Shown here piece after piece: positions 1 through 51,761 of a stretch of 51,761 nt of DNA (within the stretch, counting starts at the first letter, position 1; each line of letters begins with the position of its first letter). The stretch is taken from the NCBI GenBank assembly GCA_021647785.1, contig JAKIUC010000032.1, positions 1 through 51,761 of the forward strand, given 5' to 3'. Under the pieces are notes generated by a model. It made no database searches, had not been told where the DNA came from, and saw only the letters and a program-made list of their open reading frames with translations. Source of the DNA: Melioribacteraceae bacterium. Lineage in GTDB: Bacteria > Bacteroidota > Ignavibacteria > Ignavibacteriales > Melioribacteraceae. The position numbers and the translations under genes were made by a program.

Positions 1-2
1 TT

Positions 3-218
3 ATTGAAGCGGAACATATTATTCTTGAAGATGAAAGTGAGCGTAGCTTTAACGGTACTTTACGTGATTACGAAATAGAAATTTTGCAAAAGCGTCTAAA
101 AGAATTGGAAGGGAATAGAACTGCAACAGCTAAATCATTAGGGGTTTCATTACGTTGGGTGCAAAATAAACTTAAAGAAATTTCGGAAGGGAATGATAAA
201 AATCGGGACAGAAAATAA
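3..218 (+). CDS. Sigma-54-dependent transcriptional activator, C-terminal fragment
   Basis: This is the 3' end of an open frame that enters from the left edge; 71 codons are visible before the stop. The last ~40 residues form a Fis-type helix-turn-helix (EIEILQKRLKELEGNRTATA, then AKSLGVSLRWVQNKLKEI), the usual C-terminus of NtrC-family activators that work with sigma-54. The receiver and AAA+ domains, if present, lie outside the window, so the signal it answers to is unknown. The kinase gene starts only 9 nt downstream, so the two are probably co-transcribed. Confidence 0.8.
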   Translation: MEAEHIILEDESERSFNGTLRDYEIEILQKRLKELEGNRTATAKSLGVSLRWVQNKLKEISEGNDKNRDRK

Positions 219-227
219 TTAATATTT

Positions 228-1778
228 ATGAATGATTTTAATCAAAAAATATTATTTAAAAAATTTGATGTAATTGAAATATTAAAAAAAGATGAACACA
301 CTGCTGTTTATCTTGCTCACCATATTTATCTCGATAAAAAAATAATCTTAAAAGTTCTTAACACAAAAACTATTGGTGAAAAATCAGTAATTAACAGATT
401 TAAAAGAGAAGCAAAAATACTTGCTCAGTTCGATAGTGAAAATATTATTAAGGTTTTAGATTTTGGTATGTTCGAAGAGTTCTTTTATATCTCGTTTGAA
501 TATTTCCCGAGTAAAAATCTTCGTGAAATAATTAAAGAGAATTTACTTAACGAAACTGAAAAAGAGAGAATAGTAATCCAATTTTTAAAAGGATTAAAAG
601 TTGCTCATGATAATAATATAATTCATAGAGATATTAAGCCGGAAAATATTCTAATAAATGAATTACTCGAAGTAAAAGTTGGCGATTTCGGACTTGCTGT
701 TTCAACTAATGAAAGTTTTGTTACAAGTAAATATTCGTTAGTGGGTACGCCAAGTTATATGTCGCCAGAGCAAGTTAGCGGCAGAGACCTCACATTCCAA
801 AGCGATTTATTTTCTGCTGGGATTGTAATTCTGGAATTATATTTAGGTTCTAATCCGTTTCTTGGGAAAGATATTAATCAATCGATTAATTTAATTACAA
901 AATTTAATGAAGAGAAAAACAAATTTGAAATGAGTGAAGTTCCTGAAAAAATTAGGAATGTAATTACAAATTTACTCAGGAGAAATCCGCAAAATAGATT
1001 TAAGAGTGTTGATGAAGCATTAAAAATATTTGGAGTTACTTTAGAGAGAGTGGTTTCACCGGTTTTGAGGAAATCGAAATCTCGGATTGGAAAAAGAATT
1101 GTACTTATGTTGTTAGCTGTTGTTTTTATTGGGATTTTTTATTTCCTCTTTTTAAGTGGAGAAAACAATTTAGAAAAATTGGAAACAGAAACTCAAAAAA
1201 TAAAACCTAACATTTCTGAGAAAATCATTGAAGTAAATGATACATTAATGAATGATACTACTCTATTAACTCCAAATGTTATTGCCGATTTAGGAACTGA
1301 TAATATAAAAACAGAAGTAGAGGTTAAAGTAAGTTCTGATAGAGATATAAAAAAGAAAGAGAAAGGGGAGTTGTTTATTGAGTGCTTTCCTTGGGCGGAA
1401 ATTTATATAAATAATCAAAAATTTGAAACAACACCAATTAAAAAGAATATTAAATTGCTCGAAGGAAAATATGAGCTAAAGTTAGTACATCCCGATTATC
1501 CAACTTTTGTTGATTCGATAAAAATATTACCAATGGAATTAACAAATATTATTGTGAAATTAGATACTCTGTTCGGATTTTTAGATTGCAAAGTTTTCCC
1601 TTGGGGAGAAATTTATCTTGATAACATTTATAAAGGTGAAACTCCACTTACCAAACCGTTAATTCTAAAACCTAAAAAATATTTTGTTGAGATAAGAAAT
1701 CCGCAGTTTAATTCAATAAAAAGGAATATAACAATTACAAAAGGAGATACCTTAAGACTGACTCAAAATTTTAATTGA
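228..1778 (+). CDS. Membrane Ser/Thr protein kinase with C-terminal PEGA domains
   Basis: A Hanks-type kinase domain fills residues ~10-270. Visible motifs are the ATP-binding Lys42 (ILKVL), Glu61, the catalytic loop HRDIKPEN with Asp135 and Asn140, the DFG at 153-155, and the activation/P+1 segment GTPSYMSPEQ. A single hydrophobic segment at ~291-309 anchors it. The exported part (~370-516) contains two related PEGA-like repeats, each with an F-P-W-(A/G)-E-I-Y motif. PEGA domains usually sit outside the cytoplasmic membrane and are thought to bind surface or envelope structures, so this kinase may report envelope state to the cytoplasm. It follows the sigma-54 activator by 9 nt, so the pair may form a signalling unit; that is inference. 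All catalytic residues are present, so it should be active. Confidence 0.9.
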   Translation: MNDFNQKILFKKFDVIEILKKDEHTAVYLAHHIYLDKKIILKVLNTKTIGEKSVINRFKREAKILAQFDSENIIKVLDFGMFEEFFYISFEYFPSKNLREIIKENLLNETEKERIVIQFLKGLKVAHDNNIIHRDIKPENILINELLEVKVGDFGLAVSTNESFVTSKYSLVGTPSYMSPEQVSGRDLTFQSDLFSAGIVILELYLGSNPFLGKDINQSINLITKFNEEKNKFEMSEVPEKIRNVITNLLRRNPQNRFKSVDEALKIFGVTLERVVSPVLRKSKSRIGKRIVLMLLAVVFIGIFYFLFLSGENNLEKLETETQKIKPNISEKIIEVNDTLMNDTTLLTPNVIADLGTDNIKTEVEVKVSSDRDIKKKEKGELFIECFPWAEIYINNQKFETTPIKKNIKLLEGKYELKLVHPDYPTFVDSIKILPMELTNIIVKLDTLFGFLDCKVFPWGEIYLDNIYKGETPLTKPLILKPKKYFVEIRNPQFNSIKRNITITKGDTLRLTQNFN

Positions 1779-1993
1779 TGCTAAGAGAAATTCAATTATA
1801 AATATTGGTACAATTTTTGGTTGTATATGTTTTTTGAAAGATTTAATATGATGAAACATTCATCCCAAAGAGCGGAATTCGCAATGACATAAGAATTATC
1901 CCGCAAAATAAGCGGGACAGGTAAACATATGAACAGAGTAGATGAAATTTCAACTTGAGATTATCAATTTATAAAATTTAAGGTGATTATAAA

Positions 1994-3301
1994 ATGAAAA
2001 AAATAATAATTACTAGTTTAATACTAATATCAAACATTCTATTTGCACAGGATGAATGGAGTTTGGTAGGTGATTTAGTATATCCGGTTGCAGGTGGAAA
2101 AGCCGTTTTTCTGGATAATGAAATTTATATTTCTGGAGGGTACTCTAAAGAAACACAAGGCAATGTTGATTGGATTCAAAAGTATAATCCTCCTCCTTAT
2201 TGGAGTAACGAAATAATATCAAGCATGAAAAGCAAGCGCTATGGGCATGTATCGGGCAATATAAATGGAAAATTAGTTTTTCTTGGAGGAGTAAAAGATA
2301 GCGGCATTATAAATATGAGTTTCGAGGAATTTAATATTTTTGAATCAGATACAACACAAATTGTAGCCTCAGATTCTAATTTTAATCGACTATTTGCAAC
2401 TGGAGTTTCGCACTTCAATTCGTACTATTTAATAGGGGGCAATTCATATTCAGATATAGATTCAAACACTCTCTCATACATTATTGAATATGATGTAACA
2501 AATGATTCAATCCTTTACAAATCTCAGAGAGATAGTATAAGCATCGAATTTCCTGAACAGCAAATGTCCGCAATTATTGGGGATTATATATTTGTTTTTG
2601 GTGGTGTGGCAAATGGTGTTTTGCAATCAATTCAAAGATTTAATGTTAAAACTAAAATGTTAGATACGTTGGATATTTCACTTCTCGAACCACGTGCTGG
2701 CGGAGTTGCAGTACGGAGAGGGAATAGTAATGATATTTATATAATTGGCGGATTTAATGAAGGTAACACAGCATTAAGTTCGGTTGAAACTTTTACTGTG
2801 GTTGGAGAAAATTATTCTATAAATTCTAGCAATGAATTACGTTTTGCAAGAACAAATTTAATGGCTGCTCAATATGGGTACGATGAATTATTTGTATTTG
2901 GCGGGTACGGTGCCAATGGTGAGGTTGTTAGTAGTATCGAAAAACTTGGGGATATGGTTTCTAACCAAAATGATGCAAACCAAATTCCAATATTATTTAA
3001 ATTGGAACAGAACTACCCAAATCCTTTTAATCCAAGCACTACAATAAAGTATTCAGTTCCTTCTGTTAAAACTCCCCTCTTGGGAGGGGTTGGGGGTGGG
3101 TTCGTAACATTAAAAGTTTACAATATTCTCGGGATGGAGGTAGCGACACTTGTAAACTCAGAGCAAGAACCGGGAAATTATTCAGTAGAATTTGATGCTT
3201 CTAATTTGCCAAGTGGAGTTTATTTCTACAGATTGCAAGTGGTTGCTTCAGAAGGTACTGCAACCATTATTAAAACAAAAAAAATGACAGTTCTTAAATA
3301 G
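1994..3301 (+). CDS. Secreted kelch-repeat protein with T9SS sorting domain
   Basis: A signal peptide (residues 1-19, ending LFAQ) is followed by about six kelch-like blades, each with a double Gly (YISGGYS, VFLGGVK, YLIGGNS, FVFGGVA, YIIGGFN, FVFGGYG), spanning ~30-320. That predicts a beta-propeller. From ~336 comes a type A T9SS sorting domain ([20 protein letters not shown]), ending KKMTVLK. The protein should be exported by Sec, carried through the outer membrane by T9SS and released or attached to the surface. The sorting domain is interrupted in frame by a GC-rich palindrome coding for [11 protein letters not shown] (see 3068-3102). The next gene starts 3 nt after the stop, so the two are likely co-transcribed. 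The ligand of the propeller is not predictable. Confidence 0.88.
3068..3102 (+). repeat. GC-rich palindromic element inside a T9SS sorting domain (copy 1)
   Basis: A ~34-bp element with a perfect CCCCTC/GAGGGG hairpin core (ACTCCCCTCTTGGGAGGGG) followed by TTGGGGGTGGGTT. It is read in frame as [10 protein letters not shown]. Near-identical copies lie at 8148, 15491 and 43894, each at the same point of a sorting domain. Its composition differs sharply from the AT-rich surroundings. Confidence 0.85.
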
Positions 3302-3304
3302 CTT

Positions 3305-4141
3305 ATGAAAAAATTGATAGTAACATCTATATTTTTGCTTCTTTTTACTGCCGATATTTTCGGACAGAATAAAGCTGATTTAGAAAAGTTAAATAGAGAA
3401 TTTCAGCTATTCAATTATTCAAAAGTTATTTCTCTTGCGGATGGTTTTATTGCAGATAAAGGGGAGTATTCCGAGAATGAATTGATAGAAATTTATTTGC
3501 TGAAAGGGATTTCGCACTATTCGCTTGGTGAATCGGAATTAGTGAAATCCAGCTTTTTTGAAATTCTGAACTTCGACAACAATTACAAAATAAATCCAAG
3601 CCAAGTTTCACCAAAAATTATCAGAGAATTTGAAAAATTAAGATTAGAATATGAGCGAGCAAACATCAAAACAGAATTTAGCTCGGTTGTAAAAACTGAT
3701 ACACTTTATAAAGTAGATACGTTATTACTAAAACCAAATAATAAGCTATACTCTGAAACAGTTATTCGCTCAATGGCTTTCCCCGGTTGGGGGCATTTGT
3801 ATTCTGGAAATAAAACAAAGGGTTTGATTTTAACCGCAGCAAATAGTATCACTTTAGGTTCTATGTTATATTTTATTTACGATACTAATCAGAAAAAGAG
3901 TAGTTATTTAAATGAAATAGACCCAGCTCTTATCGATAAAAAATATAACGCTTTTAACACTTCATATAAAATTAGAAACGGATTAATTGCTGCTTATGCA
4001 TTACTTTGGATTTACACCCAAATTGATATTCTCTTCATTTCAGAAATTCCATTTGTTCCAGTGATTAATACATCGGCGTTGAACAATTCTACAAATTCAT
4101 TTCCAACTGATATTCAATTCACAATGCAATTTCAACTATAA
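3305..4141 (+). CDS. Exported TPR-like protein with two C-terminal membrane segments
   Basis: A signal peptide (residues 1-20, ending IFGQ) is followed by a helical stretch (~25-115) with TPR-like spacing (FNYSKVISLADGF, then IYLLKGISHYSLGESELVKS). After a linker with repeated Asp-Thr-Leu, a Pro-Gly-Trp-Gly motif (AFPGWGHLYSGNKTKGL, ~155-172) leads into two hydrophobic segments (~172-192 and ~223-243). This PGWG-plus-Lys-Gly arrangement resembles the DUF5683 type of Bacteroidota membrane proteins; that match is by eye and its function is unknown. It lacks a T9SS domain, so it probably stays in the envelope. It starts 3 nt after the kelch gene, suggesting a shared transcript. Confidence 0.7.
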   Translation: MKKLIVTSIFLLLFTADIFGQNKADLEKLNREFQLFNYSKVISLADGFIADKGEYSENELIEIYLLKGISHYSLGESELVKSSFFEILNFDNNYKINPSQVSPKIIREFEKLRLEYERANIKTEFSSVVKTDTLYKVDTLLLKPNNKLYSETVIRSMAFPGWGHLYSGNKTKGLILTAANSITLGSMLYFIYDTNQKKSSYLNEIDPALIDKKYNAFNTSYKIRNGLIAAYALLWIYTQIDILFISEIPFVPVINTSALNNSTNSFPTDIQFTMQFQL

Positions 4142-4518
4142 TTTACTACGCAAAATTTGCGCGAACGTGCATAATATGCATTGTAAAAATGAGGAATAAT
4201 TTACATTCCAATTTTAGAGTTCTAAATTTCTTCCTAAAAAAGGGTAAAAATAAATCTCAAGTTTTTTCTATTTGTGGCACTCTATTTGAAAACAAGAGTA
4301 TTGTGTTTTAAATATACTTTTGATTAGTGTCCGTTAAGTATATAATTATGTACATTCTCTGAACTCACCCCTCTCTTGAAAAGAGAGGGGCTTTTACTCC
4401 CTCTCCCTTTGGGAGAGGGTTGTCCAAAGGACTCCTTTGGAGGGGTGAGGGGTTACTACATAATGGACACGACAATAGATGCAATATTTTAAATTCAAAC
4501 AATAAACAGAGGTCTATC
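4142..4518. other. Gene-free spacer with a composite palindromic element
   Basis: No gene was found. An open frame runs in from 4420 into the next gene, but its first ~100 nt lie in repeat sequence and no ribosome-binding site precedes it. The middle part holds the element described at 4325-4477. The left part (4142-4324) is AT-rich with nothing recognisable. Confidence 0.7.
4325..4477. repeat. Composite palindromic element with shared ends (MITE-like)
   Basis: The left end, TAGTGTCCGTTAAGTATATA, and the right end, read in reverse as TATTGTCGTGTCCATTATGT, are imperfect inverted repeats. Between them is an ~85-bp GC-rich core with two strong hairpins, CCCCTCTCTTGAAAAGAGAG and CCCTCTCCCTTTGGGAGAGG. 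The same core is present at ~51180-51270 on the opposite strand, beside a near-identical left-end sequence. There is no coding capacity, so this could be a non-autonomous mobile element or nested repeats. Confidence 0.7.
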
Positions 4519-6612
4519 ATGATGAAAAGAATTACGATTTTAGTTTCACTATTTTTATTAAATACAATACTGCTTTGGGGAAATGGAGTTGGAATTATTG
4601 ATTCAGAAAACCCTACTCTTCTTAAATTGATTTCATCAGAAGTTACTGTTGATATTGAAAATCAAGTTGCAATAATTACATCGCAACAAACATTTTTGAA
4701 TGATTTTGGTAGTGCAGCAAAATTTAAATATGCCTTCCCTTTACCGGAAGGAGCCAGTGCTATTGAACTTAAGTGGTACAAAAATGGAGTTTGGGAAACA
4801 GCAATTATTTCGGTAGAGCCGCAAGATACTACTTTACCAGGCGGAAGCGGAGGTGGAACTGTCGCTTATAATTTAACAGAATATCTTGGCTTAACACCAC
4901 TATATTTTAATTTTGATGATGAACTTCTTGCAGATTCTCTAATCACTATTGAACTAAAATATGTTCAACTTCTTGATTACGATTTTGGAAATGTCTTTTT
5001 TGAATATCCAAATAATTATCAACTGTTGCAAAATTCATCAATTGAAGAACAAAGTTTTCAATTTAATCTAACCTCTTCTCGTACTATTGTAGATGTTCAA
5101 TTCTTAAGTCATACAAACCAAACAATTACTAATAATGGAACAAACGCAAGCATTACTTATCAAGTAAATGAATTAGCTGCGGATAGAGATTACAGAGTAC
5201 TTTACTCACTTAGCACTGATGAGTTTGGTCTATTTGGGTTCAGCACAATGTTGGCGGATTCATTGGTCTTTGATAGTGAAGATGGGACAGGATTTTTTAC
5301 ATTTGTTGCAGAACCAAATCCGGAGAATGGTACTGATATTATAGATAAAGTATTTACACTAATTATCGATAAATCGGGGAGTATGAGTGGTAATAAAATT
5401 GTTCAAGCTCGGAGTGCTGCTGAGTTTATTGTTAATAACTTAAATGAGGGCGATATATTTAACATTGTTGATTTTTCAACATCAGTATTTAGTTTTAGGA
5501 AGACTCATGTTGCAAATACTATTGAAAATAGAGATGCAGCCATAAGTTATATTGCTTCTATAAATGCAGAAGGATGGACAAATATTTCTGATGCTTTAAC
5601 TACTTCTATTTCTCAATTCTCGAATAACAATTCCACAGCAAACATTATTATTTTCTTTACTGATGGTCAGGCTACTCGAGGTACTACTGATACTGATGGT
5701 ATTCTTAACTTAGTAGAAGCAGAAATAGCAGAGAACGAAACAGACATTACATTATTTACTTTTGGAATTGGTACTGGAGCGAATAGACAACTATTAACTC
5801 GCTTAGCAAATGAGAATAGTGGAATATCAGAGTTTTTAGATGATGATGAAGTAGAAGAAGTGATAACAGAGTTTTATTTGAAAATTAAAAGTCCGGTATT
5901 GCTTGATACAGAGATAAGTTTTTCATCAAATAATATAAAAGAGATTTATCCAAATCCTCTACCAAGTTTATATAAAGGACAACAAATGATAGTCAGTGGT
6001 AGATACTCAGCAGCATCCGAAACAATAATTACATTAAAGGGAAATGCTTTTGGAAAACCTGTTGAATATAATTACACACTAAATCTCTCCGATAGCTCAA
6101 TAGCGAGATATCAGTTTCTGCCAAAGATTTGGGCAAAGCAAAAAATTGAATATTTAATGGTGCAATTCTATAGCCTTGCACCTAATTCTATTGAAGCAGA
6201 TGCAATAAAAGAGCAGATTTTAACATTGAGCCTTGCTTATGGAATTATTACAGAATTTACAAGTTTTGAAGATGTAGTAGCTGGGGTTGAAGAAGAAGCA
6301 TTGTTAACAGAAGAAGAATTGATTGTAGAAGATTTTACGATTTTAGGAAATTATCCGAACCCATTTAATCCATCAACAAAAATTAGTTTCTCTGTAGGGT
6401 TAGAATTTTATGATGTTGTAACAATTAAAATATATAATTCTATTGGTCAATTAGTACGAGTTTTAACCTTAACTGTAAATGGAAAGGGAGTCTATGAAGT
6501 AGTATGGGATGGCTTAATGCAGAATGGAGATGTAGCCTCTTCAGATGTTTACATCTATACAGTTGACTTTGGAAACAGAATCCTTGCAGGCAAAATGCTG
6601 TTGCTAAAATAA
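4519..6612 (+). CDS. VIT/von Willebrand A domain protein with T9SS sorting domain
   Basis: The start at 4519 (ATGATG) is chosen because AGAGG lies 6 nt upstream and a signal peptide follows directly; the longer frame upstream runs through repeat DNA. A VIT-like domain (~25-150, with VTVDIENQVAIITSQQTF and FKYAFPLPEGAS) precedes a von Willebrand A domain (~275-460) with an intact MIDAS: DKSGSMS starting at Asp284, then WTNIS and FFTDGQ. The C-terminus (~607-697) is a T9SS sorting domain ([14 protein letters not shown]). It is a probable cell-surface metal-dependent adhesion or protein-interaction factor. A second protein of the same architecture lies at 8407-10485. The gene tail is echoed downstream (6691-6712). 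Confidence 0.88.
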   Translation: MMKRITILVSLFLLNTILLWGNGVGIIDSENPTLLKLISSEVTVDIENQVAIITSQQTFLNDFGSAAKFKYAFPLPEGASAIELKWYKNGVWETAIISVEPQDTTLPGGSGGGTVAYNLTEYLGLTPLYFNFDDELLADSLITIELKYVQLLDYDFGNVFFEYPNNYQLLQNSSIEEQSFQFNLTSSRTIVDVQFLSHTNQTITNNGTNASITYQVNELAADRDYRVLYSLSTDEFGLFGFSTMLADSLVFDSEDGTGFFTFVAEPNPENGTDIIDKVFTLIIDKSGSMSGNKIVQARSAAEFIVNNLNEGDIFNIVDFSTSVFSFRKTHVANTIENRDAAISYIASINAEGWTNISDALTTSISQFSNNNSTANIIIFFTDGQATRGTTDTDGILNLVEAEIAENETDITLFTFGIGTGANRQLLTRLANENSGISEFLDDDEVEEVITEFYLKIKSPVLLDTEISFSSNNIKEIYPNPLPSLYKGQQMIVSGRYSAASETIITLKGNAFGKPVEYNYTLNLSDSSIARYQFLPKIWAKQKIEYLMVQFYSLAPNSIEADAIKEQILTLSLAYGIITEFTSFEDVVAGVEEEALLTEEELIVEDFTILGNYPNPFNPSTKISFSVGLEFYDVVTIKIYNSIGQLVRVLTLTVNGKGVYEVVWDGLMQNGDVASSDVYIYTVDFGNRILAGKMLLLK

Positions 6613-6800
6613 AGTACACGAAGTGTGCGTTTATTTTAGAACAGTCCCGTTCGCGTCTTTTGCGTCTCGCTCCCGTTGCGGGATTGCGGGGCTGCTGCTA
6701 AAATAAAGTACACAGAGTGTTTATTTATTTTGGTACACTCCCGCCTGCCTGCCCCGTTGTTTTTGCGGGGTCCCGATTTCTTTCGGGGTACACGGTGGAT
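6595..6800. repeat. Hairpin array with echoed gene end after the VIT/VWA gene
   Basis: The gene's last codons plus the following bases (GCTGTTGCTAAAATAAAGTA at ~6597) recur as GCTGCTGCTAAAATAAAGTA at ~6691. Around them lie hairpin-forming stretches (AAATAAA with TTTATTT arms around GTACACGAAGTGTGC; CCCGTTGCGGG; CCCCGTTGTTTTTGCGGGG). The first hairpin overlaps the stop codon and could act as a terminator. Confidence 0.65.
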
Positions 6801-6853
6801 ATTAATTAAATAAGAAATATTTAATTTGTGTATAAATATTTATAGGGAAACAA

Positions 6854-8389
6854 ATGAAGTTATATAATAGTGTTCTGAAAACTCTCACTGGACTACTGTT
6901 CGTAAGTTCAACATTATTTGCACAATTAGAACTTTCAGTTTATACTGATAAAGATAGTTATCAGTATGGTGAGCAGATTGAATTATTTTGCAAAGTAACA
7001 AATAATGCAGATACAACATTTCAGTTTTTTGCTAGTTATTATCAGACTTGCCAAGCAGAATTTTCATTTAATGATTTTAATTCTTGGGAACACACAATAT
7101 GTCTGGCTACTACGGAACTCCTTACGTTTAAGCCCCACTCATCAAAAATATATAGTTGGAAAATTGACCCTGTTGAATATGGCTTGCCAAATAATGAGGG
7201 GAATCAAATGATAATTGGAAAGTACTATTTCGGTTTGGTTGATACCATCTACATAAATGCGCCTCAATATTTAGGGGGCAGACTTAGTGTTGGTTTCCTT
7301 CCCGCAAATTCAGATTCAGTGCAATCAATAAAAGATAGCCTAAATGTAACAGTTCTCAATCATTCTGATTATGGAACAACAATAAGTGAGACGTGGCAGA
7401 TTGAAGGTTTTCAAATTGATTCAATCATAACTTATTTTCAAATTGATTCAATTCTAACTTATGTGGAGAAGGCTTTGTTAGTGGGGTATGATAAAATCAT
7501 TGATGAAGACCCGTTTGAGTATTACCCGCTTGATATTGGCAATTACTGGGAATATGATGTTCGTAGTGGGCCAGACCCTTATCATACTGAGTATAGGTAT
7601 TCATACTGGGTTGAAGTAGTTGGGGATACAATTCTAAATAATGGTAAGACCTATAAGATTTTGCTAAAGGGATACTTTAACGATTCTTCCACGGAGAAAA
7701 TATTTGAAAGAATTGATTCTTCAACATCTTCAGTTTTTAGATTTGAAAATGAAAGAGAATATAAAATAGACAGTTTGGCATGTTCTGAAAAAGATACAAT
7801 TCTTAGTTCAAGATATTCCGAAGGCAATAATGGTACATATTGTAAAGAAATAAGAGAAAAAGAAGTTTTCGGCAAAACATTAAGAGTAAAACATTTAGAT
7901 AATTTCGTATATATTCCAAATACCGAATATGAATTAGCTAATGGAATAGGACTTATTGCAAATTATTCTTGGGAAATGGGAAGTAATGAAGAGTATTTAC
8001 AATATGCTAGAATAAAGGGCAAAGAATATGGAACTCGTGTTGATGTTGAGATGATAGAATCTATCCCCAAAAAATTCTCACTTTCCCAAAACTACCCAAA
8101 CCCTTTTAACCCAAGCACAACAATAAAATATTCAATTCCATCGGTTCAAACTCCCCTCTTGGGAGGGGTTGGGGGTGGGTTAGTTACATTAAAAGTTTAC
8201 GACATTCTTGGACGTGAAGTAGCAACCCTTGTAAACAAAGAACAAAAGCCCGGCAATTACGAAGTACAGTTTTCCGCCAGTAGCGGAGCAAACTCCGCCC
8301 GTGGCGGATTAACAACTGGAGTTTATTTTTACAGATTGCATACTTCAACTGGTTTTATAGAAAGTAGAAAAATGGTTTTAATCAAATAA
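6854..8389 (+). CDS. Secreted protein of unknown function with T9SS sorting domain
   Basis: A signal peptide (~1-23, ending LFAQ) is followed by a beta-rich domain (LSVYTDKDSYQYGEQIELFC, ~26-150) resembling the BsuPI-like/Ig-like folds of secreted Bacteroidota proteins. A short internal duplication follows (QIDSIITYF then QIDSILTYV, ~181-196). The region YYPLDIGNYWEYDV (~224) to ~395 is a domain often seen in Ignavibacteria surface proteins; its function is not known to me. The T9SS sorting domain (~405-511) carries two palindromic insertions, one coding [11 protein letters not shown] and one coding SGANSARGG. It should be secreted; no enzyme motif is visible. Confidence 0.8.
   Translation: MKLYNSVLKTLTGLLFVSSTLFAQLELSVYTDKDSYQYGEQIELFCKVTNNADTTFQFFASYYQTCQAEFSFNDFNSWEHTICLATTELLTFKPHSSKIYSWKIDPVEYGLPNNEGNQMIIGKYYFGLVDTIYINAPQYLGGRLSVGFLPANSDSVQSIKDSLNVTVLNHSDYGTTISETWQIEGFQIDSIITYFQIDSILTYVEKALLVGYDKIIDEDPFEYYPLDIGNYWEYDVRSGPDPYHTEYRYSYWVEVVGDTILNNGKTYKILLKGYFNDSSTEKIFERIDSSTSSVFRFENEREYKIDSLACSEKDTILSSRYSEGNNGTYCKEIREKEVFGKTLRVKHLDNFVYIPNTEYELANGIGLIANYSWEMGSNEEYLQYARIKGKEYGTRVDVEMIESIPKKFSLSQNYPNPFNPSTTIKYSIPSVQTPLLGGVGGGLVTLKVYDILGREVATLVNKEQKPGNYEVQFSASSGANSARGGLTTGVYFYRLHTSTGFIESRKMVLIK
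8148..8181 (+). repeat. GC-rich palindromic element inside a T9SS sorting domain (copy 2)
   Basis: Same sequence as at 3068-3102 (hairpin core CTCCCCTCTTGGGAGGGG) and the same site, between SIPSV and VTLKVYDILG of the sorting domain, read in frame as [12 protein letters not shown]. Confidence 0.85.
8273..8308 (+). repeat. Nested palindrome in the second loop of a T9SS sorting domain
   Basis: Outer arms TCCGCC (8273-8278) and GGCGGA (8303-8308) enclose inner arms GCGGAG (8283-8288) and CTCCGC (8293-8298). The insertion is in frame and codes SASSGANSARGG where other copies of the domain have about six residues (e.g. DASNLPSG). Related TCCGCC/GGCGGA sequence occurs at the same loop at ~13188 and ~44019. 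Confidence 0.7.
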
Positions 8390-8406
8390 TAGCGAGAGGC
8401 AAAAAA

Positions 8407-10485
8407 ATGAAAACAAAATTACACATTAGTTATTTCACCGTGCTATTACTGGTGATTATCTCATATCAAAATATTTTTGCAACTGGTGTGCTTTATGTAC
8501 GACCAAGATTCTCATCAGTAGAATATGAAAAGATGTGGATTAAATCGATTGATGTTGATGTAAATATCCAAGATCAAGTTGCGGTTACAAAAGTTGACCA
8601 AATATTCTATAACGAAATGAACGAGTCTGTTGAAGCTATTTATATGTTTCCGTTACCAGAAAATGCAATGATGACCAAACTGGTATATTGGTTTAATGGA
8701 GAAAGATATGAAGCAGAAATACGTGAAAGACAAGATGCAATAAATGCTTACAACTCAAAACTTAATCAGTGGTTAGACCCTGCATTGCTTGAATATTTAG
8801 GCGATAATCTTTTTAGGTTAAGCATTGTTCCGGTTGAAGCAAACACAGAAGTAAGAACGGAAATTACTTATGTGGAGATGCTTAATTATGAATTTGGAGT
8901 GAACAATTATAAATACTTGCTCAATACATTGGACTTATCCAGTCAGCCATTTGAGACGGTTCACTTTTTTATGAATGCACAATCGCAGAATCCGTATAAA
9001 TATTTTAAATCGCCAAGTCACGAAAACTCAATGAGTACACAACTCGTAAAAATATCAGACTATAATTATACTTTAGAATTTGGTGATGAAAATTTTTATC
9101 CTAATAAAGATTTAATAGTAAAATTTGAAACTATTAGAGACGAAGTACAATTCAGTCTTTTAACTTACACTCCAACAGTAGAAGATTCTATGGGTACCGA
9201 TAGTTTCTACTCACTCTGGATTACGCCGCCCGATAGCATAACGGAGGAGGAGACAATTCCAAAAGATATTCTCTTTACTGCTGATGTTTCATCCAGCATG
9301 GGCGGTATGCGTATTGCTCAAGTAAAGCAATCGTTAGATTACTATCTCGATTTGTTAAACCCAATTGATCGGTTTAATATTATTACTTTCGGAACTTATG
9401 TGGAGCAGTTCAAACCAGACTTAGTCTCTGCAACCCCCGAAAACATTGAGGCTGCACATAATTATGTGTTTCAAATGTATGCTCTTGGAATGACGAATAT
9501 CTCTGCTGCTCTCGATAGTTCACTCAATCAATCTTATGGCGATTCAACTTCCAACAATCTTATTTTTCTAACTGATGGAAAACCGACTGTGGGAATCTTA
9601 GACCCTCAAACAATTATTGATAATGTTACTGAAGAAAACATAAATAATGTTAGAATATTTTCATTCGGCATAGGAGATAATTTAAATCGTAATTTAATAA
9701 CAAGATTGGCTAATGAAAATCATGGTTACTCAACTTACATAACTTCGGATGATAGCATTTCCATTTTGGTTAATAATCATTTTACAAAAATATCGAAACC
9801 GCTAATTACCGATTTAAACATAAACTTTGGAGGGCTGCAAAATTGGGATAGATATCCAAAAATATTTTCCGATTTATACTGGGGTAGCCAATCTGTTGAG
9901 ATGGGATTGTATACAAATAGTGGAACCTTCCCCATAACTGTTACAGGAAATATTGGATTAGAATCTGTGGAGTTTACTAAAACTTTAAACTTTGCCGATA
10001 GTGTTGGTTATCGCTTTGTTCCAAGACTTTGGGCTAAATCTAAAATAAATTATCTGTTAGATTTAATTGACATTAATGGTGAATCGGATGAGCTAATAAA
10101 TCAAATAATAGAACTTAGTTTGCGTTTTCAAGTATTAACCAAATACACCGCATTTTATGTTGACCCGGAAGATGATCTAACAGTTGTTGAATCTGGAGAT
10201 GGAATGCTTCCTGAAGAATTTGTGGTTGAACAGAATTATCCTAATCCGTTTAATCCTACAACATTTATCAGCTATGCCTTGCCAAAAGGGGAGGCAAGCT
10301 ATCATGTAACAATAAAAGTTTACGATATTCTTGGAAGATTAATTCAGGTTCTTATCGATGTAAATCAGCAGCCCGGCAATTACAAAATTAAATTTGATGC
10401 TGCGGGATTAAAAAGTGGAATATACTTTTATACCGTTACTGCTGGTCGTTTTAGTTCTACTAAAAAAATGTTACTTGTTAGGTAA
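8407..10485 (+). CDS. VIT/von Willebrand A domain protein with T9SS sorting domain (second copy)
   Basis: After a signal peptide (~1-26) comes a VIT domain (~35-160; DVDVNIQDQVAVTKVDQIFY, EAIYMFPLPENA), then a von Willebrand A domain (~285-455) with the MIDAS DVSSSMGG at Asp293, MTNIS and FLTDGKPT, and a T9SS sorting domain (~609-692, [18 protein letters not shown]). The MIDAS is DxSxS, so metal binding is expected. The layout matches the protein at 4519-6612, with clear similarity in the VIT and VWA cores, but they are diverged paralogues separated by an unrelated gene. Unlike its neighbours the first linker of its sorting domain has no palindrome (PKGEASYHVTIKVYD), which gives a useful uninterrupted reference. 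Its last codons are echoed twice downstream. Confidence 0.88.
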   Translation: MKTKLHISYFTVLLLVIISYQNIFATGVLYVRPRFSSVEYEKMWIKSIDVDVNIQDQVAVTKVDQIFYNEMNESVEAIYMFPLPENAMMTKLVYWFNGERYEAEIRERQDAINAYNSKLNQWLDPALLEYLGDNLFRLSIVPVEANTEVRTEITYVEMLNYEFGVNNYKYLLNTLDLSSQPFETVHFFMNAQSQNPYKYFKSPSHENSMSTQLVKISDYNYTLEFGDENFYPNKDLIVKFETIRDEVQFSLLTYTPTVEDSMGTDSFYSLWITPPDSITEEETIPKDILFTADVSSSMGGMRIAQVKQSLDYYLDLLNPIDRFNIITFGTYVEQFKPDLVSATPENIEAAHNYVFQMYALGMTNISAALDSSLNQSYGDSTSNNLIFLTDGKPTVGILDPQTIIDNVTEENINNVRIFSFGIGDNLNRNLITRLANENHGYSTYITSDDSISILVNNHFTKISKPLITDLNINFGGLQNWDRYPKIFSDLYWGSQSVEMGLYTNSGTFPITVTGNIGLESVEFTKTLNFADSVGYRFVPRLWAKSKINYLLDLIDINGESDELINQIIELSLRFQVLTKYTAFYVDPEDDLTVVESGDGMLPEEFVVEQNYPNPFNPTTFISYALPKGEASYHVTIKVYDILGRLIQVLIDVNQQPGNYKIKFDAAGLKSGIYFYTVTAGRFSSTKKMLLVR

Positions 10486-10690
10486 AACGGACATAAAAAT
10501 TATTAAAACCTTCAAGGTTTGCAGAAATAAACATGTTTTATTCAATATAAAATTATTAGCTTCATTATATTTTGTATTGATGTTAACCTTGAAGGTTAGT
10601 ACCTCCAGTATAGTACTACCAAAAAAATGATGCTTGTTAAATAAAGCATTTGAGTAATCCCGATTTTTTGCGGGATGCTTGTTAGATAAA
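10457..10690. repeat. Echoed gene end flanking an inverted-repeat insertion
   Basis: The gene's last 20+ nt (CTACTAAAAAAATGTTACTT at 10458) recur at 10616 as CTACCAAAAAAATGATGCTT and partly again at 10674 (GATGCTTGTTAGATAAA). Between the first two copies lie inverted arms AAACCTTCAAGGTTT (10506-10520) and TAACCTTGAAGGTTA (10583-10597). The pattern looks like an insertion bounded by a long target duplication. Confidence 0.7.
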
Positions 10691-10951
10691 AATAATATCG
10701 AATAATGAATATTGAACAAGGAATAATGAACATCGAACTAAGAGAAATAAGTCTAAGAGGATAGAATAAATTTATAATAACTCTTAGGTTTCGGATGAAA
10801 GGTGATATACTAAAGAGGCAATATTGTGTTCCCCAGTGTAATGCTGGGGAGTGCAGAGGGAATAAAATGGAGTAATAATTATTACTACAATATTCAAAAA
10901 AGATTTTTGTATATTATTCTAAATGTAAAATAATTATGGGATGAGGCTAAC
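10486..10951. other. Gene-free spacer with several repeats
   Basis: Besides the echo block, this spacer holds an ATTGAACAAGGAATAATGAA segment (~10707), a repeat of the kind also at 33823-33901, and a small hairpin CCCCAGTGTAATGCTGGGG at 10831-10849. No gene or convincing promoter was seen. Confidence 0.6.
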
Positions 10952-13279
10952 ATGAAGAGAATGTTATTTGTTTTATTAAGTTATCTATTTATAACAAATC
11001 TTCTTTCAGCACAAGAGAGAATGATTCTCCGTACCAATGGAGAGCAAATTAGAATCTCTAATTCAAAAGATTTAAGAGAAGCAATTACTGAAACCAAACT
11101 AACCAACTTAAAGGGTAAAACCGCCAAATCTGTTTTTCCGCAAATGCACTATATTAATGGTGTTAATGATACAATTAGCTACAGAGATAAAGGTGGAAAT
11201 TTTGATGTAAACTTTGGATTCTTTGGTCAAGATGTAATGTTCATGTGGTTTGAAGCCCAAGCGGATATGGATATTAAAGCAATAGGGTTCACCTGCTCAG
11301 ATGATGGTGGTCAGAATTCTTCAGTCTCAATGCGGTTAATAAGATTAAACTGGACAAAAGAACAACTACAAAAATATAGCCAACCTACAGAGATAGGTTA
11401 CTATCCATCTATTGGTGATGGCTTTAACGAATCTGATTATTTTGGAGAAGAAGCTACCGGAGATTGGGTTTCAACCGATAGTAATAATCCTTTACCACCT
11501 TGGACAGATAATGCCGACCCTGCCGCTAATACATTTGATTATAATTTATGGTCCCCTATAGGTTTTACTTGGCCAATTATGCCAGTTGAGTCAGATGTTG
11601 ATAATCCAATCTATAATTGGCTTGAAGTAGATTTCCCAACATCTGTTAAACTAGGAGAGATGTTTGCTGTTGTAGTAGAACATAATGGTACAACTTTAGA
11701 CTCAGATAGAATTGGTTTCTGGTCTGACAACACTATTGGATATCCCGGATGGAAATATTACGAAAATGGAAGAATTGCTACAAGTGAACCTGGCTGGTGG
11801 GTGCGAATGTACACTTGGGATTTTGCTGTTGCTGTTGAGTTTACATCGTGTGCACCACCTTATATTCAACCAACAATACTAAGCACTACACTATCAACAG
11901 AACCGAGAACTGTTTGTGCAGAAGTGGAAATGAATATTGTTTGCTTAGGAGGTTCTGATTCTGTAAAAGTTGAGTTAGTTTTTGTTGTAGATGAATCTGA
12001 TACAAATATTATCCCAATGTTAACATCCGATAATTTAAACTATTGTGCCGATATTCTTGGACAATCACCAGGCACTAATGTTAAATACTGGGTACAAGTT
12101 ACCGACAATGTTGGGTTTATTTATAAAAGTAGAGAAATTGAATATTCTATTTTTGAACCTAAGAAAAGAAACCTTCTCGTATTTAATGGTTATACAACAA
12201 CTAATGCCTTTCCACAAGGCTATTATTTTGGTGGAGGAAACTATCCTTATGGTAATCCAACATATGCTACTTTAGACTGGGACTATGATGTTTGGGCATA
12301 TGGTGCTTTGAGTGAGGAATTAGTTAACAATTATTCTATAATTTTTGAGATAACAACTAATGGTCCTACTGTTATTAATAATGATGTTATTGCGGAATGG
12401 TTGGCTGGATGTTCACTTAGACACTATATAGTAGCTGGAGACGAATGGCTTGGCGGTCAGTATGGATGGTCTGAAACAATAGATATTCCGGATGGTGATT
12501 TCGCAAAAGATATAATGGGCATAAATGTATATTACCCTGATATTAATTTTGCAACTGCTGGTGATGAAAAATTGCCATCAGATGTAAATGCAGTAGAAGG
12601 TTCCCGTTTAGGTGATAAGTTATTCAAACTGCATAAACAAGTTTCTGCAGATAGTGGTTGGACATCATCAATTCAATACAATCCTACATATGTAGTTGGT
12701 GCTGATAATTGGTTGGATGGTGTTGAATTTATTGCAGATGTTGAAGTTGATATGACTGGAATAGGTGTTGATGGAAATACTTATAACATTGCTGGACATA
12801 GAACCCTTGCTGCAGGAAATATAATTGCTTTCTTAGCATACGATCCATTATCGCTTAACTCAGACCCTGATGGAGAATATTGGTGGTACGGATTTACACA
12901 TGAAGCTCCACAAGTTCAAGCTATATTGTGGACCAGTAGCGTTCATGGAAGGTGTGTTACAAGTGTTGATGATGAGTTAAACAAAATGAAATTTTCACTT
13001 TCGCAGAATTATCCAAATCCTTTTAACCCAAGTACAACAATAAAGTATCAAATACCGAAAGATGTGAGAGGTGAGAAGCAAGAAGTAAGACTTACAATTT
13101 ATGATATTCTTGGAAGAAAAATAGCTACACTTGTGAATGAAGAGCAGAAGGCAGGAAATTATGAAGTTCAGTTTTCCACCTATGGCTCCGCCGGAGACGG
13201 ATTAACTTCAGGAATATATTTTTATAAATTAAATGTCGGTAGCCAAGTAGCAAGCCGTAAAATGCTTTTAATCAAATAA
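10952..13279 (+). CDS. Large secreted protein with T9SS sorting domain, tandem paralogue A
   Basis: A signal peptide (~1-20, ending LSAQ) precedes ~660 residues with no family I can name. Recognisable landmarks are ERMILRTNGEQIRI near the N-terminus, GDGFNESDYFGEEATGDW, the segment GFWSDNTIGYPGWKYYENGR, an Ig/FN3-like stretch (~305-400), and a final domain (~405-665) with GDFAKDIMGINVY and KQVSADSGWTSSIQYNP. The T9SS sorting domain covers ~681-775; its second loop carries a GC-rich insert coding TYGSAGDG. The next gene (13348-15708) is a paralogue sharing whole blocks unchanged, so the pair arose by tandem duplication. Many aromatic Trp/Tyr residues suggest a beta-rich surface or carbohydrate-binding protein, but that is a guess. 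Confidence 0.8.
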   Translation: MKRMLFVLLSYLFITNLLSAQERMILRTNGEQIRISNSKDLREAITETKLTNLKGKTAKSVFPQMHYINGVNDTISYRDKGGNFDVNFGFFGQDVMFMWFEAQADMDIKAIGFTCSDDGGQNSSVSMRLIRLNWTKEQLQKYSQPTEIGYYPSIGDGFNESDYFGEEATGDWVSTDSNNPLPPWTDNADPAANTFDYNLWSPIGFTWPIMPVESDVDNPIYNWLEVDFPTSVKLGEMFAVVVEHNGTTLDSDRIGFWSDNTIGYPGWKYYENGRIATSEPGWWVRMYTWDFAVAVEFTSCAPPYIQPTILSTTLSTEPRTVCAEVEMNIVCLGGSDSVKVELVFVVDESDTNIIPMLTSDNLNYCADILGQSPGTNVKYWVQVTDNVGFIYKSREIEYSIFEPKKRNLLVFNGYTTTNAFPQGYYFGGGNYPYGNPTYATLDWDYDVWAYGALSEELVNNYSIIFEITTNGPTVINNDVIAEWLAGCSLRHYIVAGDEWLGGQYGWSETIDIPDGDFAKDIMGINVYYPDINFATAGDEKLPSDVNAVEGSRLGDKLFKLHKQVSADSGWTSSIQYNPTYVVGADNWLDGVEFIADVEVDMTGIGVDGNTYNIAGHRTLAAGNIIAFLAYDPLSLNSDPDGEYWWYGFTHEAPQVQAILWTSSVHGRCVTSVDDELNKMKFSLSQNYPNPFNPSTTIKYQIPKDVRGEKQEVRLTIYDILGRKIATLVNEEQKAGNYEVQFSTYGSAGDGLTSGIYFYKLNVGSQVASRKMLLIK

Positions 13280-13347
13280 TAATTGTTTTTTGTAGAGGTG
13301 TTCTTGTACATACTCTACAATGCAAGAACCAGAAAAATGGATACAGT

Positions 13348-15708
13348 ATGTGGAGAATAATAACTTTAATAATTATAGTCCTCATTTTCAATACTCTCAC
13401 TGCACAAGAGAGAATGATTCTCCGTTCAAATGGAGAGCAAATAAAGTTGAATCATAAAAAAGATATGCGTGAAGCCATTAGAGAAACCAAGCTAATTAGA
13501 AGTGATGGCAAAGAGATAAAGAGCCATTTTGTTGAGCCAATTAACGTAGCTGATGGTAGTGATTATGACACACTAACTTACCGTAGGCTTGGTGGTGCTT
13601 TTAATGTGGATTTTGGATTTAATGGTCAAGATGTAATGATAATGTTGTTTGAGGCAGAATATGATATGACTATTGAAGGAATAGGATTTACATGTTCAGA
13701 TGATGAGGGTACAGCTAATGCAACAGTTGAATTACGTTTAATTCGTCTTAATTGGACAAAAGAACAATTGATGAATTTTAATGAAGCTACACAGATTGGA
13801 TATTATCCCTCTTCAGGAGATGGCTTTAACGAATCTGATCCCTTTGGTGAAGAAGCTACGGGTAATTGGATTTCAAAAGATAGTAGTAATTTTTTACCAC
13901 CTTGGACAGATAATGCTGATCCTGCTGCTAATACATTTAATTATGATTTATTACTGAATAATTACATTTTGCCAATTACCCCTGTTGCATCAGAGCTTGG
14001 CATGCCAATCTATAATTGGTTAGATTTAGTTACAACTGGAATTGGCACAGTAGAAGTGAAAAAAGGTGAAGTATTTGCTGTTGTGGCTACTCATGATGGA
14101 ACTACTTTAGATGGAGATAGAATTGGTTTCTGGTCTGATAATACTATAGGTTATCCTGGGTGGAAATATTATGAAAATGGTAGGTTCTCTTCAGATGAAC
14201 CTGGTTGGTGGGTACGAATGTACACTTGGGATTTTGCTGTTGCTGTTGAGATTGTCTCATGTCCATATATTTTTATTAGTGACGTAACAATATTACAAAC
14301 TACTGTATCAACAGAAGCAAGACGTGTAGAAGTTACAATTTTGGATGATAGTCCGAGTGGAGAATCAAATACTGCTTGGGTAAATTTACTTTATTCTATT
14401 GATGGAAGTAATATGGATACTATTGCAATGACTGCAAATGGTGAGGTTTATTCCGCTTATATACCAGGACAGACACCAGGCACAGTTGTTACTTATTCTG
14501 TTGAAGCTACAGATATTCAAGGTTATTATTCTAGATGGGCAAGAGATGTAACTTACCACATTTTTAAAGTAGAAAACAATAATGCACTATTACTATTTAA
14601 TGGACCAGAAGGTGTTTCTCAATATCCACAGAGCTATTATTTTGGTTCGGGAAATTACCCATATGGTAATCCAATGTATGCTGCTTTAGATTGGAACCAT
14701 GATGTTTGGGCATTTGGAGCGTTAACTGAAGAGTTGGTTAATAACTATGACAATATTATTGAAATAACTACATTCGGACCTGCTTCAATTAATAATGATG
14801 TTATTAGAGCATGGTTAGCAGGAGATGGAAATAGAAACTATCTTTTAGCTGGTGATGAGTGGTTAGGTGCTCAGTATGGATGGCCTGGAACTCTGGATAT
14901 TCCGGATGGCGATTTCGCAAAAGATATAATGGGTATAAATGTATATCACTCGGATATTAATTATGCAGGTTCTGGCGATCAGCAATTGCCATCAGATGTA
15001 AATGCAGTAGAGGGTTCTTTATTAGGTGGTGAGTTATTTACATTGCATAAACAAGTCTCGGCAGATAGTGGCTGGACATCATCAATTCAATACAACCCTA
15101 CTCATGAAGTTGGTGCTGATAATTGGTTAGATGGTGTTGAATTTACAGATGGAGTTGAAGTTGATATGACTGGAATAGGTATTGATGGCAATATTTATAA
15201 CATTGGTGGACATAGAACTCTAACAACAGGTAATAAAGTTGCATTTTTAGCATTCGATCCATTATCCCTTAGCTCAAATCTGGATGGAGAATATTGGTGG
15301 TACGGATTTACTTACGAAGCACCACAAGTTCAAGCATTGTTATGGTTTGATGCAGTTGTAAGTGTAAATGAAAAGAGTGAATTACCGGAAACATTTTCAC
15401 TTTCACAGAATTATCCAAATCCTTTCAATCCAAGTACAACAATAAAATATTCCATACCAGTTGTAGAAACACGCCGTGGCGTGTCGCCACAAACTCCCCT
15501 CTTGGGAGGGGTTGGGGGTGGGTTAGTAACTCTTAAAGTTTACGACATTCTTGGACGTGAAGTAGCAACCCTTGTGAACAAAGAACAAATGCCAGGTAAT
15601 TACGAAGTTCAATTTACCACCAATGGCGGATTAACAAGTGGAGTTTATTTTTACCAATTAAAATCCGGAAGTTTTTCTGCAACTAAAAAATTATTACTGC
15701 TTAAATAA
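13348..15708 (+). CDS. Large secreted protein with T9SS sorting domain, tandem paralogue B
   Basis: Paralogue of the preceding gene, similar over the full length (ERMILRSNGEQIKL; GFWSDNTIGYPGWKYYENGR; GDFAKDIMGINVY; VSADSGWTSSIQYNPT). The signal peptide is short (residues ~1-19, ending LTAQ). The sorting domain (~682-786) is longer than that of its twin because the linker after SIPVVE holds two adjoining palindromes coding TRRGVSPQ and [11 protein letters not shown]. An ATG 11 nt upstream is in another frame, so 13348 is the start. The 68-nt gap to the first copy suggests one transcript. Function unknown; secretion to the surface is expected. Confidence 0.8.
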   Translation: MWRIITLIIIVLIFNTLTAQERMILRSNGEQIKLNHKKDMREAIRETKLIRSDGKEIKSHFVEPINVADGSDYDTLTYRRLGGAFNVDFGFNGQDVMIMLFEAEYDMTIEGIGFTCSDDEGTANATVELRLIRLNWTKEQLMNFNEATQIGYYPSSGDGFNESDPFGEEATGNWISKDSSNFLPPWTDNADPAANTFNYDLLLNNYILPITPVASELGMPIYNWLDLVTTGIGTVEVKKGEVFAVVATHDGTTLDGDRIGFWSDNTIGYPGWKYYENGRFSSDEPGWWVRMYTWDFAVAVEIVSCPYIFISDVTILQTTVSTEARRVEVTILDDSPSGESNTAWVNLLYSIDGSNMDTIAMTANGEVYSAYIPGQTPGTVVTYSVEATDIQGYYSRWARDVTYHIFKVENNNALLLFNGPEGVSQYPQSYYFGSGNYPYGNPMYAALDWNHDVWAFGALTEELVNNYDNIIEITTFGPASINNDVIRAWLAGDGNRNYLLAGDEWLGAQYGWPGTLDIPDGDFAKDIMGINVYHSDINYAGSGDQQLPSDVNAVEGSLLGGELFTLHKQVSADSGWTSSIQYNPTHEVGADNWLDGVEFTDGVEVDMTGIGIDGNIYNIGGHRTLTTGNKVAFLAFDPLSLSSNLDGEYWWYGFTYEAPQVQALLWFDAVVSVNEKSELPETFSLSQNYPNPFNPSTTIKYSIPVVETRRGVSPQTPLLGGVGGGLVTLKVYDILGREVATLVNKEQMPGNYEVQFTTNGGLTSGVYFYQLKSGSFSATKKLLLLK
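15469..15524 (+). repeat. Two adjoining palindromic elements inside a T9SS sorting domain (copy 3)
   Basis: First element: ACACGCCGTGGCGTGT (15469-15484), a palindrome preceded by GTAGAA. Second element: the CTCCCCTCTTGGGAGGGG core (from 15491). Both are read in frame. The same pair in the same order occurs at 43872-43926. Confidence 0.85.
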
Positions 15709-15762
15709 AGTCCCGCTTGCGGGATATTTATTTTAGGACAATCCCGTTTGTTAGCGGGATGC
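15702..15762 (+). repeat. Hairpins over the stop codon with echoed gene end
   Basis: TAAATAAAGTCCCGC followed by TTGCGGGATATTTATTTTA forms a long stem that includes the stop codon. A second hairpin (ATCCCGTTTGTTAGCGGGAT) is followed by GCTGCTGAAATAG, an echo of the gene end. Nearly the same block follows the gene ending at 44111. Confidence 0.7.
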
Positions 15763-15796
15763 TGCTGAAATAGAGAGTAAGATTTATCCAAAATTG

Positions 15797-15831
15797 AAAG
15801 TCCAATTCGTAAAAAGAATTGGACTTTTTTT
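15797..15831 (+). terminator. Rho-independent terminator after the paralogue pair
   Basis: Stem AAAGTCCAATTC / GAATTGGACTTT with a 7-nt loop, followed by a run of T. It is well placed to end transcription of the paralogue genes before the next gene at 15890. Confidence 0.85.
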
Positions 15832-15889
15832 ATGCGGTTGGTTTTCTTAGTTTTATATTTCAAATAAGTCTTTTATTTTAAGGAACAAA

Positions 15890-18049
15890 ATGAAAAGAAT
15901 TTTTCAACTTCTTCTATTCTTTATTGCTTTTCTAATTTGCTCAAGTGATGTATCATCTCAACAGCAATTAACAATTCCTCCACGTCCGGTTGATGCTATA
16001 AGCGGCTCACAGTTTATGGAAAGCATTAAAACTCTAAGCATTCAGGCAAGAGAGGATAGAATATTTGAAGAGATATCAGCAGGTAATATCCCTAATTTTT
16101 TACGAAGTTTAACTAAAATTGAATCATATTTTGTAGATGCAAATGGTGTAAGCCATTCTGTTATTTACGAGGTTATGCCAGATTATTTGGCGGTTGGCTC
16201 TGATGATGATTTTTGTAGGATTCCCATGGGACCAATTACGGCTCAAAAGATTGCCGATATTTTTGGAGCAACAATGCCTACAAGTAAATTGGTTGATAAT
16301 ATTTACATTAATTGTGAAGTAAAACTTAAACCGGTTACATATCCATGGAGTAATCAAAGTGTTCTTGTTTCAAAATTTATTGAGCATAATAAAGATATTG
16401 AAAATCAACTTTCAGCTGTTGGTGCAACATTGGGTCAGTTAGTAGGAGGCACAAAAAAGGATATTATAATAAGTAATAGAATTACCGATCCGGCACGAAC
16501 ACATCATGTTGTCATATATGGATGGCATCAACTAAATGGAAATCCGATTCAGCCAATTTATAATGGTCACATTAATACTTACATTGATTATAGTCATGGA
16601 ATTCGTTTAATAAATTCACAAATATTAATAGATTCTGTGGTTACAGATTTTAAGGAAATAGTTACAGATGAGATTTTATATAAAATTTTAAGTAACGAAA
16701 ATGGTGTAATGGAACGACCAACTTATTTGGAATACTCTGGTGCACCTGAAAAACCAAAGTCGTTTGGTATAATTAACCATGATTCAGATAAACTAAAAGT
16801 GGTTATGAAGCAAGATTCTGTGGTTGAATCATATAAAGTATTTTTAAGTAGCGATGGATTAACTTTTAGTGAGTCAACAATTGCCAATTATGATAGCTTA
16901 ATTATTACAGAACTAAATAATGACTCAACTTATTTCATTAAGTTAAAAGCTACTAATCAAAAAGGGGATTCGCCATATTCAGAAGTATTAGCATGTGTTC
17001 CTTCATCAAACAAAGATTTGGATGTTCTTATTGTTAACGGATTTGATAGAGCATCAAAGGGAAATACATATAATTTTGTTCAGCAACATGCATCTGCACT
17101 TAAAGCAAACGGAAAGCATTTTAACTCTGCCACAAATGAAGCAATTTTGGATGGAATTATTAGTTTGGACGACTATTTTTTGGTGGATTATATTTTGGGT
17201 GAAGAGAGTACAGTTGACGAATCATTTAACTTAGATGAACAATCTCTAATTTCAGATTACCTAAAAAGAGGTGGCAATCTTTTGGTTTCTGGTGCTGAAA
17301 TTGCTTGGGATCTTGATTATAAAGGAAGTTCAACGGATAAATATTTTATCTGGAATTATCTAAAAATGGAATACTTGGCTGATGCACCATTTAGCCAACC
17401 TGGAACTTATTATAACGTTCATTTAGTTCCAAATGATTTCATTACTGATTTAAGTCAATTTAATTTTGATAATGGGACACATGGAACTTACAATGTAAAA
17501 TATCCTGATGTTGTATATCCAAAAGGAGATGCTGTTGGATTTATTCAATATTCGGCTTTGGATATTCAAAATGGATTTGCTGGAATATTATTTGAAGGAT
17601 TATTCCTAAATGGTTCAATACCTGGTAAAATTCTTGCTCTTGGATTTCCATTTGAAACAATATATCCAGAAGCTGTTAGGAATGATTTCATGAGTGAAGC
17701 GGTTAATTTTTTTTATTTAATCTCTGATATTGAAAAAAAAGAATCATCCGAAATTGTTTTAGAATTTAATCTTGCTCAAAATTATCCTAATCCATTTAAC
17801 CCTAGTACAACAATTAGTTATTCAATACCTGTAGAGACGTTGTCCCACTCCTATGCGGGGTTAAGAAACGTAAAATTAATAATATACGATATTCTTGGAA
17901 AGAAGGTTGCTACACTTATTGATAGTGAACAATTGCCAGGTAATTATTCAGTAAAGTTTGATGCTACTAATCTGACAAGTGGACTTTATTTTTATAATCT
18001 GCAAAGTGGAAGTTTTATAGAAAGCAAAAAAATGATACTCCTTCGTTAA
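15890..18049 (+). CDS. Secreted FN3-domain protein with T9SS sorting domain
   Basis: A signal peptide (1-24) is followed by an unassigned N-terminal region (~25-280) with a GATMP motif (ADIFGATMPTSKLVDNIY) and a His-rich stretch (TDPARTHHVVIYGWHQ). A fibronectin type III domain lies at ~286-370 (VESYKVFLSSDG; TYFIKLKATNQKG). The next ~250 residues (from DLDVLIVNGFDRA, ~376) resemble the glutamine-amidotransferase-like fold, with YLKRGGNLLVSGAEIAWDL; the same module is in the M23 protein at 41733. The T9SS domain is at ~625-719 and its linker carries an insert coding VETLSHSYAGLRN, which begins with GTAGAGACG-type repeat sequence. The GATMP segment resembles secreted proteins that bind cell-wall or polysaccharide material, but I cannot assign an activity. 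Confidence 0.78.
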   Translation: MKRIFQLLLFFIAFLICSSDVSSQQQLTIPPRPVDAISGSQFMESIKTLSIQAREDRIFEEISAGNIPNFLRSLTKIESYFVDANGVSHSVIYEVMPDYLAVGSDDDFCRIPMGPITAQKIADIFGATMPTSKLVDNIYINCEVKLKPVTYPWSNQSVLVSKFIEHNKDIENQLSAVGATLGQLVGGTKKDIIISNRITDPARTHHVVIYGWHQLNGNPIQPIYNGHINTYIDYSHGIRLINSQILIDSVVTDFKEIVTDEILYKILSNENGVMERPTYLEYSGAPEKPKSFGIINHDSDKLKVVMKQDSVVESYKVFLSSDGLTFSESTIANYDSLIITELNNDSTYFIKLKATNQKGDSPYSEVLACVPSSNKDLDVLIVNGFDRASKGNTYNFVQQHASALKANGKHFNSATNEAILDGIISLDDYFLVDYILGEESTVDESFNLDEQSLISDYLKRGGNLLVSGAEIAWDLDYKGSSTDKYFIWNYLKMEYLADAPFSQPGTYYNVHLVPNDFITDLSQFNFDNGTHGTYNVKYPDVVYPKGDAVGFIQYSALDIQNGFAGILFEGLFLNGSIPGKILALGFPFETIYPEAVRNDFMSEAVNFFYLISDIEKKESSEIVLEFNLAQNYPNPFNPSTTISYSIPVETLSHSYAGLRNVKLIIYDILGKKVATLIDSEQLPGNYSVKFDATNLTSGLYFYNLQSGSFIESKKMILLR

Positions 18050-18096
18050 AAAAAGCTACGGCGGAGAGGTTTTACTAAAATAGAAAGGTTTTTAAT

Positions 18097-19338
18097 TTGA
18101 ATATGCAAAGAAATAATATCGTAAAGGTATTATTGTTAACTCTCATAATATTTTCAAATATTTTAAATGCACAAGATTCCCTTAAAATATTGTCGTATAA
18201 TATTCAAGGAATGAAGCCTGGAACAGAATCAGAGATACGATTACTAGAAATTATCAAGAAACTTAAAGTTCTAAATCCTGATATAATAGGTTTGCAAGAA
18301 ATTAATGAAACATTATCTGATGCCACAACTAATCAAGCTAAAATTATTGCAGATTCACTCTCTGCATATTTTGGGATAACTTATAATTGCTTCTATAGTT
18401 TTACACACCTTTCGTGGGATAGCCAATACAGCGAGTTTATTGGGATAATTACGAAATACCCAGTTATTAATAAAGGATATAAATCACTTCCACAAGGTAC
18501 GTTTCCACGAAAGGTAGTATGGAATTATATTGATACTCCAATCGGGAAAGTTAATTTCTTCTCTACTCATCTCTCATATAGTTTAGAAACATTTCGAAAT
18601 CAGCAAGTAGATGCAATTATTCCATACATAGCTGAACAGGAGAGTAACAACAAAGGAGTAGCTTCCATTTTAGTTGGAGATTTTAATTCAATCCCAACAG
18701 ATAGACCGATTAAAAAACTTACAAGTAATGGAACAGATTCTTTTTATTATGATTCGTTTTTTAAGGTACATCCTTTTGGGGACCCAGGTTACACAGTTCA
18801 AGCAAATTCATTAAATAGTAGAATTGATTATATATTCCTCAAAAATAATAGTCAGTTTAATATTAAAGATTCCTATGTTACAATGGATGAAACATATGCA
18901 CCAGGTAAATATTATTCTGACCATTTGGGAGTAATTACAATATTCAAAGCAACTCCTGTAGATGTTAAGGAATCTAATAATATAATTAATGAATTTAGAT
19001 TAGAGCAGAACTACCCAAACCCGTTTAACCCAAGTACAACAATAAGATACTCTATTCCAACAAATAGTGTCATCCCGAAGCCCCAGAGGGATGAGGAATC
19101 TTCTGCGATTCCTCTCTCCGTTCGAAATAACAATTTTAATGTGACACTCAAAGTATATGATATTATAGGAAGGGAAGTAGCTGTGCTAGTAAATAAATAT
19201 CAAACATCTGGAAATTACTCTGTTAAGTTTGATGCTTCCAATATGACAAGCGGGCTTTATTTTTACCGATTACAAGTTTATCCAACTAGGTGGGCTGGAA
19301 ATTTTGTTACAACTAAGAAATTATTATTGCTGAAATAA
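18097..19338 (+). CDS. Secreted endonuclease/exonuclease/phosphatase-fold protein with T9SS sorting domain
   Basis: The catalytic domain (~25-285) shows the family motifs in order: LKILSYNIQGM (metal-binding Asn), DIIGLQEINE (metal-binding Glu), FFSTHLS, VGDFNSIPTD (Asp/Asn), RIDYIFL and SDHLGV (catalytic Asp-His). Such enzymes cleave phosphodiester or phosphomonoester bonds (DNA, lipids or inositol phosphates); substrate is not predictable. A signal peptide ends LNAQ and a T9SS domain starts at ~302, so it acts outside the cell, perhaps in nucleic acid or phospholipid scavenging. The linker of the sorting domain contains a third type of palindromic repeat (19069-19133). The TTG start has AAAGG 8 nt upstream; an ATG two codons later (18103) is nearly as likely. 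Confidence 0.88.
   Translation: MNMQRNNIVKVLLLTLIIFSNILNAQDSLKILSYNIQGMKPGTESEIRLLEIIKKLKVLNPDIIGLQEINETLSDATTNQAKIIADSLSAYFGITYNCFYSFTHLSWDSQYSEFIGIITKYPVINKGYKSLPQGTFPRKVVWNYIDTPIGKVNFFSTHLSYSLETFRNQQVDAIIPYIAEQESNNKGVASILVGDFNSIPTDRPIKKLTSNGTDSFYYDSFFKVHPFGDPGYTVQANSLNSRIDYIFLKNNSQFNIKDSYVTMDETYAPGKYYSDHLGVITIFKATPVDVKESNNIINEFRLEQNYPNPFNPSTTIRYSIPTNSVIPKPQRDEESSAIPLSVRNNNFNVTLKVYDIIGREVAVLVNKYQTSGNYSVKFDASNMTSGLYFYRLQVYPTRWAGNFVTTKKLLLLK
19069..19133 (+). repeat. GTCATCCCGAAG-type palindromic repeat inside a T9SS sorting domain
   Basis: GTCATCCCGAAGCCCCAGAG at the left and CGTTCGAAATAACAA at the right form imperfect inverted arms around a GAGGAATCTTCTGCGATTCC hairpin. It reads in frame as part of NSVIPKPQRDEESSAIPL. 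The sequence type (TCATCCCGAAG...TTCGGAATGACA) is normally an intergenic repeat in Bacteroidota. Confidence 0.75.
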
Positions 19339-19497
19339 GGAAGTATTTACTACACTTAATTAGTTTTTGAAGAATTTGCTACATCTTACTTTTCCAGCAC
19401 ATCATAATAAAATGTAGCCGAAGAATCGAAGAATTCATCTCTTTAAATATTGCAGAATATTTTCTATCTTTGTAATCTAAATATTTAGGAGATAACG

Positions 19498-19662
19498 ATG
19501 GCTAAAACACAGACATTTGCTGATAAAGCAAAAGGTAAAAGTAAAGCAACTAAAATAACTGTAAAATTTGTTAAAACAATTAAAACAGAGAGTGGAAGTT
19601 ACAAATTCAACGAAAGATTTGTAAAGTTAGATGATGCAAGTCAAGTTACTACATTAAAATAA
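19498..19662 (+). CDS. Small basic protein (54 aa), function unknown
   Basis: A 54-residue Lys-rich protein beginning MAKTQTFADKAKGKSKATKI and ending QVTTLK. An excellent Shine-Dalgarno (AGGAGA) lies 5 nt before the ATG and a terminator follows directly, so it is a free-standing expressed gene. The core (SGSYKFNERFVKLDD) faintly resembles the small DUF4295 proteins of Bacteroidota, which are basic and of ribosome-related context; this is a weak by-eye match. A TATCTTTG sequence at 19465-19472 fits the Bacteroidota -7 element (TAnnTTTG). Confidence 0.75.
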   Translation: MAKTQTFADKAKGKSKATKITVKFVKTIKTESGSYKFNERFVKLDDASQVTTLK

Positions 19663-19689
19663 AGCGGTAAAAAATCCACTGCTTTTTTT
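19661..19689 (+). terminator. Rho-independent terminator of the small basic protein gene
   Basis: AAAGCGGT pairs with ACTGCTTT (one G-T pair) across an AT-rich loop and is followed by a T run. It begins at the end of the stop codon. Confidence 0.8.
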
Positions 19690-19756
19690 CTTACAAAACC
19701 ATTCTATCTAAACCAGCATTGCAATAAGAATTTTTTTCACAGAGGATACATGTTTA

Positions 19757-21112
19757 ATGATTTTACCAAAGAAAATTAAATTTTACGGTTTGCGAGATAT
19801 TTCAACAATGCAATTGTTGAAGCAGAATTTATCCGATGAACAAATTTTTGAAATTAAAGTTGTTGCTAATGTTCTACCTTTTAGAACAAATAATTATGTA
19901 GTAGAAGAGTTAATTGATTGGAATAATATTCCGGATGATCCAATTTTTCAACTCTCTTTTATGCAAGCTGGAATGCTCAGCAAAACTCAGTATAATGAAA
20001 TGGCTGAGGTTATTAAGGCAAACGCATCAAAAGAAGAAATTAGAGTAGTTGCTAAAAAAATCAGAAATGGTTTAAATCCGCATCCAGCCGGACAAATGAC
20101 TGCAAATGTTCCAGTTATGGATAATTTTATTGTTCGGGGTATTCAGCACAAATATAAAGAGACAGCTTTGGTTTTCCCATCAGCTGGGCAAACTTGTCAT
20201 TCATTTTGTACATTCTGTTTCCGCTGGGCACAGTTTATTGGAGATAACGATTTAAAATTTTCTACTGATGAATCAAACAGATTTCAAGAGTATTTAAAGT
20301 CTCATACTGAGGTAAGTGATGTGCTTTTTACTGGTGGAGACCCAATGGTAATGTCTCTTCAGAAACTGGAAACTTACTTACTCCCTTTACTTCAACCAGA
20401 GTTTGAACATATTAAAAATATTAGAATTGGTACAAAGTCCCTTTCATTTTGGCCCTATCGATATGTTACTGATAACGATGCAGATGGAATTTTAAATCTT
20501 TTTGAAAAAATAATGAATGCAGGAAAACATCTCGCATTTATGGCTCATGTAAATCATGGAAGAGAATTAGAGACAGAAGTACTTCGCAAAGCTGTTAGAC
20601 GCTTAAAAAATGTTGGTGTAAAGATTAGAACACAAGCTCCAGTAGTAAGGCATATTAATGATTCTGCTGATGTGTGGGCAAATATGTGGCGTAAGCAAGT
20701 TAACTTAGGAATGATTCCATATTATATGTTTGTTGAGAGAGAAACCGGTGCAAAAGAATATTTTAATATTCCACTATCTCGTACATTTGAAATATATAAA
20801 GAGGCGTTTCAACAAATTTCCGGATTGCAAAGAACAGCACGCGGTCCAGTAATGTCGGCTACTCCGGGTAAGGTTGTAATAGAAGGAGTAACAAAAATAA
20901 ACGGCGAAAAAGTTTTTGTTCTAAGTATGCTGCAAGCACGTAATCCCAATTGGGTTAAGCAGCCGTTCTTTGCAAAGTATGATGAGACTTCAACTTGGCT
21001 CGAACAATTAACTCCAGCTTTTGGAGAGAAAAAATTCTTTTATGAAGATGAGTTAGATGAGATACTTGAACAAAAGTCTGTTGAACACAGTAGCGTAGTG
21101 TCAAGTCAATAA
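19757..21112 (+). CDS. KamA-family radical SAM protein (lysine 2,3-aminomutase-like)
   Basis: The radical SAM cluster motif CHSFCTFC (Cys147, Cys151, Cys154) follows the family hallmark NPHPAGQM (~107-114). FTGGDPM, RIGTKSLSFWPYR and the ETGAKEYF segment also fit the KamA family. Members move an amino group between adjacent carbons of lysine or glutamate with SAM and PLP. This subgroup is ~450 residues and lacks obvious partners here, so the substrate is uncertain. A PLP lysine could not be assigned with confidence by eye. The ATG at 19757 is used; an ATG at 19750 is out of frame. The last residues (SSVVSSQ) are encoded by the end of a repeat (see 21095-21269), so the native C-terminus may have been altered. 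Confidence 0.85.
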   Translation: MILPKKIKFYGLRDISTMQLLKQNLSDEQIFEIKVVANVLPFRTNNYVVEELIDWNNIPDDPIFQLSFMQAGMLSKTQYNEMAEVIKANASKEEIRVVAKKIRNGLNPHPAGQMTANVPVMDNFIVRGIQHKYKETALVFPSAGQTCHSFCTFCFRWAQFIGDNDLKFSTDESNRFQEYLKSHTEVSDVLFTGGDPMVMSLQKLETYLLPLLQPEFEHIKNIRIGTKSLSFWPYRYVTDNDADGILNLFEKIMNAGKHLAFMAHVNHGRELETEVLRKAVRRLKNVGVKIRTQAPVVRHINDSADVWANMWRKQVNLGMIPYYMFVERETGAKEYFNIPLSRTFEIYKEAFQQISGLQRTARGPVMSATPGKVVIEGVTKINGEKVFVLSMLQARNPNWVKQPFFAKYDETSTWLEQLTPAFGEKKFFYEDELDEILEQKSVEHSSVVSSQ

Positions 21113-21269
21113 TAAAACGACGGTAGCAATAAAAATTCTTGACCAAACCTTCAAGGTTAAAATCTTACATAAAACTTGTATTGTACAATAATTTCATTTG
21201 AAATAAATTTTACAAATTCTTCTAACCTTGAAGGTTTTATACGATATTATAACATTGACACGACAGTAG
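21095..21269. repeat. Repeat with TGTCGTGTCAA-type ends and an inner 15-bp inverted repeat
   Basis: The left end GTAGTGTCAAGTCAATAATA (21095) and the right end, in reverse CTACTGTCGTGTCAATGTTA, are imperfect inverted repeats. Inside are exact 15-bp arms AAACCTTCAAGGTTA (21145-21159) and TAACCTTGAAGGTTT (21223-21237). The left end overlaps the last codons of the KamA-type gene. The whole convergent spacer is repeat DNA. Confidence 0.7.
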
Positions 21270-21327
21270 TGCGAAAATAGGGTTTTTCAAAAAAAATCAC
21301 AATTCAGCAATAGAGACTTAAATAATT

Positions 21328-21870
21328 TTAGCCTGAAACCACACAAATTTCTTCATTAACTTCTCTGCGAAGTAAATTTTCTATTGCAACAAGTGTACCT
21401 CGTATTGCACTTGGGCAAGTACCGCAAGCACCTTGGTATCTGATGGTTAAAGTGTTATCCTCAAGTCCAAGTACTTCTAAACCACCGCCATCTCCAGCAA
21501 GGGCGGGCTTAATACGGATATCTATTATTTCATTTATCTTTTTTAGCACTGCTGTATCATCATCAGATTTCCCTTCAACTATTTTTTCTTCAGGAAGTTT
21601 TGATATATCTAAAGCCTTAACTATTTCAGCAAAAGGTTTTTGAATATTACTCCAACTTATAGTTGGCTCTTTTTCAATTGTTACAAATTTATCCATATAA
21701 AAAACTGAAACAACTCCTTCCAATTCAAAAATTTGTTTTGCAAATGGATCGTTTTCTGCTTCTTCACTACTCTTAAAACTTCTAGTTTCTATATTTAATA
21801 ATTTTTCGTTTAAAACAAATTTTAATGCTTGTGGATTTGGAGTTAAGTCCACATCTAATACTTTTAACAT
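21328..21870 (-). CDS. Nfu-type iron-sulfur cluster scaffold/carrier protein
   Basis: Residues 1-85 form the Nfu N-terminal domain (TPNPQALKFVLNE). Residues ~105-180 are the NifU C-terminal-like domain with IRPAL-type helix (IRIKPALAGDGGGLEVLGL) and the cluster-binding CGTCPSA (Cys149, Cys152). Such proteins carry a [4Fe-4S] cluster between two subunits and deliver it to apo-enzymes. The organisation and length match the family. It is last of three minus-strand genes (proS, rsmI, nfu), but a 298-nt repeat-filled gap separates it from rsmI, so it probably has its own promoter. Confidence 0.9.
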   Translation of the reverse strand: MLKVLDVDLTPNPQALKFVLNEKLLNIETRSFKSSEEAENDPFAKQIFELEGVVSVFYMDKFVTIEKEPTISWSNIQKPFAEIVKALDISKLPEEKIVEGKSDDDTAVLKKINEIIDIRIKPALAGDGGGLEVLGLEDNTLTIRYQGACGTCPSAIRGTLVAIENLLRREVNEEICVVSG

Positions 21871-21945
21871 AATTTCCTCATTATATCTATTTTTTATTTA
21901 TTTAATTGGGCTAAGTTCTAATTATGACAGCAATATTACAACAGC

Positions 21946-22091
21946 ATAATATCGTGCCTACGGCACTTGTTTTTTGCTTAGATTTTTATTTACCATAATT
22001 TCGTATCTACGATACTAAGAACTCCAGAGGAGTGATATTATGGTAATATCAAAACAAGATTGATGTAAAAGTACCATCGGCACGACATTAT
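21946..22091. repeat. Nested inverted repeat (CGTGCC / TTACCATAAT family), copy 1
   Basis: Outer arms ATAATATCGTGCC and GGCACGACATTAT enclose inner arms TTACCATAAT and ATTATGGTAA with small hairpins (CGTATCTACGATACT, ACTCCAGAGGAGT). A relative of the same design lies at 27836-28019. Confidence 0.7.
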
Positions 22092-22168
22092 TTGCTGTGT
22101 TAATTAGAACTCAGCCTTTAATTGTAAGTAAAATAATCCCTTTTTACAAGTGGATATACTATCCACAC

Positions 22169-22882
22169 TTAAAGGGTGCTTCTGTTTTTCCCTCTTTTCA
22201 CATCTCTATTATCCAGTAGAAGTACAAACTCACCTTTTAATTTTTCTTTTGAAGAAGTGATTTTAATAATTGAATTAACAGTGCCTCTAAAGAATTTCTC
22301 TCCATCTTGTGTTAGCTTAAATGCAACAACAACAAACTGATTTTTTCCAAATGTTTTTTCAATATCCGAGAGCAATGCCTGTAACCTGTATGGTGTTTCT
22401 AAGATTACAATTAATTCGTTCAGAGTTTTTAATTTTTGAAGTTGAGAACGTCTAATATCTTTTTTGGGTGAAAGCCATCCGTAATAGTAAAAGTTATTTA
22501 AATCAAAACCAGAGCCAACAAGGGCAGAGAGGAGGGAACTTGCTCCTGGTATAGGAATTATTTGAATCTCTTTTTCAATTGCTTCTTTAACAAGTATCAC
22601 TCCAGGGTCAGAAAAAAGTGGAGTCCCAGAATCTGAAATTAATGCAGCAGTTTTTCCTGAAATAATTTCTGAAATTACTTCCGATGTAAATTCACTTTCG
22701 TTATGTTCATTAAGTGAAATAAGTTCTTTTGTAATTCCGTAGTGTGAAAGTAATCTCCGAGCTGGTTTATATTCTTCACAAATAACTATATCCACTTCCT
22801 TCAATGTTTTCAAGGCTCTCAGAGTAATATCATCGTAATTACCAATAGGGGTCGATACTATGTAGAGTTTGTGTTTTGACAA
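22169..22882 (-). CDS. rsmI: 16S rRNA (cytidine1402-2'-O)-methyltransferase
   Basis: The start LYIVSTPIGNYDDITLRALK is the classic RsmI N-terminus, followed by the CEEYKPARRLL, HNESE, ALISDSGTPLFSDPG and PGASSLLSALVGSG motifs of the tetrapyrrole-methylase fold. The enzyme methylates the ribose of C1402 in 16S rRNA, near the P site. The 237-residue length is at the short end for the family (usually up to ~290) because the C-terminal extension is absent; the catalytic fold is complete. It lies 112 nt downstream of proS on the same strand. Confidence 0.9.
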   Translation of the reverse strand: MSKHKLYIVSTPIGNYDDITLRALKTLKEVDIVICEEYKPARRLLSHYGITKELISLNEHNESEFTSEVISEIISGKTAALISDSGTPLFSDPGVILVKEAIEKEIQIIPIPGASSLLSALVGSGFDLNNFYYYGWLSPKKDIRRSQLQKLKTLNELIVILETPYRLQALLSDIEKTFGKNQFVVVAFKLTQDGEKFFRGTVNSIIKITSSKEKLKGEFVLLLDNRDVKRGKNRSTL

Positions 22883-22994
22883 TTAATTAAACTTAGTTGT
22901 TATTTTATAATTATTATTTCTCTATTGCTATACTATTCAATTGTTGTCGAAAATAGCAATGTAACAATTGAACAATGCAACAATTAATTTGCAA

Positions 22995-24680
22995 CTAACC
23001 TATTTCCTTTAATTGATCTAAGAGAAGATGTTTGCCAATTATAAGTCTTTCACCAGTTATACGATTTTTAATTTCTATCAAACCTTCTTTAACATTCTTT
23101 TCACCAATTATAACTTGCAGCGGAATGCCAATTAACTCGGCATCATTAAATTTAAAACCAGCTTGTGCATCTCGTCTATCATCAAAGAGAACATCGTAGC
23201 CTTCACTTTTTAACAGCTCATAAACTTCATTACTTTCATTTATAACAATCTCTTTCTTCATATTCAAACCGAGTAGTTGGATATCAAATGGTTTTAATGG
23301 ACCTTTCCAAAGAATACCTTTCTCATCATAATTCTGTTCAATAAAGCAGGCAAGTACGCGATCAACGCCAATGCCGTAACTTCCCATTATTATTGGGTTA
23401 GCCTTACCATTTTCATTCAAGAAAGTTGCACCCATTGCTTCGGAATACTTAGTGCCAAGTTTGAAAATATGACCAAGTTCAATTGCTTTAAATACATCCA
23501 GAGGTTCACCGCAGCGGGCACACTCCTCACCGCTTTCAATAGTTCGCAAATCAAAATATTCAATCTTTTCAACATCACGTTTTAAGTCAATTCCACCAAT
23601 GTGGTAATCGGTTTTGTTTGCACCACTATAAAGATTATTTCCATCCTTTAGTCTGTTGTCTGCCAGAATTCTCTCTTTAAATCCGATAGGTCCAATAGAG
23701 CCAGCCTCTGCTCCAGTTATTTCAACAAGTTCCTCCGGGTGTGCGGGACGAACTTCGCCACCAAGAATTGATTCAAGTTTTGTTCCGTTTACTTCATCAT
23801 TGCCAGACATTAAAACGAGAATTGGTTTCTCATCAAAAATATAAACTCTCGATTTCGCCGTCTCCCTTTCATCAATCTTTAAAAATTCACAAAGCTCATC
23901 AATGCTATGAATATTTGGAGTTGAAATTTCATAAACCTCTTTGCTTTCACTACTCCGCTCATTTGGTTCAACCACAGATTGAGCAACCTCAACATTGGCA
24001 GCGTATCCGCAGCTATTGCAATAGGCAACAGTATCTTCACCTGCATCCGATTTCACCATGAATTCTTCCGATTTGCTGCCGCCCATTGCTCCACTGGATG
24101 CACCAACTACAAAATATTTAATTCCGCATCTATCAAAAATATTTTGATAAGCCTGATAATGCTTGGTATATGATTCATCCAAACCCTCCCAACTTGAATC
24201 GAACGAATATGCATCTTTCATTAAAAATTGACGACCACGAATTATTCCGCTGCGTGGGCGTGCTTCATTTCTAAATTTGGTTTGAATCTGATACCAAATT
24301 TGAGGCATATCTTTGTACGATTTCATTGCACCCTTGGCATGAAACGTCATAACCTCTTCGTGAGTTGGGGCTAAAACATAATCTCTGTTTTTGAGATGAA
24401 ACATTGTGTCGCCAAAATCTTCAATGCGACCCGTCTCGTCCCATATTTCACGCGGGTTTAATGCAGGTAAGTGAAATTCCTGTCCGCCAATAGCGGTCAT
24501 TTCTTCATTTATAATTTCTGATATTTTTTTAATTACTTTGTAACCAAGTGGTAAAAAAGAGTATATGCCAGCAGATAACATTCTAATCATTCCACTCCGC
24601 AACATCAATATGTGGCTTGGAATTACAGCATCAGCGGGAACTTCCTTCAAGGTTGGTATAAATGATTTACTAATTCTCAT
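22995..24680 (-). CDS. proS: Prolyl-tRNA synthetase, bacterial type
   Basis: The protein starts MRISKSFIPTLKEVPADA and shows the class II motifs: FLPLGYKVIKKI, APTHEEVMT, and FRNEARPRSGIIRGRQFLMK (motif 2). The insertion domain (~225-385) is the bacterial YbaK-like editing module with GGEVRPAHPEEL and AGSIGPIGF, which removes mischarged alanine. GSYGIGVDRVLACFIEQ is motif 3, and the anticodon-binding domain follows (~455-561). Length 561 matches the family. It charges tRNA-Pro in the cytoplasm. Upstream of its start (24681-24891) is a divergent spacer shared with the hydrolase gene. Confidence 0.96.
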   Translation of the reverse strand: MRISKSFIPTLKEVPADAVIPSHILMLRSGMIRMLSAGIYSFLPLGYKVIKKISEIINEEMTAIGGQEFHLPALNPREIWDETGRIEDFGDTMFHLKNRDYVLAPTHEEVMTFHAKGAMKSYKDMPQIWYQIQTKFRNEARPRSGIIRGRQFLMKDAYSFDSSWEGLDESYTKHYQAYQNIFDRCGIKYFVVGASSGAMGGSKSEEFMVKSDAGEDTVAYCNSCGYAANVEVAQSVVEPNERSSESKEVYEISTPNIHSIDELCEFLKIDERETAKSRVYIFDEKPILVLMSGNDEVNGTKLESILGGEVRPAHPEELVEITGAEAGSIGPIGFKERILADNRLKDGNNLYSGANKTDYHIGGIDLKRDVEKIEYFDLRTIESGEECARCGEPLDVFKAIELGHIFKLGTKYSEAMGATFLNENGKANPIIMGSYGIGVDRVLACFIEQNYDEKGILWKGPLKPFDIQLLGLNMKKEIVINESNEVYELLKSEGYDVLFDDRRDAQAGFKFNDAELIGIPLQVIIGEKNVKEGLIEIKNRITGERLIIGKHLLLDQLKEIG

Positions 24681-24891
24681 GTTTACTATTTCGTTTTAAT
24701 GACTAAAAATTAAGATGCAAAAATACTTAAAGAGTGAGTCATATCAAAAAAGTGTTAGATTACATCAGTGATTATTCCAATATTATTGTACCATAGGTTA
24801 TTAATCTGTTCTGTATCAAATTACTATAGTACTGTTTATTATGAAATCTCTTTATTATTTTGGAGTTAATTTTAATTATTGAAAGAAAACC

Positions 24892-25728
24892 ATGACTAAA
24901 TTTAATCCGGTAATAGAAGATAATCCTACCATTGGGAAAGAGAATCTAGAATCTATGCAGCCAATTATTTTTCAGAGTAAAGGTAAAAAGTTAATTGGAA
25001 CTTTATTTAAAGTTTCTGGAACGGAGAGAAAACCAATTGTATTTTTATTACATGGTTTTCCTGGAAATGAAAAAAATTCTGATATTGCACATGCAATTAA
25101 ACGATTTGGTTTTAATGTAATTATATTTCACTACCGCGGCTCGTGGGGAAGTGAAGGTGATTTTTCAATCTCTAATTCTTTGGAAGATCTCTATTCAGCA
25201 ATTGACTATATAAATAAGCCTGATGTTGCAAGTTCGCTTAACATTGATGCTACCAATATCATTTTAATTGGTCATAGCTTTGGTGCATTTCTTGCATTTC
25301 TTACATCAATAAAATATCCTCAGATTAAGAATATAGCTTCCCTCTCTGGTTTTAATTTTGGATTTTTTACAGATTATATTATACAGAATCCGCAGTTTTT
25401 GGATGTAACAATGGATGAACTATCGCAAGGAGCTATGCTGCTGAAAGGAACTAGTGGAGAAAAAATTTACAACGAAATGCTACTGAACAAAGATGAATGG
25501 AATCTTTTAAAACTTATTCCGGAATTAAAAAAGAAAAACATTTTGCTTGTAGGTGCAGAGTACGACTATGTTGCACCGCTTGAAATTCATCATCACCCTA
25601 TGGTTGAAGGGTTAAAACAAGTTGGAGCTAAATTTAAGAGTGAAGTTTATAAAAGTGGGCATTCATTTTCATCTTCACGAATTAAATTAACAACAGAAAT
25701 TATTAATTGGTTAAAGAACTTAAAATAA
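24892..25728 (+). CDS. Alpha/beta hydrolase
   Basis: The fold is indicated by the oxyanion segment FLLHGFPGNE (~52-61), the nucleophile elbow GHSFGAF with Ser129, a late acid in GAEYDYVAP and the catalytic His in SGHSFS. No signal peptide is present, so it is cytoplasmic. It most resembles serine esterase/acylaminoacyl-peptidase-like hydrolases of ~280 residues; the substrate cannot be told. The ORF6N gene begins 9 nt downstream on the same strand, then the decarboxylase 11 nt further, so the three may share a transcript although they seem functionally unrelated. Confidence 0.85.
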   Translation: MTKFNPVIEDNPTIGKENLESMQPIIFQSKGKKLIGTLFKVSGTERKPIVFLLHGFPGNEKNSDIAHAIKRFGFNVIIFHYRGSWGSEGDFSISNSLEDLYSAIDYINKPDVASSLNIDATNIILIGHSFGAFLAFLTSIKYPQIKNIASLSGFNFGFFTDYIIQNPQFLDVTMDELSQGAMLLKGTSGEKIYNEMLLNKDEWNLLKLIPELKKKNILLVGAEYDYVAPLEIHHHPMVEGLKQVGAKFKSEVYKSGHSFSSSRIKLTTEIINWLKNLK

Positions 25729-25737
25729 AAGCTTTTA

Positions 25738-26265
25738 ATGAAAAGTAGAACATCGATTATTCCATTTGAGAAAATTATATACTCAATTCATTTAGTTAGA
25801 AAGAAGAAAATTATTCTGGACTCTGATTTAGCTAAACTATATGGAGTTGAAACTAGAGTTTTAAAACAAGCTGTTCGAAGAAATATTGAACGGTTCCCTG
25901 ATGATTTTTTAATAGAAATTACAAAAAATGAGTTTGATTCTTTAAGGTCACAAAATGTGACCTTAAAGAGGGGTAAGCATTCAAAATATTTGCCATTTGC
26001 TTTTACTGAGCAGGGTGTGGCGATGCTTTCAAGTGTCTTGAAAAGTCCTCAGGCAATAGAGGTTAATATTGCAATAATGAGAGCATTTGTTAAAATTAGG
26101 GAGACTTTGGAATCGAATCAAAATATCTCAAATAAACTAAATGAACTTGAGAAAATAACTAATGAAAGATTAAGTTCTCAAGAAGAGAAAATAAAAATTA
26201 TATTCAATACAATTAGAGAGTTAGTTTTAGAAGAAAAACCGAGTAGTAAAAAGATGGGGTTTTAA
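25738..26265 (+). CDS. ORF6N domain DNA-binding protein
   Basis: Residues ~8-95 match the ORF6N domain known from phage antirepressors and many bacterial orphans: IYSIHLVRKKKIILDSDLAKLYGVETR, and the conserved FPDDFLIE and LPFAFTEQGVAMLSSVL. A coiled-coil-like tail (~120-165) follows. These proteins bind DNA and often derive from mobile elements; no phage genes are nearby. A perfect 14-bp inverted repeat sits inside the coding region (25939-25969), over the codons for DSLRSQNVTLK. The protein could regulate its own gene, but nothing here proves it. Confidence 0.85.
   Translation: MKSRTSIIPFEKIIYSIHLVRKKKIILDSDLAKLYGVETRVLKQAVRRNIERFPDDFLIEITKNEFDSLRSQNVTLKRGKHSKYLPFAFTEQGVAMLSSVLKSPQAIEVNIAIMRAFVKIRETLESNQNISNKLNELEKITNERLSSQEEKIKIIFNTIRELVLEEKPSSKKMGF
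25939..25969. repeat. Perfect 14-bp inverted repeat inside the ORF6N gene
   Basis: TCTTTAAGGTCACA, a 3-nt loop (AAA), then TGTGACCTTAAAGA: every base of both arms pairs. It falls in the codons of a conserved segment of the ORF6N family (LRSQ-x-VT), so part of the symmetry may be forced by protein sequence. Confidence 0.85.
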
Positions 26266-26276
26266 AAACAAGATTT

Positions 26277-27713
26277 ATGAAAGAGAATACAAGTAAAAAT
26301 ATTAAAGAAAATGGTAAACTATTTATTGATTGGGTTGAAAAATATTTTAATGAAATAGAGGGGTATCCCGTTCTGCCAAATATAAAGCCTGGTGAAATTA
26401 AAGAGAAACTTCCTTCCAAGCCTCCACAAAAGAGCGAAAGTTATGAACAGATTATTTCTGATTTAGATGAAATAATTTTGCCAGGAGTTACCCATTGGAA
26501 TCATCCCAAATTTATGGCGTATTTTAATGCAACATCAAGCGACCCTGGAATATTTGCCGAACTGATTAGTGCCGCATTCAATACAAATGGAATGCTTTGG
26601 AAAACGAATCCAGCATCAGCAGAATTAGAAGAGGTTACTCTTGGCTGGTTAAGAGAGATGTTGGGCTTAAGTAAAAGCTTTTGGGGAATTATTTACGACC
26701 TTGCCTCAACAGGTACTATGCATGCTATTGTTGCTGCTCGCGAGAGTTTAGAAGATTATTCAATTCGTGAAAAAGGTTTTGGTGGTTTGCAGAATAAACC
26801 ACGACTTAGACTTTATACTTCTGAGCAAGCTCACTCTTCTGTTGAAAAGGGTGCAATTGTTGCGGGTATTGGATTAGAAGGTGTGCGAAAAATTCCGGTT
26901 GATGAATATTTTAAAATGATTCCCATAGAATTAGAGAAAGCAATTGCTGAGGATAAAGCAAATGGATGGAAACCATTCTGCGTTGTTGCAACTATTGGAA
27001 CTACTTCTACAACAAGTATAGACCCAGTTAAAGAAATTGCTTCTATTTGTAAATCAGAAAATATTTGGCTGCACGTTGATGCCGCACACGCTGGTGTTGC
27101 TGCTGTTGTACCAGAGATGCAATATATACTTGATGGAGTTGAAGAAGCAGATTCGTTCCTACTCAATCCGCACAAGTGGATGTTTATGCCGATAGACATT
27201 TCAGTTCTATATACAAAGCATAAAGGAATTCTAAAACAAGCATTTTCAATTATCCCAGATTATTTAAAGACAGATGAAGATAATGAAGTTGTAAACTATA
27301 TGGATTATGGAATTCAACTTGGGCGTAGATTTCGTTCGCTAAAACTTTGGTTTGTTATTCGTCACTATGGAACAGATGGATTAATTGAAATTATTAGAGA
27401 ACATTTACGACTTGGAAAATTATTCAGCAAGTGGATTGAAGAAAGTCCATTTTTTGAACTTCTTGCTCCAACTCCACTAAGCACAATCTGTTTTAGAGGA
27501 GTTCCAAAAAAGATTCAATCAGAAAATGAATTAAATTTATTTAATAAAACATTGATGAACAATATTAATGCTACTGGTGAATCGTATCTTTCACATACAA
27601 TATTAAATGGTAAATTCACAATTCGTGTAGTTATATCCGGAATTAGAACAGAAGAAAAACACGTTAAAGAAGTTTTTGAAGTTCTGAATAATGAATTTAT
27701 TCGATTACAATAA
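26277..27713 (+). CDS. PLP-dependent group II amino acid decarboxylase (aromatic-type)
   Basis: Clear member of the aromatic L-amino acid decarboxylase family: WNHPKFMAYFNA, GTMHAIVAAR, SEQAHSSVEKGA with the cofactor-stacking His186, HVDAAHAG with Asp268, and NPHKWMF with the Schiff-base Lys300. The 478-residue length is typical. It would release CO2 from Trp, Tyr, Dopa or a related amino acid to give an amine; the exact substrate is not readable. It may be linked to the tryptophanase-like lyase at 45264, but the genes are 18 kb apart. The start has weak upstream signals; position 26277 begins 11 nt after the ORF6N gene. Confidence 0.92.
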   Translation: MKENTSKNIKENGKLFIDWVEKYFNEIEGYPVLPNIKPGEIKEKLPSKPPQKSESYEQIISDLDEIILPGVTHWNHPKFMAYFNATSSDPGIFAELISAAFNTNGMLWKTNPASAELEEVTLGWLREMLGLSKSFWGIIYDLASTGTMHAIVAARESLEDYSIREKGFGGLQNKPRLRLYTSEQAHSSVEKGAIVAGIGLEGVRKIPVDEYFKMIPIELEKAIAEDKANGWKPFCVVATIGTTSTTSIDPVKEIASICKSENIWLHVDAAHAGVAAVVPEMQYILDGVEEADSFLLNPHKWMFMPIDISVLYTKHKGILKQAFSIIPDYLKTDEDNEVVNYMDYGIQLGRRFRSLKLWFVIRHYGTDGLIEIIREHLRLGKLFSKWIEESPFFELLAPTPLSTICFRGVPKKIQSENELNLFNKTLMNNINATGESYLSHTILNGKFTIRVVISGIRTEEKHVKEVFEVLNNEFIRLQ

Positions 27714-28533
27714 CTAAATAAATAAGGAATAATTACCCAAGTGCCAATATTCAAATCTAACCTTGAAGGTGGTGTGTAATAAATACTTAGTTTTGTATTT
27801 TTATTCTACGTTCCAGAATTGAATTAAATTTGTTTAGTGTCGTCCCTCTGGGACTTCATTTTAATTACTTTTATGGATTGTTACCATAATGTCGCTCCTA
27901 TGGAGCTAATATTTCTTTTAGTGCCAGAGGCACGAAATTATGGTAAATAGAAAAGAATAGTAGAAGAGATAAGTGCCATTCCGCAAAAGGAAGCGGAACA
28001 GGTCGGCACGGCACAATGTACTTAAAAATCATTAAAAAGAAGGCTTGTCCGAAGGACTCACTTAGAGAAGTTTTTATAAAAGTGGGGTGAAATAAAAAAT
28101 GAATAACGTTGATTTATTACACCCCACCTTGAAGGTCATCAATATTTTATAGTGGTTTGTGTAATTACTTTTTACATAAATAATATATTGGATAGCATTG
28201 TTGACCTTCTCTAAAGGAGTCCTACAGACAAGGTTGTTTTTGTAATAATCACTTTATCCGCGGGAAGAGTATCCCCAAAAAAAACTTACCGACAAAAACT
28301 CTTGATAAGCTGGACAGGTAGGAGCAGTTTGTTAAGATTTTTGATTTCAATAAAATCTTCCTGCAAAAAGCACGGGACAGGCAGGTGTTTGCTTTTGTTT
28401 TAAATCTGATATCTGCAGATTGCCTTCATAAGTTATAATATCATTTCAAATATCTCATAAAATAAATTGCTTTCTAAATTTAAAACAATTAGTTTTAGTG
28501 TAATAAGATGTGTATCTCATATTTAATAGGATA
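27714..28533. repeat. Gene-free block of nested palindromic repeats
   Basis: About 820 nt with no gene. It contains a CTAACCTTGAAGGTGGTG repeat (~27758), a nested inverted repeat of the CGTGCC/TTACCATAAT family (27836-28019; inner arms TTACCATAAT at 27881 and ATTATGGTAA at 27937), a GTGGGGTGAAATAAA / TTTATTACACCCCAC inverted repeat (28082-28127), an ACCTTGAAGG copy (28127) and CGGGACAGG fragments. Elements appear inserted into one another. It separates housekeeping genes from the cytochrome locus. Confidence 0.7.
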
Positions 28534-29514
28534 ATGGATAGAATAATATTATATATCGTACTACTAACAAATTTGTTGTTTGTAACTTTACCCGCACAAA
28601 ATAACGAGGGAAGTCAATTTTCAATAGAATGGACAAAAAATTTTACGAGTGAAAACGAAATAAAAACTGAGGAAGGAGTCTTTTCAAAGTTAATAAATTT
28701 AGTTGCTGGGGCAACAGAAGAAAAACTTATAAAACCATTCAATCTAATTAGCTTGGGTATTGATACGTACTTTATTTTAGACCAGGGAAGATTTACTCCA
28801 ATATTAGTTTCAAATGATGGGTTTGAAATTATTCAAAATGAGGAATATAAAACTTTTCCATCGTTGGTCGGAGTCTGCAAATTCAAAGAGGGAAGTCTGC
28901 TTTTTACAGATTCAAAACTCTCCAAAATTTTTATATATAATTTTATTGAAGAAGATCTAAAGGTATTTTCTACTTCTCAAAAATTGGAAAATACTACCGG
29001 AATATTCTATGATGCAATAAATAGATTAATTTATGTTACTGAAACAGCGAACCATAGAATATTGGTTTTTAACGAAGATGGAGAATTTCAAAGATCTATT
29101 GGAAAGCGCGGTCATAGAGATGGAGAGTTTAACTTTCCTACATTTCTAACTGTTGATAAAAAGGGTACTCTTTTTGTAGTTGACGGATTAAATTTTCGAG
29201 TTCAGGTTTTTGATAAAGATGGAAGTTTTATTAAATCGTTTGGTGAAGCTGGTGATGCAAGCGGATATTTTAACCGTCCAAAAGGGATAACTGTAGATTC
29301 CTATGGTCATCTATTTATTGTTGATGCATTATTTCATACAGTTCAGGTTTTTAATTCTGATGGAAATTTCCTCTATAATTTTGGAGGAATGGGACAACTC
29401 AATTCAAGATTCTGGATGCCAATTGGCATAACAATTGATGAAGATAACAATATATTTATTGCTGATTCTTACAATTCCAGAATTCAAATTTTTAGGTTAA
29501 TTGATGATAAGTAA
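28534..29514 (+). CDS. Secreted NHL-repeat beta-propeller protein
   Basis: The ATG at 28534 is preferred over a GTG at 28510 because it gives a clean signal peptide (MDRIILYIVLLTNLLFVTLP, ending PAQ) and has AGGATA just before it. The body has NHL/six-bladed-propeller repeats in the second half: RLIYVTETANHRILVFNEDG, TLFVVDGLNFRVQVFDKDG, HLFIVDALFHTVQVFNSDG, NIFIADSYNSRIQIF (~165-325). NHL propellers bind proteins or redox partners. The stop overlaps the start of the 12-haem cytochrome by 11 nt, so the two are translationally coupled and probably act together. A second propeller/cytochrome pair occurs at 35137/36231. Confidence 0.85.
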   Translation: MDRIILYIVLLTNLLFVTLPAQNNEGSQFSIEWTKNFTSENEIKTEEGVFSKLINLVAGATEEKLIKPFNLISLGIDTYFILDQGRFTPILVSNDGFEIIQNEEYKTFPSLVGVCKFKEGSLLFTDSKLSKIFIYNFIEEDLKVFSTSQKLENTTGIFYDAINRLIYVTETANHRILVFNEDGEFQRSIGKRGHRDGEFNFPTFLTVDKKGTLFVVDGLNFRVQVFDKDGSFIKSFGEAGDASGYFNRPKGITVDSYGHLFIVDALFHTVQVFNSDGNFLYNFGGMGQLNSRFWMPIGITIDEDNNIFIADSYNSRIQIFRLIDDK

Positions 29515-31195
29515 AAATAGTGTAATACTTTTGGTCTCTATTTTTTTTGTGTTAAACATTTCTGTTAATGGACAAAGCCTTGCTACAACAGTTCACAATT
29601 TGTCCGCGTCTGGTCCTGGAAGTGTTAAAGCTACAAGCGAAACGGAGTTGTGTATATTTTGCCATACACCTCACAATAGTAATCCTCGAGCACCACTTTG
29701 GAATAAAAATGACCCGGGAGTTAGTTATACATTATATAATAGTTCAACAGCTGAAGCCACATTTGGGCAGCCAAGTGGATCTTCAATTTTATGTTTATCG
29801 TGCCATGACGGTACAATAGCTTTAGGCTCGGTTATGAGCAGAACATCCGATATTGGGTTCAACTCTGGAATAACCACTATGCCTACAGGGGAATCTAATT
29901 TATCTACTGATCTTTCGGACGATCATCCAATTTCGTTTCTATATAATTCTGCATTAGCAATGAGTGATGGTGAATTGAATGATCCATCTTCTCTTCCGCA
30001 AAGCATAACATTAGAGAATGGAAATTTAGAATGTATTAGCTGCCACGATCCGCACCAGAATGATTTCACTAATTTTTTAGTGGAAGATACTCGATATTCA
30101 ACCTTGTGTATTTCATGCCACGATAAAACAGATTGGGATATTTCAAGTCATCAAAATTCTACTGCTACTTGGAACGGAAGTGGAGTTAATCCATGGTTGG
30201 GTCTTAACTATACTACAGTAGCTGAAAATGGATGTGAAAATTGTCATACACCCCATAATGCTTCTAGCAGCCAGCGTCTGTTAAACTATAACAATGATGA
30301 AGATAATTGTATCGTATGTCATAATGGAAATGTAGCCACCGAAGATATTCAGAGTGAATTGGTAAAGCCTTACTCCCATAATGTTTATCTGTACGACCAG
30401 TTACACGATCTAAGTGAAACAGGAGTTGTAACAACTAAGCATGTGGAATGTCAGGATTGCCATAATCCGCATCAATCAAGCAGCACCGCTGCATCTCCGC
30501 CATTTGCATCTGGTCAAATAAGTGGAGTAAAAGGTATAAACACAACCGGAAATAATATTGAACCAATTCAAAATCAGTACGAACTCTGCTATAAATGCCA
30601 TGCCGATAGCCCCGACAAACCTGGAAGTCCTACATCACGCCAGATTGAGCAAGATAATGTACGGCTCGAGTTTGATGTGAACAATCCATCTTACCACCCC
30701 ATTGAGGCTGCTGGTGTAAATACAAATGTTAAAAGTCTTCTTTCACCATATACAGAAACGAGCATCATTTATTGTACTGATTGCCATGCCAGCAATGGCA
30801 CTGGCTCTCCGAAAGGACCGCATGGTTCAATTTATCCGCAAATATTAAAGTATGATTATAAACGAGTAAGTGGTTCTGCAGAATCGTATCAAAATTACGA
30901 ACTCTGTTATCAATGTCACGATAGAAATCAGATAATTAATGGTATGGGAAAATTTGCGAAAAGGGTTCACCGAAAGCATATTGTTGGCGAGGATATTTCA
31001 TGTAATGCCTGCCACGATCCGCATGGTATTAGCAGCTCTCAAGGTAACAGCACAAATAATACACACTTAATAAATTTTGATTTGTCAGTTGTTACTCCGT
31101 ATAATGGACGATTAGAATTTGAAGATTTAGGGAGTTATAGAGGAAGATGTTATTTAGAATGCCATGGTGAACAACATAGACCTGAAAGTTATTGA
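29504..31195 (+). CDS. Secreted multihaem c-type cytochrome, 12 predicted haems
   Basis: Eleven CxxCH motifs and one CxxxCH (CYLECH near the C-terminus) are present in 563 residues after a signal peptide. Many are the paired form CxxCH-x-PH (CIFCHTPH, CISCHDPH, CENCHTPH, CQDCHNPH, CNACHDPH), typical of the 'doubled CXXCH' cytochromes, whose extra His can ligate a neighbouring haem. The first ~190 residues match the small cytochromes at 34284, 40171 and 40934 (PLWN, GQPSG, CLSCHDGT, DDHPISF). It should move electrons in the periplasm or at the surface. The ATG at 29504 is preferred to the TTG one codon earlier; it overlaps the propeller gene by 11 nt. Confidence 0.92.
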   Translation: MISKNSVILLVSIFFVLNISVNGQSLATTVHNLSASGPGSVKATSETELCIFCHTPHNSNPRAPLWNKNDPGVSYTLYNSSTAEATFGQPSGSSILCLSCHDGTIALGSVMSRTSDIGFNSGITTMPTGESNLSTDLSDDHPISFLYNSALAMSDGELNDPSSLPQSITLENGNLECISCHDPHQNDFTNFLVEDTRYSTLCISCHDKTDWDISSHQNSTATWNGSGVNPWLGLNYTTVAENGCENCHTPHNASSSQRLLNYNNDEDNCIVCHNGNVATEDIQSELVKPYSHNVYLYDQLHDLSETGVVTTKHVECQDCHNPHQSSSTAASPPFASGQISGVKGINTTGNNIEPIQNQYELCYKCHADSPDKPGSPTSRQIEQDNVRLEFDVNNPSYHPIEAAGVNTNVKSLLSPYTETSIIYCTDCHASNGTGSPKGPHGSIYPQILKYDYKRVSGSAESYQNYELCYQCHDRNQIINGMGKFAKRVHRKHIVGEDISCNACHDPHGISSSQGNSTNNTHLINFDLSVVTPYNGRLEFEDLGSYRGRCYLECHGEQHRPESY

Positions 31196-31242
31196 GATAA
31201 TGAAAAGAACTATTTTTGAGTCCACCATTAAAAGGTCAATCT

Positions 31243-31333
31243 TGTCATTGCGAGGAGTTTTTCCCCGAAGCAATCTTCAGAATTCAACTCAAAATCGACA
31301 GATTACTTCGGCAAAGTACGCCTCGTAATGACA
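31243..31333. repeat. GTCATTGCGAGG-type palindromic repeat, copy 1
   Basis: GTCATTGCGAGGAG and CCTCGTAATGAC are the outer arms; GAAGCAATCT and GATTACTTC are the inner ones. It is a common intergenic repeat design in many bacterial genomes. A diverged relative is at 48265-48372. It fills most of the 231-nt spacer between the cytochrome and the kinase gene. Confidence 0.75.
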
Positions 31334-31426
31334 GATATAAGCTTTTTTAAGTTGACTCATTTTTTATTCAAAAATAAAACTGATGGCATATTTTTATACT
31401 AAAAATTGGTTTTTTAAGAGAATTAT

Positions 31427-33169
31427 ATGATTCGTAACAACAAAATAAGCAAGAAAAATAAATTCCTTAATCTTCGTTTTTTCCTACTCTTTTCATTTTT
31501 AATAGCATTAATAATTTCAATTTTAGATTCCTTAATCAATTATTGGTTTTTTTCTAATGATGAATTAGGTGATATTATAATCCCTTCAGTTTATTCACAT
31601 GGATTCTATCAAAAAATAATGATAATAGGTACTTTTGTTATATTTGGAATTATACTCTATTACTTCCTAAGAAAACGATTTTCGGACCAGCAATCGATAA
31701 TTGATAGTGAATTACGTTTTAAAACAGTTGCTAATTATACTAAGGATTGGGAGTACTGGATATCCCCTAATAAAAAAATAAATTTTATCTCTCCTTCTTG
31801 CAGAATTATTACTGGCTTTGCTGAACATGAGTTTTATGACCAACCCGAATTAATAGATGAAATTATTTATGAAGAGGATAAGAAATTATTCATTGAACAT
31901 GAAACAGAGGCATTATTAGGGAATGATGTTGACCCTCTTGAATTCAGAATTGTTACTAAGGATAATCAAATTATTTGGATAGATCATTCATGTCAATCTG
32001 TATATGATTTTAAAGGTAAATATATTGGGCATAGGGTATCAAACAGAAATATTACTTCCCGAAAGAGAGTGGAAGAGAAACTGAAAGAGACTACTAGAAA
32101 ACTGAAAGAAAATAATAAACTCCTTAAAAGGGAAGTTGATCTTAGCTATTTGGAACTTGAAGCAATTATATCACAATCGCCATACGCTAAAGCAATATTT
32201 GATAAAAATGGAGATACTATAAGTGTAAATGATGCTTGGCATAAATTATTTCTAAAAAAGGAGACAATTAAAAATATTTTGGATTTAAGTAATCTTCCTA
32301 ATGAATATTTAAGAGAGAATGTTGAACGAGTATTAAATGAGGGAGGAGCTTTTAAATCAGATCCAATCTATTTTGAACAATTAGATAAAATGCTGCAACT
32401 CGCTGTTTATGAAATAAAAAATTTGAATGACGAAACCGAAAAAATTGTTTGTAATTATGAAGATGTAACTGACCAAATAGAAAGATTAGATTTTGATAGA
32501 GAACTTGAACTACAAAGAACTGTTTCAAAAAAACTGTTCCAGTTTTTGGAAGATGAACGGAAGCATATCTCTAAGGATTTGCATGACCAAATTGGGCAAA
32601 AGTTAATGCTCATTAAACTAAATACCGAAATGTTAAAAGAGAGTGCCCCTGAAATTAAAGATAAAGCAGACGAAATAATTAAATTATTACTAAGCACAAC
32701 TAAAGAAATTAAAGATATTATTTACTCTTTACACCCTGCAGAATTGGAAAACTATGGGTTAGTAGCTGCTCTCGACTCAATGATAAATATTTGTGGTGAT
32801 ACTTCAAATTTTAAAGTTTCAATTAATGTTTTTGGAAATTATTCACCATTAGAGAAAAACAAAGAACTTGCAATCTATAGAATCTGTCAGGAGGTTGTTA
32901 GTAATATTGCAAAACACTCAAAAGCAACTGAAGCTAATTTCAAATTTCATTTTGAAGAAGATAAATTTATTGGAATAATTAATGACAATGGAATTGGTTT
33001 TAATATTCAAGAATTCCGTATGACTACAAATGCACCAAGAAGTTTTGGATTAATTTCAATTCAAGAGAGAGCAAAAAATTTAAATGGTACTCTGGAATTT
33101 GAATCTAAAATTGGAGAGGGAACAAATATTTATTTCCAAATACCTTTAAAGGAGGAGTTTAATGCCTAA
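31427..33169 (+). CDS. Membrane PAS-domain sensor histidine kinase (HisKA_3 type)
   Basis: Two membrane helices (~17-38 and ~63-81) flank a short external loop, so sensing is probably intracellular. Two PAS regions follow (~95-210, with WEYWISPNKKINFISPSC; and ~245-350). The dimerisation/phosphoacceptor helix has DERKHISKDLHDQIGQ with His386, the HisKA_3 signature of NarX/DegS-like kinases that pair with NarL-type regulators. The ATPase domain shows ICQEVVSNIAKHSKA (N box) and DNDNGIGF-like IINDNGIGFN (G1). No haem or iron-sulfur motif is seen in the PAS domains. It overlaps the response-regulator gene by 8 nt and sits between two cytochrome operons, so it likely controls them. Confidence 0.92.
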   Translation: MIRNNKISKKNKFLNLRFFLLFSFLIALIISILDSLINYWFFSNDELGDIIIPSVYSHGFYQKIMIIGTFVIFGIILYYFLRKRFSDQQSIIDSELRFKTVANYTKDWEYWISPNKKINFISPSCRIITGFAEHEFYDQPELIDEIIYEEDKKLFIEHETEALLGNDVDPLEFRIVTKDNQIIWIDHSCQSVYDFKGKYIGHRVSNRNITSRKRVEEKLKETTRKLKENNKLLKREVDLSYLELEAIISQSPYAKAIFDKNGDTISVNDAWHKLFLKKETIKNILDLSNLPNEYLRENVERVLNEGGAFKSDPIYFEQLDKMLQLAVYEIKNLNDETEKIVCNYEDVTDQIERLDFDRELELQRTVSKKLFQFLEDERKHISKDLHDQIGQKLMLIKLNTEMLKESAPEIKDKADEIIKLLLSTTKEIKDIIYSLHPAELENYGLVAALDSMINICGDTSNFKVSINVFGNYSPLEKNKELAIYRICQEVVSNIAKHSKATEANFKFHFEEDKFIGIINDNGIGFNIQEFRMTTNAPRSFGLISIQERAKNLNGTLEFESKIGEGTNIYFQIPLKEEFNA

Positions 33170-33815
33170 AATTAAAGTACTACTTGTTGATGATCACAAA
33201 ATGGTTCGCGAGGGAATTAAATCGGTTATTAATTCACGAGAAGATTTAAGAGTAATAGGAGAGGCGAGCAACGGTGAGGAAGCTATCGCAAAAGTTGCAA
33301 AATTAAAACCACACGTTGTTGTAATGGATATAAATATGCCTGGAATGACAGGAATAGAAGCCGCAAAAAAAATAAAAGAAATTAGGAATGAGACTAGAAT
33401 ATTAATGCTTACAATGATTGATAACGAAAAATTTATTATAGATGCACTCTCCAGCGGTGCTGATGGATACCTCTATAAAGATGCTGACATTTCCGAACTT
33501 CTTAAAGCAATAAGAAAATTAGCCGAGGGTGAAGAATACTTGAATAAAGAGATTACTGAAAAAATATTAAACTATGTATCTGGCAGAAACTTAACCTCAC
33601 ACTCTATCGGGAAAGCCTCACCGCCGCCACTTACCCCAAGAGAGACCGAAATTGTTGGGCTAATCTCTAAGGGACTTACTAGCAGAGCAGTTGCTGAAAA
33701 ATTATTTATTAGCGAATTTACAGTTATTAAACATCGCAAAAATATAATAAAAAAATTGGATGTTAAAAATTTCACAGAAGTTGTAAGTTATGCTATTACT
33801 AATGGAATTATTTAA
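33162..33815 (+). CDS. NarL/LuxR-family response regulator
   Basis: A receiver domain (1-120) has the acidic pair VDD (Asp10, Asp11), the phosphoacceptor Asp56 in VVMDINMPG and Lys in YLYKD. The LuxR-type HTH (~150-215) reads LTPRETEIVGLISKGLTSRA, then FTVIKHRKNIIKKLDVKN. Length 217 is normal for the family. The start overlaps the kinase stop by 8 nt, so they form a coupled two-component pair. Two NarL-like dyads at 34140-34180 lie between it and the next cytochrome gene and are plausible targets. Confidence 0.95.
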   Translation: MPKIKVLLVDDHKMVREGIKSVINSREDLRVIGEASNGEEAIAKVAKLKPHVVVMDINMPGMTGIEAAKKIKEIRNETRILMLTMIDNEKFIIDALSSGADGYLYKDADISELLKAIRKLAEGEEYLNKEITEKILNYVSGRNLTSHSIGKASPPPLTPRETEIVGLISKGLTSRAVAEKLFISEFTVIKHRKNIIKKLDVKNFTEVVSYAITNGII

Positions 33816-33822
33816 TAGAATC

Positions 33823-33901
33823 TTGAATAAAGAACATCGAACAAGGAATCATGAAGTTTTAAGGGTGTTAGGCATTCGTTGTTCCTTGTTCAGTATTCGT
33901 A
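33823..33901. repeat. GAACAAGGAAT-type inverted repeat
   Basis: GAATAAAGAACATCGAACAA followed by GGAATCATGAA pairs imperfectly with TTCGTTGTTCCTTGTTCAGTATTC. It follows the response-regulator stop. The same kind of sequence appears once more at ~10700-10738. Confidence 0.65.
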
Positions 33902-34015
33902 ATTCTTTCCTGTATTGTGTTTTTAATAAGGTTAATTATTTGGGTGTGCGTTTTTTTCTACTAAGATTGCAAAACAAAAGAATAAGGTAATTTTTAAGTC
34001 AATAATGCTGGATAT

Positions 34016-34072
34016 TGACAACAAATGACAATCAATGACAACAAATGACAATCAATGACCATCAAATGACAG
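34016..34072. repeat. 10-bp tandem repeat (TGACAAyMAA), five to six units
   Basis: Units TGACAACAAA, TGACAATCAA, TGACAACAAA, TGACAATCAA, TGACCATCAAA and TGACAG follow one another without gaps. The 10-bp period puts each unit on the same face of the helix. It is 212 nt upstream of the 4-haem cytochrome gene. It could be an array of protein-binding sites or a simple repeat. Confidence 0.85.
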
Positions 34073-34139
34073 ATTTTATCCCGAAAATTTTCTGGACTTA
34101 TTTTATTGAGAACTTACAAAATAACCATGTTAACCCCTC

Positions 34140-34180
34140 TACCCCTTATGGGTTACTTTTGTTATACCCCTTTAGGGCTA
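34140..34180 (+). promoter_or_regulatory. Two NarL-like dyads upstream of a cytochrome gene
   Basis: TACCCCTTATGGGTTA (34140-34155) and TACCCCTTTAGGGCTA (34165-34180) are two near-copies 25 bp apart. Each starts with TACCCCT, which matches the NarL half-site consensus TACYYMT, and continues after 2 bp with an approximate inverted half-site (7-2-7 layout). A further AGGGTA half-site is at 34200-34205. The 4-haem cytochrome starts 104 nt downstream of the second dyad. The regulator gene is immediately upstream; binding is inference. Confidence 0.45.
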
Positions 34181-34283
34181 CTTTAAAATAGACATGTTTA
34201 GGGTATTTTATACTTTCAACTTTTTTCATATTATTATGGTGTAGAAAAAAACAATTTGTTTAATAAACAAAAGGAGAAATAAA

Positions 34284-34898
34284 ATGAAAAAGTTAATCGC
34301 AATTTTAATCGTGTTTTTTGTAGCAAGTACAGCAATTGCTCAAAGTATTACAAGTTCTGCTCATGATTTTTCGGGAGAAACTTGGAATAACGGTGGTAAT
34401 GGTGAAATTTGTATAACATGCCATACACCTCACAATGCTGATGGAACAGTAACAGGCTCTCCACTTTGGAATCACGAAGTTACAAGTGCTACATTCACCT
34501 TATACAATAGTTCTACTTTTGATGCTACTATAGGTCAACCAAATGGAGCATCAAAACTTTGTTTAAGCTGCCATGATGGTACAGTAGCTGTTGATAATTT
34601 TGGAGGGAGTACTGGTGGAACTGTTAACATATCTGCTGCTAACTTACTTGGAACAGATTTAAGTAATGACCATCCAGTATCTTTTACTTATAATGCTACA
34701 TTAGCAACTACTGATGGTGGATTATATGATCCTACAACTGCATCCTCTGGTTTAGGTGGCACTATTACAGATGATATGCTTTTTGCTGGTGAGATGCAAT
34801 GTGCTTCTTGTCATAATGCACATGATAATACTCTTGGAAGCTTTTTGAAAAAATCTAATGCTACAAGTGCTCTTTGTTTAACATGCCATAATAAATAG
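34284..34898 (+). CDS. Small secreted cytochrome c, 4 predicted haems
   Basis: A signal peptide (1-20, ending IAQ) precedes four CxxCH sites at residues 43-47, 93-97, 173-177 and 198-202; the chain ends two residues after the last one (CLTCHNK). Extra conserved His residues at 27 (AHDF), 50 (HTPH), 130 (NDHPVSF) and 180 (CHNAH) match the number of haems and could give bis-His ligation. The layout matches the cytochromes at 40171 and 40934 and the N-terminal part of the 12-haem protein. AAGGAG lies 7 nt upstream. A strong terminator follows, so it is expressed as a single gene, probably at high level. Confidence 0.92.
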   Translation: MKKLIAILIVFFVASTAIAQSITSSAHDFSGETWNNGGNGEICITCHTPHNADGTVTGSPLWNHEVTSATFTLYNSSTFDATIGQPNGASKLCLSCHDGTVAVDNFGGSTGGTVNISAANLLGTDLSNDHPVSFTYNATLATTDGGLYDPTTASSGLGGTITDDMLFAGEMQCASCHNAHDNTLGSFLKKSNATSALCLTCHNK

Positions 34899-34920
34899 TA
34901 GAGTATAGTTCTATTTTAAT

Positions 34921-34960
34921 AAACTTCTGAGAAACTTAGGTTTCTCAGAAGTTTTTTTTT
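34921..34960 (+). terminator. Strong rho-independent terminator after the 4-haem cytochrome
   Basis: A perfect 15-bp stem, AAACTTCTGAGAAAC with GTTTCTCAGAAGTTT, has a 4-nt loop and a run of nine T. Confidence 0.95.
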
Positions 34961-34972
34961 AGTTTGCTGAGT

Positions 34973-35043
34973 GGGTGGAATAAAAACCTCTACCGCAAAA
35001 CATGTACCTGTACCGCAAAGCGGGATACAGGTTTATTCCACCC
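34973..35043. repeat. GGGTGGAATAAAAACC inverted repeat
   Basis: Arms GGGTGGAATAAAAACC (34973-34988) and GGTTTATTCCACCC (35030-35043) enclose TACCGCAAAGCGGGATACAG-type fragments. It lies between the terminator and the next operon. Confidence 0.6.
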
Positions 35044-35136
35044 TTGAATAAAGAAAGTGTAAACTTTTAAATTATTTGTTTTATAGGTTATTAATAGATA
35101 ATTTACACTTTTAATCACAAATGTTTGGTTTAGTCT

Positions 35137-36216
35137 ATGAATACTCCTATCAAAAAATATTTTACTTTTTTAGTACCATTCTTACTTTTATTAGCAAGTT
35201 GTTCGAGCGATGTTACTAGAGATACTTCAAAAGAGATTATAATTTATCCTGCTCCTCCAGATACTGCACGTATCCAATATTTAACAAAGTTTAGTAACTC
35301 ACTTGATGTAACAGGGAAGAGGTCTGGTTTGATGGATTATGTAGTGGGAGATGAGGAAGGCGGCAACCCAATAATAAAACCTTATGGAGTAAAAATATAT
35401 AAAGGGAAAATTTACATCTGCGATACAATACTTGGCGGTTTAGAAATAATTGATTTAAATAAAAAAACTTTCGAGTATTTTCAACCAAAAGGATTTGGAA
35501 CTCTTAAAACACCAATAAATGTTGAAGTTGATGATAGTGGAAGGGTTTATGTTGCAGATGCATCGAGAAGAGAAGTAATTGTATTTGATAAAGATTTGAA
35601 TTTTATTACAAGTTTTGGTAACCCTGCAGAACTAAAACCTACAGATGTTTTTTATTACGAAAATAAATTATTTGTAGCCAATATGTTAGCTCATAGAATA
35701 GAAGTTTATGATGACAAAAACTTTGAGCATCTCTACAATCTTCCCGATACTAATTATACTTACGGAGATTCAGGATATCTTAATTCAGCGACTAATATTT
35801 ATATTCAAAATAATTTATTATATGTAAGTGATTTTGGAGCTTTCAAAATTAAAAAATATACACTTGATGGAGAGTTTGTTGATTCTGTTGGCACCTACGG
35901 ACGTGGACTTGGACAGTTTGTACGACCCAAAGGGATTGCAGTAGATAGAGAAGATAGACTTTACGTAGCAGATGCTGGTTTTGAAAATGTTCAAATATTT
36001 GATAAAAATGGAAATTTATTAATGTTCTTTGGAGGTACATACAGCGGACCAGGAGATATGTGGCTTCCGGCAAAGGTATCAATTGATTACGATAATCTTG
36101 AATATTTTCAAGAATATGTGGATGATCGATTCGATTTGAAATATTTGATTTTTGTATCTAATCAATATGGACCTGATAAAATTACTGTTTATGGGTATGT
36201 AGATTACAAAAAATAG
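35137..36216 (+). CDS. Beta-propeller lipoprotein (NHL / 6-bladed type)
   Basis: A lipoprotein signal with lipobox LLASC (Cys at ~22) is followed by PPDTARIQYLTKF, the typical start of six-bladed NHL propellers found beside multihaem cytochromes. Blades are visible at YKGKIYICDTILGGLEIIDL, RVYVADASRREVIVFDKD, LLYVSDFGAFKIKKYTLDG and RLYVADAGFENVQIFDKNG. It should sit on a membrane facing the periplasm or the surface. It begins the second electron-transfer operon: the 5-haem lipoprotein follows after 14 nt. It is probably a structural or docking partner; NHL propellers lack redox groups of their own. Confidence 0.88.
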   Translation: MNTPIKKYFTFLVPFLLLLASCSSDVTRDTSKEIIIYPAPPDTARIQYLTKFSNSLDVTGKRSGLMDYVVGDEEGGNPIIKPYGVKIYKGKIYICDTILGGLEIIDLNKKTFEYFQPKGFGTLKTPINVEVDDSGRVYVADASRREVIVFDKDLNFITSFGNPAELKPTDVFYYENKLFVANMLAHRIEVYDDKNFEHLYNLPDTNYTYGDSGYLNSATNIYIQNNLLYVSDFGAFKIKKYTLDGEFVDSVGTYGRGLGQFVRPKGIAVDREDRLYVADAGFENVQIFDKNGNLLMFFGGTYSGPGDMWLPAKVSIDYDNLEYFQEYVDDRFDLKYLIFVSNQYGPDKITVYGYVDYKK

Positions 36217-36230
36217 AAAAGGATTTTAAG

Positions 36231-36785
36231 TTGAAGAAGAGAATTGCAATATCGCTATCTATTTCTCTACTTTTGATTTCAGCTTGCAGTAGTTCAAATT
36301 ACGAAATCCTTTCATTCTTTTTTGATGGAGTTCCTGACCCGAATGAACAGAGAATTGAAACTCAAGAAGTTGTGATAGATTCTACTGGAATTAAGAGTCG
36401 TACAGAGATATTAAGAAAAGCCACACCAGAATTTGTGTTCCATGGTCCATTTGTAGCAAAACTTTGTGATGAATGTCATAATACGGAACAAGGCTTTAAG
36501 ATATTAAAGGAAGAACCTGCACTTTGTTATGAGTGCCACGATAATTTTGAGGAGAGTGCAACGGTTTTGCATGGTCCTGTAGTTGCAGGTTATTGTACGG
36601 AATGTCATCATCCTCACAAAAGTGAAAATGAATTTTTACTTTTAAAAACAGGACAAGATTTATGTTATAAATGTCATGAAAAAACGAGTATTAGTAGAAA
36701 TGAAGAACACCCTGATATTGAAGATGAAAACTGTATTACATGCCATGACCCGCATGGAAATAACGAAGAGTATTTTTTGTTGTAA
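36231..36785 (+). CDS. Cytochrome c lipoprotein, 5 predicted haems
   Basis: Starts with TTG (AAAAGGA 7 nt upstream; no closer ATG). A lipobox LLISAC puts the lipidated Cys at ~19. Five CxxCH sites (CDECH, CYECH, CTECHHPH, CYKCH, CITCHDPH) fill residues ~80-175. Both pair-type motifs and spacing fit a small doubled-CXXCH cytochrome. The gene lies between the propeller lipoprotein and the beta-barrel (2-nt gap to the barrel gene), the position occupied by the periplasmic cytochrome in porin-cytochrome clusters. It may pass electrons to or through the barrel; that is inference from context. Confidence 0.9.
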   Translation: MKKRIAISLSISLLLISACSSSNYEILSFFFDGVPDPNEQRIETQEVVIDSTGIKSRTEILRKATPEFVFHGPFVAKLCDECHNTEQGFKILKEEPALCYECHDNFEESATVLHGPVVAGYCTECHHPHKSENEFLLLKTGQDLCYKCHEKTSISRNEEHPDIEDENCITCHDPHGNNEEYFLL

Positions 36786-36787
36786 TA

Positions 36788-38782
36788 ATGTGGAAGGTTA
36801 CTCCAAAATATCGAAAAAGTATTTTTCAGTTTTCAACTATTATTTTATTCATTCTGTTAATTTTTGCCGGGTCAGAAATATTCCCTCGCGGGAAAACTAA
36901 ATTTTCATTTTGGAATTTAAATTATATGCGTGGTTTCATTGGATTAGAGAGTAATTATTATCATCAGAACACACTTCTTAAAACAGGATTTCGTGAAGTG
37001 CAGAATAGTTCTCAGTTTAACGGTTCGTTTTCGTTAGATACAAAGAGTAATATTCTGCATCCAAACTTTCTTGAAATAGAACTTAATGCTCTGTTCAGAC
37101 CCGGAACTAGAAATGATAATTTTATTGTAGCTCCAGATCAGGCAGCTGTAACAACGGCGGAACGAATTGCACTAAGAACAAACTTATTTAATACCAAACC
37201 ATTGAGCGGCAGCTTTTTTTATAATTACGATCACTCATTTGTTAGAAGAGATTTTGCTACAAACATTGAAAATTTTAGAAAGAATATTGGTGCATATGTA
37301 AACTTCAGAAGTTACTTTGCAAAAATGAATTTCAATTATAACTTTGATGATTGGTTGCAAAACGAATTAGACTTAAATCGATTCTACGCTTCTAAAATTC
37401 ATAATTTTGAAACCTCCATTTCACAATCTTTCAGCAGAAGTTATGATAACAAACTAACATTAAATTATGCTGATTATTCAAGAGTATATTCCTACAACAA
37501 TCTTATTATTGCAAACAAAACATTTGATGCAAATTTAAATACAAAATTTCTTTTTAATATTCCAACACCGGTCAGATATTATTCGTTTATTTCGTACAAC
37601 AATCAAGTGGGATATGATGACAGAAATAAAATGAATATACAACAATCTCTTAACTCACAACTTCCATATAATTTGAGTGTTAATGCATCGTATAGTTACA
37701 ATTATTTAAAGGTAAATTTATTTACTTCAAATGTTAATAGTGCTAACTTTACTTTAAACCATCAACTATTTAGTAGTTTAAGTTCATTTATAAATTATGA
37801 ATATACTAATTATAAACAGGATCTATTTTCTGAATCAACAAAACGCTTTCAAGTTGGATTTAGTTACTCTAAAATTATACCAGGTGGTAATGTAAATCTA
37901 TCTTATACTTATGGAGGTTATAATAAATCATCCGAGAGCCTTACAAGTGTTAATTCTATTTTTGGTGAAGGTCATAAATTGACTGACGGAAATATTGAAT
38001 TGTTAAATAATCCAAATATTTTTGAAAATACAATAGTTGTTACTGATATAGAAAATGTAGTAGTTTATCAAGAGGGTTTCGATTACCAAATAATTGAGTA
38101 TGGCGAATTTTTTGAAATTAGAAGATTGTTAGGTGGACAAATATCTAACGATGGTTTTGTGTTAGTAAATTATGATTATTCTGCGAATAATTCGTATAAA
38201 TATAATTCACCAACTCATAATTATTTTGCAGGCATAAATCTATTCGATAATTTTATTCAGCTAAGTTATTCTGGATCTGAGGTAACTTACAATAATTTGG
38301 AAAATGCAAAGTATCTACTATTGAAATTAGTTTCACAGCGGATACTTTCGCTTAAGTTCAATTATTCTGGTTTTTCTACAGGTATTGAATTCAACTCTTT
38401 TGAAAGTAACATAGTCCCTTATGAATTTGTAAATTATTTTGGACAGTACGATTATCTACAAAAAAACTTTGCCTTGTTTTCTTTTCGGGCAAACTATAAA
38501 AGACTGCTTCTTATAGATCAAAATCAGAGGCAAATATTTATGACTGTTGTTGGACGGTTAATGTTTTTTTTAAGTAAAAAAACTAAATTATTATTAGAAA
38601 GCAGTTATCAGTTTCAAGAAGGAGTAGGAATTGATTTGAATCTGTTAAAATTTAAAACAGAATATCAAGCAAACTTTCGTGCGTTAAAAATTTTGGTAGG
38701 AGTTGAACTTTACGATAGGAATTATATTCAAGAAGATAGAAAATATTTAAACGGATACATAACAATACAGCGTAGTTTTTAA
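36788..38782 (+). CDS. Large outer-membrane beta-barrel protein of the cytochrome locus
   Basis: After a signal anchor (~11-30) the 664-residue chain is a run of amphipathic beta-strands with alternating aromatic residues, ending in Phe (YLNGYITIQRSF), the usual end of outer-membrane barrels. A non-barrel stretch at ~395-465 (GHKLTDGNIELLNNPNIFENTI) is likely a plug or loop domain. It contains no CxxCH. Size and position, with a 5-haem lipoprotein just before it and a 15-haem cytochrome just after, match the porin of a porin-cytochrome conduit (compare MtrB in Shewanella and OmbB in Geobacter), although no sequence similarity to those was recognised by eye. Confidence 0.75.
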   Translation: MWKVTPKYRKSIFQFSTIILFILLIFAGSEIFPRGKTKFSFWNLNYMRGFIGLESNYYHQNTLLKTGFREVQNSSQFNGSFSLDTKSNILHPNFLEIELNALFRPGTRNDNFIVAPDQAAVTTAERIALRTNLFNTKPLSGSFFYNYDHSFVRRDFATNIENFRKNIGAYVNFRSYFAKMNFNYNFDDWLQNELDLNRFYASKIHNFETSISQSFSRSYDNKLTLNYADYSRVYSYNNLIIANKTFDANLNTKFLFNIPTPVRYYSFISYNNQVGYDDRNKMNIQQSLNSQLPYNLSVNASYSYNYLKVNLFTSNVNSANFTLNHQLFSSLSSFINYEYTNYKQDLFSESTKRFQVGFSYSKIIPGGNVNLSYTYGGYNKSSESLTSVNSIFGEGHKLTDGNIELLNNPNIFENTIVVTDIENVVVYQEGFDYQIIEYGEFFEIRRLLGGQISNDGFVLVNYDYSANNSYKYNSPTHNYFAGINLFDNFIQLSYSGSEVTYNNLENAKYLLLKLVSQRILSLKFNYSGFSTGIEFNSFESNIVPYEFVNYFGQYDYLQKNFALFSFRANYKRLLLIDQNQRQIFMTVVGRLMFFLSKKTKLLLESSYQFQEGVGIDLNLLKFKTEYQANFRALKILVGVELYDRNYIQEDRKYLNGYITIQRSF

Positions 38783-38794
38783 TTAGGAATGGAA

Positions 38795-40096
38795 ATGAAA
38801 TCTTTACTTATTAGTATATTATTAACAATTACTATTTCGCTCAATGCACAAAATGAGTTGAACTGTTTGTCGTCCGGATGCCATGATAGTTATATGAAGG
38901 CAGAAAACATTCATCTGGCAATTGAGGATGGATGTGATTCGTGCCATGACCAAAATTTTGAAAATCATCCAAAGAGAGTTGGAAATGAATTTGAATTGAC
39001 AAGTGATTTGAACACACTGTGTTTCGATTGCCACGATGAACCAGATGAAAAACTAATGCAGCACGAGGCTTTTGCAGGTGGCGATTGTGTAACGTGCCAT
39101 TCACCACACAGCTCCGATAATATATCATTATTAAAATCGGAAGATGTTGGAGAACTCTGTGCAGATTGTCATGATATTGATAATGAAGAAAATATGATTA
39201 AACATGGTCCTGTTGTTGCTGGGCAGTGTAATGCTTGTCATGAACCGCATCAATCGGCTTTTGCCAATTTATTGAAAGAGGAATCTCCGCAGCTATGTTT
39301 TAACTGCCACACGGATAATAAAAAGATGTTAAACCTGCCTACCGTTCACGCTGCTTATGAGGGGAGTTGCTTAGATTGTCACGCTCCGCATAATTCTAAA
39401 TACAAATTTCTCGTAAAGGATGAAATTCCAAATCTTTGCTACGATTGTCATGATGATATGGGAAGTGAAATTGATACAGCTATGGTGGTTCACAAAATTA
39501 TTAATCAAGATAAGAGTTGTATCTCCTGCCATTTGCCGCATGCATCGGAAACTTCAACTTTATTAGTGAAGGAAGGGAAAGAGCTTTGCTTCACGTGCCA
39601 TAACAAAGAATATAAAAGTGAGGATAGAACTTTAAAAAATATCTATAAAATTGTAACAAAATCAAAAGTGCAACATGAGGCAGTAGAATCGGGGGAGTGT
39701 ATTGATTGTCACTTTTCACATGCATCCAATAATTATTATTTACTGAATGCAAAATTTCCGTTTGGCAGTTATTCTGGCGGAGCTGATCCTGACAACTTCA
39801 GTCTTTGTTTTGAGTGCCATGATAGTGATGCTCTGAGATTGGAAAAAACTACTACTGCTACAAATTTCAGAGATGGCGATGAAAATTTACACTATCTTCA
39901 TATATCAAAAAATAAGGGAAGAAATTGTACATTGTGTCATAGTGTGCATGGTTCTAATCAACCACACATTATTGCAAAAACAGTTCCATTTGGGAAATGG
40001 CAAATGCCCTTGAAATATAAAGAGATTGAAAATGGTGGTTCGTGCGCACCAGGTTGTCATGCATTGTATAAATATGATAGGGAAAAAGACAATTAA
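38795..40096 (+). CDS. Dense multihaem cytochrome c, up to 15 haems
   Basis: Thirteen CxxCH motifs plus one CX4CH at the N-terminus (CLSSGCH) and one CX3CH at the C-terminus (CAPGCH) are packed in 433 residues, about one haem per 29 residues. Most alternate between CxxCH and CxxCH-xPH. The ATG at 38795 is used because AGGA lies 6 nt upstream and the signal peptide (MKSLLISILL, ending LNAQ) starts there; an ATG at 38789 is too close to that site. There is no lipobox. As the largest haem carrier next to the barrel, it is a candidate for the wire-like or outer component. Haem number rests on motif count only. Confidence 0.9.
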   Translation: MKSLLISILLTITISLNAQNELNCLSSGCHDSYMKAENIHLAIEDGCDSCHDQNFENHPKRVGNEFELTSDLNTLCFDCHDEPDEKLMQHEAFAGGDCVTCHSPHSSDNISLLKSEDVGELCADCHDIDNEENMIKHGPVVAGQCNACHEPHQSAFANLLKEESPQLCFNCHTDNKKMLNLPTVHAAYEGSCLDCHAPHNSKYKFLVKDEIPNLCYDCHDDMGSEIDTAMVVHKIINQDKSCISCHLPHASETSTLLVKEGKELCFTCHNKEYKSEDRTLKNIYKIVTKSKVQHEAVESGECIDCHFSHASNNYYLLNAKFPFGSYSGGADPDNFSLCFECHDSDALRLEKTTTATNFRDGDENLHYLHISKNKGRNCTLCHSVHGSNQPHIIAKTVPFGKWQMPLKYKEIENGGSCAPGCHALYKYDREKDN

Positions 40097-40170
40097 GTTT
40101 TATGATGAAATGTGAAATGAAGATAATAGTTGAAAATATAAAAAGGATAATAAATAGAAGCGAGGTAAAT

Positions 40171-40860
40171 ATGGAACGGATAAAAGCTTTTACTCAGTTG
40201 AAACCGATTATAATAATTAGATTTATATTTATTACATTATTGCTATTGCCATTCTGTAATGTAAACGAGTTAAATCTATTTTCAGGTATCAAAGATAGTC
40301 ATCATGATTTTACTGGGGCGGCATATATGAATGGTGAAATGTGCATTTTATGCCATACTCCTCATAATGCAATTGCAAGTGTTAAACCACTTTGGAACCA
40401 CCAGCTTTCCTCAGCCACTTACACACTATATTCAAGCTCAACAATAGAAGCTGCAATTGGTCAGCCAAGCGGAGAATCGAAACTCTGTTTAAGCTGCCAC
40501 GATGGTACTGTTGCAATTGATAATATTGGAGGAAATACAGGAGGTACCCGAATGATTAGACCAAGTTCTAATACTGGTACTAATTTAACTACTCATCATC
40601 CAATATCGTTCACCTACAATACTGCCCTTGCTACTGCTGATGGTAATTTGGAAGATCCTTCAACAGCCCCTTCAGGCTTGGGCGGAACCATAGCTGAAGA
40701 TTTTTTAGAGAACGGACAAATGCAATGTAGTTCTTGTCATGACGTTCATCTTTCAAGGAATACACAGGGTTGTATGGGATGCCATTTTGGTAAACCGTCT
40801 CTCTCTGTTTGGAAATCGAATACTAATAGTGCGTTATGTTTAACATGCCATAAAAAGTAG
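40171..40860 (+). CDS. Small cytochrome c, 5 predicted haems
   Basis: Start 40171 is chosen because GAGGT lies just upstream and a hydrophobic signal/anchor (PIIIIRFIFITLLLLPFC) follows; the frame could be extended to 40102. It has five CxxCH: CILCHTPH, CLSCHDGT, CSSCHDVH, CMGCH and CLTCHKK at the very end. Conserved His in HHDF, HTPH, THHPISF and CHDVH follow the pattern of the protein at 34284, with one additional haem (CMGCH) inserted before the last. It is therefore a paralogue with an added haem. It may be an electron carrier or terminal component. Confidence 0.88.
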   Translation: MERIKAFTQLKPIIIIRFIFITLLLLPFCNVNELNLFSGIKDSHHDFTGAAYMNGEMCILCHTPHNAIASVKPLWNHQLSSATYTLYSSSTIEAAIGQPSGESKLCLSCHDGTVAIDNIGGNTGGTRMIRPSSNTGTNLTTHHPISFTYNTALATADGNLEDPSTAPSGLGGTIAEDFLENGQMQCSSCHDVHLSRNTQGCMGCHFGKPSLSVWKSNTNSALCLTCHKK

Positions 40861-40933
40861 GTTAATATTAAAATATTTCTAAAGTCTCCTTGCTTTTTTT
40901 CGATAGTTAGAAAAATTGCATGGAGGCTTTTTT

Positions 40934-41608
40934 ATGAGATTTCAATGGATTGAAACACTCTCAATATTTATTTTAAGTTGTGTTACTTTTTTATTCCCAT
41001 GGTCATTTTTATCATCAGAGAATTTTGATGAGATCTATAGCGAATATAATAGCTTTAAAAATGGAGGTGCAAAGTATTGTTCAACTTGCCACACACCAAT
41101 TGGCGATGTTTTAAAGATTTCTAATCCACTCTGGTTAAACAAAGAAATACCCAACGAGTTTAAAATATATTCGACTGATAGCAATACCAATCAGCATGGC
41201 TTTCCCTCTGGTGAAACAAAACTCTGTTTAAGTTGCCACGATGGTACTATTGCTATTGAGGATAAAAACGTCTATGCAAATTTTAACCAATTGAATAATA
41301 ATATGAACTTTGGGTTTTCCTCACATACTGATCATCCTATATCTATAATTTATAATAGTGCATTGGCTTTTGCCAAAGGGGATTTAGCGGATCCTTTGTA
41401 TGAACCATCAGGTTTGGGTGGTACAATTGATGAAGATCTTTTGGAAAATGGAAAATTAGTTTGCTCTTCATGCCATGCTATACATTCAATGATGGGTAGT
41501 GGGGCTTCGTCAGGCAATCACTTTAAGGCTACTGGAGGCACGTTTTCAGGAGCACTTAAAATTCCTAACGCCAAGAGTAAACTATGCTTAACGTGTCATA
41601 AGAAATAG
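40934..41608 (+). CDS. Small cytochrome c, 4 predicted haems, with altered haem-1 surroundings
   Basis: The ATG at 40934 has GGAGG 7 nt upstream and precedes a hydrophobic signal/anchor (LSIFILSCVTFLFPWSFL). Four CxxCH: CSTCH, CLSCHDGT, CSSCHAIH, CLTCHKK. It aligns with the small cytochromes at 34284 and 40171, but the first motif reads CSTCHTPIG instead of CHTPHN and the N-terminal HDF His is missing, so two conserved His are lost. The first haem could have a different or open sixth position. The DHPISI and CHAIH His remain. It closes the cytochrome locus. Confidence 0.88.
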   Translation: MRFQWIETLSIFILSCVTFLFPWSFLSSENFDEIYSEYNSFKNGGAKYCSTCHTPIGDVLKISNPLWLNKEIPNEFKIYSTDSNTNQHGFPSGETKLCLSCHDGTIAIEDKNVYANFNQLNNNMNFGFSSHTDHPISIIYNSALAFAKGDLADPLYEPSGLGGTIDEDLLENGKLVCSSCHAIHSMMGSGASSGNHFKATGGTFSGALKIPNAKSKLCLTCHKK

Positions 41609-41732
41609 GAGTAAAAGTTTGTATGTTTTTTATAACAAATCAAATGTTATCAATTCAAAATAAATTTCTAAAATTATAAATTTTGATTTCTGTAAGTTAA
41701 TAGTGTAGAGATAATAACTTAGTGAAATCCAA

Positions 41733-44111
41733 ATGGTCAAATATATATTCCCTCTTTTTTTTATATTTATATCAACAATATTAGCACAGATTGATACTGT
41801 AAAAGGATCTTGGCCATTCCCCCCATTTAATTCATCGTTAAGAATTAGTGGAACATTTGCAGAGTTTAGAAACACTTTATCCTCTGACCATTTTCACAAT
41901 GCTGTTGATATTCCTCAAGCAGATGGAAGTCTCACCTATTCCTCACATGATGGAACAGTCTATTCTTTAAACAGAGAGGGTTCAAATGCTTATATCAGAA
42001 TTGCAACTCAAATAGGGAATAAATGGAAACATTTAACATATCTTCACGTTAGACCTACCCCTTCTATTTCTATTGGTGATGAAGTGAAAAAAGGAGAAAC
42101 AATTATTGCAACAATAGTAGCGGGGATGGGACATGTTCATTTAATAGAGAGAGAATTAGTTTCAACTATAAGCACATCAGGTGTTGAAATAAATAATTTG
42201 AGAATGGGAGGTGGTTTAACTCCTTATGTTGATAATTGGGCTCCAGAAATTTATGCAAGTAGTTTAAAGTTTTATACGAATGGCGGTGCAGAACGTCTGC
42301 AGCCGAATGAGCTTTATGGTAAAGTAGATATCCAAATTAAGATTGAAGAGATAAACGGAAGTAGTTCTGTTGATAGAAATAATGGGACGTATATTGCAGG
42401 TTACAGAATTTGGAATGAAGAAAAAACGGAAATTGTTTTTGAGCCAGATGATGCAGGAGTAAAGTATCGGTTTGATATTAAACCACTTAATGCGTATGTG
42501 CATAATGCGTTTGTAAAAAATGTTGCTACACTTAGCAATCCAGTCTATTGGCTTACAAATGGAAATGGTGCAAAAATAATAAACCAAAGTAGAGTTATAA
42601 GTGATAATTATTTTGATGCCTCTGCTTTACCCGAAGGAAATTATCAGTTAGAAATATTTGCTGAAGATACTCGTGAGAATAAGACGAACAAATATTTTCC
42701 GATTACAATTACAGACCCTAAACCCAAAACCCCACTCATTTACGCTATTCTAAATTCAGATAGCAAACGCGGTGTTACAGTTAAATGGAAAAGCAATGGT
42801 GAATCGGATGTTGTGGGATACCGTTTATATTATTCTGCAAATGCTGAACTCACAGAATGGCAGTTAGCAGCGGATGAACTACAACTCACGGATGAGATTA
42901 ATGAATATACAATTGTTTCTCCAGCAGATTATAAAGTACCACCGAGCAATCCAGTATATTTTTATAGATTAACTGCTGTTGATATTGCAGGACAAGAGAG
43001 TAACGCAAGTGATGTTTATGCTCGTTCCGATTTTTTGGATGGAACAGGATTGCAGAAGGCTCTAATTGTTAATGCTTTTCAAAAAGTAAATGCTGGTGAA
43101 GTTGAATCACATAATTTTGTAGCAACATATTTTGCATCTCTTTCCACAACAGATTCAATTGTAGTTTCTTCAATTTCCCACAGAGTATTTCTAGATGATA
43201 TTCAGGAGATATCATTGTTAGATTATGATTTAGTCCTTTGGTTTACTGGGGATAATACAAACCACGTGGCAACCATTCAAGTAAAAGAGATGTCCAACCT
43301 TGCTCTCTATTTGGTTGGAGGTGGAAATCTTTTTATGTCTGGTTCCAAAATTGGATATGATCTTGATGAAAGAATGAGTGATTTTACGGACACTCTTTTT
43401 TACTACAATTATTTAAAAGCAAAATATGTTTATCTCGGTGATACTACAATGATACCCGCTATTGGCTTGGATAACACAGTGTTTGAAGGAGTTACACTAA
43501 ACTTTGGAGAAATTACAGAAGAAAAATACCCAGATGATATTGACCCAATTTATGGAAGTGAAGTTTTATTAAATTATAATACTACTCGGAATGATGGAGA
43601 ATTTCGGCACGCTGGTGTTGGATATAAAGGGAAATTCGGAACTGGTTCTGTTAGTGGAGCAGTAGTCTATATTGCTTTCCCTTTTGAAACTGTTGGTTCG
43701 TTAACCGAGCAACAGAAGTTCACTAAAGCAATGCTACAATATTTTGGAATAATTACAGATGTTGATGATGTGTTTACATCAGTACCAAGTAAGTTTAGTT
43801 TGTCGCAGAATTATCCAAATCCGTTTGGCACAGTCACAAGTACAACAATTAAATATTCAATTCCAGTAGAAACACGCCGTAGCGTGTCGCTGCAAACTCC
43901 CCTCTTGGGAGGGGTTGGGGGTGGGTTAGTAACTCTTAAAGTTTACGACATACTCGGACGTGAAGTTGCAACCCTTGTGAACAAACAACAAAAGCCTGGA
44001 AGTTATAAAGTAATATTTTCCGCCAGAGGCGGATTAGCAAGTGGTGTTTACTTTGCAAGAATTACTATTGGAAGCTACAAAAAAACAATTAGTATGTTGC
44101 TGATAAAATAA
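41733..44111 (+). CDS. Secreted M23-type peptidase with FN3 and T9SS sorting domains
   Basis: After a signal peptide (1-19, ending LAQ) comes an M23/LytM-like domain (~30-150) with HFHNAVDIP (zinc-binding His/Asp, ~53-60), the TYLHV stretch and GHVHLIE (His-x-His, ~134). The usual zinc ligands are thus present and it may cut peptide cross-links. An FN3-like region (~335-420) and a glutamine-amidotransferase-like module (~440-680; QKALIVNAFQK, LVGGGNLFMSGSKIGYDL) follow; that module is shared with the protein at 15890. The T9SS domain (~690-792) departs from the usual signature (PNPFGTVTSTT) and has two palindromic inserts. It is secreted to the surface, perhaps for wall or prey degradation. 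Its place right after the cytochromes is probably coincidental. Confidence 0.8.
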   Translation: MVKYIFPLFFIFISTILAQIDTVKGSWPFPPFNSSLRISGTFAEFRNTLSSDHFHNAVDIPQADGSLTYSSHDGTVYSLNREGSNAYIRIATQIGNKWKHLTYLHVRPTPSISIGDEVKKGETIIATIVAGMGHVHLIERELVSTISTSGVEINNLRMGGGLTPYVDNWAPEIYASSLKFYTNGGAERLQPNELYGKVDIQIKIEEINGSSSVDRNNGTYIAGYRIWNEEKTEIVFEPDDAGVKYRFDIKPLNAYVHNAFVKNVATLSNPVYWLTNGNGAKIINQSRVISDNYFDASALPEGNYQLEIFAEDTRENKTNKYFPITITDPKPKTPLIYAILNSDSKRGVTVKWKSNGESDVVGYRLYYSANAELTEWQLAADELQLTDEINEYTIVSPADYKVPPSNPVYFYRLTAVDIAGQESNASDVYARSDFLDGTGLQKALIVNAFQKVNAGEVESHNFVATYFASLSTTDSIVVSSISHRVFLDDIQEISLLDYDLVLWFTGDNTNHVATIQVKEMSNLALYLVGGGNLFMSGSKIGYDLDERMSDFTDTLFYYNYLKAKYVYLGDTTMIPAIGLDNTVFEGVTLNFGEITEEKYPDDIDPIYGSEVLLNYNTTRNDGEFRHAGVGYKGKFGTGSVSGAVVYIAFPFETVGSLTEQQKFTKAMLQYFGIITDVDDVFTSVPSKFSLSQNYPNPFGTVTSTTIKYSIPVETRRSVSLQTPLLGGVGGGLVTLKVYDILGREVATLVNKQQKPGSYKVIFSARGGLASGVYFARITIGSYKKTISMLLIK
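43872..43926 (+). repeat. Two adjoining palindromic elements inside a T9SS sorting domain (copy 4)
   Basis: ACACGCCGTAGCGTGT (43872-43887) followed by the CTCCCCTCTTGGGAGGGG element from 43894, in frame, the same pair and order as at 15469-15524. Confidence 0.85.
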
Positions 44112-44225
44112 AGTCCCGCTTGCGGGATATTTATTTTAGGACAATCCCGACTTTTGCGGGATGCTGATAAAATAAAGTCCCGTCCTGTCCCGCTTTGCGG
44201 GATTGCGGGATGCTGATAAAAATAG
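44094..44225 (+). repeat. Hairpins with two echoes of the gene end
   Basis: The gene end GCTGATAAAATAAAGTCCCG recurs at 44161 (as ATGCTGATAAAATAAAGTCC) and again, shortened, at 44210 (ATGCTGATAAAAATAG). Between them are TCCCGCTTGCGGGA and other CCCG/CGGG hairpins. The first hairpin overlaps the stop codon. Confidence 0.75.
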
Positions 44226-44240
44226 AAATTAGGAATTAAA

Positions 44241-45194
44241 ATGAAAAATATATTTATAATATTTTTACTGCTTTGTGGAAGTATATTTAGCCAATCGCTA
44301 AATAAAAAATATAATGTAACCCAAAGATTTATTGGTGATGCAAAGGAAGTTGGAGAATATAACTTTGTAGAATATTCTGTAAAGTCCAATAGTGGTAAGG
44401 AATTATATCAAATTGTTGATAAAGTGGATTACGATATTCCTTATTCAAAACTGGAAATATTTAATGATGGAAGTTCTGTGCTAATTAGTTCGTTTTACGG
44501 AACACTAACATTCATCAGTAATAACGGGACAAAAACGAAGACCATCAAAATTAAGAATGATATAGAAGTTGAATATGAACGAAGTATCAAATCCATTTCA
44601 GACGAAAACAATCTTGTTGTTTTATTTAATGAACTGAATGGAAATTATTCAACTATTCAAAAATATAATACCACTGGAAATATTCTTAATGAGTTTACAA
44701 TTGATATTACTGATGTTAATGGAATTGCATATTCGAAAAAATTAAAACAAGTTTTTGTTTCGATGGTTACTTGGAAAGATTCTGGCAGCTTAGAGAAAAA
44801 AGTTGTTACAATAAACAACGGTGGTGAAATTGAAAAGGCTTTTAAAACAAATTTTGAAAAAGGATTTTTTACAGAAGATAATAAGTTTATTGGTATATCG
44901 AATAAATCTGTTTTTTCAATTAATACCGTAAACTTAAAAATGGATTATGAAATTAAAGCAGAAGAGAATAGCATCTTCATTGATGTTACTGAGAATAGCA
45001 ATTCACTAATAGTTGCACAAGCTAAAAATCCAGAGTTGAAAGAGGGGGAGTGGTATTATAAAAATCCGACAATAATTAGATTGGATTCTTCTGGCACTGT
45101 AGTAATGCGGAATAATTTGAAAACAGAATTATTTAAAAATTATAAATTCCAAAAGGTAAACACTGGAGTGGAGTTTATTACGGATTCTTTTTGA
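44241..45194 (+). CDS. Secreted protein of unknown function
   Basis: A 317-residue protein with a signal peptide (MKNIFIIFLLLCGSIFSQ). The rest is beta-rich and alternates Gly/Asn turns with hydrophobic strands (LEIFNDGSSVLISSFYGTLT; KQVFVSMVTWKDSG), suggesting a propeller, but no family motif is recognised. It has no T9SS domain and no cysteine cluster. It follows the M23 gene by ~130 nt of repeat DNA, so linkage is uncertain. It ends convergently with the lyase gene. Confidence 0.7.
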   Translation: MKNIFIIFLLLCGSIFSQSLNKKYNVTQRFIGDAKEVGEYNFVEYSVKSNSGKELYQIVDKVDYDIPYSKLEIFNDGSSVLISSFYGTLTFISNNGTKTKTIKIKNDIEVEYERSIKSISDENNLVVLFNELNGNYSTIQKYNTTGNILNEFTIDITDVNGIAYSKKLKQVFVSMVTWKDSGSLEKKVVTINNGGEIEKAFKTNFEKGFFTEDNKFIGISNKSVFSINTVNLKMDYEIKAEENSIFIDVTENSNSLIVAQAKNPELKEGEWYYKNPTIIRLDSSGTVVMRNNLKTELFKNYKFQKVNTGVEFITDSF

Positions 45195-45223
45195 TTATTA
45201 ATTTTGCTTGGGAATAGTTAATA

Positions 45224-45247
45224 TAGGGAATCAAATATGATTCCCTA
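45224..45247. terminator. Hairpin between convergent genes
   Basis: TAGGGAATCA, a 4-nt loop, TGATTCCCTA: a perfect 10-bp stem between two converging genes. It lacks a long T run on either side but is well placed as a bidirectional terminator. Confidence 0.55.
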
Positions 45248-45263
45248 CACTAAAATAAACTGA

Positions 45264-46727
45264 TTACAACGAATCGCCAAAATCTTCTTTAAATTTAGCA
45301 ATTAGTTTTTGTGGCCAATCAGTTGAAGGAGCCAAACGACCCATAAAAAAGCGAAGAAGGGGAGGTTCCTCAACCCATTTTAATCCACCAACTAAATCTC
45401 TATTTTCGTATAGCCACTTTACTCTGTCTAGCATAAACATAGTTTGCGAAAGTGTAAATACCCGACGTGGGAAAGCAAGACGCAATAACTCAACATCAGC
45501 TAAAATATCGTTTCCATCTTTATCACGCACGCTCGAAACGGTTCCTCGCTCCATTCCGCGTATTCCAGAAATAATAAATAGTGCTGCTGCAAGAGCTCCT
45601 GCTGGATAATCAGATTGTGGTATGTGCGGAAGAAAGCCCATTGCATCTATATGGCAGCCAAGTGCCCCAGATGGAGTTATAACGGGAATTCCAGCAGAAT
45701 CGAGTGAGTTCACAGCATATTCAATAAATAATGGCGATTGGTTAATAATTGTATCATCACACGTTTCAATAATTCCAACAGCCATAGCTTCAATTTCACG
45801 CACAGACATTCCGCCATAAGTAAGAAATCCTTCAAACAGAACAAGCAAATCTCTCATCTTCATATATAAGTCATTGCTGTTAGTTAAAATTCCACCACCA
45901 CGTGTTGAACTAACTTTTCTACTTGAAAAATAAACCAAATCGGCATAACTACACATTTCAAGTAAAATGTCTTTTATAGAGGCATTTTGAAATCCTGCTT
46001 CTCGTTTTTTTATGAAGTAAGCATTTTCGCCTATTAAACTTGCATCAAGAAGAACCATTGTTTCATTTTCATCTGCAATTTTTTTAACATCTCGCATATT
46101 TTGCATTGAAAATGGTTGCCCACCAATAAGATTTGTTGAGGCTTCCATTCTCACAAACGGAACTTTCTCTTTTCCGTATTTTACAAAAACATCTTTTAAT
46201 TTTTCAATATCTATATTACCCTTAAATGGAACGCTACTTTTTATTTTAAGTGCCTCATCAGTGTAAATTTCTAATACAGTACCACCATTCAGTTCCATAT
46301 GTTCTTTTGTTGTTGTAAAATGGTAGTTCATTGGTATCACATCGCCTTCTTTTATAAATACTTGCGAAATTATATTTTCTGCTGCACGCCCTTGATGAAC
46401 AGGCAAAACGTAGTGCAGACCAAAAACATCTTGCAATGCTTTTTCCATTCGGTAAAAACTTTGCGAACCTGAGTAAGCGTCATCGGCTTGCAACATAGAG
46501 GCAACCTGATTATCGCTCATTGCATTTGTGCCAGAATCGGTAAGCATATCTAGAAAAATATCTTTGGTGTTTAAGAGAAATGTGTTGTAGCCAGCATCCT
46601 CCATTGCTTTCATTCTTTCATCAATTGGCTTTAGAAATAATTTTTGTACTATTCGTACTTTGTGAAGTTCAACAGGAATTTGTTCACCGCTAAAAAATTT
46701 TATTGTGTTATTGTTTGTGTTAGCCAT
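45264..46727 (-). CDS. Tryptophanase / tyrosine phenol-lyase family beta-eliminating lyase
   Basis: Family motifs are clear: LTDSGTNAMSD (~62-72), DDAYSGSQSFYRME, HQGRAAEN (~111-118), EASTNLIGGQPFSMQN, LLDAS with Asp228, and ENAYFI. The PLP lysine aligns with Lys271 in YFSSRKVSSTRGGG, where classical tryptophanase and tyrosine phenol-lyase have SxKKD-type sequence, so this is a divergent subgroup. It would cleave an aromatic amino acid to the aromatic product, pyruvate and ammonia; the substrate is open. At 487 residues it is slightly longer than usual. No transporter gene accompanies it here. Confidence 0.85.
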   Translation of the reverse strand: MANTNNNTIKFFSGEQIPVELHKVRIVQKLFLKPIDERMKAMEDAGYNTFLLNTKDIFLDMLTDSGTNAMSDNQVASMLQADDAYSGSQSFYRMEKALQDVFGLHYVLPVHQGRAAENIISQVFIKEGDVIPMNYHFTTTKEHMELNGGTVLEIYTDEALKIKSSVPFKGNIDIEKLKDVFVKYGKEKVPFVRMEASTNLIGGQPFSMQNMRDVKKIADENETMVLLDASLIGENAYFIKKREAGFQNASIKDILLEMCSYADLVYFSSRKVSSTRGGGILTNSNDLYMKMRDLLVLFEGFLTYGGMSVREIEAMAVGIIETCDDTIINQSPLFIEYAVNSLDSAGIPVITPSGALGCHIDAMGFLPHIPQSDYPAGALAAALFIISGIRGMERGTVSSVRDKDGNDILADVELLRLAFPRRVFTLSQTMFMLDRVKWLYENRDLVGGLKWVEEPPLLRFFMGRLAPSTDWPQKLIAKFKEDFGDSL

Positions 46728-46869
46728 TTTTCTCCTGGATTTTTAGTTTGAAATAAAAGCAAAAATAACTATTTAAAGTTGAAGTTTGTAGGATGAATAT
46801 AGAGCCATATGAGTATATTATTGGGTTGTGTGAATATATATGTAAAAAGGATGTATAAATATTTTCGGT

Positions 46870-47745
46870 TTAGTGCGTTTTATATCTTATTAAGTTTTCA
46901 GAAAAATCATCATCCCAATATTCTTTTACATCTCCATTCTGCAGCCAATATATTCTTGGTGGTGAGCTACCAATTAAATCAAAAAAATCATCTATCGGAA
47001 TTCTTAAGTAAGGGTAATTGATATTAGTTTTATTTAAAAAGTATTTTATCGAGTCCGTCTCTTCACCGGCAAAGAGCATATAGAAATTACTAAATTTTGA
47101 TGTTTCATTTTCCAGCGTTACAATATCGTTTGCAGTTTCCATACAATGTTCACAATCAATAAAAAATACTGCAACAAGTTTATCTCCATCTGTTAAGTCA
47201 ACCACTCCTTCATTTTCAAAGTTAGTGTATTTTGAAAATGTTAAATTTTCATAAGATTTAATTGGGGCTACAAAAAAAACAATTGCAAATGAGGTAAGAA
47301 GAATGATGGTTGGGATATACAATTTGTTTGGCTTTCGTTTTTCAAGTAGAAAAACTATTACTCCAACAATAATTGAAACAATATTTTTTATAATAGCTTC
47401 AAGGGGAGACATTTTAATAACTTCGCCAAAACAGCCGCAGTTACTTGAATCGCCAGAAAGAAGTGGAAAGAAAAGTAAAACAGTAAAAACTATTAGTGTA
47501 AGTAGTGTTGCGGGTATAATAATCTTTTTTAGATAATTTGATTGAAGTAGTGCAACACCGAGAAATAATTCAATAGCAATAATAAATCTTCCAAAGTATG
47601 CAGCCACTTCGCGAGTTTCAATAATGCCCTGATTAAGAATTGTTATTTCAAAAAGACCAGGAGCAATAAGTTTTGAAATTGCCGAGAATATAAAAACTCC
47701 AGAAAGGATAACCCTTAGAATTTTACTTATTGTTTCATTGTTCAT
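46870..47745 (-). CDS. DoxX/MauE-type membrane protein with C-terminal thioredoxin-like domain
   Basis: Four or five membrane helices fill residues ~8-165, with SNCGCFG between them, a motif of the MauE/DoxX group. The C-terminal ~100 residues look thioredoxin-like (DKLVAVFFIDCEHCMETAND), with a CxxC (CEHC) and a cis-Pro region SPPRIYWL. MauE-like proteins help thiol/disulfide handling in exported proteins. The C-terminal domain probably faces the periplasm. It could assist cytochrome c maturation, where haem-site cysteines must be reduced, but that is only a suggestion. It lies 67 nt downstream of the lipoprotein gene at 47813. Confidence 0.8.
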   Translation of the reverse strand: MNNETISKILRVILSGVFIFSAISKLIAPGLFEITILNQGIIETREVAAYFGRFIIAIELFLGVALLQSNYLKKIIIPATLLTLIVFTVLLFFPLLSGDSSNCGCFGEVIKMSPLEAIIKNIVSIIVGVIVFLLEKRKPNKLYIPTIILLTSFAIVFFVAPIKSYENLTFSKYTNFENEGVVDLTDGDKLVAVFFIDCEHCMETANDIVTLENETSKFSNFYMLFAGEETDSIKYFLNKTNINYPYLRIPIDDFFDLIGSSPPRIYWLQNGDVKEYWDDDFSENLIRYKTH

Positions 47746-47812
47746 TTACTATTTTACCTTTTGTTGTGTAATTTCAAATGGGGATTGTTTCGTAATAATA
47801 CTTGCTGTTTAT

Positions 47813-48229
47813 TTACTCCAAAATAAACTTTGCAGAAAGAGTATCTTTTGTAGAAGAATATTTATCTTCAACAATAAATTCAACAATGTAATTACCTTTC
47901 GCGAAACCCGAATCTAATTCAAGTTGAGTTTCTATCTGAACATCCAAAACTTCTTCATTTGTTGAATCAATAATCGAATCGTAATCTGCGTTGTACAGTG
48001 AATCTTCCGGAGTGAATAGATTTACAGAATAGGCGAGGTGTGTAAAATATAAATCACTATTCTCTTTTTCGATTTGTGCATATCCTTTTGCATTAACAGA
48101 TGCATTTATTTCCCACCCATTATCAAGTGAAAATGCAAAAGCCTCTGCACTAAATAATTCCAACTTTGGTTCTTCTGAACAGCTTATAAATAGAAGGGCA
48201 GCAAGGGTTAATAGTATTGATGTTTTCAT
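47813..48229 (-). CDS. Small lipoprotein of unknown function
   Basis: 138 residues with a lipobox LLFISC (Cys ~17). The remainder is acidic and beta-rich (FSLDNGWEINASVNAKGYAQ; GFAKGNYIVEFIVEDKYSS), like an Ig-type fold. No family recognised. It may be co-transcribed with the DoxX-like gene downstream (67-nt gap). The region upstream of its start (48230-48578) is repeat DNA. Confidence 0.7.
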   Translation of the reverse strand: MKTSILLTLAALLFISCSEEPKLELFSAEAFAFSLDNGWEINASVNAKGYAQIEKENSDLYFTHLAYSVNLFTPEDSLYNADYDSIIDSTNEEVLDVQIETQLELDSGFAKGNYIVEFIVEDKYSSTKDTLSAKFILE

Positions 48230-48264
48230 ATGTTTACCTGTTTCACTTCGCGGGATATTTTGCT

Positions 48265-48372
48265 TGTCATTGCGAATCCCGCTTTTTGGGATGAAGCAAT
48301 CTATTACAGATTATCCCATAGGGATTCTTACAGAGCTTCGTCGTCCAAAAAACGGACTCCTCGTAATGACAG
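48265..48372. repeat. GTCATTGCGA-type palindromic repeat, copy 2
   Basis: GTCATTGCGAATCCCGC and TCGTAATGAC form the outer arms, with GAAGCAATCTATTACAGATT inside. It is related to the repeat at 31243-31333 but carries a different middle (CCCATAGGGATTCTTACAGA) and includes a GTCCAAAAAACGGAC hairpin. It fills the upstream part of the 349-nt gap between the lipoprotein gene and serC; the remainder (48373-48524) holds CAATTGTT/AACAATT-type sequence and no gene. Confidence 0.7.
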
Positions 48373-48524
48373 TTTTATAATCTCCGTAGGAGTCTCACAG
48401 ACATCACTCTGTGTCCCGCAAAGTGGGATAATTGTTTTCATCATAAATATATTGTTCAATTGTTAAAAGCAGATACCCCAATTGGGCTTTAGCAATTTAA
48501 CAATTAAGCAATAGAACTATGTGT

Positions 48525-48571
48525 AAAAAAAGCCTCTTAAATCTTCCTTTTACTTGGTGAATTTAAGAGGC
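48525..48571 (-). terminator. Terminator of the serC transcript
   Basis: Read on the minus strand: GCCTCTTAAAT pairs with ATTTAAGAGGC across an 18-nt loop and is followed by a run of T. It lies just past the serC stop. Confidence 0.85.
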
Positions 48572-48578
48572 ATATTAA

Positions 48579-49664
48579 TTAATTGTTACTTTTAAAGTCC
48601 GTCATAAATTTAACTAACGCCTCAACTCCTGTTGTTGGAAAGGCATTATAAATTGATGCACGTAAACCACCAACAGAACGGTGTCCTTTCAATCCGGAAA
48701 ATCCTTTGGCAGTTGCTTCTGCAATTATTTTCTTTTCAAGTTCTTCGTTTGCTAAATTGAAAGTAACATTCATAAGTGAACGATCCTCAATAGCAGCAGC
48801 ACCTTTGTAATATCCATCAGAGTTATCTATTGCATCGTAAAGCAATTTAGCTTTTGCTTCATTTACTTTTTGCATTGCATCCAAACCGCCATTACGCAGC
48901 AGCCATTTGTAAACTAATCCCATAATGTAAATAGTATAAGTCGGTGGTGTGTTATACATTGAGCCTTTTGATGCATGTGTATTGTAATTTAAATATGTAT
49001 GAAGTTCATTGGGCGACCGCTCGAGTAATGATTTTTTCACAATCACAAGAACAGCACCGGCAGGTCCCATGTTCTTCTGAGCACCGGCATAAATTAAACC
49101 ATATTTATTTACATCAATCGGTTTACTAAGTATATCGGAAGAAGCATCACAGACAAGTGGCACATCACCAACTTCTGGTTCTGTTTTAAAACCAGTTCCA
49201 AAAATTGTATTGTTTGAAGTATAGTGAACATAAGATGCACCTGGTGTTAAGTTAAACGCATCTTGCTTAGGGATGTAATTGAAGTTTTTACCCTCAGAAG
49301 TTGCTGCAATATTTACTTCACCAACTCTCTTTGCTTCAGTAATAGCTTTTTTTGACCAAGCACCGGTATTGATATAATCAGCCTTATTATTTGGAGGCAT
49401 TAAATTGAGTGCCACCATTGAAAATTGTAGTGTTGCTCCGCCCTGCAAAAACATTACAGAGTAATCATCACTAATATTTAGTAGTGTTCGTAAATCTTTT
49501 TCAGCACTTACAATTATTTCATCATAAGTTTTAGAACGGTGACTCATCTCCATTACTGACAAACCTTGACCCTTGTATGAGTAAAAATCTTTCTGTGCCT
49601 CTAACATTACCTCGTTTGGTAATGTACAAGGTCCTGCACTAAAGTTATAAATTCTGTTTTCCAT
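48579..49664 (-). CDS. serC: Phosphoserine aminotransferase
   Basis: The N-terminus YNFSAGPCTLPNEVM, MEMSHRSKTYDE, FLQGGATLQFSMV and YAGAQKNMGPAG (Lys197, PLP) are diagnostic of SerC. It converts 3-phosphohydroxypyruvate plus glutamate to phosphoserine, and also acts in pyridoxal phosphate synthesis in some bacteria. The 361-residue length is standard. It follows the DUF1015 gene by 33 nt on the same strand, so the two form an operon, a pairing seen in other Bacteroidota. Confidence 0.95.
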   Translation of the reverse strand: MENRIYNFSAGPCTLPNEVMLEAQKDFYSYKGQGLSVMEMSHRSKTYDEIIVSAEKDLRTLLNISDDYSVMFLQGGATLQFSMVALNLMPPNNKADYINTGAWSKKAITEAKRVGEVNIAATSEGKNFNYIPKQDAFNLTPGASYVHYTSNNTIFGTGFKTEPEVGDVPLVCDASSDILSKPIDVNKYGLIYAGAQKNMGPAGAVLVIVKKSLLERSPNELHTYLNYNTHASKGSMYNTPPTYTIYIMGLVYKWLLRNGGLDAMQKVNEAKAKLLYDAIDNSDGYYKGAAAIEDRSLMNVTFNLANEELEKKIIAEATAKGFSGLKGHRSVGGLRASIYNAFPTTGVEALVKFMTDFKSNN

Positions 49665-49697
49665 TTTTTTTCCTTCTATTAAAAATATGATTAAAAA

Positions 49698-50933
49698 CTA
49701 AATTGTATGCACCACTAAACCATCTCTCAATTTTGGCTCGAACCAAGTCGATTTTGGAGGCATAGTTTCGCCAGCATTAGAGATACTTATTAAATCATCA
49801 ACACTTACCGGATACATTGAGAATGCCACTTTTGCTGCTCCGGAATTAACACGTTTTTCCAATTCTTCTGTGCCGCGTATTCCACCAATAAAATCGATAT
49901 TGTTATCTGTACGCGGATCAGAAATACCTAAGACTGGTTCTAATAAAAAGTTTTGAAGAAGTGAAACATCTAATTTGTCGCCAACAGCCTCGCCAGGAAC
50001 AACATTATCATTCGGAGTTAACATATACCATTTCTCACCTATGTACATTCCAATTTTTCCTTTCTCTGTAGGAGAGGGAATTTTGGTCACTTCAACTGTA
50101 AAACTAGCTTTTACTTTTTTAATGAAATCTTTTTCTGTTAAATTGTTTAATTCAAAAACTGCTCTATTATATGGAAGAATTTTCAATTGCTCTGCCGGAA
50201 AAAGAACAGCCATAAAATAATTATACTCTTCTTCTCCAGTGTGGTTGGGGTTTTCCTCCATTTTTATTTTTTGGGCACGGCTTGCACTTGCAGCCCTGTG
50301 ATGTCCATCAGCAATATAAAGGTGGTCTGCTTTTTCAATTTCAAATTGGATAATATCGTTTGCCTCTCTCGGCATAACCCAAACTGTGTGTGTAACCTCA
50401 TCATTGGTTGTAAAATCATAAACTGGTTCGTTGTTTTCTATTGTTTTTTCTACTAAATCATTTACATCATCAATGCCTTTGTAGGTTAAAAACACTGCAC
50501 CAGTTTGAACATTAGTTGTTACAATGTGGTTTGTTCTATCATCCTCTTTTGCACGGCGCGTTTTCTCGTGCTTCATAATTACATCATTGTTATAATCATC
50601 CACAGAAAATGTTGCAGCAATTCCAACTTGTGTAACATCTTTCCAGATTAACCGATAGATATAAAATCTTTTTTCATCATCGGTAACTAAGGGGGCTTCT
50701 TTAATTAAACGCTGCATATTTGAATTAGCTTTTTGATAAACTTCATCGGAGTAAGCATCAGTTTTTGCATCTAATTCAATCTCAGAACGTGTTACTCGCA
50801 AAAATGAAATTGGATTATCTTTCGCTAATTCTGCTGCCTCTTTTCTATTAACTACATCGTATGGTACACTTGCAACAAGATGAGCAACTCTTGCATCTGG
50901 TCTTAATCCATTAAATGGTCTAATTAAAGCCAT
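49698..50933 (-). CDS. DUF1015 family protein
   Basis: The 411-residue protein begins with IRPFNGLRPD and VASVPYDVVNRKEA, and carries the DUF1015 landmarks YIYRLIW, HEKTRRAKEDDR, YIADGHHRAASA and FMAVLFPAEQLKILPYNR. The function is not established; the family often travels with serine biosynthesis genes, as here with serC downstream. The ATG at 50933 (minus strand) has AAAGGAG a few nt upstream. It is cytoplasmic with no signal peptide. Confidence 0.92.
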   Translation of the reverse strand: MALIRPFNGLRPDARVAHLVASVPYDVVNRKEAAELAKDNPISFLRVTRSEIELDAKTDAYSDEVYQKANSNMQRLIKEAPLVTDDEKRFYIYRLIWKDVTQVGIAATFSVDDYNNDVIMKHEKTRRAKEDDRTNHIVTTNVQTGAVFLTYKGIDDVNDLVEKTIENNEPVYDFTTNDEVTHTVWVMPREANDIIQFEIEKADHLYIADGHHRAASASRAQKIKMEENPNHTGEEEYNYFMAVLFPAEQLKILPYNRAVFELNNLTEKDFIKKVKASFTVEVTKIPSPTEKGKIGMYIGEKWYMLTPNDNVVPGEAVGDKLDVSLLQNFLLEPVLGISDPRTDNNIDFIGGIRGTEELEKRVNSGAAKVAFSMYPVSVDDLISISNAGETMPPKSTWFEPKLRDGLVVHTI

Positions 50934-51628
50934 GTTTACTCCTTTTAACTGAAGATTTAAAGTAATTAAATTTTAAAATTGTGTAACAAATTTAAGACTT
51001 TTTATTGAGAATTTTGAGTAAAAGTAGAAACGAAATTTTTGAAAAAATCTAATATGGTTTGAATATTCAGATAGGATGAATCTGGATGCAGGTTACTAAG
51101 ATACAGTTAATGTTGTGCTTGCTTTGTTTGAGATTGTTTAGCCGTAGTGTCGTGTCAAGTATATAATGACGTACAAAAATCCCTCACCCCTCCAAAGGAG
51201 TCTTACAGACAACCCTCTCCCAAAGGGAGAGGGAGTAAAAGCCCCTCTCTTTTCAAGAGAGGGGTTATCTGTAAGACTCCTGTTATGTTAAAAGTCAAGT
51301 AAAACATTGAAATAGTTTATAGCACTCCCCTCAATTAATATTTGAAAGAGATAAAACTTCAATAGAATCCAATACGTTTTACCTCTTCCGTTTTGTTGGG
51401 GTAAAAAATTATTTATAAGAACATGGTATAAATTATTCTGTTAAATATTGTTCAACCTGTTATAAGCAGTACACTAAAATCGTGTCTGCAAGAAGTAAAT
51501 TATTTTATAATGTGTTGCCGTAATCTTCGGCAAATTCCTTTCCTCTTGCACTAGAAAGGGACAAGGAGTCTCAAACGGTCAACACTGATTTAAAGAACAA
51601 ACAACAGATAATATTATACTTAATAAAC
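50934..51628. other. Gene-free right flank with repeat DNA
   Basis: Apart from the element at 51144-51290, this stretch is AT-rich. The part from 51290 to 51628 is likely the non-coding end of the IS110-type element plus host DNA; I could not fix its boundary. No open frame with a good start was seen. Confidence 0.5.
51144..51290. repeat. Composite palindromic element, core inverted relative to the 4325 copy
   Basis: Left flank GTAGTGTCGTGTCAAGTATA (51144) matches the left end at 4325 nearly base for base over ~30 bp, but the GC-rich core (51181-51268; CCCTCACCCCTCC first, CCCCTCTCTT last) is in the opposite orientation to that at 4366-4452. Confidence 0.75.
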
Positions 51629-51761
51629 CTAAGTTACAACTGAGCAAACATATTCTTTTTCATTTTTCAACACGTAGTAAATTCTATTTAATAGTTTCTT
51701 TGCTATTCTAATGATAGCCTCTTGTGTACTAAGCCGTACCAAGTAATTATTATAAGCAAGT
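51629..51761 (-). CDS. IS110-type transposase, C-terminal fragment (cut by window edge)
   Basis: 43 residues in an open frame that enters from beyond the right edge: LAYNNYLVRLSTQEAIIRIA, then KKLLNRIYYVLKNEKEYV and CSVVT. The AIIRIAKKLLNRIYYVLKN block is the typical end of Bacteroidota IS110/IS116/IS902 transposases (DEDD-plus-Ser family). The catalytic parts are outside the window, so integrity is unknown. Confidence 0.7.
   Translation of the reverse strand, partial: LAYNNYLVRLSTQEAIIRIAKKLLNRIYYVLKNEKEYVCSVVT

Follow-up and report, generated by a model that had tools for sequence, protein, structure and literature searches.

A cassette encoding OmcE-type cytochromes beside a putative outer-membrane electron conduit in a Melioribacteraceae bacterium

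The window, i.e., the whole stretch of 51,761 nucleotides of contig JAKIUC010000032.1 (assembly GCA_021647785.1), was analysed, and a cassette of about 14 kb was recognized in it, flanked by genes at 26277-27713 and 41733-44111 (Table 1). A preliminary description had counted six multihaem cytochromes with 12, 4, 5, 15, 5, and 4 haem sites, i.e., 45 in total, and the motif count agreed. Cyt12 carries 11 CxxCH and one CxxxCH, and Cyt15 carries 13 CxxCH, one CxxxCH, and one CxxxxCH. The motifs number four in CytA4, five in Cyt5lp, five in CytB, and four in CytC. When each of the six cytochromes was shuffled 2000 times, the mean was 0.01-0.15 CxxCH and the maximum was 2. The two NHL propellers claimed earlier were found again by PF01436, and signal peptides or lipoboxes were recognized on the structural proteins when the N-termini were judged by eye. 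The short operon gaps also held, being 14, 2, 6, and 5 bases from NHL2lp through CytB, where the last becomes 74 with the likely CytB start. Comparison with relatives makes later starts likely for CytB (about 40171) and CytC (about 40934). A two-component system (31427-33815) lies inside the locus and was absent from the preliminary description.

Table 1. Features of the cassette (positions of the window)
Feature	Position	Strand	Evidence or remark
Whole cassette	27714..41732	+	Stretch missing in congener G001 (L123)
NHL1, secreted NHL beta-propeller	28534..29514	+	PF01436 E 1.2e-23; mechanical ORF begins 28510
Cyt12, 12-haem cytochrome	29501..31195	+	Residues 12-209 OmcE-type; remainder bears 8 further haem sites
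PAS histidine kinase	31427..33169	+	HisKA_3, HATPase_c, PAS_3
Response regulator, LuxR-type output	33162..33815	+	Response_reg E 1.1e-30; GerE E 7.1e-16
CytA4, 4-haem OmcE homologue, candidate main filament subunit	34284..34898	+	OmcE phmmer E 2.4e-27
Intrinsic-terminator-like hairpin	34921..34954	+	15 pairs and T run, directly 3' of CytA4; z -3.31
NHL2lp, NHL beta-propeller lipoprotein	35137..36216	+	PF01436 E 5.2e-11; lipobox by eye
Cyt5lp, 5-haem cytochrome lipoprotein, TTG start	36231..36785	+	MtrA chain 6r2q_A E 3.3e-13, without haem-motif control; lipobox
Barrel, outer-membrane beta-barrel, family without Pfam model	36788..38782	+	AlphaFold2 model, fold comparison
Cyt15, 15-haem MtrA-like cytochrome, proposed to enter barrel	38789..40096	+	MtrA chain 6r2q_A E 3e-15, without haem-motif control
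CytB, OmcE-type, fifth haem site in loop after haem 3	40171..40860	+	OmcE phmmer E 1e-16; ORF from 40102
CytC, divergent OmcE-type 4-haem cytochrome, two distal His lost	40934..41608	+	ORF from 40916

The cassette was absent from its site in three of four congeners (G001, G002, and G004). In G001, homologues of both flanking genes were only 133 bases apart, with no cassette between them. No exact 12-base repeat was common to the cassette ends (27651-28520 and 41591-41760). No evidence for a mobile-element origin of the empty site was found, and the base composition was much alike throughout the window.

The small cytochromes were compared with OmcE, the filament protein of Geobacter sulfurreducens (7TFS), and with chain 9YUQ. 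The phmmer match of CytA4 to OmcE spans residues 9-204, and CytB is homologous over its full length. CytC matched 9YUQ with E 3e-07 and OmcE weakly with E 1.4e-4. A genome search with CytA4 as the query detected four OmcE-type places, all within the cassette, and the four homologues are 28-38% identical to OmcE. Their phmmer scores against OmcE were 95.8 bits for CytA4, 99.5 for Cyt12, 64.3 for CytB, and 26.0 for CytC. As a control, CytA4 was shuffled 200 times with every CxxCH and His fixed in place, and the top score was 24.3 bits. Three further multihaem cytochromes of the genome, two of them in the cassette, scored 13.5, 5.6, and 2.0 bits. Because CytA4, Cyt12, and CytB score far above the motif-preserving shuffles, their likeness to OmcE exceeds haem-motif similarity, whereas the CytC score is barely above the control.

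All four CxxCH of CytA4 are conserved alongside all four distal His. These distal His were kept in 13 of 13 CytA4 and 7 of 7 CytB sequences, as in OmcE and 9YUQ. The available text of PMC12203936 describes haem 2 of OmcE as taking a His ligand from the following subunit. In CytA4, CytB, and Cyt12, such an inter-subunit ligand would be one of four candidate His, all of which are kept. In CytC, the distal-His set is incomplete, i.e., His50 was lost in three of three sequences and His27 in two of three. The CytA4, CytB, and CytC chains end two residues past the last haem motif. In the OmcE-family tree, rooted at the midpoint, CytC was grouped with CytB on long branches (support 100/98), and a split supported by 98/98 joined OmcE with the Cyt12 domains and a sister layout, apart from CytA4. 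On sequence evidence, OmcE homology with complete haem motifs and distal His holds for CytA4, for CytB, and for Cyt12 over its first 209 residues, and CytC can be weakly assigned to the same family.

Cyt12 is a fusion gene. Its first 209 residues matched OmcE with a phmmer E of 1.1e-28 and a profile E of 1.6e-38, and its distal His were invariant in 10 of 10 aligned sequences. Homologues of Cyt12 carry 11+1 haem sites in all 11 cases. The AlphaFold2 model of Cyt12 (10 sequences) had a pLDDT of 32.3 and was unused, and a Cyt12 search against plasmids gave no match. From this domain composition, Cyt12 is a candidate adaptor between conduit and filament.

The barrel had been predicted earlier as a large outer-membrane protein. 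None of 15 barrel homologues hit a Pfam family, and no PDB chain, MtrB included, was matched by sequence (best E 0.087), but the AlphaFold2 model built from 15 homologues reached a pLDDT of 85.1 with 30 strands of at least 9 residues, which agrees with that prediction. TonB receptors were the best Foldseek matches. MtrB had the top TM-score (0.39) among the best 50 Foldseek matches, yet was 28th by E-value. Compared directly with the MtrB chain 6r2q_B, the model gave a Z of 17.9, level with TonB receptors, and an rmsd of 8.9 across 426 residues. In alignments of the modelled barrel with TonB receptors, the aligned part began at about residue 130 of the chain or beyond. Presuming the position of the plug in these receptors, we take this alignment to reflect a barrel without plug. 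The fold search is thus taken as support for a large, predicted plug-less barrel and for no closer kinship.

Cyt15 and Cyt5lp both matched the MtrA chain 6r2q_A. This chain was used as MtrA in PMC12203936, in its available text, and the label of the PDB entry reads "Cystathionine beta-synthase". Cyt15 scored 138.6 bits for the DmsE family against an NCBIfam cut-off of 192.2 bits, and Cyt5lp was also below the cut-off of this family. Homologues of Cyt15 vary from 9 to 26 haem sites. The lipobox pattern of Cyt5lp was found in 15 of 17 rows and was missing in L011 and L043.

Barrel-bearing loci numbered 18, counted by contig, in Ignavibacteria, Bacteroidetes, KSB1, and Calditrichota. The core gene order was retained among them across phyla, with barrel identity down to about 27%. 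Ahead of the barrel came Cyt5lp in all 18 loci, NHL2lp in 17 of 17, and CytA4 in 15 of 15 where the contig reaches. NHL1 and Cyt12 were likewise ahead of it in all 11 loci of sufficient contig reach, inverted in L055, and the NHL1 homologue adjoined Cyt12 in 11 of 11 sufficiently long loci. Cyt15 followed the barrel in 14 of 18 loci and did not adjoin it in the other four. In L047 and L048, Cyt15 was not found beside the barrel, and the genome held no convincing candidate elsewhere; in G033, Cyt15 was not adjacent to the barrel fragment. A trans-barrel wire of the assigned kind is thus not shared by all loci.

The barrel is rare, being found in 7 of 97 relatives with the own genome counted. 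In the phylum sample, at least 4 of 395 genomes matched the barrel profile, two at full length (the own genome and G243) and two by short and weak matches; this is a lower bound, with at most three candidates per genome scored among the matches listed. In G029, the cassette is bordered by a second cytochrome-barrel-like cluster on one side and by a NapC/Rieske/cytochrome b cluster on the other, and each of the two has a homologous cluster in this genome (the second clusters were compared by BLAST).

Gene order in relatives had been set beforehand as the check on the barrel. At all 18 loci, a multihaem cytochrome adjoined the barrel, so the idea of an unrelated transporter lying away from cytochromes fails. 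A porin-cytochrome-type conduit is therefore supported, and this part of the earlier reading stood, but the membership of four cytochromes in the OmcE nanowire family had been missed. Likewise, the small 4- and 5-haem proteins had been regarded as replacing a large decahaem surface cytochrome. An MtrC-type decahaem protein is indeed not present in the cassette, but these proteins are OmcE-family members rather than mere substitutes.

The gap between CytA4 and the conduit genes measured 46-627 bases in 14 loci, and a terminator-like hairpin was found in it in 6 of the 14. For four other gene pairs, at which most gaps fell below the scannable length, the same scan gave 1/9, 1/7, 1/14, and 1/2. 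Gaps of less than 25 bases were left out of the scan, and the NHL2lp start was shifted in L046 and L048. Since the hairpin occurs in just 6 of 14 loci, a terminator after CytA4 is suggestive only.

Taken from gene content and homology, it is probable that a conduit through the outer membrane and an OmcE-type filament are joined in one module for extracellular electron transfer. Cyt15 would take electrons in the periplasm and run into the wide plug-less barrel, and Cyt5lp would pass the electrons on at the membrane. Cyt12, whose chain goes on into an 8-haem domain beyond the point at which ordinary subunits end, would couple the conduit to a filament built mainly of CytA4, and CytB and CytC may alter or terminate this filament. 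The two propellers may be anchoring or assembly factors, and the two-component system would turn the machine on. A respiratory current through cytochrome filaments is disputed in the available text of PMC11077965.

A more specific version may be proposed tentatively, and we hold it to be possible rather than probable. Cyt12 would be the missing filament-conduit coupling, with its OmcE domain as the first or last subunit of the CytA4 filament and its 8-haem domain docked on Cyt5lp, barrel, and Cyt15. In this way, haems would form a continuous wire that starts in the periplasm and ends at the tip of the filament. CytC would then be a cap or an open-haem exchange site, and how far the wire extends into the periplasm would depend on Cyt15, whose length varies (9 to 26 haem sites).

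Outward flow, i.e., to a mineral, electrode, or partner cell, is more likely than inward flow. The same machine drawing electrons inward from Fe(II), a mineral, or a partner cell is rather unlikely. The direction is fixed by nothing in the cassette, and clusters of conduit and filament were proposed for uptake in syntrophic sulphate reducers in the available text of PMC10553843. However, the linked NapC/NirT-type and Rieske/cytochrome b genes, the cassette neighbours in G029, fit quinol oxidation, which is possibly reversible.

It is also unlikely that the locus is a conduit only, whose OmcE homologues are small non-polymerising surface cytochromes passing electrons by collision. Kinship with a filament protein is no proof of polymerisation, the identity to OmcE is low, and the lost distal His of CytC and the loop haem site of CytB would suit such proteins. 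However, none of the 13 CytA4 sequences lacks any of the four distal His, one of which must serve the neighbour if the OmcE arrangement holds. The CytA4 gap and its hairpin also suit a subunit made in excess. A role of the barrel as a channel for nutrients or secretion, placed by chance among periplasmic cytochromes, with no extracellular electron transfer, is very improbable, for all that TonB receptors are its best Foldseek matches and MtrB has no sequence link, because Cyt5lp adjoins even the most divergent barrels, no plug is seen in the model, and OmcE homologues belong to the gene set.

In comparison with known systems, OmcE and 9YUQ share the four haem motifs and four distal His with CytA4, CytB, and Cyt12. 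Unlike OmcE, whose filament rises by 34 angstrom according to the available text of PMC12954529, the cassette has three paralogues and a 12-haem fusion, with a 5-haem variant, the divergent CytC, and its own barrel. MtrCAB and OmbB-OmaB-OmcB likewise place a barrel beside multihaem cytochromes, and the large plug-less barrel model resembles them, as may the MtrA-matching Cyt15 and Cyt5lp. The cassette differs from them in the barrel without PDB or Pfam match, the lack of an MtrC-type surface protein, and the variable haem number of Cyt15. PCC3 also combines a barrel with multihaem cytochromes of highly variable haem number, but it has a conserved inner-membrane protein and, in the available text of PMC5566968, no mentioned OmcE-type member. 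No such inner-membrane protein was found among the cassette ORFs by Pfam or anatomy; besides signal peptides, the kinase alone has N-terminal membrane helices, as judged by eye.

In OetABI with OmcX/OmcS-type filaments, too, one cluster holds both the conduit and the cytochromes of a putative filament, for which joint work was proposed (PMC10553843, available text). In the cassette, the filament type is OmcE and the phyla differ; this likeness is set at the cluster level. The nearest printed match found was Ga0056053_02426-02431 of Geoalkalibacter ferrihydriticus, with an MtoA homologue, an OmcE homologue, and two NHL proteins. Unlike the cassette, this locus is without mtoB according to PMC12016550, whose available text does not mention a fusion or two-component system. 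The available text of PMC9769857 reports NHL genes in cytochrome clusters of Desulfovibrio ferrophilus as well. Since propellers near cytochromes were printed for both bacteria, the propellers alone are not new. No earlier description of the cassette was found in the literature searched, and an earlier description in two main nanowire papers (a Cell 2023 paper and PMC9357133) is possible.

In Geobacter, the way electrons move between filament and cell interior is described as poorly understood, and filaments and conduits are expressed under the same conditions (PMC10553843, available text). The cassette has a filament homologue, a putative conduit, and a link-like fusion in one compact unit across several Fibrobacterota-Chlorobiota-Bacteroidota (FCB) phyla, and it supplies named candidates. 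If filaments form, OmcE-type nanowires would be widened to Ignavibacteria, Bacteroidetes, KSB1, and Calditrichota.

A soluble nitrite or sulfite pathway is disfavoured for the cassette because its cytochromes match OmcE. An Nrf-type gene pair was found elsewhere in the genome, on contig C28, separate from the cassette.

The cassette encodes, in order, an NHL propeller (NHL1), a 12-haem cytochrome fusion (Cyt12), a PAS histidine kinase, a LuxR-type regulator, a small 4-haem cytochrome (CytA4), a second, lipoprotein NHL propeller (NHL2lp), a 5-haem lipoprotein (Cyt5lp), an outer-membrane beta-barrel, a 15-haem cytochrome (Cyt15), and two small cytochromes of 5 and 4 haems, i.e., CytB and CytC. 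The preliminary description had counted six multihaem cytochromes with 12, 4, 5, 15, 5, and 4 haem sites, and the ORFs and motif counts agreed exactly with this total of 45. These counts were far above chance, i.e., at most two CxxCH in any of 2000 shuffles per protein. Both of the NHL propellers it had named were confirmed by Pfam, and gene order in relatives, which it had suggested comparing, placed Cyt5lp 5' of the barrel in all 18 loci.

These loci were collected by the barrel. It was found in 7 of 97 genomes, own genome included, which was the only one of five in the genus. Scanning genome contigs yielded 15, with taxa including Chlorobiota, Bacteroidetes/Bacteroidales, KSB1, and Calditrichota. 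Judged by length, five of them were the same contigs as in the 97-genome search, and a phylum sample added G243; the total of 18 was counted by contig, with two fragments of G033 taken as one. Cyt5lp was split into two ORFs in L053. NHL2lp was 5' of Cyt5lp in 17/17 loci (one further contig was too short), CytA4 was 5' of NHL2lp in 15/15 (three too short), and NHL1 and Cyt12 were present in all 11 loci reaching far enough, with turned orientation in L055. Cyt15 was 3' of the barrel in 14/18 loci; two of the 14 copies were split or cut. L006 carries it elsewhere in the genome, in G033 it did not adjoin the barrel fragment, and searching the L047 and L048 genomes for Cyt15 returned nothing better than the Cyt5lp gene or a hit of very low significance. 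CytB-like genes were found in at least seven of the 18 loci and CytC-like genes in at least three, as some contigs stop short.

The barrel was searched in four congeners (G001-G004) and found in none. In G001 (L123), homologues of the genes bordering the cassette, 26277-27713 on the 5' side (80% identity) and 41733-44111 on the 3' side (67%), were only 133 bases apart. The 41733-44111 homologue adjoins that of 24892-25728 in G002 (L098), the 26277-27713 homologue adjoins that of 46870-47745 in G004 (L127), and the cassette is absent from the site in both; the G003 contigs end there. The cassette thus appears to be gained or lost as a whole. No exact 12-base repeats common to both its ends were found.

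In sequence searches, CytA4 (residues 9-204) matched the Geobacter nanowire protein OmcE (7TFS) with E 2.4e-27 and the related chain 9YUQ with 3.2e-23. Cyt12 (residues 12-209) and CytB matched OmcE with 1.1e-28 and 1e-16, and CytC matched weakly (1.4e-4; 9YUQ 3e-7). The best match of both Cyt5lp (3.3e-13) and Cyt15 (3e-15) was MtrA; the match of Cyt15 to OmcE had an E of 0.042. For control, CytA4 was shuffled 200 times with all CxxCH and His fixed in place, and the shuffled sequences scored at most 24.3 bits against OmcE, and three other multihaem cytochromes of the own genome scored 13.5, 5.6, and 2.0 bits. Because Cyt12 (99.5 bits), CytA4 (95.8), and CytB (64.3) exceeded both controls, their link to the OmcE family is solid at the sequence level. 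CytC scored 26.0 bits, and its membership was drawn from similarity to CytB and CytA4 and from the tree, in which the rows of CytB grouped with those of CytC (support 100/98), the latter on long branches. Searching the own genome with CytA4 gave four OmcE-type places, every one within the cassette.

Among 26 aligned OmcE-type sequences, the His of all four haem motifs as well as His27/50/130/180 (CytA4 numbering) were kept in 13/13 CytA4, 7/7 CytB, OmcE, and 9YUQ, and the matching His were invariant in 10/10 Cyt12 homologues. His50 was missing in 3/3 CytC and His27 in 2/3. According to PMC12203936, haem 2 of OmcE is ligated by a His from the adjacent subunit; all four candidate His for such ligation were kept outside CytC. 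The aligned CytA4, CytB, and CytC chains end two residues past motif four (motif five in CytB). The Cyt12 chain runs on from there, adding eight haem sites. Mean column identity was 69% over ten Cyt12 homologues, and 11 CxxCH and one CxxxCH were present in 11/11 loci.

No Pfam family was found for any of the 15 barrel homologues searched, and the PDB sequence search gave no match; its best E, 0.087, was regarded as chance. The structure model (pLDDT 85.1, pTM 0.63; 30 strands of at least nine residues by our count) resembled large outer-membrane barrels in Foldseek and VIA-align. MtrB had the top TM-score, 0.39, among the 50 Foldseek rows listed, and a Z of 17.9 over 426 residues, at which TonB receptors tied with it; their plug was unmatched by the model. 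An open lumen as modelled would need filling, for which Cyt15 or Cyt5lp is proposed.

Cyt15 carried 9 (L055), 11 (L011, L043, L093), 15 (six loci), 19 (L051), or 26 haem sites (L053), at 27-33 residues per haem; L052 shows 12, cut by the contig end, and L005 was left out. Cyt5lp had five sites in 16/17 rows and nine in L052, with the split L053 gene left out. Haem numbers of Cyt12 and CytA4 were constant. A varying periplasmic part and a constant outer part would fit the filament-conduit model.

OmcE filaments and porin-cytochrome conduits are each already known. A filament and a conduit in one cluster were already proposed for OetABI (PMC10553843). PMC12016550 gives one Geoalkalibacter locus with OmcE, MtoA-like, and two NHL proteins and reports mtoB as lacking, and PMC7399161 presents Ignavibacteria porin-cytochrome clusters as OmbB-like or MtrB-like. 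No description of the cassette was found in the literature searched. Within that scope, what is new is a cassette conserved across the FCB group that brings a barrel family of its own, Cyt12 as a fusion to an OmcE-type domain, OmcE variants that have five haems or lack ligands, and a Cyt15 whose number of haems varies. All statements on filament formation, conduction, location, and direction are inferred from gene order and homology; what cytochrome filaments do physiologically is itself under dispute (PMC11077965).

NapC/NirT-family matches in the own genome were on contigs C12 and C28. C12 bears a second cytochrome-barrel-like cluster of 4-haem, 436-aa, 14-haem, and 7-haem lipoprotein genes. 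The 436-aa protein, which has neither haem sites nor a Pfam family, is possibly a barrel. A NapC-type 7-haem protein follows, and farther along Rieske, cytochrome b, and 9-haem proteins. In the relative G029, the counterpart of this second cluster (61-69% identity) begins 218 bases from NHL1, and homologues of NapC, Rieske, cytochrome b, and the 9-haem protein (72-86%) are located past CytB. With these genes on its two sides, the cassette would stand in a context of electron export in G029.

Three genomes, G255, G332, and G005 (L094-L096), show a sister layout: an NHL gene, an OmcE-type gene, a different gene for some 560 residues, a second NHL gene, a Cyt12-like fusion, and an 8-haem gene. 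The 560-residue protein has no Pfam family and may be a further barrel; relative to the L096 copy, identity is 23% for L095 and 20% for L094. The barrel search found no relative in these loci.

Of the 12 loci covering this position, nine carry the two-component system, which occurs in two forms; it is absent in L050, L055, and L093. The window form was shared by L009, L010, L011, and L043. The second form, in L046, L048, L051, and L053, consists of a one-CxxCH protein (near residue 145) and a regulator of greater length, with 455-465 aa in complete copies. The one-CxxCH proteins, likely histidine kinases from their position beside a regulator, are possibly haem-c redox sensors; L096 and L129 have further examples beside their clusters. 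The extra regulator-sized gene of L043 matches the receiver part of the cassette regulator.

Positions of the cassette and of further features observed in the window, own genome, and relatives
Feature	Sequence	Positions
Cassette, + strand (NHL1 to CytC, 28534-41608)	window	27714-41732
Strong terminator-like hairpin, candidate filament-subunit gene on one side and conduit genes on the other	window	34921-34954
Secreted proteins, several bearing Por_Secre_tail domains (type IX sorting); VWA and VIT domains in two proteins of this region	window	1994-18049
Second cytochrome-barrel-like cluster (C12)	L129	965-4993
Cytochrome c552-type nitrite reductase (PF02335, E 4.4e-160) with adjoining NapC/NirT-family gene (C28); two proteins with 23 and 16 CxxCH nearby	L119	12540-14625
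Another cluster of G029, 20-haem and 13-haem cytochromes and 535-aa haem-free protein	L130	3494-7718
Single-CxxCH likely kinase	L046	3963-5438
Single-CxxCH likely kinase	L048	4306-5775
Single-CxxCH likely kinase	L051	4055-5518
Single-CxxCH likely kinase	L053	3976-4644
Single-CxxCH likely kinase	L096	9810-11324
Single-CxxCH likely kinase	L129	10233-11702
Extra response-regulator-sized gene (135-136 aa), regulator 5', CytA4 3'	L011	13074-13481
Extra response-regulator-sized gene (135-136 aa), regulator 5', CytA4 3'	L043	1730-2140
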